NCBI GenBank assembly: GCA_017552715.1
Contig: JAFZOW010000038.1
Coordinates: forward strand, 1 to 35,949
Direction: 5' to 3'
Source of the DNA: Lachnospiraceae bacterium
Lineage (GTDB): Bacteria; Bacillota; Clostridia; Lachnospirales; Lachnospiraceae
Length of the DNA stretch: 35,949 bases
Part shown: positions 1 through 35,949 of the stretch, piece by piece
Layout: every line of letters starts with the position of its first letter
Numbering within the stretch: position 1 is the first letter of the stretch
The notes under the pieces: generated by a model
The model's input: the letters and a program-made list of their open reading frames with translations, nothing else
The model's database searches: none
What the model was told of the DNA's origin: nothing
Program-made: the position numbers and the translations under genes

Positions 1-691
1 GCTTAAGCATCTCCCGGCGGTGCCGCCAGTAGGCCTTTCTGCGGCTCTCCGCCGTACTGTAGATCGTATTCCCCTTACGCTGTATGTAATGATAGCATAC
101 CCGCCGGCCCACCATCAAGCTGCCGGCCTCCATAAAGAGCCGGTAGATGGTGCCCATATCCTCCGCTTCCGTCCCCTCCGGAAAACGCACATGCTCCCAC
201 AGGCTTCTCCGGCTTAAGTAGCCCCAGGGAACGCTCATGAGTCCCCGCTGGTAGAGCAGAGTCTTCAGAACATCATCCCCTTCATAGAAGGTTGCGCCGG
301 CGGAACCCGGCAGGGCTACTGCCGCCTCCCCCTCCCGGGGTTTATCGTGGGCACAGGCTGCGATATCCGCCCCGCCCTCCGTAAGACCCAGCAGATAGCT
401 GAGATAATACGGCTCTACGGTATCATCACTGTCCACAAAAGTGATCCATGCTCCCTTAGCCGCCTCGATGCCCCGGTTGCGGGCAGCCGCCGCGCCTCCG
501 TGGGAAGCGCGGATCACGTGGATACGCTCATCCTCCGCCGCATAGCGTTCACAGATCGAAAGGGAGGTGTCCGCAGACGCATCGTCCACCAGCAGCAGCT
601 CCCAATCCGCTTCATCCTGTGCGAGTATGCTCCGCACGCAGGCATCCAGATATTTTTCCGCATTATAGACCGGTACGATCAGGGATATCAT
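1..691 (-). CDS. Family 2 glycosyltransferase, N-terminal part (runs off the window)
   Basis: Read on the minus strand from an ATG at 691, this frame stays open to the window edge (about 230 codons). The N-terminus MISLIVPVYNAEKYL is the classic opening of a GT-A family 2 glycosyltransferase. It is followed by LLLVDDASAD (nucleotide-binding Asp pair), ARNRGIEAAKG, and FVDSDD, the metal-binding DxD-type motif near residue 95. A purine-rich ribosome binding site (AGAGGAG) lies just upstream of the ATG, and a consensus promoter sits at 758-787. The enzyme would transfer a sugar from a nucleotide sugar to an envelope or exopolysaccharide acceptor; the substrate cannot be read from sequence. The C-terminal part, where membrane segments or acceptor determinants might lie, is outside the window. 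It is divergent from aroC and has no clear functional link to it. Confidence 0.88.
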   Translation of the reverse strand, partial: MISLIVPVYNAEKYLDACVRSILAQDEADWELLLVDDASADTSLSICERYAAEDERIHVIRASHGGAAAARNRGIEAAKGAWITFVDSDDTVEPYYLSYLLGLTEGGADIAACAHDKPREGEAAVALPGSAGATFYEGDDVLKTLLYQRGLMSVPWGYLSRRSLWEHVRFPEGTEAEDMGTIYRLFMEAGSLMVGRRVCYHYIQRKGNTIYSTAESRRKAYWRHRREMLK

Positions 692-757
692 GACTCTCCT
701 CTTTCCGCAGGATCTCTCCGCGCCACAGGCGCAGCTTCAACACTTTTACGAGACAGG

Positions 758-787
758 ATTATACCCCGTCCGGCCTGCATTTGTCAA
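758..787 (-). promoter_or_regulatory. Sigma-A promoter for the glycosyltransferase
   Basis: On the minus strand TTGACA (787-782) and TATAAT (763-758) are separated by 18 bases. Both hexamers match consensus exactly. Predicted transcription start is near 751, giving a leader of about 60 nt before the ATG at 691. The site lies back to back with the aroC promoter. Confidence 0.75.
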
Positions 788-812
788 AGCGCGGGCCCTG
801 GTCAACGCCGGC

Positions 813-841
813 TTGTTTGGTATCCGTATATATGTTATGAT
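813..841 (+). promoter_or_regulatory. Sigma-A promoter for aroC
   Basis: TTGTTT (813-818), a 17-base spacer and TATGAT (836-841). Predicted +1 is near 848, so the leader is about 50 nt. This supports translation from the ATG at 900 rather than from upstream in-frame ATGs, most of which lie before +1. A small CCCC/GGGG hairpin (861-873) falls in the leader. Confidence 0.6.
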
Positions 842-899
842 GCTATCCGGAAAACACATCCCCCTAAACGGGGTAAAGAAGATAAAGGAGACAGGGATC

Positions 900-1991
900 A
901 TGTCAGCTTCTGTTCTGGGAACGATATTTAAGCTAAGCACTTGGGGGGAATCCCACGGCCCCGCCCTGGGCTGTGTGGTGGACGGCTGCCCGGCAGGGCT
1001 TAAGCTCAGCGAGGAGCTGATCCAGCCTTATCTGGACCGGCGCAAACCCGGCACTTCCTCTATGACCACCGCCCGCAGCGAAGCGGATAAGGTCCGCATC
1101 CTTTCGGGGGTCTTTGAGGGCGTTACCACCGGTACCCCCATCTCCATGATGATAGAAAACACTTCCCAGCATTCCGGAGATTACGGGAACCTGACCGACA
1201 GCTTCCGTCCCGGACATGCGGATTACGGTTTTTCCGCCAAATACGGCCATCGTGACTACCGGGGCGGCGGACGCAGCTCCGGCAGGGAGACTGCCGCACG
1301 GGTCGCAGCCGGTGCCATCGCAGCCCTGCTCCTTAAGGAATACGGCATTAAGCTGCGGGCTTACACTACGGCTATCGGTCCCGTAAAGCTTCCGGAAGGC
1401 TATGCCGAAGGCTTAAGCCTGGATGCCATCGCAGCCGCCTGTGACAATCCCGCCTGCATGCCGGAGGCTGACCTTGCCGCAAAGGCCCTTTCCTGCGTGG
1501 AAGATGCCCGTGCGGAATGCGATTCCCTGGGAGGCGTGGTGGAATGCCGCATCGAAGGCGTTCCCGCAGGTATAGGCGAGCCGGTCTTTGATAAGCTGGA
1601 CGCCCTGCTGGGCCGTGCCCTCTTCTCCATCGGTGCCGTAAAGGCCGTGGAGATCGGTGACGGGATAAGAGCCGCTGCCGCCAGAGGCAGCGAGAATAAC
1701 GATGCCATGCGCATGAAGGAGGGCCGGGTCACATTCGAAACGAACCATGCCGGCGGCATACTGGGCGGTCTCTCCACCGGTGCTCCCATCATCGCGAGAG
1801 CATATTTCAAGCCCACCCCCTCCATCTTCCGTGAGCAGAAAACGGTAAATGAAAAAGGTGAGGATATCCTTCTTTCCATAAAGGGACGCCACGACCCCGT
1901 GGTGGTCCCCAGAGCCGTGGTGGTGGTGGAAGCCATGTGCGCCCTTACCGTGCTGGATCTGTATCTGCAGAACCGGAATGCCCGACTCTGA
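900..1991 (+). CDS. aroC: Chorismate synthase
   Basis: Converts 5-enolpyruvylshikimate-3-phosphate to chorismate, the last shared step of aromatic amino acid biosynthesis; the enzyme needs reduced FMN. The protein is 363 aa, normal for the family. It opens with the signature STWGESHGPALG and contains DRRKPGTSS, the RGGGRSSGRETAARVAAGA stretch and a C-terminal GRHDPVVVPRA motif. The frame is open further upstream to 690, but the ATG at 900 is chosen because it is preceded by AAAGGAG at good spacing, it lies after the predicted transcription start, and the family N-terminus begins there. The next gene downstream, ribU, imports riboflavin, the precursor of the FMN this enzyme uses, but ribU has its own promoter and riboswitch, so that link is only suggestive. 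Confidence 0.97.
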   Translation: MSASVLGTIFKLSTWGESHGPALGCVVDGCPAGLKLSEELIQPYLDRRKPGTSSMTTARSEADKVRILSGVFEGVTTGTPISMMIENTSQHSGDYGNLTDSFRPGHADYGFSAKYGHRDYRGGGRSSGRETAARVAAGAIAALLLKEYGIKLRAYTTAIGPVKLPEGYAEGLSLDAIAAACDNPACMPEADLAAKALSCVEDARAECDSLGGVVECRIEGVPAGIGEPVFDKLDALLGRALFSIGAVKAVEIGDGIRAAAARGSENNDAMRMKEGRVTFETNHAGGILGGLSTGAPIIARAYFKPTPSIFREQKTVNEKGEDILLSIKGRHDPVVVPRAVVVVEAMCALTVLDLYLQNRNARL

Positions 1992-2021
1992 GGGCTATAC
2001 AACGGAAAGAAAAAAGCACCC

Positions 2022-2049
2022 TTGACAGAAGGGCGATAATCCATATAAT
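2022..2049 (+). promoter_or_regulatory. Sigma-A promoter for the FMN riboswitch-ribU transcript
   Basis: TTGACA (2022-2027) and TATAAT (2044-2049) with a 16-base spacer, both perfect consensus. Predicted +1 is near 2056, a few bases before the aptamer. A short CCCTT/AAGGG inverted repeat (about 2019-2033) overlaps the -35 and has no following U tract, so it is not an obvious aroC terminator. Confidence 0.75.
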
Positions 2050-2061
2050 AAATAACGTTGC

Positions 2062-2193
2062 AACTTCGGGGCGGGGTGAGATTCCCCACCGGCGGTAAAA
2101 GTCCGCGAAGCGCGAAAGCGCCCGATCCGGTGTGATTCCGGGACCGACAGTGAAGCATCGGCACAGCCGGTGCGAAGTCTGGATGAGAGAAGG
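2062..2193 (+). promoter_or_regulatory. FMN riboswitch (RFN element)
   Basis: Carries the conserved RFN blocks in order: CTTCGGGGCGGGGTGAGATT, CCCCACCGGCGGTAAAAGTC, a variable GC-rich hairpin, GATCCGGTGTGATTCCGGGA, CCGACAGT, a second variable hairpin, and AGTCTGGATGAGAGAAGG. It binds FMN and normally lowers expression of riboflavin synthesis or uptake genes. The 3' strand of stem P1 (GAAG, 2189-2192) overlaps the ribU Shine-Dalgarno AAGGAGG (2190-2196), and there is no room for a terminator before the ATG at 2205. Control is therefore probably translational: FMN stabilises P1 and hides the ribosome binding site. Confidence 0.96.
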
Positions 2194-2204
2194 AGGAAAA
2201 TCAA

Positions 2205-2939
2205 ATGAATGAACTCGTAACTGCTGTCAAGGAGCACAGCACGTATGTGCTTGGCTTCGCCGCTATCGTCGCTGCCATCTTTCTGCTGGCATATTTCCTG
2301 GAACAGGCTGCAAGAAAAAAGAACGGTACTAAGGAAAAAGTATTTTCCACCCGTAAGCTGGTCATGATCGGAATGTTTTCCGCGGTGGCCGTGGTACTGA
2401 TGCTTTTGGAATTCCCGCTGCCCTTCCTTCCCGCTTTTTATAAGCTGGACTTTTCGGAGCTGCCGGTGCTGGTCTGCGGCTTTGCCTTCGGACCCGCCTC
2501 CGCGGTGATGACGGAATTCATCAAGATCCTGGTAAAGCTTCTGATCAAGGGTACTTCTTCCGCTTTTGTGGGAGAACTTGCGAATTTCGTGGTAGGCTGC
2601 AGCATGGCCCTTCCCGCTGCCGCGATCTACAGCTTTAAGAAAACAAAGAAAGGTGCCCTGGTATCTCTGATCTGCGGCGTGGTCATCATGACGGTCTTCG
2701 GAAGCTTCTTCAACGCCGTCTATCTGCTCCCTGCCTTTGCGGCACTTTACGGCGGCATGCCGGTATCGGCACTGGTGGCCATGGGAGCCGAGGTGAATCC
2801 GCTGGTGAAGGAAGGCAGCATCGTAAGCTTTGTCATCTTCTGCACCGCCCCCTTAAACATCATCAAGGGCGGCCTGGATGCCATCGTCACCATGCTGATC
2901 TACAAGCCCCTCTCCCCCATACTGAAGGGAACAAAGTAA
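2205..2939 (+). CDS. ribU: Riboflavin ECF transporter S component RibU
   Basis: Substrate-binding membrane subunit of an energy-coupling-factor transporter; it captures riboflavin and works with a shared EcfA/EcfA'/EcfT module that is not encoded here. The 244-aa protein is highly hydrophobic. After the first helix comes a basic linker, then the RibU core from about residue 48 (KLVMIGMFSAVAVVLML) with the family stretch FYKLDFSELPVLVCGFAFGP and GELANFVVG. It is longer than the usual 190 aa because of an added N-terminal membrane segment (about residues 15-33). The start at 2205 has a perfect AAGGAGG eight bases upstream. Identity is strengthened by the FMN riboswitch directly in front. The gene converges with the SGNH lipoprotein gene, leaving only six bases between stop codons. 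Confidence 0.95.
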   Translation: MNELVTAVKEHSTYVLGFAAIVAAIFLLAYFLEQAARKKNGTKEKVFSTRKLVMIGMFSAVAVVLMLLEFPLPFLPAFYKLDFSELPVLVCGFAFGPASAVMTEFIKILVKLLIKGTSSAFVGELANFVVGCSMALPAAAIYSFKKTKKGALVSLICGVVIMTVFGSFFNAVYLLPAFAALYGGMPVSALVAMGAEVNPLVKEGSIVSFVIFCTAPLNIIKGGLDAIVTMLIYKPLSPILKGTK

Positions 2940-2945
2940 AAAGAT

Positions 2946-4244
2946 CTATTCTCCCAGAGCCAGAGCAAGGATCTGGAAGCACTTACCGCTGCTGTCCTGC
3001 GCGGGTACCAGACGTACCCTGTGCGGGGCAGCAGTATCTTCTTTCAGGATCTCCACATATTGCAGATGGTCGGCCCAGCCTTTTCCCTCCGAGGGGTCGA
3101 TGGTGGCCACGGCCACATCATCCACATAAACATCATATACGGCGCTGCCCCCTTCCGGAGGGTTCATATACCAGCGATAGGCGATCCCCAGGGTGCGGGC
3201 ACTGCATTCGAAAGAAAAGCTGCCGGCACTCTCCGTTTCCCAGCCCGGATGATGAAGAACAAAGCTTTCCTCCATGGGTACAAAGCCTTCGCCCTCTGTC
3301 TGCATCCCCGTGTCGGAATAAACAAAAGAGGCATCTGTATAGCGGCATTTTCCGTAACCGGCTTCGGGCAGTGTATAGGCCTCCGCCTCTCCGCTCCCGC
3401 TTTTTTCCAGTACGGAAGAATAATAAGCACATAAAAGATCCGCGATCAGCGCGTGTCCGGCATTCTTCGGGTGTATCCCGTCATCGTTTCCCACCGCTTC
3501 CCAGGGCAAAAACCCGGTATCCAGCAGATTGAAATAGGCGATCATGGGCAGGTCGTAATGCATGATGACCGGTGCATGATCGTAAGCAAAGCTGTGGCCT
3601 TTGGAAGCCAGCATCAGCGGGATCACCGCCGGCTCGCTCTCACAGGAAAGGATGCGCATAAGCAGGCTGTCATAGCTCTCGGTATTCAGCTCCTGCCGGG
3701 AATCGTTTACGGAAAACTCCACCACCACCAGGTCAGGCTTGTATCGCAGCACTTCTTCCTCCACCCGGTGGACCCCCACCCAGGAATCGGTCTCGCCTAT
3801 ACCGGCATTGATGTATTCAAACTCCGCCTGCGGGAAGCTATCTCTCCACCACTGTGTGGTGAGGGCCGCATAACAGGCGCTTTCCATGGGATCAGCTCCC
3901 GAACCTCCCGTAATGGATCCTCCCAGATAAGCCAGCGTAAGCTTTTCTCCGGCTTCAGCCCGTTCAAACAGCTTTCTGAGCCGCGAGGTATTGCCTTCGC
4001 GTATCAGTGCATTATCCAGAAGCTCCTGCGTAAGCTCTATCCCCTCGGCTTCGGGAAGCGCTGCCGGCCGGACCGCAGGGGGATCTGTCTCTTCCTCCGA
4101 AACTGAAGTCTCTTCCTGTACCACAGGAGTTACAGCCGCAGGATCCGTCCCGCTGCCGGACTTGACTGAAGCCTCCGGGGACGGCTCCGCCCCGCAGCCT
4201 GCAAGAAAGATCAACAATATCAATGCCGTAAGGGAATATCTCAT
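2946..4244 (-). CDS. SGNH/GDSL-type hydrolase lipoprotein
   Basis: A 432-aa exported lipoprotein. Residues 1-17 form a type II signal peptide ending in the lipobox LAGC (Cys17), followed by an acidic, Ser/Thr/Pro-rich linker to about residue 65. The SGNH blocks follow: YLGGSITGG (nucleophile Ser110), INAGIGETDS, FSVNDS (Asn180) and NDDGIHPKNAGH (Asp255 and His258). This fold usually removes or transfers acyl groups on sugars or lipids; the substrate here is unknown. About 160 residues after the catalytic domain look like a beta-rich accessory domain, possibly carbohydrate binding (inference). Its ATG overlaps the TGA of the GH25 gene (ATGA), so translation is probably coupled. It is the last gene of the operon beginning at 7346. 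I see no terminator after it; its stop lies six bases from that of ribU. Confidence 0.85.
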   Translation of the reverse strand: MRYSLTALILLIFLAGCGAEPSPEASVKSGSGTDPAAVTPVVQEETSVSEEETDPPAVRPAALPEAEGIELTQELLDNALIREGNTSRLRKLFERAEAGEKLTLAYLGGSITGGSGADPMESACYAALTTQWWRDSFPQAEFEYINAGIGETDSWVGVHRVEEEVLRYKPDLVVVEFSVNDSRQELNTESYDSLLMRILSCESEPAVIPLMLASKGHSFAYDHAPVIMHYDLPMIAYFNLLDTGFLPWEAVGNDDGIHPKNAGHALIADLLCAYYSSVLEKSGSGEAEAYTLPEAGYGKCRYTDASFVYSDTGMQTEGEGFVPMEESFVLHHPGWETESAGSFSFECSARTLGIAYRWYMNPPEGGSAVYDVYVDDVAVATIDPSEGKGWADHLQYVEILKEDTAAPHRVRLVPAQDSSGKCFQILALALGE

Positions 4245-5575
4245 AGACTTTCCGGATCCACAAGCCAGATGCTCATGTCCACGCCGCCCTTGATACCGGG
4301 TACCTTGGCATCGTCTCTGTACTGCCAGCAGGTGACCTTGTAGGGGAAGTAGAACTTCTCTTCATAGAAGGGGAACCACAGCGGATACTGCCATATACGG
4401 CTCTGGTCCAGCTGCACAAAATAGGTATAGATACCGCAATAGATCATGGGCTTGTATCCCGCCGCCGCCACTTCGTCCAGAAAGGCAAGGGAAACCGTGG
4501 TACGGGTATCCTTATCCAGCTGGTCCGCCCGGGCGGTATCGCCGGTGATGCGCTCGATATCAATGACCACGGGAAGATCGATGCGATAAGGAGCGATGAG
4601 CTTCAGGACGCTCTGTGCCTCTTCCTTCGCTTCTTCCACAGTGATGGCCTCGCTGAAGAAATAAACTCCGATCTTAATGCCGGCCTCAGTGGCACCCTTC
4701 AGGTTCTGCTCGATATAATCATCATCAAACATGGCCCCCTTGGAATAACCCCGGAAGCCGGAACGTATCATCGCATATTTAATGCCGGAATCCGCCACGG
4801 CCTGCCAGTCTATCTCTTTCTGGAAAGCCGACACATCGATCATGGGCCAGGAATGCTCCACTCCACCGGGCATATAGCGTATGGAACCGTCCTCCTCGTC
4901 TTTCACCAGGTCGTCCCAGTCCACATCATTGCGGGGCACCTCGTCCAAAAGCTTCTGGAATTCATATCCCCCGGTAACGGAATAGAAAGCATAATCAGTG
5001 ATAAGGGAACGCACCGCCGTGGAAGGGCCGCCGCCGTCCCGGGTGGCGGAATACATGATCAGATCACGTATCTCCTGTTCCCTCTCGTCCGCCGCTTCCG
5101 TCCGGGCTGCCGCCAGCATATCTTCCACCAGCTCGTAGCTGTAAAGCTTGCCTTCTTCCGGTTCCACCGGAGCGGGTGAGGGTGTGGGAGCCGCATCTTC
5201 CGTAAGCTCTACAGCGGGTGCCGCCGCAGGGGCTGCAGCCACCGGAGCCACAGCCACGGCCTCCTTCATTTCAGCCAGCTCCGCTTCCGCCGCCAGCCTT
5301 GCTTCGCTCTCGAGCTGAAGCCGCTGGTACAGGGCCCAGATCGTATAGCCTGCCGCTCCCAGGGTCACGAGAAAGATGATAAAAAAGATGATCAGTCCGC
5401 CGCTGCTGCTGCGACGCTTCCTCTTTTTCGGCGGAGGCGGGGGCGCAGCTTTCCTGCGGGCCGGCTTTGCCCTTTCCGGCTCGTCATCCCATCCGAGGGC
5501 CTGCATGTTCTGCGTGTTCTGCAGATCTATGACATCCAGTTCGTCGGTATAATTGTCTTCGGAATACTTACTCAT
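4241..5575 (-). CDS. Membrane-anchored GH25 lysozyme-like glycoside hydrolase
   Basis: A 444-aa type II membrane protein. Residues 1-59 are cytoplasmic, with a Pro run and a very basic stretch before the membrane. One membrane helix spans about 60-80, then a short predicted coiled coil (82-105), an Ala/Pro/Glu-rich linker and a spacer domain to about 240. The C-terminal GH25 domain (about 243-444) shows MIDVSAFQ (Asp247), the catalytic VVIDIE (Asp339 and Glu341), CWQY and GGVDMS. GH25 enzymes cut the beta-1,4 bond between N-acetylmuramic acid and N-acetylglucosamine, so a role in wall remodelling at the outer face of the membrane is likely. The ATG overlaps the upstream DUF975 gene by eight bases and lacks a strong ribosome binding site, which points to translational coupling. 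Confidence 0.9.
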   Translation of the reverse strand: MSKYSEDNYTDELDVIDLQNTQNMQALGWDDEPERAKPARRKAAPPPPPKKRKRRSSSGGLIIFFIIFLVTLGAAGYTIWALYQRLQLESEARLAAEAELAEMKEAVAVAPVAAAPAAAPAVELTEDAAPTPSPAPVEPEEGKLYSYELVEDMLAAARTEAADEREQEIRDLIMYSATRDGGGPSTAVRSLITDYAFYSVTGGYEFQKLLDEVPRNDVDWDDLVKDEEDGSIRYMPGGVEHSWPMIDVSAFQKEIDWQAVADSGIKYAMIRSGFRGYSKGAMFDDDYIEQNLKGATEAGIKIGVYFFSEAITVEEAKEEAQSVLKLIAPYRIDLPVVIDIERITGDTARADQLDKDTRTTVSLAFLDEVAAAGYKPMIYCGIYTYFVQLDQSRIWQYPLWFPFYEEKFYFPYKVTCWQYRDDAKVPGIKGGVDMSIWLVDPESL

Positions 5576-6305
5576 AATCTATCTGTCCGGACGCAGCCAG
5601 TCCTGTAAGATTCAGGTGAAAATGGGCCAGTGCCGTCTCCCGGTACGGAAGGAGCCAGCACATACCCACGCCGCAGCTCAGCATCCCCAGGATAAACATC
5701 GGTATAAAACTCATATACAGGTAAAAGAGACGGAAGCGCCTGCCCTTCATCAGCCAGCGGGAGAGCTTCACGATATCCTCCAGGCTTTTGTCCGGGAAAT
5801 CCAGCATCAGATAAAAGCACTGACTCATACCCAGATAATAGATCAGATAGGCCGTAAGCCCCACGCACAGGGCCAGACTGGCCAGAGGCAGGAAAGCCAT
5901 GATCCCGCTGAAGCGATAGACCGCATACAGGAGCAGCGCCGGCATCTCGCAGGCCGTCTTTACCATCATCAGCTGCAGGGCGATACGCACGGGGCGGTCG
6001 TCACGGAAGCTGAAGCCCTTAAACAGATCCCCGAGACCGCAGACAAAACCGCAGCACATGTTCATATAAAACTGACAGAGCCCGTACTGCAGAAGATTAC
6101 TGAGCACCGTTCCCACCAGCAGTATCCCCACCGAGACCGTAAGCTGAAGGGTGTCGGCCTTTCCGCTGATCCCCAGGTTTCCGCCACTCATGATCATCCC
6201 GAGGATAAGGAACAGCAAATGGACAGGTACAGCCTGACCGTACCTGCCCAGTAGTGTCGCTCTTGCACTGGCTTTTAATTCCGCGGAGGAATGCAAACCG
6301 TTCAT
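5568..6305 (-). CDS. DUF975-family integral membrane protein
   Basis: A 245-aa polytopic membrane protein with about five or six hydrophobic segments. The N-terminus SSAELKASARATLLGRYGQA, the long first helix pair, and the late LEDIVKLSRWLMKGRRFRLF segment followed by a helix match what I know of DUF975 proteins, which are widespread in Clostridia and of unknown function. It lies between a zinc-site protein and a cell-wall hydrolase in one operon, so an envelope role is a reasonable inference. The start codon follows the previous stop by six bases, with no clear ribosome binding site, and the end overlaps the GH25 start. The family call rests on the recalled N-terminal pattern and topology, not on an alignment. 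Confidence 0.7.
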   Translation of the reverse strand: MNGLHSSAELKASARATLLGRYGQAVPVHLLFLILGMIMSGGNLGISGKADTLQLTVSVGILLVGTVLSNLLQYGLCQFYMNMCCGFVCGLGDLFKGFSFRDDRPVRIALQLMMVKTACEMPALLLYAVYRFSGIMAFLPLASLALCVGLTAYLIYYLGMSQCFYLMLDFPDKSLEDIVKLSRWLMKGRRFRLFYLYMSFIPMFILGMLSCGVGMCWLLPYRETALAHFHLNLTGLAASGQIDYE

Positions 6306-6311
6306 CTGATC

Positions 6312-6869
6312 TTATACCGCCGCATCCATATTATTTCCCCTGAAAGCCTCCTGTCCCATAGCCAGATGGTTCTGTTCATAAGGGTTCTGTTTTTTCTGTT
6401 CCTTCGGATAGCGGATCATGGTGCTGGTCTCCCCTCCGGCGCAGTAACTCCTGCCGCACTCCGGGCACACCGCATATTTCAGGCGCACACTGGCCTGAAG
6501 CACCTTCCCGCCTTCCTGTTCGGCCTTATCGTAGGCATTGGCCACATGTTCCTGTTCGTGACCGCGTACCTTGGCCTCCACCGCGGCAGGATTGATCTTT
6601 GCCGCCGATTTAAAGGACACCTGCTCATCCGAACCGTCCTGATATTTCCGGTTCTTGCAGGCCTCGCAATCCATCTTGCCCAGGCGCTTGGCCTGGCGTT
6701 CATCCATGGAAGGCGGCAGGGGTTTTCCGCTCTTATCTACCAGCGGCTTTCCGTCGCTGCCCTTGCGCACTTCCTCTTCAACGCCCGTTGCGCCGGCAAA
6801 CATATACTGGGCGGCAGCTACACTGCCGTAGTTCCCTCCGTATCCTATCCTTCCTACTCCACCGATCAT
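6312..6869 (-). CDS. SprA-like protein with HExxH motif and paired cysteines
   Basis: A 185-aa soluble protein. The centre carries CEACKNRKYQDGSDEQVSFK, then AAVEAKVRGHEQEHVANA, in which HEQEH (about residues 104-108) fits the HExxH zinc-metallopeptidase signature. Further on is a second cysteine pair (CPECGRSYC). Small clostridial proteins of this type resemble the core of the SprA-related family, but the function is not established. A gluzincin-type peptidase or a structural zinc protein are both possible; a third zinc ligand is not obvious to me. A GGAAGG ribosome binding site precedes the ATG at 6869. There is no signal peptide, although the first 25 residues are Gly/Ala-rich. It is co-transcribed with the GH25 lysozyme group. 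Confidence 0.6.
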   Translation of the reverse strand: MIGGVGRIGYGGNYGSVAAAQYMFAGATGVEEEVRKGSDGKPLVDKSGKPLPPSMDERQAKRLGKMDCEACKNRKYQDGSDEQVSFKSAAKINPAAVEAKVRGHEQEHVANAYDKAEQEGGKVLQASVRLKYAVCPECGRSYCAGGETSTMIRYPKEQKKQNPYEQNHLAMGQEAFRGNNMDAAV

Positions 6870-6908
6870 AGATCCATCCCTTCCGGAAACGAAAAGCAGG
6901 GCAGAAAC

Positions 6909-7346
6909 TTACTGCTTTTCCAATTCTTCCATGAACTCCGGCATTTCCCCGGTTTCGTAATAGTTCTCCATCTGATCCCAGAATTCTCCGTAATCTACGC
7001 CGTACATGCTCTGGAACGCCTGATCCAGCTGGGTACGCATCCTGGGATCGTTGGTCACACTGTTGAATGCGTATACCATAAGCACTATACCCGCCACCAT
7101 GCTCAGTACCGAAACGACGCTGCTTACCAGTGCCCCCATCTTCAGTTTTAACTCGCCGCCCCTGGAAAGGAGCGCGAACATGATGGACAGACTCCCGAAA
7201 AACACGGGCATCAGGCCTGTGAGCACCGTAAATACCGCAAGTGCCGCAAATGCCGCAGCCAGCGTAGCCAGGGTATTATTGGGCCGCACCGGCCGGTACA
7301 TATTCCGGGGATCCACTCCCCCCTGCGGGTAACCATAATCATCCAT
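6909..7346 (-). CDS. Small two-helix membrane protein, first gene of operon
   Basis: The predicted protein is 145 aa with a polar, Tyr/Pro/Gly-rich N-terminus (MDDYGYPQGG), two hydrophobic segments (about residues 25-60 and 70-95) joined by a short basic loop, and an acidic C-terminal tail rich in Glu and Tyr. The layout resembles DUF4190-type small membrane proteins of Firmicutes, but I cannot assign a family with certainty. The frame is open further upstream to a TTG at 7364, but that codon lies inside the promoter spacer. The ATG at 7346 falls at the predicted +1, so this gene may be read from a leaderless transcript. It heads the operon that ends with the SGNH lipoprotein at 2946. Confidence 0.65.
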   Translation of the reverse strand: MDDYGYPQGGVDPRNMYRPVRPNNTLATLAAAFAALAVFTVLTGLMPVFFGSLSIMFALLSRGGELKLKMGALVSSVVSVLSMVAGIVLMVYAFNSVTNDPRMRTQLDQAFQSMYGVDYGEFWDQMENYYETGEMPEFMEELEKQ

Positions 7347-7352
7347 AAGAGC

Positions 7353-7381
7353 ATTATACCACAAACTGCAGCAGATATAAA
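7353..7381 (-). promoter_or_regulatory. Extended -10 promoter, apparently giving a leaderless mRNA
   Basis: On the minus strand TGGTATAAT (TATAAT at 7358-7353, preceded by TGn) lies only six bases before the ATG at 7346. The -35 at 7381-7376 (TTTATA) is weak, which is common when an extended -10 is present. The predicted +1 coincides with the A of the start codon and no Shine-Dalgarno is present. Confidence 0.6.
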
Positions 7382-7397
7382 GGATTAAATTATCGGA

Positions 7398-7430
7398 GAA
7401 AAGAACCGGGATCAGAGAGCTGATCCCGGT
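7398..7430 (-). terminator. Intrinsic terminator of the ptb-buk-secA-prfB operon
   Basis: An 11-bp perfect stem (ACCGGGATCAG with CTGATCCCGGT, 7405-7430) and four-base loop, followed on the minus strand by TCTTTTCT. It sits 12 bases after the prfB stop and separates prfB from the next promoter. Confidence 0.85.
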
Positions 7431-7441
7431 GTATGATCATA

Positions 7442-8584
7442 TTAAAGATCGTCCTCTGCCTCGGAAGCATCCATAAGGGCTCCCTGACTTTTCTTCTTCA
7501 GATAGGCATTGATAAAACGGTCGATATCGCCGTTGAGCACCGCATCGGCGTTGCCCGTTTCCTCTCCCGTGCGCAGGTCCTTCACCAGCTGGTAAGGCTG
7601 CAGGAAATAAGATCGGATCTGACTGCCCCAGGCGATGGACTTCAGATCACCCTGGATGCCCTTCATCTTGGCCTCTTCCTCGGCCTGCTTGAGGATCAGC
7701 AGTTTACCTCGCAGCATCTCCATGGCCTTGTCCTTGTTCTGGAACTGGCTGCGCTCGTTCTGGCACTGCACCACGATACCGGTGGGGATGTGGGTGATAC
7801 GGATGGCGGAGGAAGTCTTATTGATATGCTGACCGCCGGCGCCGCTGGAACGGTAGGTATCGATGCGCAGGTCGTCGGGATTGATCTCGATGCCCGCATC
7901 CTCCGTAAGCTCCGGAACCACGTCCACGGAAACAAAGGAGGTCTGCCGTTTGCCCTGGGCATTGAAAGGTGAGATGCGCACCAGGCGGTGCACTCCCTGC
8001 TCGGAACGCAGGTAACCGTAGGCATTCTCGCCGTTCACCTGAAAGTCCACGGACTTGATCCCTGCTTCGTCCCCGTCCTGCTGGTCCAGAAGCTCCAGGG
8101 TAAAGCCCTTCTTATCCACCCAGTGGCTGTACATACGGAAGAGCATGGAGGCCCAGTCGCAGCTTTCAGTACCGCCGGCTCCCGCATTGATCCGCATGAT
8201 GGCATTGTTGTTATCGTACTCACCGATGAGCAGGGTCTGCAGACGTATGGTCTCCAGCCCTTCGATAAAGCTGTCCAGTTCGGAACGCACCTCATCGATC
8301 ATGGAGGCATCGTTCTCCTCGTTGCCCATTTCGATAAGGGTCAGGATATCCTCGTAGCTCTGGGCAAGGCCGTCGCATTTCTCCACGGTATCCTTCATGT
8401 TCTTGGCTTCCTTGGAAAGCTTATTGGCCCGCTCCGGATCCGCCCAGAAATCGGGGCCGGACATTTCCATATCCAGCTCCTCGATGCGTTTCTTTTTATT
8501 TTCGATATCCAGGGAGTCCCGCACTTCCTTCAGTGTTTCGGTATACTGCGTAAGCTCCAGCTTCATCTGGTCAAGTTCAACCAT
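7442..8584 (-). CDS. prfB: Peptide chain release factor 2
   Basis: Class I release factor that reads UAA and UGA stop codons and triggers peptide release. It is 380 aa, close to the usual length. Signatures: the RF2 tripeptide SPF (205-207) in VRISPFNAQGKRQTS, the catalytic GGQ (250-252) in YRSSGAGGQHINKTSS, and the C-terminal DLRTGEETGN. The ATG at 8584 is preceded by GAGGAA at suitable distance. In many bacteria prfB has an in-frame UGA near codon 26 that is bypassed by a +1 frameshift. Here the corresponding place reads Ser24-Leu25-Asp26 as TCC CTG GAT with no stop, so the gene is continuous. It is separated from secA by 171 bases that hold a tandem-hairpin element. Confidence 0.97.
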   Translation of the reverse strand: MVELDQMKLELTQYTETLKEVRDSLDIENKKKRIEELDMEMSGPDFWADPERANKLSKEAKNMKDTVEKCDGLAQSYEDILTLIEMGNEENDASMIDEVRSELDSFIEGLETIRLQTLLIGEYDNNNAIMRINAGAGGTESCDWASMLFRMYSHWVDKKGFTLELLDQQDGDEAGIKSVDFQVNGENAYGYLRSEQGVHRLVRISPFNAQGKRQTSFVSVDVVPELTEDAGIEINPDDLRIDTYRSSGAGGQHINKTSSAIRITHIPTGIVVQCQNERSQFQNKDKAMEMLRGKLLILKQAEEEAKMKGIQGDLKSIAWGSQIRSYFLQPYQLVKDLRTGEETGNADAVLNGDIDRFINAYLKKKSQGALMDASEAEDDL

Positions 8585-8653
8585 TTCTTATTTCCTCAAT
8601 GTAGCGCCGTACAGGCCTTATACTCCGTGATACTCCGCACAGCCGCAGTTCTT

Positions 8654-8732
8654 AACTGTCCGAAACGCTCCGCATTTCACGGACAGTTGCGATTTGTCCA
8701 TGCACAATCGGCTACGCCGATGGCCAAATCGC
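8654..8732 (+). other. Tandem-hairpin element A, between secA and prfB
   Basis: Two adjacent hairpins with no spacer. Hairpin 1 (8654-8688) has 9-bp arms AACTGTCCG/CGGACAGTT. Hairpin 2 (8689-8732, 44 nt) has an outer stem GCGATTTG/CAAATCGC extended by CC/GG, a 5' bulge ATGCACA (8700-8706), and an inner 6-bp stem ATCGGC/GCCGAT capped by the triloop TAC. The strand given is the one on which its plan matches element B at 32502-32578. The flanking genes read the opposite strand, so in their mRNA the element appears in reverse. Whether it acts as DNA or RNA is unknown. Confidence 0.65.
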
Positions 8733-8755
8733 TGTACAACTCGGGCATCGCTTCT

Positions 8756-11350
8756 CTAACCCTCGTGGTATTCCCTGCATGTACAATTCTTATACTTCTT
8801 CCCGCTTCCGCAGGGGCAGGGATCATTGGGATAGATCTTCACATTCTCCCGCTTTTTCGGCTGCTTCTGCAGGGATTCGTCCTTGTTGGTGCCGGTGACC
8901 TTGGCCACCTGTTCGCGCTCCACCTTCTGTTCCACCTTCACGTGGAAGAGCAGGCGCACCGCATCCTCCTTGATGGCGGCTTCCATGGCACCGAACATAT
9001 CGAAGGCGCTCATCTTGAACTCTGCCAGCGGATCCTTCTGCCCCATGCTGGCCAGACCGGAAGCCTTCTCCAGCTGATCCATATCATCGATATGGTTCAT
9101 CCACTTGCGGTCGATGACACGCAGCAGGATCACACGCTCCACCTCACGGATCTGCTCCGGCTCGGGGAACTCGGCCTCTTTGGCTTCGTAAAGCTTCACA
9201 GCCTCTTCCTTCAGCTGCTGCTTCAGTGCATTCTTTTTCTTTTCGATCCTGGGCAGTACGATGGGCTCCAGAGGGATGATGGGCAGGAGCAGGTTATTGA
9301 GCTCGTTCAGATCCCAGGATGCGGGATCCCCGTCCTCCCCGATCACCGTGTCCACGGCACCTTCCACGATATCCGTGATCATCTTGTAGACCACATCCCG
9401 CATGCTCTCGCCGTTCAGCACGCGCAGACGCTCCCCGTAGATAACCTCGCGCTGCTCGTTCATCACCTGGTCGTACTGCAGCACGTTCTTACGTCTTGAG
9501 AAGTTGTTATTCTCGATACGCTTCTGGGCCCGCTCGATGGCACTGGAGAGCATACCGTGCTCGATACGCTGGTTCTCCGGGATGCCCAGGGCATTGAAGG
9601 TATTGATGAGCCGCTCCGAACCGAAGAGGCGCATCAGATCATCTTCCAGAGAGATATAGAATACGGATTCACCGGGATCGCCCTGACGGCCGGCACGACC
9701 GCGCAGCTGGTTGTCGATACGGCGGCTCTCATGCCGCTCCGTGCCGATGATCAGCAGACCACCCAGCTCTCTGGATTTTTCGTCCAGCTTGATATCCGTA
9801 CCACGGCCGGCCATGTTGGTAGCGATGGTCACGGCTCCGTGGATACCCGCATCCGCCACGATCTCGGCTTCCATCTCATGGAACTTGGCGTTCAGTACGT
9901 TATGCTTGATCCCTTCCTTGGTGAGCAGACGGCTCAGTTCCTCAGAAGCATCGATATTGATGGTACCCACCAGGATGGGCTGCCCCTTTGCGTGAGCTTC
10001 CTTGATACGCTCCACGATCTCGTGCAGCTTTTCCTTGCGGGTCTTGTAAACACAGTCGTTCTGATCGATACGGGCGATGGGCTTGTTGGTAGGGATCGAG
10101 ATAACATCCATGCCGTAGATATCCCGGAATTCCTGCTCTTCCGTAAGAGCCGTACCGGTCATGCCCGCCTTCTTCTCGAACTTGTTGAAGAAGTTCTGGA
10201 AGGTGATGGTGGCCAGGGTCATGGATTCGCGCTTGATCTTCACATGCTCCTTGGCTTCAATGGCCTGATGCAGGCCGTCGGAGAAACGGCGTCCCGGCAT
10301 CAGACGGCCGGTAAAGGAATCCACGATGATGACCTTATCATCATCCACCACGTAATCCTGATCCTTGAACATCAGGTAATTCGCCCGCAGGGCCAGGATC
10401 ATGTTATGCTGGATCTCGCTGTTCTCGGGATCCGCCAGGTTATCGATATGGAAGAATTTCTCCACCCGGTCCACACCGCGGGAAGTAAGGGTCACGTTCT
10501 TGTCCTTTTCGTTCAGGACAAAGTCCCCGGTCTCTTCTTCCTCTGCCGTCTGGGTGCCCATCATGGAATCCATCACGGCATCCAGCTTGTAGATCATCTC
10601 CTCGTCCTTGCCGCGCTTCATCTGCTTGGCCAGAACGTCACAGACTTCGTAGAGCTTGGTGGCCTTACCGCTCTGACCGGAAATGATCAGAGGCGTACGG
10701 GCTTCGTCGATGAGCACCGAGTCCACCTCATCGATGATGGCGTAATGCAGGCCCCGCTGTACCAGCTGCTCCTTATAGATGACCATGTTATCGCGCAGGT
10801 AATCGAAACCCAGCTCGTTATTGGTCACATAGGTGATATCGCAGTTGTAAGCCGCCCGGCGCTCATCACTCTTCATGTCGTTGAGGATCACGCCCACCGT
10901 CAGGCCCAGGAATTCGTGGATCTGTCCCATCCACTCCGCGTCACGCTTGGCCAGGTAATCATTCACCGTAACGATACACACGCCCTTGCCTTCCAGCGCA
11001 TTCAGATAGGCCGGCAGGGTGGATACCAGGGTTTTACCTTCACCGGTACGCATCTCGGCGATACGGCCCTGATGCAGTACGATACCACCGATGAGCTGCA
11101 CACGGAAGTGCTCCATGTTCAGCACTCTCCGTCCCGCCTCACGGACTACCGCAAAAGCTTCCGGCAGCAGATCGTCCAGGGTCTCCCCGTCGGCAAAACG
11201 TTTCTTGAACTCTGTGGTCTTTTCCCGCAGTGCCTCGTCCGAAAGGGACATCATTTCGTCCCGCATGGACTCGATCTTATCCACGATGGGGGCCACACGC
11301 TTCAGTTCCCTTTCACTGTGGGTCCCGAAGATCTTATCGATCAGATTCAT
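8756..11350 (-). CDS. secA: Preprotein translocase ATPase SecA
   Basis: The ATP-driven motor that pushes unfolded preproteins through the SecYEG channel. It is 864 aa and full length. Visible features: the N-terminal DEAD-type core with Walker [11 protein letters not shown] (near residue 100), [12 protein letters not shown], the DEVD box in [20 protein letters not shown], the preprotein cross-linking region, [30 protein letters not shown] and [13 protein letters not shown] of the second nucleotide-binding fold, and a C-terminal SEC-C zinc motif [12 protein letters not shown]. The ATG at 11350 lies three bases after the buk stop and its GGAG ribosome binding site is inside the buk coding end, so expression is probably tied to buk. 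A 105-base-plus noncoding stretch with element A follows. Confidence 0.98.
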
Positions 11351-11353
11351 ATT

Positions 11354-12418
11354 TTAATACTCCATTGCCTTTTCTTCGCCATTGAGTACACGCAGACCGC
11401 CCTGGGCCAGCGCCAGCAGTTCATCCTCACCGGGATAGACCGTGATGGGTGCGATCCAGGAAAGCTTTGCCTTGAAGGCTTCCATTACGATCTTGCTGTA
11501 AGCGATACCGCCGGTAAAGATGATCTGATCCACCTTACCCTCCAGTACCGCAGCCTGAGCGCCTACATTCTTGCAGATCTGGTATACGAAGGCATCGTAA
11601 ACTTCCTTGGCCTTTTCGTCGCCGGCAGCGATCTTCTCTTCCACCACGCGGGCATCGTTGGTGCCCAGATAAGCATTGAAGCCGCCGTTGCCCACCAGCA
11701 TCTTATAGATGGTCTTCTCATCGTATTTCCCGGAGAAGCAGAGCTTCACCAGTGCTCCGGGAGGTACAGCACCCGAACGCTCCGGAGAGAAGGCTCCGTC
11801 ACCGTCCAGTGCATTGAACACGTCCACGATACGGCCGTTCAGATGTGCGCCCACGGACACACCGCCGCCCATGTGTACCACGATCAGGCGAAGGCTGTCA
11901 TAAGCCTTCCCCTGCTCCTTGGCATAGCGCTTTGCAACAGCCTTCTGGTTCAAAGCATGGAAAACGCTGGTGCGGGGCAGCTCGGGATTACCGGAATAAC
12001 GGGCCAGAGGCTGCAGTTCATCCACCACCACGGGATCCACGATATAGGAAGGGATCCCTACGGAATCGGCGATCTCGCGGGCCAGGATGCCGCCCAGGTT
12101 GGAAGCATGCTGCCCCTGCTTTCCGATCTCCAGATCGTGAAGCAGCGCATCCGTCACGGGATAGGTACCGCCGGGGATGGGCTTGAGCATACCGCCGCGG
12201 CCTACCACTGCGGAAAGATCCTTCAGTTCAACGCCCTTGGAGGCGATAAAGTCGGTGATCAGCTTTTTGCGGAAATCCTTCTGATCCACGATGCTTGCAT
12301 ACTGCGCGATCTCCTCGGTGGAGTGGCGCAGGGTCTCTTCAAATAAAAGGGTCTCGTCCTCGAACACACCGATCTTGGTGGAGGTGGAACCCGGATTGAT
12401 GATCAGTAATTTTGCCAT
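11354..12418 (-). CDS. buk: Butyrate kinase
   Basis: Converts butyryl phosphate and ADP to butyrate and ATP, the energy-yielding last step of the kinase route of butyrate fermentation. The 354-aa length matches butyrate kinases and is shorter than acetate kinases (about 400). ASKHA-fold motifs are seen: [16 protein letters not shown] (phosphate 1), [23 protein letters not shown] (phosphate 2), [11 protein letters not shown] and [10 protein letters not shown] (adenosine). An AAGGAG ribosome binding site precedes the ATG. It is 24 bases downstream of ptb and three bases upstream of secA, an unusual neighbour. Branched-chain fatty-acid kinases are close relatives, but the pairing with ptb and the nearby butyryl-CoA operon favour butyrate. 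Confidence 0.95.
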
Positions 12419-12442
12419 GTTTTTTCTCCTTATATACGACGC

Positions 12443-13360
12443 TTATGCATTCTTCAAATGCTCGGCTACAATGGCGCCCAAAGCGAGGGAATTCACCTTC
12501 ACTTCCTTGGAATCGGAACGGGAGGTAAGGATCACGGGAGCCTTGGTGCCGGTCATGATGTTACCGTTCTTGCAGTCCACCAGATGGGTCAGGGCCTTGT
12601 AGACCAGGTTGCCTGCGTGGATATCCGGGAAGAGGATCACATCCGCATCACCGGTGATCTTGCGGCCGGAAGCACCCTTATGCTGTGCAGCCTCGCGGTC
12701 GATGGCGATATCCAGGGAAAGAGGTCCGTCCACGATGCAGTTCTTGATCTTTCCTTCCTCGCACATCTTCGTCAGCTCGTCGGCCTCTACGGTCACGGGC
12801 ATCTTGGGGTTCACTACTTCCACAGCGGCTACGGGTGCAACCTTGGGGCACTCGATGCCGCAGGCCCGGGCGATGTCCACGGTATTCTCGATGATGGCCA
12901 CCTTCTCCTCCAGCGTGGGATAAGGGATAAAGGCCACATCCGTAAGGAAGAGCAGGCCCTCACGTCCCTTCATCTCAAACACACATACATGGGAAAGGGT
13001 CTTGTCGGTACGCAGGCCCACTTCCTTATTCAGAACGCTCTTTAAGAAATTCTTGGTATCGATGAGGCCCTTCATATACATATCGGCCTTGCCGGTGTGC
13101 ACCAGCTCCACCGCCTTGGTAGCTGCTTCGATATCGTCCTTTACGTCCACCACTTCGAAATTGCCAAGGTCGATGCCCAGCTCCTTCGCAATGGGTTCCA
13201 TCTTATCCTTATCCCCTACCAGGATGGCATCCGCGATGCCCCTGACCCGGGCTTCCTCCACAGCCTCCAGCACCGGACCGTCCTGGGCCACGGCAACGGA
13301 AACCTTCTTGCGGCTCACGCTTGCAACTTTAGACAACAGATCATCAAAGCTCTTGCTCAT
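12443..13360 (-). CDS. ptb: Phosphate butyryltransferase
   Basis: Exchanges CoA for phosphate on butyryl-CoA to give butyryl phosphate for Buk. The 305-aa protein belongs to the phosphate acetyl/butyryltransferase family: N-terminal VSVAVAQDGPVLEAVEEA, ADAILVGDKDKMEPIAKELG, ADMYMKGLIDTKNFLKSVL, and C-terminal ADVILFPDIHAGNLVYKAL. The frame is open further to 13402, but the ATG at 13360 is preceded by AAAAAGGAG at eight-base spacing and gives the family N-terminus MSKSFDDLL. A promoter at 13438-13466 and a leader hairpin at 13407-13425 lie upstream. It is the first gene of ptb-buk-secA-prfB. Confidence 0.95.
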   Translation of the reverse strand: MSKSFDDLLSKVASVSRKKVSVAVAQDGPVLEAVEEARVRGIADAILVGDKDKMEPIAKELGIDLGNFEVVDVKDDIEAATKAVELVHTGKADMYMKGLIDTKNFLKSVLNKEVGLRTDKTLSHVCVFEMKGREGLLFLTDVAFIPYPTLEEKVAIIENTVDIARACGIECPKVAPVAAVEVVNPKMPVTVEADELTKMCEEGKIKNCIVDGPLSLDIAIDREAAQHKGASGRKITGDADVILFPDIHAGNLVYKALTHLVDCKNGNIMTGTKAPVILTSRSDSKEVKVNSLALGAIVAEHLKNA

Positions 13361-13406
13361 CTTTCTTACTCCTTTTTCCTTAAATACACTGTATATTCGC
13401 ACTCAG

Positions 13407-13425
13407 GGAAAGGACCTGCCTTTCC
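13407..13425 (-). promoter_or_regulatory. Palindrome in the ptb leader
   Basis: Perfect 7-bp arms GGAAAGG/CCTTTCC with a five-base loop, located just downstream of the predicted +1 (near 13431) and upstream of the ptb ribosome binding site. No U tract follows, so it is not a terminator. It could be an operator or an mRNA-stabilising hairpin. Confidence 0.4.
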
Positions 13426-13437
13426 ACAATCTTCACC

Positions 13438-13466
13438 ATTCTATTACATTTCCCCGTGAAATGCAA
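13438..13466 (-). promoter_or_regulatory. Sigma-A promoter for ptb-buk-secA-prfB
   Basis: On the minus strand TTGCAT (13466-13461), a 17-base spacer and TAGAAT (13443-13438). Predicted +1 near 13431 leaves a leader of about 70 nt. Between this promoter and the end of the preceding DHHW gene lies a short stretch with the direct repeat ATATACCCC twice and a GCCGG/CCGGC hairpin without a U tract; no clear terminator is seen there. Confidence 0.6.
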
Positions 13467-13533
13467 GGGGGAGATAAAGTATGGGGTATATGGGGTATAT
13501 CCCGGCCGGACGCCGGCTGTAGTGCCGATCAGG

Positions 13534-14727
13534 CTAGTATATCCCTCCGATGCCGGTGTCGGAATCCAGAGTACCCATGTTGTAGAGGATCAGCACATCC
13601 GTGATCCCGGGATGCTCGTTGATGAACTTCGAGGGCCCGCCTTTATAGTAGCGGGTGTCGAAGATATAGACCGTGTGGTAGTGGTTCAGTAAAAAGGGAA
13701 CGAAGCAGTTGGCGTAGCTGTCCTTCACCAGGGCGATGGCCCCCCGCTCCTCCGGTACAGCATCATTGGTGATGGTGATAAAGCTGTGCTGGTTGCTTAG
13801 GAAGAGGGAATACTTGTCCCGCATATCCAGATAGCTCAAGTCATAGGGGCTGTCGCTTCCCACGTCCCCGTAATCCACCGTAAGCTCCCAGGAAGGGTCG
13901 CTGTAGAGGGTGATGCTGTCGCTTCCGAACCAGGGGTCGTTAAGCTTGGAGTAAATGGTCCCCTGGAATTCCTCCGTTACGGTCTCGGCCGTATAAGCTT
14001 CAAGAGCTGTCGGCGTCAGACCCCTGCTTTTGCAGAAGCATTGATAGCCGATATATGCCCCGTAAGTCGTCCAGTGATGATCGGTACGGTAAAAGAGAGC
14101 CTTCTCCGCATCTTCCTTCAGGGCAGCGGACACATCGATGCAGTCTGCCCGCCCCGCCATGGCGCTGTAGATACGGTCGATATCCGACTGCTGTACGGCC
14201 GCGGGAGACTTTCCCTCCGGAAGGAGTCCGCTCCTTTCGTACAGTTCCTGGGCCAGACGGTCCGGGGCCTGTTTGGGAAGACGGTCCTTATTCACCGTGA
14301 CCGCGGTGGGCACCAGCATCAGACTCACCCGGGCATCCGTAAGATTATCCGCAAGCTTGGTCCACTGGGTGATGTCTTTGTCTATGTTCTTCGGTTCCTC
14401 ATAGGCGTTGATCAGACTGCCGTCCCCTGCCAGATACACGCCGCCGATCTCTTTACGCCCGCTCATGCGCAGGGCCTCGGAATGTATCCCCAGGAATTCA
14501 TCCCGCATGGGGAACTGATCCGTGACATATTCCTTGATACCGTCGGTAAAACGCCCTTCCTTCAGGGCCGTAAAGGAATATTCCGGGAACTGTGCCAGCT
14601 TCCGGTTTTCATTCTCGGAAAAGTCCCTTTTTGCCGACAGGAAAAAGCCCCCGGTGAAGACCAGGATCAGGGCACATACCATATAGACGATGACGCGGTC
14701 GCTGACCGTAAGCTTTTCGTTCTCCAT
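13534..14727 (-). CDS. DHHW-family (AlgX/DltD-like) SGNH-fold protein
   Basis: A 397-aa protein with an N-terminal membrane anchor (about residues 12-30) and an extracellular domain. It carries the family signature YRTDHHWTTYGAY (DHHW at 216-219), an early FSENENRKLAQFP motif, and LVKDSYANCFVPFL, whose Ser is the likely nucleophile of the SGNH-like site. Such proteins usually partner with an MBOAT acyltransferase and transfer acyl groups, often acetyl, to extracellular polysaccharides. Here the MBOAT gene ends three bases before this start, which fits. Substrate and donor are not known. It is the last gene of the operon that starts at 18742. Confidence 0.85.
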   Translation of the reverse strand: MENEKLTVSDRVIVYMVCALILVFTGGFFLSAKRDFSENENRKLAQFPEYSFTALKEGRFTDGIKEYVTDQFPMRDEFLGIHSEALRMSGRKEIGGVYLAGDGSLINAYEEPKNIDKDITQWTKLADNLTDARVSLMLVPTAVTVNKDRLPKQAPDRLAQELYERSGLLPEGKSPAAVQQSDIDRIYSAMAGRADCIDVSAALKEDAEKALFYRTDHHWTTYGAYIGYQCFCKSRGLTPTALEAYTAETVTEEFQGTIYSKLNDPWFGSDSITLYSDPSWELTVDYGDVGSDSPYDLSYLDMRDKYSLFLSNQHSFITITNDAVPEERGAIALVKDSYANCFVPFLLNHYHTVYIFDTRYYKGGPSKFINEHPGITDVLILYNMGTLDSDTGIGGIY

Positions 14728-14730
14728 CTC

Positions 14731-16140
14731 TTAAAACCTGAAATACAGAAAAGGGTTATAGGAATCCTGCACCAGTCCCGCCACTACCAGGAGGAAAAGG
14801 ACCAGTGTCAGAAGCCCCGCCGCCAGGTTCATAAGCCTGCGGCGATAGCTCGTTGCTTCCTGCAAGTGCATTTTAACACGAGGATACACAGGGAAGGCAA
14901 AGATCAGCCCTGCCAGCAGGAAGGGCAGGTAATTCCCCGCATACCAGAACAGATCACCGGAAAGGGGAAGGGCTACACCGATGCCGATGAGCTTCGGGAA
15001 ATATACTGCCAGTTCATGCAGATCATCAAAGGTAAATATCCCGAAACCGATCACTACGATGATGATGGCGTACAGGTGCTGAAGGAGCTTCGGCCACTTC
15101 TTCAGCTTTTCGCCCCAGAGATATTTCTCCAGAGCAAGAAGGATGCCGTGATACAGCCCCCAGAGCACAAAGTTCCATGAAGCTCCGTGCCAGAGTCCCG
15201 TCAGAAACCATACCGCGAACATATTCCGCAGGTGCTTTGCCACCCCTACACGGTTGCCCCCCAGAGGGATATAGACATAATCACGAAACCAGGTGGAAAG
15301 GGATACGTGCCATTTCCGCCAGAAATCCGTGATGGAAGTAGCGCTTAAGGGGTACAGGAAGTTTTCGGGGAAATGAAAGCCCAGCATGGTCCCCAGACCG
15401 ATGGCCATATCGCTGTAGGCCGAAAAGTCATAATAAAGCTGCAGGGTAAAGCACAGAAGCCCCAGCCAGGCCGTGGGGATACTGATGGAGGCATCCGCAC
15501 GGATCAGCTCCCAGAGTTCTCCCAGCTGATTGGCGATGAGCACCTTACGGAAAAGCCCGATCAGGAAGCGCTTAAAGCCCCGTACAAATCCGCTCTCGTT
15601 CACCTGACGGCCGTGCAGATCCTTCTGAACGCTCTCGAATCGCACGATGGGTCCGGCAATGAGCTGTGGGAACATGCATACATAAGTCAGATAGGAAAAA
15701 TAATTCCGCTCGGGACGGATCTTTTCCTTATATACATCAATGGAATAGCTGACGGTCTGGAAGGTATAGAAACTGATACCGATGGGCAGGGCTATGCCGG
15801 GGAGCTTTGCATCCCAGGGTGTAAGGCTGTTCCATATCCCCACGGCAAAATCCGCATATTTAAAGAAAGCCAGCAGGCCCAGATTGATGAGCAGCGCTAT
15901 GCACAGACTGAGCTTCCGCAGCTTCGGAAATGCGTGAAGACTGCTCATGATACGGCCGTTGCACCAGTCCACAAAAGAAGAGAAGAGCATCAGCAAGATA
16001 TATACCGGCTCTCCCCAGGCATAAAAGATCAGACTGAAAACCAGCAGCACCACATTCTTCCCCCTGCCGGGGATCAGAAAATAACACAAAAGAAAGGCCG
16101 GCAGGAAAAAGAACAGAAAAGGGATACTGGAAAAGACCAT
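14731..16140 (-). CDS. MBOAT-family O-acyltransferase (AlgI/DltB-like)
   Basis: A 469-aa polytopic membrane protein with roughly ten hydrophobic segments. It opens with MVFSSIPFLFFFLPAFLLCY and has NYFSYLTYVCMFPQLIAGPI, LYYDFSAYSDMAIGLG, SITDFWRKWHVSLSTWFRDY and YIPLGGNRVG. The active-site histidine lies in TGLWHGASWNFVLWG (about His318). These enzymes pass acyl groups across the membrane for O-acylation of polysaccharides such as alginate or wall polymers. The ATG follows the stop of the DUF4358 gene by one base (TAAGATG), so translation is likely coupled. The direct downstream partner is the DHHW protein, forming the usual two-part acylation unit. Confidence 0.93.
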   Translation of the reverse strand: MVFSSIPFLFFFLPAFLLCYFLIPGRGKNVVLLVFSLIFYAWGEPVYILLMLFSSFVDWCNGRIMSSLHAFPKLRKLSLCIALLINLGLLAFFKYADFAVGIWNSLTPWDAKLPGIALPIGISFYTFQTVSYSIDVYKEKIRPERNYFSYLTYVCMFPQLIAGPIVRFESVQKDLHGRQVNESGFVRGFKRFLIGLFRKVLIANQLGELWELIRADASISIPTAWLGLLCFTLQLYYDFSAYSDMAIGLGTMLGFHFPENFLYPLSATSITDFWRKWHVSLSTWFRDYVYIPLGGNRVGVAKHLRNMFAVWFLTGLWHGASWNFVLWGLYHGILLALEKYLWGEKLKKWPKLLQHLYAIIIVVIGFGIFTFDDLHELAVYFPKLIGIGVALPLSGDLFWYAGNYLPFLLAGLIFAFPVYPRVKMHLQEATSYRRRLMNLAAGLLTLVLFLLVVAGLVQDSYNPFLYFRF

Positions 16141-16141
16141 C

Positions 16142-16747
16142 TTACTCTACCGCGCTCTTGAGGATCTCCTCCATGGCCGAAGCTTCCGGCGAGATGAAGA
16201 GATAGATGAAGCCGCCCTGCTCCTTTACGGCAGCCGCCTTCACATACTCACTCTGACCGGGTACGGCCTTGTCCATATAGTCCATCATATCCTCGGTGGA
16301 AAGCTGGGCCAGTTCGGAACCCACCTTCGCCTTGATGGCTTCCGTATCGGCTCCTGCCTTGGGCTTAACGATGAACACACGGTCCACGTGGGTCTCATCC
16401 CCCTCGGCGCAGACATAGGATTCCAGATCCGCCGCATCCAGACCGTACTTGTTCATGATCCAGTCATCATCCGCGATATACATATCCGGCATGGCCAGCG
16501 CCGTGGTGATCTGATCATAGATCATCTGCGCCGTTGCAGCCTCCTGCCCAGGATCCGCTTCCTGCCCGGGATCCGTTGTCGCGGCTTCCGTGGGTTTTGC
16601 ATCCTCTCCGGGCTTGGTCTCGGGCTGCTGTGTTTCCGCCTTGGTAGGCTCCGCAACAGGCGCCGGCTCCTTCTCCCCGCAGGCTGCCAGCATAAGCACC
16701 GCAGCTGCTGCCGCGGCCATGGTCTTCATTCCGTTAATTCTCCTCAT
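16142..16747 (-). CDS. DUF4358-type lipoprotein
   Basis: An exported lipoprotein of about 201 aa. The signal peptide ends in LAAC, followed by a Thr/Glu/Pro-rich linker of about 60 residues and a small folded domain (YDQITTALAMPDMYIADDDW to ISPEASAMEEIL). This resembles DUF4358 proteins found beside MBOAT, DHHW and SGNH genes in Lachnospiraceae; function is unknown. Start choice: the frame is open upstream to 16852, but the ATG at 16747 has GAGGAGG nine bases before it and gives a basic signal-peptide start (MRRINGMKTM). The ATG at 16729, with GAGGAG ten bases upstream, is a close alternative. The gene overlaps the end of the SGNH gene before it and nearly touches the MBOAT gene after it. Confidence 0.75.
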   Translation of the reverse strand: MRRINGMKTMAAAAAAVLMLAACGEKEPAPVAEPTKAETQQPETKPGEDAKPTEAATTDPGQEADPGQEAATAQMIYDQITTALAMPDMYIADDDWIMNKYGLDAADLESYVCAEGDETHVDRVFIVKPKAGADTEAIKAKVGSELAQLSTEDMMDYMDKAVPGQSEYVKAAAVKEQGGFIYLFISPEASAMEEILKSAVE

Positions 16748-17792
16748 TGTTTTCATCCTCCTCAATTTTCTCCTCTCCGTTCTCCTCTGTTCCGTTTGTT
16801 TCCGGCTCCCCGGTCCCCGGTATGCTGCCGAAGCCCAGACGCTCCGCCGCATAGGCCTTGATCATCATTTCCCAGATCTCGTAGGCCGCATTGGTCTCAT
16901 GGACGAAGCCGTCACTGCAATATTCTGCTTTCAGATTGCCCTGTCCGTCGGAAAGGGCATCCGCCAGATTTAAAAAGCCCCAGCCGCGCTCGGCGCAAAG
17001 CTCTGCGGCACCGCTGTTAAAGGCCGACAGGTTCTCGTTATTGATGCCGCCCTTCCCGGCCCCGGCCAGGGTGTAGGTGGCGCTGAGTATGGTGATATCC
17101 AGATCCGGACAGGCTGCCAGTATGTTATCGATGAGCAGCGGATACATGGCCAGGCTGTCCTCCACACCGAAGGATACATCATTGATGCCGAAGAACAGGA
17201 AAAGCCGGTTGGGTCCGATCAGGGGTACCGATTCCCAGAGGGGATACTGCACGCCCTGATAAAGCGGGTGTATGCTGGAATCACTCACCGGCCGGAATGC
17301 GTTGTGCAGTGAATAACTGCCGGAGGATAAAAACTTCAGCCCCGAACAGACCGGATCGCTGCTCCTGGCACAGTAATTATTGAATCCCAGCAGTACGGAA
17401 TCCCCGGTAAAGACCGTATTGGAATAGAATTCCGCAATGGCCGCCATCTGTTCATCCGTATAAGTCACGGCCCGCAGCGCTGCCACATCATAGCTGCTCA
17501 CGCCTTCCGCAGGAGCCGCGATATCTTCCGGCGTAGGCTCCGGGGTAGGCGAAGGAGAAGGCGTAGGGCTCGGCCCCACTTCCTTTCCGTCCTCGGAAAC
17601 GAAGGCAAAGGTTCCTTCCTCCGGCTGAAGCTCTGCCGGGGTGGGCACTGCCGTAGGTCCGGCAGACCCGGACGTCATATCGGCGGGGGACGGTGCTACA
17701 GTCCCATCTGCTTCTCCGGCTTTACAGGCGGAAAGAAGCGCACTGCCCACCAGCAGCGCGGACAAAAGCTTTCCTACAGTCTTGCGTACCAT
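16734..17792 (-). CDS. SGNH/GDSL hydrolase lipoprotein
   Basis: A 352-aa exported lipoprotein with signal peptide and lipobox LSAC (Cys near residue 23), then a long Pro/Ser/Thr/Glu linker including SPTPSPSPTPEPTPE. The catalytic domain begins near residue 125: NTVFTGDSVLLGF (GDS nucleophile), LFFGINDVSF (block III Asn) and CSDGFVHETN (Asp and His of block V). It ends in a low-complexity acidic tail of Glu and Asn. Its role is probably deacylation or acyl transfer on a surface polysaccharide, given the MBOAT-DHHW pair in the same operon. The start overlaps the end of the GH113-like gene by 19 bases. It is only distantly similar to the other SGNH lipoprotein at 2946-4244, which has a different layout. 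Confidence 0.82.
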   Translation of the reverse strand: MVRKTVGKLLSALLVGSALLSACKAGEADGTVAPSPADMTSGSAGPTAVPTPAELQPEEGTFAFVSEDGKEVGPSPTPSPSPTPEPTPEDIAAPAEGVSSYDVAALRAVTYTDEQMAAIAEFYSNTVFTGDSVLLGFNNYCARSSDPVCSGLKFLSSGSYSLHNAFRPVSDSSIHPLYQGVQYPLWESVPLIGPNRLFLFFGINDVSFGVEDSLAMYPLLIDNILAACPDLDITILSATYTLAGAGKGGINNENLSAFNSGAAELCAERGWGFLNLADALSDGQGNLKAEYCSDGFVHETNAAYEIWEMMIKAYAAERLGFGSIPGTGEPETNGTEENGEEKIEEDENNEEN

Positions 17793-18742
17793 TCCTTCAT
17801 CACCTGCTCTGCTTTCTTCAAGTGGATATTGAAGCCGTTTTCCTTTTCGGCTTCCTCCCTGCTGTCATAGATCCTGCTGCTCCAATCCCACCAGAATACT
17901 CCTGCAAAATACTCTTCTTCGGAAAAGACCTGCAGGCAGGATTCATAGAAGTTGGCCTGTTCCTCCTCGTCATGAGGAAGATCCGTATGTTCAAAATCCC
18001 AGGGCATCTCCGAACAGCCGGATGCCGAACGGCAGCCGATCTCCATAAAGAGAACGGGCTTGTTCCAGCGTTCATGGACCCTGCGCATCTCATCGCGTAC
18101 TTCCTTCCACTTCTCCGCCATCTCTTCCACGGAGATGTGTCCCTTGCTGCCCACGGGGAAGTAGGCGCTGGTTCCCACATAATCCACGGCATCAAACCAG
18201 TGCACATCCTCTTCATGCCCGTGATTGGCATTGTAGGAAAGCTTCCCGTGATAGAGCAGGCGCACATCGCTGATAAGGCGGCGCCAGTACTCTTCCTTAT
18301 GCTCCGTGCCAAGCATCTCGCAGCCCACGCAGAGCATCTCGCATTGTGTCTCCTCCGCCAGCTTTGCGTAATAGCACATAAAAGCGCTGTAATCCTTAAA
18401 CCATTCGTCCCAGTATCGGTCCTTCCCCCACATATCGCTGTCGGGGAAAGTGATACGGGCACGCCATATGCCGTCTGCGGAATTCAGGGTGGGCTTCAGA
18501 CAGACCTTTATCCCCCGCTTATGGGCATCCGCGATGACCTCCATCAGATCCCGGTCGCTCACGTTCTCGCCGAAGCGGAAGCGTATGGTACGGGAAAAGA
18601 CATCATCCTGCTCCACCACAAAGCAAAGGCAGATCCAGTTCACCCCTGTTTCAAAAAGGCGCTGTCTGGACAGACGCCCCTCTTTGCTGCGGTAATCCCC
18701 TTCCCTGCCGTCAAAACCGTATGTAAAACCTTTTATTTCCAT
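17774..18742 (-). CDS. GH113-like glycoside hydrolase (mannanase-type TIM barrel)
   Basis: A 322-aa protein with no signal peptide, so probably cytoplasmic. The pattern KGFTYGFDGREGDYRS at the start, ADAHKRGIKVCLKPTLNS, WRARITF, VGCEML (Glu142, likely acid/base), VDYVGTSAYFPVG and KPVLFMEIGCRS (Glu234, likely nucleophile), then GVFWWDW, fit a clan GH-A barrel closest to GH113 beta-mannanases. The frame runs upstream into the tRNA gene, but that part merely translates tRNA sequence; the ATG at 18742, with GGGGAAG upstream, gives the family start. It is odd that only 24 bases separate this start from the tRNA terminator, leaving no visible promoter. It heads the operon with SGNH, DUF4358, MBOAT and DHHW genes. 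Confidence 0.75.
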   Translation of the reverse strand: MEIKGFTYGFDGREGDYRSKEGRLSRQRLFETGVNWICLCFVVEQDDVFSRTIRFRFGENVSDRDLMEVIADAHKRGIKVCLKPTLNSADGIWRARITFPDSDMWGKDRYWDEWFKDYSAFMCYYAKLAEETQCEMLCVGCEMLGTEHKEEYWRRLISDVRLLYHGKLSYNANHGHEEDVHWFDAVDYVGTSAYFPVGSKGHISVEEMAEKWKEVRDEMRRVHERWNKPVLFMEIGCRSASGCSEMPWDFEHTDLPHDEEEQANFYESCLQVFSEEEYFAGVFWWDWSSRIYDSREEAEKENGFNIHLKKAEQVMKEWYARL

Positions 18743-18766
18743 AAAAAGCACTTCCCCAGTTCTATG

Positions 18767-18794
18767 AAAAGACCCCGCCGTAATCGGCAGGGTC
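18767..18794 (-). terminator. Intrinsic terminator after tRNA-Val
   Basis: On the minus strand a 10-bp stem GACCCTGCCG/CGGCGGGGTC (one G-T pair) with loop ATTA, followed by TTTTC. It begins four bases after the tRNA 3' end and ends 24 bases before the GH113-like start codon. Confidence 0.8.
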
Positions 18795-18798
18795 TCAG

Positions 18799-18872
18799 TG
18801 GGACCAACAGGGTTCGAACCTGTGACCTCCCGCACGTCAAGCGGACGCTCATCCCAGCTGAGCTATGATCCC
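18799..18872 (-). tRNA. tRNA-Val (anticodon GAC)
   Basis: A 74-nt cloverleaf: acceptor GGGATCA/TGGTCCC with discriminator A, D arm GCTC/GAGC, anticodon stem TCCGC/GCGGG with loop TTGACGT (GAC at positions 34-36), five-base variable loop, and T arm ACAGG-TTCGAAC-CCTGT. The 3' CCA is not encoded and must be added after transcription. It has its own promoter and terminator. GAC reads the Val codon GUC (and GUU by wobble). Confidence 0.95.
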
Positions 18873-18886
18873 TCGAAACGATACAT

Positions 18887-18915
18887 ATTTTACCTTATTT
18901 CCTTCCGCTATGCAA
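18887..18915 (-). promoter_or_regulatory. Sigma-A promoter for tRNA-Val
   Basis: On the minus strand TTGCAT (18915-18910), a 17-base spacer and TAAAAT (18892-18887). Predicted +1 is near 18880, eight bases before the mature tRNA. Confidence 0.65.
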
Positions 18916-18935
18916 GGACTTTTTTTCCCTGCGGA

Positions 18936-18982
18936 CAAATTTCCGGCGGAGCTGACTTATGTAAACCCCAGAGCCGCCGGAA
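18936..18982 (-). terminator. Possible terminator of the signalling operon
   Basis: Nine-bp inverted repeat TTCCGGCGG/CCGCCGGAA (18974-18982 with 18941-18949) around a 24-base loop, ten bases after the GGDEF gene stop; ATTTG follows on the minus strand. The long loop and short T run make it a weak candidate. Confidence 0.4.
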
Positions 18983-18992
18983 GGGGAAAATC

Positions 18993-21116
18993 TCAGTTCT
19001 TATACATCTCCTGCTCCCGGTCCTCCATGAGATGTTCGTTGGCCCGGCGTATGACTTTGGAGATATCATGAGTACCGTACGTGCAGTACACTTCCCCGGT
19101 ATATATCTTCAGGCCCTTTCCGATGGCCTGACGCCGCACTCTTTCCACGTCGTTCAGGAAGAACATCTCTTCGCTCTCAAAACCAAAGGCCACAAACTCC
19201 GTTCCACCCACCCGGAAAACCTGTTCCTTCCCGAACACATCGGAGAGCACCGCGGTGATCTCCAGGATCATGCGGTCACCGGATTCGTAACCCCGGGTAT
19301 CGTTCGCGTTCTTCAGTCCCGAGATCTCGCAGATCAGATATCCGAAGGCGGAGCCCAAATCCAGCTTTTCCTCCAGGAATTCCTTATAGGCACGCCGGTT
19401 CAGCGCTCCCGAGATCACATCGTTATAGCTGTATGCACGGAGCTTTGCCTGCTCATCACGGCGCATGAGAAGCTGCGTAAGGAAGCGGGAAAGCTGTTCG
19501 ATATAGTCGGCGGTCTTTTCCATATCTTCACGGGGCAGGTCGATGAGGGTCAGCATACCCACAAGCTTCTTATCCGTTTCCAGCGGACAGGCCACCATAC
19601 AGTCCACATTATCGGAGCTGAGCATATTATACAGCGCGGGATCGGAAGTTCTGTATTTTTCGATATCTTCAATGATCAGGCTCTTCTGTTCACTGCGGAA
19701 GACCTTATACAGTTCATCCACGAAACCTTTTTCCGGAAGATACAGAAGCCCCCCCGCTCCGGGGCCGCTGACCTTCGCATCCCAGCGGTAGGTGCCGCGG
19801 TATTTTCCTTCGCCCCGTTCTTCAAAAAGAAGGATAAGGCCCGGCTTCAGTTCCGATCCGGTGAATCCCATGATCTCCCGTATCCCTTCATCCGGTGATT
19901 CGGAGGATACAAAGTATTCCAGTGCACGGTTCAGGAAACGGTCCCTCTCGATCAGAGCCTGATCCCGGTTCCACCAGCTCAGGAAGCGCATCAGCATGAT
20001 CGCGATAAAAGCCAGCATTCCGATGCTGGTAAAGGTTCCGTAGCTGTCCAGGATCCGCAGCTTCAGAAAATAGATCACAAGGTCAATGATCCCGCCGGTC
20101 AGGAGTGCGGCAAGCCCGAAAAAGAAGCCTCCCAGATCCGCTTCGATCTCATTGGCCCTGCAATAGAGGAGCTCATCCACAAAAATGATCCCTGTGAGGA
20201 GTGACATGGCCACGATATAGAAAACGATCCCTTTTGAAAAAGAAGTGATCATATCTATCCCGACCAGATAACGAAGGCCCACCAGCGTAAAGAAGGTCAG
20301 GACGGTGATGCCGAAGGCAATGTGCTGATAGATCAGCCGCTTCTGCTTCGTCAGCGAATTGAAATAGGTTATGGTAGGATACATGACCAGAAGGATCAGC
20401 AGACGGTTCAGGACACGTTCCGCAAAGATAAGCCCTGTCATCAGCTGCAGGATATTACTGTCTAGCATGAGCCAGAATCCCATGATCACGGCCGCAAGTC
20501 CCAGGGCCCCCGCATCAAAAGGCAGACGGCCGCGGCCGGAGAGACGTACGAATACCAGGATCGAAAGCACGCCGAAACCGATGATCAGGACCGCGATCAG
20601 CATTGTAGGGGACTTCTGGGCAAGCTGCAGGCGCATATAATCCTCCGCGGGAGAGATATATACATCCTGTATCCTTCCCCCGCCGGCATTCGGATGTACC
20701 TTTTCAAAGTATATGGTCACCTTCCGGCCCGCATCCGCGGAACAAAGTCCCACCGTATGCATGGCAAAGCCGTAACCCACGCCCGTCAGGTTCTCATGGG
20801 TCTGAAAGGAATAGATCTCATCTTCATCCAGACAGACGGAAAAATTCACATTTACGGACTCAAAACACAGGCAGTCCTTCTCCGTGATGGTCTGCGGAAG
20901 CTCCCTCTCCAGGCTGTGGCTCATGCCCTGATACCGGAGGGAATGGACACCCACGTCACGGCGCACCCCTTCGTCGTCCATCCAGCCGTCGGAAAAGTTA
21001 CGGAGTGTTCCGTCTCCGGCTTTTTCCACCCAGACAGCGCCTGCAACGAGCAGCAGTGCGCCAAGGGCGATCAGGACAGTATATATTTTTCTTACGATCC
21101 CACCGTTCTTTTTCAC
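18993..21116 (-). CDS. Membrane GGDEF-domain protein with altered GGTEF site
   Basis: A 707-aa protein starting at a GTG (21116) preceded by GAGGAC. One membrane helix (about 12-29) and an extracellular beta-rich sensor region (30-165) come first. About seven membrane helices follow (172-395), resembling the 7TM-DISM layout, then a GAF-like cytoplasmic region (about 400-560) and a C-terminal GGDEF domain (565-700). The fold motifs LKNANDTRGYESGDRMI are present, but the active-site motif reads RVGGTEF (Thr639) instead of GGDEF or GGEEF. No RxxD inhibitory site is seen. Diguanylate cyclase activity may thus be lost or changed, and the domain could act as a GTP or c-di-GMP sensor. It is the last gene of the signalling operon, 20 bases after the response regulator. 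Confidence 0.85.
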   Translation of the reverse strand: MKKNGGIVRKIYTVLIALGALLLVAGAVWVEKAGDGTLRNFSDGWMDDEGVRRDVGVHSLRYQGMSHSLERELPQTITEKDCLCFESVNVNFSVCLDEDEIYSFQTHENLTGVGYGFAMHTVGLCSADAGRKVTIYFEKVHPNAGGGRIQDVYISPAEDYMRLQLAQKSPTMLIAVLIIGFGVLSILVFVRLSGRGRLPFDAGALGLAAVIMGFWLMLDSNILQLMTGLIFAERVLNRLLILLVMYPTITYFNSLTKQKRLIYQHIAFGITVLTFFTLVGLRYLVGIDMITSFSKGIVFYIVAMSLLTGIIFVDELLYCRANEIEADLGGFFFGLAALLTGGIIDLVIYFLKLRILDSYGTFTSIGMLAFIAIMLMRFLSWWNRDQALIERDRFLNRALEYFVSSESPDEGIREIMGFTGSELKPGLILLFEERGEGKYRGTYRWDAKVSGPGAGGLLYLPEKGFVDELYKVFRSEQKSLIIEDIEKYRTSDPALYNMLSSDNVDCMVACPLETDKKLVGMLTLIDLPREDMEKTADYIEQLSRFLTQLLMRRDEQAKLRAYSYNDVISGALNRRAYKEFLEEKLDLGSAFGYLICEISGLKNANDTRGYESGDRMILEITAVLSDVFGKEQVFRVGGTEFVAFGFESEEMFFLNDVERVRRQAIGKGLKIYTGEVYCTYGTHDISKVIRRANEHLMEDREQEMYKN

Positions 21117-21136
21117 AATACGTCCTCAGCCCTGTT

Positions 21137-21907
21137 TCAGATCATCATCTGTTTAAGAAAGAAATCGTCCAGTGTCTTCAGTATCTCTTCCCGGGTGGAA
21201 GATTTCAGCAGATATCCCTGGGGATTCAGCTTCTTCACCCGTGCGATGCTCTCCCGGGTGGCAATGCCCGTCAGGAAGATCACGGGAATGGAAGCCGTTT
21301 CCGGAAGGGAACGTATCATCTCCAGGATCTCGGCACCGTCCACGATGGGCATCTCATAGTCCAGAAGGATCAGATCCACCTGATGCTTTGCCAGCCAGGT
21401 GACTGCCTGCATCCCGTTGACCGCAAACTCCATGTTGTAATGCGCTCCAAGCCACTCACATACCGTCTGGGCATACATGGGATCATCATCGATGACCAGG
21501 ATCCTTTCCTTGGAGCGGTCCTCGATGGCTGTCTGGGATTCCGTCTCCAGCTCCCGTACCAGCTGGTACATATCTACGGGACGATCCATCCATATGTGTT
21601 CCTTAAAGGCCGGAATAACCTTGAAATAGGAATCCCTGCTGCGGTCCTCACCGATCAGGATCGCCTTTCTGCGGCGGTCCCGTAAAATATCGCTGATACG
21701 GACCAGGTTCTTAAGCTTTTCTATATCTCCCAGGGCCGAATCCTGAAGGTAAAGGATAAAACAGTCCGTAGCATCCAATATCGCCTTTACTTCCTCCGGA
21801 TCATCCTTTATGAGCGTAACCTCAAAATCCTGTTCCTTCAGTCCCTTTTCCAGGGATTTCACCACCACACTGAACTGATAGCTTACGATCGTTACATTCC
21901 CGGCCAT
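21137..21907 (-). CDS. Two-receiver response regulator without output domain
   Basis: A 256-aa soluble protein. Residues 1-125 look like a degenerate receiver: alternating strands and helices, but without the acidic pocket and phosphorylatable Asp. Residues 134-256 are a canonical receiver: Asp140-142 (VIDDD), phospho-acceptor Asp183 in LLDYEMP, Thr213 and Lys235. No DNA-binding or enzymatic output is present. A CheY-like messenger, phosphate shuttle or partner for the neighbouring GGDEF protein would fit. AAGGAGG precedes the ATG at ten-base spacing; the gene starts 15 bases after the DegV-HPt kinase and ends 20 bases before the GGDEF gene. The HPt domain next door is a likely phosphoryl donor (inference). 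Confidence 0.85.
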   Translation of the reverse strand: MAGNVTIVSYQFSVVVKSLEKGLKEQDFEVTLIKDDPEEVKAILDATDCFILYLQDSALGDIEKLKNLVRISDILRDRRRKAILIGEDRSRDSYFKVIPAFKEHIWMDRPVDMYQLVRELETESQTAIEDRSKERILVIDDDPMYAQTVCEWLGAHYNMEFAVNGMQAVTWLAKHQVDLILLDYEMPIVDGAEILEMIRSLPETASIPVIFLTGIATRESIARVKKLNPQGYLLKSSTREEILKTLDDFFLKQMMI

Positions 21908-21922
21908 CGTATCTTCTCCTCC

Positions 21923-24900
21923 TTATTTGCCCCTCTCTTCGATCAGGGCCAGCATCTTTTCGTATTCTTCCGCCTCAAAATACTGCTTCAGACGTATCAG
22001 CAGTTTTCTGTCTTCATCGGGCAGCTCGTATTCCTCCGCTTCCGTAAAGGTTTCCGCAAGCAGCTCCCGGTCGGCATCCTTCGCCGCATCGGCAAGCACT
22101 TCATAGATACTCTCCAGGACCAGCTTGTCAAAACCGCGATTCACGCTTTCCGCCCGCTCTGCCTCGTCCTGTGAGCCCTCCGCTTTCTCTTCTTCCGCTT
22201 CTGCCTTTTCTGCTTCTCCTTCAAAGACGGGAGCCAGCACCGGATGATAGGAGCGGAGATGCTCCAGCAATGCCGCATTGTTGTCACGGATAAAATCGAT
22301 ATTTCCTTCCTTACCCGCCATTTCCAGCTTCAGTGCTTTTTCCGAAAGCTCCCCGGCTCCGATGAGCCTTGCGGAACTCTTCAGTGCATGGACCTTGATG
22401 GTGTAGTTCTTCCAGTCTTCCTGATCCACATAGCCTTCGATCTCCCCCGAAGTATTCTCTATGGAATCGTAAAAGATCTTCAGCACCATGCGGTAGATCT
22501 CTTCGGAGCCGTTATACTTAAGGGCCGTGTCCCCGTCGATCCCCTCAAGCTTCTGATACCAGGCAGGCTCCCCGCTCTCTTCTGCGGCAGACGTATCCGG
22601 CGCTGCGCTCTCCTCTTCCTCCGGCTCCTTCACTGGTTCCGGAACGGCTGCCGGCCCGGTGACCACGGCAGCTTCCTGCGCAGTATCTTCCTCCACAGCG
22701 GCTTCCCGGGGTTCTTCCTCCGACAGCATATTATCCAGATGGTAAGGGTATTCTCCCTTATCGATATACATCAGTCCGAAGGCGCCGGAACCGCAGTTTA
22801 AAGCCAGTACGGCGGAGGATTTCTGTATGATCACGTTCTTGAAACGGAAACGTTTCTCTATCCGTTCCCGGATCCGTTTAAGCTGCGCTTCCGTAAGATC
22901 CGAATAGACCACAAAGATCACATCCGGATCCGGGTCCGCGGAAGCCGGAAGGGCATAATCCACGAAACTCATATAGCTCCGTTCACTGTCTCCGATGCTC
23001 AGCCGTCCCACCATGTAATGCCCGTTCTTATAACGGATCAGGGGCCATATCCCCAGAGTACGCATGATATTGCTGATCCAGCGGCCCAGCCTGTCCCTCC
23101 TGCGTACCACAAAGGCTCCGTCCGCCACGAAACAGCAATGAAGCCTGCTCTTTACCCTCTCCAGTTCTTCCAGGATCTTTTCCGCCGACTCGCCACGGGC
23201 CGAGATCCTCTGGGCCAGCAGCACCAGTATCCCCATGCCGCTGGAATTGGATGCGGAATCCAGGATATGCACGTTATCATAAGCTTTTGCCGCCGCCACG
23301 GCCATGGCGTAATCTTCACTCACCCTCGAAGCCATAGAGATATAGATCACGTTGTGGGCCTTTTTCAGTTCCTTTGCAAAGAAGGCCTCATAATCCGCCA
23401 GGGCAGGCGGTGCCGAACTGAACTGCACACCCTTCTGCATATAACGGACCAGTTCTCCGGTCTCGGCCTCTTCCCCGTCCAGAAAGACCCTGTCCTCGGA
23501 GCGGATCACAAAAGGGATGGTATCGATGCCGTATTCCTTAAGCACCCGCCGGGGCAGATCGCAGAGGCTGCTGGTAGCAACGACCACCGGCATACGCCGG
23601 CTGTAACCCCGGGCTGTATTCATCTGCAGACGGTTTGCCTTTCCGCCGCCGCTCAAAAACACCCTGGACTCCGGCATGTGGGCCAGGATCATCTCCTCCA
23701 GCTGTCTGCCGGAAACCGGCTTGACCAGGTAATCCTCAAAGCCGCTGCGGGCATACAGCTCGCGGTTTTCACTTCCCGCATTGGCGGTAAGAACGATGAT
23801 GGGCACACGGTTGTTCAGCCCGCCGGGCTGCTTTCTTATATTCTGCAGACATTCGATACCGTCCATCTCCGGCATCAGATGGTCCATGAGTATCATATCG
23901 TAGTGGGTGCTCAGGGTCTTTGACAGAGCCTCCTCTCCGCTGCGGGCCAGATCGATGGTCATCTCCGTAGCTGCCAGGAGCTTTTTCTCCACCTCCAGGT
24001 TCATCTCGTTATCATCCACGATGAGCAGACGGGCATCCGGAGCCGTAAAGCCGGTTTCGTAATGCGAAGCCTCCTCCGTCTTGCCGCTGCTTAAGCGTAT
24101 GTCACCTACGGCTTCAAAGCCCGTGACCCGCTGCCGCAGGGTGACCATAAAGGTGGATCCCTGGGTATAGACGCTGTTTACCGTGATGCGCCCGCCCATA
24201 AGCTCCACCAGCTGCCGCACGATGGACAGGCCCAGACCTGTGCCCTCGATCCGGGCATTATTCTCTTCATCGACCCGCTGGAAAGCATCAAACAGATAGG
24301 GAATGGCATCCTGCTTGATCCCCATGCCCGTATCGGAAACGAAAAAGAGCAGGACCAGCTGATCATCCTGCAGGTCTTCCTTTTCGATATGAAGGGTCAC
24401 CGAACCGTCCCTGGTATATTTTACCGCATTGTTTAAGAGGTTCACCAGGATCTGTTTGATACGCACTTCATCCCCGTACAGCTCCGCCGGGATGGAAGGA
24501 TCGATCTCGACCTTCAGTTCCAGGCCTTTCTGTTCCGCCCGCAGCCAGATCATATTTACGATCTCGGAGACCAGGGATCCGATATTGTAGTTTACCGGCA
24601 CGATCTCCATACGGCCGGCTTCGATCTTGGAGAAATCCAGTATATCGTTGATCAGGGACAGGAGCATGCGGCCGGCCCCCTGGATATTGCCCGCATCCCG
24701 GCGGATCTCCTCGGAAGCATCCTCCTGCCGCAGGATGATCTCATTCAATCCGAGTATGGAATTGATGGGCGTACGGATCTCGTGGCTCATGCTGGAGAAG
24801 AAACGGTTCTGGGAGCGGTTCATATCTTCCACCTTTTTGGTTTCTTCCCGTGCCATCTTGTTTTCCTGTTCATAGAGCCGGCTCTGGAACCAGGTCATGA

Positions 24901-25420
24901 CGAAACAGACGTAGCCCACTTCCACCACGGCCAGAGCCATGTCCACATAAAAGAATCCCCGACTGTGTTCATGGATCCATTCGGGATGATTGTAGCCCAG
25001 CACGAAGAGACCGGCGACGGTGGCCGTAAGGGTCAGCAGGCTGAACAGACGCCAGCCCCCGCTCATCACCAGTCCGATATACAGGTAGGAAAAGACCATC
25101 CAGGGTACGACTCCGCCTTCCGCCCCTCCGCCGAAGAAGAAGATCCCCGGCAGTATGATAAAGATCAGTCCCATGCTGATCAGACGTGTGGTAAGCTCTA
25201 TGGCACCGGTCTTTACCCCCAGCCAGGTGGACAGGGGAACCATGATGACCGTAAGGGCAAGTATGATGATCTCAACGATATTCTCCCCGCATAAGATATC
25301 TCCCAGCAGGGCAATGATAGCTACCCCGGTAGCCGAAAGCGTCAGCACCAGGAAGACCCGTTCCCGGAAGCTTCTGGAAGAATCGGAGATCAGCGATTGG
25401 ACGGTCTTATCAAACTTCAC
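21923..25420 (-). CDS. Hybrid histidine kinase with receiver, DegV and HPt domains
   Basis: A 1165-aa membrane phosphorelay protein. Domains in order: about six membrane helices (22-180), short coiled linker, HisKA with SMSHEIRTPINS (His213), HATPase with NLLNNAVKYT, DTGMGIK and GTGLGLSI (325-445), receiver with LLIVDDNE and ILMDHLMP (Asp513), a DegV/EDD domain (about 610-890), an acidic Ala/Glu/Pro linker, and an HPt domain with VHALKSSARLIGA (His1011), then an acidic tail. DegV hallmarks: VVVATSSLCDLP, FSSAPPALADY, ILDSASNSSGMG, RRRDRLGRW and NCGSGAFGL. DegV (FakB) proteins bind fatty acids. Start: the frame opens at 25447, but the GTG at 25420, five bases after AAAGGAGG, is preferred; it overlaps the previous gene by 11 bases. 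Confidence 0.88.
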   Translation of the reverse strand: MKFDKTVQSLISDSSRSFRERVFLVLTLSATGVAIIALLGDILCGENIVEIIILALTVIMVPLSTWLGVKTGAIELTTRLISMGLIFIILPGIFFFGGGAEGGVVPWMVFSYLYIGLVMSGGWRLFSLLTLTATVAGLFVLGYNHPEWIHEHSRGFFYVDMALAVVEVGYVCFVMTWFQSRLYEQENKMAREETKKVEDMNRSQNRFFSSMSHEIRTPINSILGLNEIILRQEDASEEIRRDAGNIQGAGRMLLSLINDILDFSKIEAGRMEIVPVNYNIGSLVSEIVNMIWLRAEQKGLELKVEIDPSIPAELYGDEVRIKQILVNLLNNAVKYTRDGSVTLHIEKEDLQDDQLVLLFFVSDTGMGIKQDAIPYLFDAFQRVDEENNARIEGTGLGLSIVRQLVELMGGRITVNSVYTQGSTFMVTLRQRVTGFEAVGDIRLSSGKTEEASHYETGFTAPDARLLIVDDNEMNLEVEKKLLAATEMTIDLARSGEEALSKTLSTHYDMILMDHLMPEMDGIECLQNIRKQPGGLNNRVPIIVLTANAGSENRELYARSGFEDYLVKPVSGRQLEEMILAHMPESRVFLSGGGKANRLQMNTARGYSRRMPVVVATSSLCDLPRRVLKEYGIDTIPFVIRSEDRVFLDGEEAETGELVRYMQKGVQFSSAPPALADYEAFFAKELKKAHNVIYISMASRVSEDYAMAVAAAKAYDNVHILDSASNSSGMGILVLLAQRISARGESAEKILEELERVKSRLHCCFVADGAFVVRRRDRLGRWISNIMRTLGIWPLIRYKNGHYMVGRLSIGDSERSYMSFVDYALPASADPDPDVIFVVYSDLTEAQLKRIRERIEKRFRFKNVIIQKSSAVLALNCGSGAFGLMYIDKGEYPYHLDNMLSEEEPREAAVEEDTAQEAAVVTGPAAVPEPVKEPEEEESAAPDTSAAEESGEPAWYQKLEGIDGDTALKYNGSEEIYRMVLKIFYDSIENTSGEIEGYVDQEDWKNYTIKVHALKSSARLIGAGELSEKALKLEMAGKEGNIDFIRDNNAALLEHLRSYHPVLAPVFEGEAEKAEAEEEKAEGSQDEAERAESVNRGFDKLVLESIYEVLADAAKDADRELLAETFTEAEEYELPDEDRKLLIRLKQYFEAEEYEKMLALIEERGK

Positions 25421-27479
25421 TCCGGCCTCCTTTCCCACCTGCGGCATTCAGGAAGACTTTGTTTATCGTCCGTTCGAAATCGGGAATGTTGATGGGTTTG
25501 GCGATAAAGCCGTCAAAGCCCTCGTTTAAGAACATTTCCCGGGCACCGCTGATGGCATTGGCCGTGAGGGCGATCATGCATACTTCCCTTTTCTGCCGCC
25601 CTGCTATCTCTTTCAGCCGTTTCATGGCTTCCACGCCGTCCATCCCCGGCATCATGTGATCCATGAATACCAGATCGTAGTCGTTTGCCGAAAACTTCTC
25701 AATGGCTTCCTTTCCGCTTCCCGCGGTATCCACCAGCATTTTATAGTCGCGGAAGAGTCCGCCAGCCACCACCAGGTTCATGGGCTCGTCATCCACGACC
25801 AGGGCCCGGACACCTGTCAGCTCCGGCCGCCGCTCCTCTTCTCTTTCGATGGGCTGCAGCTGTCTCCGGTCGCCGTTCAGCACCCGCACCACCGGATAGC
25901 CGTAAAGGGGGCCGGGGATAAGGATAACGGAACTCCCGGGAGTAAGGTCAAAATCCTCCGGTGCCGATACGGCTACCGTCACCTTCCCCCGGGCAAGCTC
26001 ATCAAAATACTCCCGGGATGCGGCATAGTCCTCCGCTCCCAGAAAGATATGGGAGATGCGGCTGCGTTCCAGGAGGCGCTTAAGCTCCTGTATACTTCCG
26101 CCGGCGTAGAGATTGACCCGCAGACCGGCTGCCAGATGGGTGGTCATGTTCCGACTGAACTCCTGCAGCTTCGTGGAACGCCCGCTTCCCGATGCGATAT
26201 GGAAAGCGATATTGATGAACTCATCCGTATCCAGGCTCAGGCAGGGCGAAGGATCCACGATCTCCTGGGCGATGCTCACCCGGACGGATAAGCCCTTTCT
26301 CTTTTCCCCCTCGATGTTGACAAAACCGCCCATCTTGCGCGTAAAACCGTATACGATGGGCAGACCCAGGCCGATACCCCCGGTACTCCGGTTACGCTTT
26401 TTGTTGGCCTGGTATGTCCCGTCGGAAAGGCGCTCCGCTTCCGCGGTACTCATGCCCACGCCGGTATCCGTCACCTCCAGCTGCAGGTTGATGCCGTAAT
26501 CCCGGCGTATCCCGCTGATCCGCATATATATACCGCCCGAAGGCGTGAACTTCACGGCATTGCTCAGCAGGTGCCGGAGGATCTTGCTGATCTTTCCCGG
26601 ATCACCGAAGAGCACGGCGGGAACCGTAGGATCCAGATCCACCACCAGTTCCAGGCCTTTATTCTTTACATCCTCATACTGCTCCGTGATCACATCGTTT
26701 ATGACGGAAGTGATCATGTATTTTTCCGTCTCCAGCATCACATTGCCGCGCTGCACTTCACTGTAATCCTGGATATCCTCGATCTGCCTGGAAAGCCTCA
26801 GCCCCGCATCCCGGATGGGGATCACGTCCGGCTGATCCTCCTTTTTCAGAATCAGGGAAGACATCCCGTTGATCACGTTAACGGGGGTACGCAGTTCATG
26901 GGAGATGTTGACCAGGAAGTCTTCCATCTCGCTGCGTTCGCTCTCCTTCTCGCTTTCCCGGCGTTCCATCTCTTCCGCATCCTTCTTCCGGAAACGGATC
27001 ACTTCATTCAGGGCGCGGTAGATACAGAGTTCCACCACAACATGAAGCAAAAGACGGGAGATGGTCAGGGGATCAAATTCAAGGGAGTGTTCCCTGAAGA
27101 TCATGAAGAGCTGCATCAGCAGCAGCAGAAAGTATTCGCCTAAAAGCAGGATGAGGAATTCCCGACGGGCCAACAGGGCTACGGTCACCATCAGCACGGC
27201 GGAAATGACCACCAGGTCAAAGAGACTGGTGGCGTGCACTCCGTGATAGAACGCGACCAGCATGCAGAAAAACAGATAGAAGTTTTCACGAAAGACCCGC
27301 TGCCGGTACTGTCCGAGATGAAAGGTCCAGCAGACCACCGTGCCGAGGATGATAAGAGGCGGCACCCAGAACTCCCAGTTCAGGGTGATGCTCTCCACAA
27401 CCGCGCCGATGCAGGCGACCGTGATAAAGATCAGTACGATATTGTGTATCCTGGAATACTGCTTATTCCTGTCGTCCAA
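25410..27479 (-). CDS. Hybrid sensor histidine kinase
   Basis: A 689-aa protein beginning at a TTG (27479) seven bases after GGGAGG. Five or six membrane helices (12-160) lack a large extracellular loop. Then come a coiled linker (165-187), HisKA with VNISHELRTPVN (His194), HATPase with LSNAVKFTP, DTGVGM and GGIGLGLPI, a middle region (about 405-530) that resembles a worn receiver without its acidic pocket, and a C-terminal receiver with LVVDDEPMN and VFMDHMMPG (Asp607), Thr and Lys conserved. It probably passes phosphate His to Asp and on to the HPt domain of the next protein. The gene overlaps the next one by 11 bases and follows pepF by 20 bases. The signal sensed is unknown; a membrane-embedded ligand is plausible. 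Confidence 0.9.
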   Translation of the reverse strand: MDDRNKQYSRIHNIVLIFITVACIGAVVESITLNWEFWVPPLIILGTVVCWTFHLGQYRQRVFRENFYLFFCMLVAFYHGVHATSLFDLVVISAVLMVTVALLARREFLILLLGEYFLLLLMQLFMIFREHSLEFDPLTISRLLLHVVVELCIYRALNEVIRFRKKDAEEMERRESEKESERSEMEDFLVNISHELRTPVNVINGMSSLILKKEDQPDVIPIRDAGLRLSRQIEDIQDYSEVQRGNVMLETEKYMITSVINDVITEQYEDVKNKGLELVVDLDPTVPAVLFGDPGKISKILRHLLSNAVKFTPSGGIYMRISGIRRDYGINLQLEVTDTGVGMSTAEAERLSDGTYQANKKRNRSTGGIGLGLPIVYGFTRKMGGFVNIEGEKRKGLSVRVSIAQEIVDPSPCLSLDTDEFINIAFHIASGSGRSTKLQEFSRNMTTHLAAGLRVNLYAGGSIQELKRLLERSRISHIFLGAEDYAASREYFDELARGKVTVAVSAPEDFDLTPGSSVILIPGPLYGYPVVRVLNGDRRQLQPIEREEERRPELTGVRALVVDDEPMNLVVAGGLFRDYKMLVDTAGSGKEAIEKFSANDYDLVFMDHMMPGMDGVEAMKRLKEIAGRQKREVCMIALTANAISGAREMFLNEGFDGFIAKPINIPDFERTINKVFLNAAGGKGGRSEV

Positions 27480-27499
27480 AAAACTTCCTCCCGGGTGCT

Positions 27500-29173
27500 T
27501 CAGCGAAAGATCTTTTTCAGTCCGTCCACCAGCTCTTTGATACAGCCGTCCTCAAAGGGAGAACGCAGACCCACGGCATGCAGCTCATTCTCGTAGAAAT
27601 CGCTGACGGAAAGCCGGCAGAGCCTGATATAACGCTGCCAGGCATCCTTATAATCCCTGTCCATCAGAAGTTTGAACTGCATGGCACACACACTGGCCAG
27701 GACATAATCAATATAGTAGAAGGGACTGTGGAAGATATGTCCCTGCCGCTGCCACCAGCCGCCTTCGCCAAAGAAAGGATCCCCGGCATAATCCATCCAG
27801 GGCCAGTACTGGGCTTCCAGGTCCTTCCACACTTCCTTCCGCTGCTTCGGCGTCAGTTCCGGCTTCTCGTAAACGATATGCTGGAATTCATCTACCATGC
27901 AGCCGTAAGGCAGGAAAGCCGCGGAATCCTCCAGGTGCATGGTCAGATAATCCCCGCTCCGCTCCCCGAAGAAGCGATCCATCCAGCCGTAGGTAAAATA
28001 CTCCATGGACATGGAATGGATCTCGGCAGTCTCCATGGTCAGATCGTTATGTTCCCGGATCTTCTCGTTCCGGGTAAGATAGCCCTGGAATGCATGGCCG
28101 CATTCATGAGTGATCACATCCACATCCCCGGAAGTGCCGTTGAAATTGGCAAAGATAAAAGGAGAACGGTAATCCGGCAGAAACTCCATGTAGCCGCCGG
28201 CCTGCTTGGTCTTGCGACCCAGCACGTCAAAGAGCTCGTTCTCCTGCATAAAATCAAAGAATTCACCGGTCTCGGGGGACAGTTCCCGGTACATGGCCTG
28301 ACCGGCAGCAAGGATCTCTTCCGGCGAGCCCGCGGGAGAGGGATTCCCGTTCGGGAAAAACACATCGTCATCGTAGGAATAAAGCTTCTCCACCCCGATG
28401 CGCGCCCGGCGTCTTTCCTGCAGCTCGCAGATCAGCGGAACAAATTCTTCTTTGATCTGTCTGCGGAAACGCTCCACCTGGGTCCGGTCATAGCTGTTGC
28501 GCTTCATCCGGTAGTAGCCCAGCTCCACATAATCCTTATAGCCCAGGGCCCTGGCCTGTGCCGTACGGTTCTTCACCATAGCGTCATAGATCCCGTCGAT
28601 CTCGTCCGTAACGCTTAAGAAATAATCGCTTAAAGCCTTCCAGGCTTTCTGCCGGTGGGAACGGTCCGGATGGGTCAGATGCGGACGCAGCAGGCTGATA
28701 TTATAGACCTCACCCTCAAAAGGGATCTTGGCCGTGGCGATGAGCTTGTCATAACGGCTCTGCAGGGCATTCTCTTCCTGGACCAGAGGGATGATCTTTT
28801 CATCCATGGCTTTCAGGGAAAGCTCGATATTCTTAAAGGCCACAGGGCCGATCTTCTCCTCCAGATACGCCCGGCAAGGAGACTCGTAAAGCGCCCTGTT
28901 GTAGCGGTTGCCGGCCTCGGCATATTCCGCACGGAAGGCATCGTAATATGCGTTCTCTTCCTCATAGAAAGGATCCGTGGTGTCGATGGTATGACGGATC
29001 ATGGCCAGGATGATCTGGGTATTGATGTGATCGGTATATTCATACATCTCCCGGTGTACCGCAAACTGTTCTTCTCCGTCGGAAGCATTTTTCAGCTTTT
29101 CGGTAAGCTCCGCAAGCTTCTTTTTCATCTCTTCCGTATCTATACGTTCATACGGCATTTCATTGAATTTCAT
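27500..29173 (-). CDS. M3-family oligoendopeptidase (PepF-like)
   Basis: A 557-aa cytoplasmic zinc metallopeptidase that cleaves oligopeptides. The zinc site is THECGHAFQGYL (HECGH near residues 355-359), with ETAEIHSMSMEYF supplying the downstream glutamate ligand. Further family patterns are PHLTHPDRSHRQKAW-type helices and WWQRQGHIFHSPFYYIDY near the C-terminus. There is no signal peptide. GGAGG precedes the ATG at 29173 and a strong promoter lies at 29205-29233. It is the first gene of an operon whose other members are all signalling proteins, with only 20 bases before the first kinase. This could mean peptide turnover is linked to the signal, or it may simply be co-expression. Confidence 0.92.
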   Translation of the reverse strand: MKFNEMPYERIDTEEMKKKLAELTEKLKNASDGEEQFAVHREMYEYTDHINTQIILAMIRHTIDTTDPFYEEENAYYDAFRAEYAEAGNRYNRALYESPCRAYLEEKIGPVAFKNIELSLKAMDEKIIPLVQEENALQSRYDKLIATAKIPFEGEVYNISLLRPHLTHPDRSHRQKAWKALSDYFLSVTDEIDGIYDAMVKNRTAQARALGYKDYVELGYYRMKRNSYDRTQVERFRRQIKEEFVPLICELQERRRARIGVEKLYSYDDDVFFPNGNPSPAGSPEEILAAGQAMYRELSPETGEFFDFMQENELFDVLGRKTKQAGGYMEFLPDYRSPFIFANFNGTSGDVDVITHECGHAFQGYLTRNEKIREHNDLTMETAEIHSMSMEYFTYGWMDRFFGERSGDYLTMHLEDSAAFLPYGCMVDEFQHIVYEKPELTPKQRKEVWKDLEAQYWPWMDYAGDPFFGEGGWWQRQGHIFHSPFYYIDYVLASVCAMQFKLLMDRDYKDAWQRYIRLCRLSVSDFYENELHAVGLRSPFEDGCIKELVDGLKKIFR

Positions 29174-29204
29174 GGGTTTTTAACCTCCGGATATAATCTG
29201 CTTT

Positions 29205-29233
29205 ATCATACCATAAACAGAGGACAGGTGCAA
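29205..29233 (-). promoter_or_regulatory. Sigma-A promoter for the pepF-signalling operon
   Basis: On the minus strand TTGCAC (29233-29228), 17-base spacer ending TGG (extended -10), TATGAT (29210-29205). Predicted +1 near 29198 gives a leader of about 25 nt carrying the GGAGG ribosome binding site. Confidence 0.7.
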
Positions 29234-29265
29234 GAATAGAACGGGGAGGGAAGCGCATAAATAAG

Positions 29266-29283
29266 CATGTCGCCTGCGACATG
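29266..29283. promoter_or_regulatory. Perfect palindrome upstream of the pepF promoter
   Basis: CATGTCGC/GCGACATG, 8-bp arms with a two-base centre, about 33 bases upstream of the pepF -35 and 20 bases past the butyrate-operon terminator. No T run follows on either strand. A regulator binding site is possible; no known operator is recognised. Confidence 0.35.
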
Positions 29284-29302
29284 GGAAGCAATTTCCATAC
29301 AG

Positions 29303-29333
29303 AAAAAAAGGGCAGCCCCCTTGGGGACTGCCC
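29303..29333 (-). terminator. Intrinsic terminator of the butyryl-CoA operon
   Basis: On the minus strand GGGCAGTCCCC, loop, GGGGGCTGCCC (29333-29310) followed by seven T residues. It lies about 26 bases after the etfA stop. Confidence 0.92.
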
Positions 29334-29358
29334 TGATAAAACCACAGGTTTATGGGAC

Positions 29359-30417
29359 TCAGCCGGCTGCCTTCTTGGCCTTCTCTGCCTTGATGGCTGC
29401 GGTAAGCTGAGGCACGATCTTGTTCAGATCGCCGACCACACCGTAGTCTGCCACATCGAAGATGGGAGCATCCTCGTCCTTGTTGATGGCAACGATGATG
29501 TCGCTCTCTTCCATGCCGGCCACGTGCTGGATCGCACCGGAGATACCGATGGCGAAATACAGGTTCGGGCGAACGGTCTTACCGGTCTGGCCTACCTGCA
29601 GATCCTTGGGCTTCCAGCCTGCATCCACAACGGCACGGGAGCAGGAAACGGTGCCGCCGACAGCTTCAGCCAGCTCTTCGAGGATCTTGAAGTTCTCGGG
29701 AGAGCCAACGCCACGGCCGCCGGAAACAAGGATCTTTGCATCCATGATATCCACGGTATCGGAAACGGCCTTCACCACTTCCTTGATGGTCACATAACGG
29801 TCATCTGCCTTGAAGCCCGGATTGAACTCGATCACTTCGGCCTTCTTTCCCGCAATGGGATCGATCTTCTGCATAACACCGGGACGTACGGTCGCCATCT
29901 GGGGACGGTTGTCCGGGCAGGCGATGGTAGCGATGGTGTTGCCGCCGAAAGCGGGACGGGTCATGAGCAGCTGATTGTGCTTCTGCTCGTTCTCCTTGCC
30001 GGGAACGGGGTTCAGAGGGAAGTCACCGATATCCAGCTGTGTGCAGTCGGCGGTAAGGCCGGTAGCCACACGTGCGGAAACGGTAGGTCCCAGGTCACGG
30101 CCGATGGCGGTAGCACCTACCAGCACGATCTCGGGCTTGTACACGTTGATCACGCTGGAAAGAGCATGTGCGTAAGGCTCGGTGCGGTAATCCTTCAGCT
30201 CGGGATCATCCACCACGATGACCTTGTCGGCACCGTACTCTGCCAGACGGTCGGCCAGGCCTTTCACGCCGGAACCGATCAGAACAGCGGTCACATCGGT
30301 CTTTAAAGGCTCAGCCAGATCCCTGGCCTTGCCCAGCAGTTCAAAAGCGATAGGGCTGATCTCATTGTCTACCTGCTGTGCGAAGACATATACGCCCTTG
30401 TAATCTTCTAATGCCAT
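29359..30417 (-). CDS. etfA: Electron transfer flavoprotein alpha subunit
   Basis: Partner of EtfB; together with butyryl-CoA dehydrogenase it moves electrons from NADH to crotonyl-CoA and, in anaerobes, to ferredoxin by flavin-based electron bifurcation. The 352-aa protein has the C-terminal FAD-binding signature: ILVSGGRGVGSPENF, SRAVVDAGWKP, VGQTGKTVRPNLYFAIGISG, IQHVAGMEESDIIVAINKDEDAPIFDVADYG split over consecutive positions. GGGAGGAG precedes the ATG. It follows etfB by 14 bases and is the last gene before a strong terminator. Bifurcation is inferred from the anaerobic bcd-etfBA context, not proved by sequence. Confidence 0.97.
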   Translation of the reverse strand: MALEDYKGVYVFAQQVDNEISPIAFELLGKARDLAEPLKTDVTAVLIGSGVKGLADRLAEYGADKVIVVDDPELKDYRTEPYAHALSSVINVYKPEIVLVGATAIGRDLGPTVSARVATGLTADCTQLDIGDFPLNPVPGKENEQKHNQLLMTRPAFGGNTIATIACPDNRPQMATVRPGVMQKIDPIAGKKAEVIEFNPGFKADDRYVTIKEVVKAVSDTVDIMDAKILVSGGRGVGSPENFKILEELAEAVGGTVSCSRAVVDAGWKPKDLQVGQTGKTVRPNLYFAIGISGAIQHVAGMEESDIIVAINKDEDAPIFDVADYGVVGDLNKIVPQLTAAIKAEKAKKAAG

Positions 30418-30431
30418 TTTATTCTCCTCCC

Positions 30432-31223
30432 TTAGATCACATGTTTTTCATTCAGCTTCTCTACGATGTAGGAAACCGACTCTTCAGGTGAATCGAATGC
30501 CTTCTTCTCGCCGGCACCCTTACGCACCTTATCGGAAGCCTTGGCGATCTTGGTAGGAGATCCTGCCAGACCGATATTGCAATCATCCACATCCTTCAGG
30601 TCATCGCGGCCCCAGGTGGTGATCTCGGCCTTCACAGCATCAAAGATGCCGCCAACGCTCATGTAACGGGGCTCGTTGAGCTCGGAAAGAGCGGTGATCA
30701 GGCAGGGCATCTTGGCCTCTACCACATGATAACGATCGTCATACTGACGCTTTACGGTAACCTTCTTTGCGGCCTCGTCTACCTTGATATCCATGGCATA
30801 AGAGATCACGGGCAGCTTTAAGTGCTCGGCGATCTGAGGGCCTACCTGTGCGGTATCACCGTCGATAGCCTGACGGCCGGTGATGATCAGGTCGTACTCC
30901 AGATTGCGGATAGCACCCGCAATGGTGGTGGAGGTAGCCCAGGTATCTGCACCGCCCAGTCTGCGGTCGGTCACCAGCACTGCCTTGTCGGCACCCATGG
31001 CCAGTGCTTCCTGCAGCACATCGGTAGCCTTGGGAAGACCCATGGTGAGCACGGTCACTTCTGCGCCGTACTGATCCTTCAGACGAAGTGCAGCCTCAAG
31101 ACCGGCCTTGTCATCGGGATTCATGATGGTGAGCATAGCTGCTCTGTTCAGAGTTCCGTCGGGATTGAATTCCACGCCGCCTTTTGTATCCGGAACCTGC
31201 TTGATACATACGATTATCTTCAA
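30432..31223 (-). CDS. etfB: Electron transfer flavoprotein beta subunit
   Basis: The smaller ETF subunit, 263 aa, starting at a TTG (31223) seven bases after GGGAGGG. It opens with IIVCIKQVPDT and has MNPDDKAGLEAALRLKD, TVLTMGLPKATDVLQEALAMG, and the family signature ITGRQAIDGDTAQVGPQIAE. In clostridial Bcd-EtfAB complexes this subunit holds the bifurcating FAD and binds NADH. It follows bcd by 16 bases and precedes etfA by 14, the usual order in butyrate producers. Confidence 0.97.
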   Translation of the reverse strand: MKIIVCIKQVPDTKGGVEFNPDGTLNRAAMLTIMNPDDKAGLEAALRLKDQYGAEVTVLTMGLPKATDVLQEALAMGADKAVLVTDRRLGGADTWATSTTIAGAIRNLEYDLIITGRQAIDGDTAQVGPQIAEHLKLPVISYAMDIKVDEAAKKVTVKRQYDDRYHVVEAKMPCLITALSELNEPRYMSVGGIFDAVKAEITTWGRDDLKDVDDCNIGLAGSPTKIAKASDKVRKGAGEKKAFDSPEESVSYIVEKLNEKHVI

Positions 31224-31239
31224 TGTCTTGCCCTCCCTA

Positions 31240-32406
31240 TCACTTCAAAATGTTCGCGGAAATGACCATACGCTGCACCTCGGAGGTACCTTCGTAGATC
31301 TCGGTGATCTTGGCATCACGCATCATGCGCTCCACGTCGTACTCACGGATGTAACCGTAACCGCCGTGCAGCTGCACTGCCTTGGTCGTCACTTCCATCG
31401 CAACCTCTGCCGCGTAAAGCTTAGCCATAGCTGCTTCCACGGAATAGGAAACCTTCGGGTTCTTCTGGTATTCGGCCTTCTTCATAGCGGCTGCGTATAC
31501 CAGATACTGGGCTGCCTGCACCTTGGTGGCCATGTCAGCCAGCTGGAACTGCGTGTTCTGGAAAGCGCCGATGGCACGTCCGAACTGCTTTCTTTCCTTA
31601 ACGTAGTTAATGGTGGTCTCCAGAGCGCCCTCTGCAAGGCCCAGAGCCTGTGCAGCGATACCGATACGGCCGCCGTCCAGGGTGTGCATTGCAATGTTGA
31701 AGCCCTTGCCCTGCTGTCCCAGGAGGTTCTCCTTGGGGATGCGGCAATCCGTGAAGATCAGCTCGTAGGTGGAGGATCCGCGGATACCCATCTTGTTTTC
31801 CTTTGTTCCGAAGCTGAAGCCCGGAGTTCCCTTCTCAACGATGAAAGCACTGATCTCTTTCATCATCTTGCCGCGCTTCTCGATCTTGCCGGTCACAGCG
31901 AAGATCACATATACATCGGCTTCCTTACCGTTGGTAATGAAGCACTTGGAGCCGTTGAGCACCCACTCGTCTCCGTCCAGCACAGCCTTGGTCTGCTGTC
32001 CCTGGGCATCGGTACCTGCACCGGGCTCGGTAAGACCGAAAGCACCCAGCTTCTCGCCCTTTGCAAGGGGGATCAGGTACTTCTGCTTCTGCTCGTCGGT
32101 ACCGAAGGTCATGATGGGATCCACACACAGAGAGGTGTGAGCGGAAACGATAACACCTGTGGTACCGCAGACTTTGGAGAGCTCCTCGACGCACATCGCA
32201 TAGGTCAGAGGATCTGCACCCTGGCCGCCCCATTCCTTTGCTACGGGGATGCCCAGGAAGCCGTATCTGGCCATCTTCTCGACTGTCTCACGGGGGAAAC
32301 GCTCTTCCTCATCTACTTCCTGCGCCAGCGGCTTTACCTCGTTCTGGGCAAAATCGCGGAAGAGCTGTCTCGCCATTTCATGTTCTTTGCTTAAGCTGAA
32401 TTCCAT
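31240..32406 (-). CDS. bcd: Butyryl-CoA dehydrogenase
   Basis: A 388-aa FAD-dependent short-chain acyl-CoA dehydrogenase that reduces crotonyl-CoA to butyryl-CoA with EtfAB. Signatures: EEERFPRETVEKMA, FGLTEPGAGTDAQGQ, KCFITNG, KMGIRGSSTYEL, DGGRIGIAAQALG, and the active-site glutamate in IYEGTSEVQRMVI (about Glu372). The frame is open up to 32463, but the ATG at 32406 has AAGGAGG upstream and gives the normal start MEFSLSKEHEM. Some 170 bases separate it from hbd and contain tandem-hairpin element B and further small hairpins. Confidence 0.97.
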   Translation of the reverse strand: MEFSLSKEHEMARQLFRDFAQNEVKPLAQEVDEEERFPRETVEKMARYGFLGIPVAKEWGGQGADPLTYAMCVEELSKVCGTTGVIVSAHTSLCVDPIMTFGTDEQKQKYLIPLAKGEKLGAFGLTEPGAGTDAQGQQTKAVLDGDEWVLNGSKCFITNGKEADVYVIFAVTGKIEKRGKMMKEISAFIVEKGTPGFSFGTKENKMGIRGSSTYELIFTDCRIPKENLLGQQGKGFNIAMHTLDGGRIGIAAQALGLAEGALETTINYVKERKQFGRAIGAFQNTQFQLADMATKVQAAQYLVYAAAMKKAEYQKNPKVSYSVEAAMAKLYAAEVAMEVTTKAVQLHGGYGYIREYDVERMMRDAKITEIYEGTSEVQRMVISANILK

Positions 32407-32501
32407 GATATTAATTAACCTCCTTATGAGTTTTTTACTATTTGTCCGGTCAGCCCGAAGCACCTGCTGCTGAGGGCGTGCATATTAGCTTACGCCACAT
32501 C

Positions 32502-32578
32502 CGCAGCCCGCCTTTTGCGAAGCAAAACTTTCCATGCGGGCTGCGAAATGTTCAGAAGCCTCCGGCTTTTGAACATTT
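32502..32578 (-). other. Tandem-hairpin element B, between hbd and bcd
   Basis: On the minus strand, one base after the hbd stop, come two touching hairpins. Hairpin 1 (32578-32546, 33 nt) has arms AAATGTTCA/TGAACATTT continued by AAGCC/GGCTT with loop GGA. Hairpin 2 (32545-32502, 44 nt) has a perfect 10-bp outer stem CGCAGCCCGC/GCGGGCTGCG, a 5' bulge ATGGAAAG and an inner stem TTTTGC/GCAAAA with triloop TTC. No T run follows. The rest of the gap (to 32430) has weaker pairings GGCGT/ACGCC and CAGC/GCTG. The plan matches element A at 8654-8732. Confidence 0.65.
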
Positions 32579-32579
32579 C

Positions 32580-33452
32580 TTATTTATCGGTAGGCACCTT
32601 GCCGCCGTCTGCATAGTTATAGAAGCCGATGCCGGTCTTGACGCCCAGCTTCTTGGCACGGACCATCTTACGAAGCAGCGGGCATGCACGATACTTGGGA
32701 TCGCCGGTCTCCTTGTAGATAACGTCCATGATGGCCAGAACGATGTCCAGACCTACGTAATCGCCCAGCTCCAGGGGACCCATGGGATGATTGCAGCCCA
32801 GCTTCATAGCGGTATCGATACCCTCGATATCGGAAACGCCCTCGGCGTATACGCAGATACCCTCGTTGATGAGAGGGATCAGGATGCGGTTGACCACAAA
32901 GCCCGGAGCCTCGTTCACCTGTACGGGAGTCTTGCCCAGATCGCGGGAGATCTCGTTCACCTTCTCCACCAGCTCCTTCGGGGTGTTCGCGCCTGCGATG
33001 ACCTCGATCAGCTTCATAACGGGAGCGGGATTGAAGAAGTGCATGCCTACCACAGGCTTGGGAAGGCCAGCACCGATCTCGGTGATGGACAGGGAAGAAG
33101 TATTGGATGCATAAACGCAATCCGGATTCTTCACGATATTCTCCATCAGGTTCTTGAAGCACTCTTTCTTGATATCCATAACTTCCAGAGCTGCCTCAAC
33201 GATCAGATCCGCGTCCACGCAGATGTCGTTAAGACCGGTCTTGAACTTAGCCATGATGGCATCCGCCTCGGCCTGCTCCTTCTTGCCCTTGGCTACCAGC
33301 TTGTCCATAGCCTTCTGTACCTTGGCCTTGCCGCCGTCGGCAAATTCCTGCTTGATGTCGCAGAGATATACGGTATCCACCTTGTCGCACTGCGCAAATG
33401 CCTGTGCGATGCCGCTTCCCATTGTTCCTGCGCCGATAACACCTACCTTCAT
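32580..33452 (-). CDS. hbd: 3-hydroxybutyryl-CoA dehydrogenase
   Basis: Reduces acetoacetyl-CoA to 3-hydroxybutyryl-CoA using NAD(P)H. The 290-aa protein starts with the nucleotide-binding KVGVIGAGTMGSGIAQAFA. It has ASNTSSLSIT, the catalytic histidine in VVGMHFFNPAPVMKLIEVI, GFVVNRILIPLINEG, and the C-terminal dimer domain with HPMGPLELGDYVGLD and KTGIGFYNY. AAAGGAGG precedes the ATG. It lies 18 bases after the small membrane gene orf69 and is followed by element B before bcd. Confidence 0.97.
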   Translation of the reverse strand: MKVGVIGAGTMGSGIAQAFAQCDKVDTVYLCDIKQEFADGGKAKVQKAMDKLVAKGKKEQAEADAIMAKFKTGLNDICVDADLIVEAALEVMDIKKECFKNLMENIVKNPDCVYASNTSSLSITEIGAGLPKPVVGMHFFNPAPVMKLIEVIAGANTPKELVEKVNEISRDLGKTPVQVNEAPGFVVNRILIPLINEGICVYAEGVSDIEGIDTAMKLGCNHPMGPLELGDYVGLDIVLAIMDVIYKETGDPKYRACPLLRKMVRAKKLGVKTGIGFYNYADGGKVPTDK

Positions 33453-33470
33453 ATATCTTTCCTCCTTTTA

Positions 33471-33680
33471 TTATTTCACGTTGTTGTTCTGTTCCTGATA
33501 AGGGATCCCGGGATAAGCGTTCTGAGCGAGCATTTCATTTTCCGCTTCCACTTCCTTCAGAAATTTATCACGCTCACGCTTCTTCTGTATCAGTGTGACT
33601 CCTCCGATGATCAGCCCCACCAGTATGAGCACTGCACCGAAGATTCCCGGGATAAGGATCAGTATGCCTATACTTGCCAT
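33471..33680 (-). CDS. Small membrane protein inside the butyrate operon
   Basis: A 69-aa protein. Residues 3-32 are a continuous hydrophobic stretch with internal Gly and Pro (long single helix or tight hairpin). A basic KKRERDK segment and a charged, probably helical region (34-52) follow, then a polar tail with Tyr, Pro, Gln and Asn. By the positive-inside rule the tail is cytoplasmic. The ATG follows the crt stop by one base (TAAGATG), so translation is probably coupled; the ribosome binding site is weak. I do not recognise a family. Tight packing between crt and hbd argues it is a real gene; it could tether pathway enzymes to the membrane, but nothing in the sequence proves that. Confidence 0.7.
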   Translation of the reverse strand: MASIGILILIPGIFGAVLILVGLIIGGVTLIQKKRERDKFLKEVEAENEMLAQNAYPGIPYQEQNNNVK

Positions 33681-33681
33681 C

Positions 33682-34476
33682 TTACTTATTCTGGAAGCTT
33701 ACGACCTTCACCTTCGTGGGATCGTCCTTCTTCTTCAGGAAATTGCCCATACCGGCCTTCTGATCTTCGGTCTCGAAGCAGTCGCCGAAGAGCTTCTCCT
33801 CGATGGCCACGCCCTCGTCGATGGAAACCTGCAGGCCTTCGTTGATGGCCTTCTTGCAGTTGCGTACGGCGATGGGAGCCTGGGCTGCGATGCCGTTAGC
33901 CATCTTCAGGGCAGCATCCATAAGCTCTGCCTGAGGATATACCGCATTTACCAGACCGATGCGCAGGGCTTCGTCTGCCTTGATATTGCGGGCGGTGTAG
34001 ATCATCTGCTTGGCCATGCCTGCACCGACCAGACGAGCAAGTCTCTGGGTCCCGCCGAAGCCGGGGGTGATGCCGAGACCTACCTCGGGCTGACCGAACA
34101 TGGCATTATCGGAGCAGATGCGGATATCGCAGCTCATGCTGATCTCGCAGCCGCCGCCCAATGCAAAGCCGTTCACTGCGGCGATGACGGGGATGGGGAA
34201 CTTCTCCAGCTTCAGGAACACATCGTTGCCCTTCTTGCCGAAAGCCTCACCCTCTGCCTTGCTAAGGGTGCTCATCTCGCCGATGTCGGCGCCGGCCACA
34301 AAGCTCTTCTCTCCCGCACCGGTGAGGATCAGGCAGCGGACCGCATTCAGATCCACTCCGTCCAGAGTAGCGGAAAGCTCATCCAGCACCTGGGAATTCA
34401 GGGCATTCAGAGCCTTTTCACGGTTGATGGTGATGATACCTACCGCATCCTTTACTTCGTATAAAACAAATTCCAT
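33682..34476 (-). CDS. crt: 3-hydroxybutyryl-CoA dehydratase (crotonase)
   Basis: Dehydrates 3-hydroxybutyryl-CoA to crotonyl-CoA. The 264-aa protein has the crotonase fold: INREKALNALNSQVLDEL, the oxyanion-hole segment FVAGADIGEMS, AAVNGFALGGGCEISMSCD, and FGQPEVGLGITPGFGGTQRL with both catalytic glutamates (in GGGCE and QPE). AGGAGG lies six bases before the ATG. It is 61 bases downstream of thl, with a terminator-like hairpin between, and is followed at once by the small membrane gene. Confidence 0.97.
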   Translation of the reverse strand: MEFVLYEVKDAVGIITINREKALNALNSQVLDELSATLDGVDLNAVRCLILTGAGEKSFVAGADIGEMSTLSKAEGEAFGKKGNDVFLKLEKFPIPVIAAVNGFALGGGCEISMSCDIRICSDNAMFGQPEVGLGITPGFGGTQRLARLVGAGMAKQMIYTARNIKADEALRIGLVNAVYPQAELMDAALKMANGIAAQAPIAVRNCKKAINEGLQVSIDEGVAIEEKLFGDCFETEDQKAGMGNFLKKKDDPTKVKVVSFQNK

Positions 34477-34498
34477 ATCTTACCTCCTGTATGGTTTA

Positions 34499-34528
34499 CA
34501 TAAAGAAGGGGGAGCCTTGCACTCCCCC
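34499..34528 (-). terminator. Terminator-like hairpin between thl and crt (attenuator candidate)
   Basis: On the minus strand GGGGGAG/CTCCCCC (34528-34508, seven perfect GC-rich pairs, seven-base loop) followed by TTCTTTATG. It sits ten bases after the thl stop and before the crt ribosome binding site. As crt has no visible promoter of its own, partial termination that lowers downstream expression relative to thl is likely. Confidence 0.55.
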
Positions 34529-34537
34529 GAAAGTTCC

Positions 34538-35737
34538 TTATGCTTCTCTCTCTACAATGGTAGCACAGCCCATGCCGCCGCCGATACACAGCGTGGCCAG
34601 GCCCTTCTTTGCGCCCTTGGCTTCCATCTCATGCAGCAGGGTTACCAGGATACGTGCGCCGGATGCGCCTACCGGGTGGCCCAGTGCGATGGCACCGCCG
34701 TTGGGGTTAAGCTGCTTGTCCACATCAATGCCCAGATCCTTGCCTACGGCAACGGACTGTGCGGCAAATGCCTCGTTGGCCTCGATGATATCGAAATCTT
34801 CGATCTTGTATCCGCACTTGGCCATAGCCTTGCGGGTAGCTGCCACGGGACCGATGCCCATGACTTCGGGGCGAACGCCTGCCAGCGCGCCGGCTACGAA
34901 GGTAGCCATAGGCTTAACGCCCAGCTCCTGTGCCTTCTCTTCGCTCATCACAACGATGGCTGCGGCGCCGTCGTTGATACCGGAAGCGTTACCTGCGGTA
35001 ACAAAACCGTCCGGATTAAGGGGCTTAAGCTTCTGCAGGCCCTCGATGGTGCTGCCGGGACGGGGACCTTCATCGGTATCGAAGCTGATCATTTCTTTCT
35101 TCTTCTTTACTTCCACGGGAACGATCTCTTTCTTGAAAGCGCCGTTCTCGATGGCTGCGCAGGCCTTCAGCTGGCTCTTCAGAGCGAACTCGTCCAGCTC
35201 TTCACGGGTGAGCTTCCACTCTCTCGCGATATTATCGGCCGTTGTGATCATATGATAGTCATTGAAAGCATCCCACAGAGCATCCTTGACCATGGTATCT
35301 ACCAGACCGCCCTGGCTCTGGGAAGGCCACATCATACGATAGCCGTAACGGCCGTTGGGAATGGCAAAGGGTGCCAGAGACATATTCTCCATACCGCCGG
35401 CTACCACGATGTCCGCATCGCCTGCGGCGATCATCTGTGCAGCCATATTAACGCAGTTTAAGCCGGAGCCGCACACCACGTTCACGGTCACTGCCGGTAC
35501 CTCGATGGGCAGTCCCGCACCGATGGATGCCTGACGTGCCACGTTCTGGCCCAGACCGGCCTGGATCACGCATCCCATGTACACCTGGTCCACTTTCTCA
35601 GGTGCAACTCCCGCGCGGTTCAGTGCCTCCTTGATCACGATAGAACCCAGCTTTGCAGCCGGCGTGGTGGAAAGTCCCCCGCCCATGGTACCGATCGCGG
35701 TACGACAGGCGCCTGCTAAAACGATCTTCTTTGCCAT
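34538..35737 (-). CDS. thl: Acetyl-CoA acetyltransferase (thiolase)
   Basis: Condenses two acetyl-CoA to acetoacetyl-CoA, the entry step to butyrate. It is 399 aa. Active-site residues are seen: nucleophile Cys89 in [10 protein letters not shown], the GGMENMS stretch, His354 in [14 protein letters not shown], and Cys384 in LCIGGGMG. It is the first gene of the butyryl-CoA operon, with a promoter at 35805-35833 and a leader of about 60 nt. A GGAGG ribosome binding site precedes the ATG at 35737. Confidence 0.97.
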
Positions 35738-35778
35738 TGTTTTTCCTCCATCACAAATAATTAAGAATAAAAAGAACT

Positions 35779-35799
35779 GCGGTCGAGAAACCCGACCGC
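35779..35799 (-). promoter_or_regulatory. 5'-terminal hairpin of the butyrate operon mRNA
   Basis: Perfect 7-bp stem GCGGTCG/CGACCGC with a seven-base loop. Its first base coincides, within a base or two, with the +1 predicted from the thl promoter. On the minus strand AGTTCTTTTTATT follows, so it could be a 5' stabilising hairpin or an early terminator. Confidence 0.6.
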
Positions 35800-35804
35800 G
35801 TTAA

Positions 35805-35833
35805 ATGATATCATATTTATCACTGTTTTGCAA
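35805..35833 (-). promoter_or_regulatory. Sigma-A promoter for the butyryl-CoA operon
   Basis: On the minus strand TTGCAA (35833-35828), a 17-base spacer ending TGA (extended -10) and TATCAT (35810-35805). Predicted +1 is near 35799. No Rex-type operator (TTGTTAA-TTAACAA) is seen around it. Confidence 0.65.
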
Positions 35834-35850
35834 CGGAAAAGAGGGCGAAT

Positions 35851-35949
35851 TTAGGGCACAAGCCCTTTCATGATCTGCGAAAAGAGGACTTCGTTTTCCC
35901 GAACGATCACGGCCAGCTCTTTCCGGGCGCGGCTCAGGCCGCTGAAGAC
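35851..35949 (-). CDS. C-terminal end of an upstream gene, possibly a UvrD/RecD-like helicase
   Basis: The minus strand is open from the window edge to a TAA at 35851, giving 32 residues. The stretch VFSGLSRARKELAVIV resembles motif VI of superfamily 1 helicases (ALSRAR followed by a hydrophobic strand), but little sequence is visible, so the family is tentative. A short GGGC/GCCC hairpin overlaps the stop codon. The gene precedes thl on the same strand, with a separate promoter between. Confidence 0.5.
   Translation of the reverse strand, partial: VFSGLSRARKELAVIVRENEVLFSQIMKGLVP

Follow-up and report, generated by a model that had tools for sequence, protein, structure and literature searches.

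A DegV domain as a putative acyl-ligand input module in a paired hybrid histidine kinase of Lachnospiraceae

Known FakB proteins are separate carriers for FakA, and to our knowledge the DegV fold is known only from fatty acid carriage. What, then, does a DegV domain do inside a histidine kinase? The window (the whole stretch of 35,949 nucleotides that was analyzed) holds such a gene, designated HK-B, at 21923..25420 on the minus strand, as are all features given below. Its reading frame is unbroken over 21923-25447, giving 1174 aa from the first ATG. Because an AGGAGG ends 5 bases before the GTG at 25420, this GTG, implied as the start by the initial annotation, is likelier than the ATG at 25447 and would give a protein of 1165 aa. 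Note that HK-B residues are numbered here from the ATG; subtracting 9 yields the numbering of the initial annotation.

Pfam bore out the domain order read earlier from the sequence, with all domains in one intact frame: a membrane region, HisKA (residues 213-278; 24614..24811), HATPase_c (325-439; 24131..24475), Response_reg (475-587; 23687..24025), DegV (622-896; 22760..23584, also supported by alignment and a structure model) and Hpt (988-1051; 22295..22486), followed by a C-terminal tail (21926..22222) that was compared by blastp. The membrane region (residues 31-183; 24899..25357) appeared in a hydropathy scan as five or six hydrophobic stretches that short loops connect, and neither Pfam nor hydropathy recognized a sensor domain in it. 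The predicted phospho-residues H222 (HisKA), D522 (receiver) and H1020 (HPt), the last two being the Asp513 and His1011 singled out previously, are each invariant in 82/82 aligned proteins, comprising 80 relatives, the window protein and the second HK-B copy of the same genome (L007 was swapped for L090 after this alignment). HK-B therefore has the phospho-residues of a hybrid histidine kinase with an HPt phosphorelay, and phosphotransfer is predicted on that basis. In its HisKA, HATPase, receiver and HPt domains it resembles hybrid kinases of the ArcB, BarA, TorS and EvgS types; TorS, BarA, LuxQ and ArcB were among the best 25 of 157 NCBIfam matches, all under their cut-offs. It differs from these types by the added DegV domain and by a second hybrid kinase encoded next door, and its HPt may be carried by either of the two kinases or by a protein of its own. 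That the frame is an assembly-error join or a one-off accident has a vanishingly small probability: the second genomic copy and the long fused frame present in 80/80 fetched relatives refute a fusion by sequencing error.

The partner kinase, HK-A (25410..27479; 689 aa), consists of HisKA, HATPase, a degenerate receiver segment and a receiver, without HPt; as for HK-B, no sensor domain was recognized in its N-terminal part. An HK-A homologue lies upstream of HK-B in 79/80 loci, at most 52 bases away in 78 of them and 424 bases away in L072, these loci having been selected by similarity to the window protein (L082 and L083 show the 3' end of HK-A only, and the L029 contig begins inside HK-B). 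A reverse test was performed with the HK-A segment between HATPase and receiver (25797..26306), which we read as a degenerate receiver, as probe against 150 Lachnospiraceae genomes. Among its 39 strong matches (E ≤ 2.3e-31), 35 have a kinase with fused DegV next to them and 2 a DegV protein that stands alone; at the remaining 2 the contig ends on the neighbor side. Counts of the HK-A/HK-B pair should not be considered independent, as the majority of the loci are related by descent and several are from one MAG. The two kinases are paired as genes, and we infer that they also pair physically.

The position of DegV in the window protein, between receiver and HPt, had suggested that a bound acyl ligand gates transfer from one to the other within the chain. 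The family speaks against this. HPt lies on HK-B only in 83 of 113 distinct pairs, on HK-A only in 28, on neither in 2 and on both in none, where HPt status is less sure for L072 (the partner frame stops before the receiver), L097 (partner split) and L098 (HK-B runs off the contig). For these counts L112 and L113 (duplicates of L061 and L015, respectively) and L162 (the same place as L101) were removed, L051 and L063, which are 96% alike, were both kept, and six B genes lacking a readable partner were left outside. Both pairs with no HPt on either kinase (L098, L192) have a separate HPt ORF in the locus. One HPt per pair is not a strict rule, for the L193 partner kinase, whose B gene is off the contig, has two HPt matches; unrelated HPt-bearing frames also lie near some loci. 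The sister arrangement has DegV as the last domain of HK-B, and HPt on the partner. The HPt modules of the different arrangements are homologous (13/14 rows searched by blastp, E 6e-9 to 1e-19), and the HPt plus tail of HK-B matches the end of the sister-arrangement partner kinase, with the match entering the tail in some rows only. HPt-on-B proteins formed a single clade in two kinase-core trees (SH-aLRT 99 each), which took 36 and 25 of the HPt-on-B rows, so the trees suggest that HPt joined the DegV kinase once. All trees were quick searches without bootstrap, and about half of the inner branches of the 36-row kinase-core tree had support below 80. In that tree L099 had a branch length of 10 and was placed among HK-A rows.

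Spacing within the chain was measured in a table of 119 rows (L112, L113, L098 and L099 left out), unscored rows being those that failed the regular expressions. The distance from the receiver Asp to DegV is near-fixed, at 106-108 in 87/87 HPt-on-B rows and 106-114 in 24/28 other rows; in the model, the linker at residues 602-616 that joins the two was of low confidence. The distance from the NCG loop of DegV to the HPt His is variable, at 102-170 residues (82/87 HPt-on-B rows). In the window protein it includes an acidic, proline-containing linker (residues 911-959; 22571..22717) with a pLDDT of about 32; this linker is long, of variable length across the family and predicted to be disordered. 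With HPt on the partner in a quarter of pairs, its single arrival on HK-B in the trees and so loose a tether, in-chain gating is very unlikely, for all that the domain order of the window protein fits it. Gating of another kind, with DegV acting on the receiver or the kinase, is possible. DegV is most likely a putative internal acyl-ligand input module held at a near-fixed distance from the receiver, with HPt flexibly tethered.

The identification of residues ~610-890 as DegV/EDD held. The domain matches PF02645 with E 1.7e-38 (133 bits, cut-off 27) and TIGR00762 with 144.7 bits (cut-off 99.7). A structure prediction and comparison with FakB, as proposed in the initial annotation, were made for residues 608-905 (pLDDT 88.9, pTM 0.87). 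The model matches DegV/FakB structures over its full length, with TM 0.83/0.88 to 2dt8 and 0.84/0.87 to FakB1 (6mh9), and with TM on the query of 0.72-0.85 among the first 45 rows. Its fold is that of fatty-acid-bound DegV structures, and ligand binding is proposed.

Pocket motifs were placed in register with solved relatives. The reading of HxGPG as NCGSG stood; DST corresponds to SSL rather than TSS, and TSxPS to SAPPA rather than SSAPP. FakB1 numbering was transferred by HMMER alignment and motif register. The FakB1 chain is absent from that alignment, so the equivalences of T62, S95, S171 and R205 are inferences, and those of H270 and R173 are firmer because they are anchored in the HxGPG and GGR motifs. 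By this alignment, the positions of FakB1 H270, R205, R173 and T62 are N884, I818, R786 and S678 in HK-B. According to passages of PMC8892158, the carboxylate network of FakB1 runs Ser171-His270-Thr62-fatty acid-Ser95, R173 is required for the kinase reaction, and Arg173 and Arg205 are both reported as completely conserved in FakB.

The altered pocket proved to be a family trait. All three FakA-coupling residues are kept in 0/123 kinase-linked DegV domains versus 21/25 unlinked ones. At the H270 position, Asn occurs in 108/123 linked domains and His in 23/25 unlinked, a split that held in six newly fetched loci. Arg occurs at the R205 position (which serves FakA and membrane docking) in 2/123 linked versus 21/25 unlinked domains, or in 3 and 23 when Arg in the adjacent column is counted too, and at the R173 position in 30/123 versus 25/25. 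Ser or Thr is retained at the T62 carboxylate-contact position in 110/123 linked domains. The linked domains form one side of a tree branch (SH-aLRT 99; 22 of the HPt-on-B rows included), with separate-protein forms at its base. HK-B DegV is thus like FakB in full-length fold, Pfam match and Thr62-position Ser/Thr; unlike FakB, the DegV of this family is part of a histidine kinase or is encoded next to one, and it differs family-wide at the Arg205 and His270 and partly at the Arg173 positions. These changes argue against a relay DegV that is a FakA substrate. The same genome encodes a FakA candidate on another contig (a 557-aa frame, FakA-like_C match E 6.7e-91). In a sensor role, Asn for His at the head-group site would hint that the ligand is not the carboxylate of a free fatty acid. 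Such a residue code (Asn versus His at HxGPG, no Arg205) could separate kinase-dedicated DegV from FakB in annotation.

Since the FakB1-type carboxylate network is only partly kept, DegV could have lost ligand binding. In a rival reading, the domain would be a ligand-free structural or docking module that joins HK-A, HK-B and HPt. A precedent is the C-terminal domain of FakA, a DegV relative that serves as the FakB-binding domain (passages of PMC9136124 and PMC10146087). The changes at the His270 and Arg173 positions in most linked domains would suit this reading. So would the changing location of HPt (on A, on B or on its own), which hints that the proteins are closely associated. HK-B is related to the FakA C-terminal domain, but its match to FakA-like_C (PF13684) is weak (E 0.0017, below the Pfam cut-off), and its model fits FakA_C (6w6b) at TM 0.47/0.58, far more poorly than it fits DegV/FakB. 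Given this, and the Ser/Thr kept at the T62 position, we consider a docking role unlikely, though it deserves weight.

The remaining question is whether DegV is an input or an output of HK-B. A domain C-terminal to a receiver is also in the usual layout of an output domain, which counts against the input reading. The window protein and most relatives have DegV directly after the receiver in the same chain, at near-fixed spacing, as in REC-effector proteins, and phosphorylation of D522 might then control lipid binding or release. However, the residues for handing fatty acid to FakA are lost, so that no known acceptor remains for such an output. In addition, DegV is N-terminal of the membrane region and kinase in L098, and in L180 and L181 it is a protein of its own, next to a kinase that carries HPt. 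An output role is accordingly judged improbable.

As to the relay itself, we put at about an even chance that HK-A and HK-B form a two-kinase phosphorelay sharing HPt, in which DegV is dedicated to the relay and provides an acyl-ligand input rather than fatty acid activation. Each kinase would autophosphorylate on its His and pass phosphate to its own receiver. Both receivers would then hand it on to the one HPt that the kinases share, in the window protein the flexibly tethered H1020 of HK-B, and from HPt it would reach a response regulator encoded on its own, for example the adjoining 256-aa one. DegV would take up an acyl-type ligand, either in the cytoplasm or out of the inner leaflet of the membrane, and in the bound form would alter the kinase or receiver of HK-B, either by shifting it between kinase and phosphatase states or by holding phosphate at the receiver. 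A lipid-binding-type domain would in that case have become a permanent component of a two-kinase sensory switch of gut and rumen bacteria that may sense an intracellular fatty molecule. DegV would be an internal acyl sensor for histidine kinases, and would reveal what is monitored by this paired kinase, which is widespread among rumen and gut Lachnospiraceae. Whatever the ligand, HPt on either partner or apart, and on both in no readable pair, is a natural experiment in phosphorelay rearrangement.

How the arrangement arose can be proposed more tentatively. We lean slightly against, while taking seriously, the idea that a DegV subfamily was recruited from fatty acid carriage as an intracellular lipid-sensing subunit. 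At first, DegV would have been encoded on its own next to a kinase with HPt; it would then have been fused to the receiver of the second kinase, and HPt would finally have moved from the partner to the DegV-fused kinase. If so, histidine kinases would have gained a cytoplasmic acyl sensor of a new class, its head-group site altered by Asn in place of His. Against the NCBIfam FakB1 equivalog, whose cut-off is 350, the stand-alone DegV proteins of L180 and L181 reach 73 and 92 bits.

Frames longer than 580 aa were confined to Lachnospiraceae among 398 phylum-wide genomes (E ≤ 1e-50), but when 291 genomes from across the class were searched (E ≤ 1e-55), two more fused frames appeared, G697 and G768. 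As these lie in another family, the limit to Lachnospiraceae is not strict; note that divergent fusions would be missed at either threshold. A tblastn search of plasmids with the whole protein, made to find a plasmid-borne close relative, gave no record that covered 80% of the query at a single site, out of the best 5000 records. The architecture TM-HisKA-HATPase-REC-DegV-HPt is probably already listed in domain databases. In open PMC papers, a scope that excludes preprints, no description of a fused DegV kinase was found, and the DegV passages of PMC12688256, PMC9912610 and PMC3533761 concern no fused kinase.

A link to butyrate, raised because the initial annotation has the organism making it, was dropped: of the butyrate genes, etfA and etfB served as queries (E 1e-5), and neither had a match in the 80 loci, with flanks up to 6 kb where contigs allow. 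No single output gene is common to all loci examined. The candidate phosphate acceptor in the window is the 256-aa response regulator (21137..21907), in which the first 130 aa have no Pfam match and are followed by a receiver; Pfam found no output domain. It is matched as a whole protein in 68/80 loci (receiver-only matches included) and by its N-terminal part in 44/80. Next to it is a membrane protein with a degenerate GGDEF (GGTEF; 18993..21116), a neighbor in part of the family, with matches in 17/80 loci and to its N-terminal part in 14/80. By raw occurrence, genes for regulators of the 256-aa type and for GGDEF, REC-GGDEF and REC-REC-HD-GYP proteins recur near the loci.

HK-B, the DegV-fused hybrid kinase, is encoded on the minus strand by a single unbroken ORF of 1174 aa (21923-25447). 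Its likely start is the GTG at 25420 (1165 aa), because an AGGAGG ends 5 bases ahead of it; residue numbers used here count from the ATG at 25447. Pfam matches, each above cut-off, were obtained in the order HisKA, HATPase_c, Response_reg, DegV, Hpt, with strong support for DegV (E 1.7e-38). ORF reading, Pfam and alignment agreed with the initial annotation on coordinates, domain order and phospho-residues; of its three pocket motifs, one was right by alignment and two were shifted by one register. The structure prediction and FakB comparison that it had proposed bore out the DegV fold: the domain, predicted from an alignment of 37 relatives (pLDDT 88.9, pTM 0.87), resembles fatty-acid-binding DegV proteins and FakB1, the fatty-acid-carrying DegV protein of S. 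aureus, along its whole length. Judged from its sequence, HK-B belongs to the hybrid-kinase phosphorelay type and should work alike, with the addition of a module from the DegV fold family. No description of a DegV-fused kinase was found in the portions of the open PMC literature searched.

In two reports (PMC8892158, PMC9136124), Ser171, His270, Thr62 and Ser95 of FakB1 form the carboxylate network for the fatty acid, and Arg173 (kinase reaction) and Arg205 (docking to the membrane and to FakA, the fatty acid kinase partner) are described as completely conserved in FakB. These positions were transferred to the family by alignment. Kinase-linked domains (fused to or encoded beside a histidine kinase) were compared with 25 unlinked ones, made up of 23 proteins that stand alone plus L102 (FakA-like) and L103 (a HAD fusion); flanks used for unlinked status were mostly ∼1.5 kb per side, and a weak receiver match lies close to L168. 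At the His270 position, Asn occurs in 108/123 kinase-linked domains and His in 5/123, whereas 23/25 unlinked domains carry His. The Arg205 position is Arg in 2/123 and M/F/I/L/V in 102/123, versus Arg in 21/25 (3/123 and 23/25 with the next column allowed). Arg at the Arg173 position, retained in HK-B, is found in 30/123 versus 25/25. All three residues are kept in 0/123 kinase-linked domains versus 21/25 unlinked domains (23 with the next column allowed). The Thr62 position is Ser or Thr in 82/88 proteins bearing HPt on the HK-B homologue (“HPt-on-B”) and in 28/35 other kinase-linked domains; the Ser95 position is uninformative, as unlinked domains vary as well (Ser/Thr in 11/25). In a check on fresh loci, L186 and L187, fused proteins of a different family within the class, have Asn at the His270 position, and four stand-alone DegVs without an adjoining kinase match (L188-L191) have His. 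Loss of coupling is not explained by an absent FakA, because the window's genome encodes a FakA-like frame. The HK-B DegV domain belongs to the DegV fold family, yet by alignment it lacks two of the residues that define FakB and should therefore not be annotated as such.

In a scan of the genome_contigs collection, relatives of full-length HK-B turned up at 584 loci at least, all sorts of hybrid kinase counted, of which the best 80 were fetched for detailed comparison. The same architecture, which the initial annotation had suggested seeking elsewhere, recurs: in each of the 80, the DegV domain lies in a frame that measures 1054-1238 aa from stop to stop, and the window's own genome has a second fused frame (C50, 1156 aa) along with five stand-alone DegV frames. 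Going by record titles, Lachnospiraceae or Butyrivibrio account for 74/80 loci, one MAG supplying several of them, and rumen origin is frequent. The phospho-His, phospho-Asp and HPt-His are each unchanged in 82/82 aligned proteins. Among the matches listed, the best on a plasmid was Treponema saccharophilum NZ_AP025290.1:364038-365618, annotated as a response regulator, whose product has 46% identity to HK-B in two pieces, together 44% of HK-B.

Upstream of HK-B, a homologue of HK-A (the 689-aa partner hybrid kinase, 25410-27479, minus strand) is found in 79/80 loci, with a gap of at most 52 bases in 78 and of 424 bases in L072; in L082 and L083 only its 3' end is visible, and the contig of L029, the single locus without it, starts inside the fused gene. 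In the HPt-on-B class, HK-A comprises HisKA, HATPase, a segment read as a degenerate receiver, and a receiver, with no HPt. The segment (25797-26306) is receiver-sized and has no Pfam match. As a reverse test, the HK-A middle segment (19 rows) was run against 150 Lachnospiraceae genomes, and 45 gave matches, 39 of these matches being strong (E <= 2.3e-31). A fused DegV kinase adjoins 35 of the 39 and a stand-alone DegV adjoins 2; the remaining 2 (G022:C48, G134:C14) end at a contig edge on the DegV side. Within this sample, HK-A is tied to DegV as closely as HK-B is. Among weaker matches (E 3e-21 and up), G041:C32 and G103:C15 are kinase-segment-DegV proteins.

A profile of 37 fused DegV domains was run against 250 Lachnospiraceae genomes. 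Of the matches listed, 9 frames measure 1128-1174 aa and come from 7 genomes; the other 41, from 34 genomes, are 724-997 aa long in 40 cases, and the last of them (G041:C32) is listed as 1340 but is 870 aa counted from the first start. Pfam calls were made on ten proteins (fetched rows and special cases). L090 is window-like; L091, L095, L097, L101 and L104 are HK-REC-DegV without HPt; L098 is DegV-TM-HK-REC. In L099 (HK-DegV; 3451-6060) Pfam recognises no receiver, and this protein and L182:3790-6375 represent a further arrangement of kinase, segment like the HK-A degenerate receiver, and DegV. L103:3160-4827 is a 556-aa HAD hydrolase-DegV fusion. L102:2617-4398 encodes a 594-aa Dak2-FakA_M-DegV protein, by its domains FakA-like with a FakB-like end; the C-terminal domain is a full DegV match (E 1.6e-71) with Asn at the His270 position and Ala at the Arg205 position.

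Partners of the HPt-less HK-REC-DegV kinases are longer and have HPt at the end. Pfam, run on 7 partner frames or fragments, calls it in 6; L108 falls just below the Pfam cut-off, and L100 was recognised by a custom HPt model only. By blastp, the window HPt and tail matched the tails of this second arrangement (E 6e-9 to 1e-19) in 13 of 14 rows (12 partner frames, one fragment and one separate HPt), the L101 partner tail being the only row without a match (E 6). There were 115 pairs with both genes readable (94 + 19 + 2) and, after removal of 2 identical duplicates, 113 distinct pairs; HPt was on B only in 83, on A only in 28, on neither in 2 and on both in 0; the pairs share ancestry and do not represent independent events. 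Of the two pairs with neither, L098 has a separate 127-aa HPt ORF nearby, its B gene being cut by the contig end. Close to the L101 pair, an intact HPt is carried by a distinct 324-aa protein (L192:669-1640), and the L101 HK-A (7207-9669) has an HPt-like tail with Arg replacing the phospho-His. One HK-A (L193:3-3014) counts against a strict one-HPt rule: its single chain matches HPt twice, at 727-835 and at 928-1004. Its frame reaches the contig end, and its B gene lies beyond the contig.

A tree built from the kinase cores of B proteins (59 rows, HK-A root, quick search; 29/56 inner branches below 80) placed the HPt-on-B proteins in a single clade (SH-aLRT 99) within a grade lacking HPt. A second tree (54 rows) with further loci, including the diverged HPt-on-B protein L116, and rooted on eight rows of our choosing, recovered this clade (SH-aLRT 99). 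In the DegV-domain tree (82 rows), one branch (99) split 57 kinase-linked from 25 unlinked domains. The first kinase-linked domains to branch (94), L180 and L181, are each encoded by a gene of their own immediately after that of an HPt-bearing kinase; fused domains without HPt follow, then those with HPt (21 rows at 99; only 63 including L116). The simplest reading is that a DegV partner in trans was fused behind the second kinase's receiver, after which HPt shifted to the end of that protein. On this order, the DegV position between receiver and HPt, proposed in the initial annotation as a functional gate, looks like a late by-product.

The distance from receiver Asp to DegV DLP motif is 106-108 residues in 87/87 HPt-on-B proteins and 106-114 in 24/28 others, those measurable; from DegV NCG loop to HPt His it is 102-170 in 82/87 HPt-on-B proteins. 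In a REC-DegV-HPt model (31 sequences; pTM 0.51) the domains are confident, the DegV-HPt linker 911-959 is disordered, and the REC-DegV link 602-616 is low-confidence too. DegV thus keeps a nearly constant distance from the receiver, and HPt is tethered. The N-terminal parts of HK-A and HK-B consist of hydrophobic segments and short loops in which Pfam finds no sensor domain, leaving DegV as the plainest candidate input. Most likely, HK-A and HK-B would form a two-kinase relay with a common HPt, its state set through the effect of a putative acyl-type DegV ligand on the kinase and receiver of HK-B. DegV as a docking module and DegV as a receiver-driven output are both live rivals to a ligand input.

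Pfam found no output domain in the window's 256-aa regulator, the N-terminal 130 aa of which (21518-21907) are receiver-sized and have no Pfam match. Genes of c-di-GMP type adjoin some loci (GGDEF in the window and L182, REC-GGDEF in L180, REC-REC-HD-GYP in L098) and are not universal. The window GGDEF protein (18993-21116) is probably not an active cyclase, because its signature reads GGTEF and is altered in 13/14 matches of other loci (SGTEF, GSSEL, NGTDF and so on); the sole intact signature is in the second match of L017. On the butyrate context raised in the initial annotation, butyrate-type genes (etfA, etfB, acyl-CoA dehydrogenase, enoyl-CoA hydratase, thiolase) lie upstream of HK-A/HK-B (29359-35737); of these, etfA and etfB at any rate do not recur beside the fused gene across the 80 loci. 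A tRNA-Val(gac) gene (18798-18872, minus strand) overlaps the start of a GH113 frame (17774-18835).
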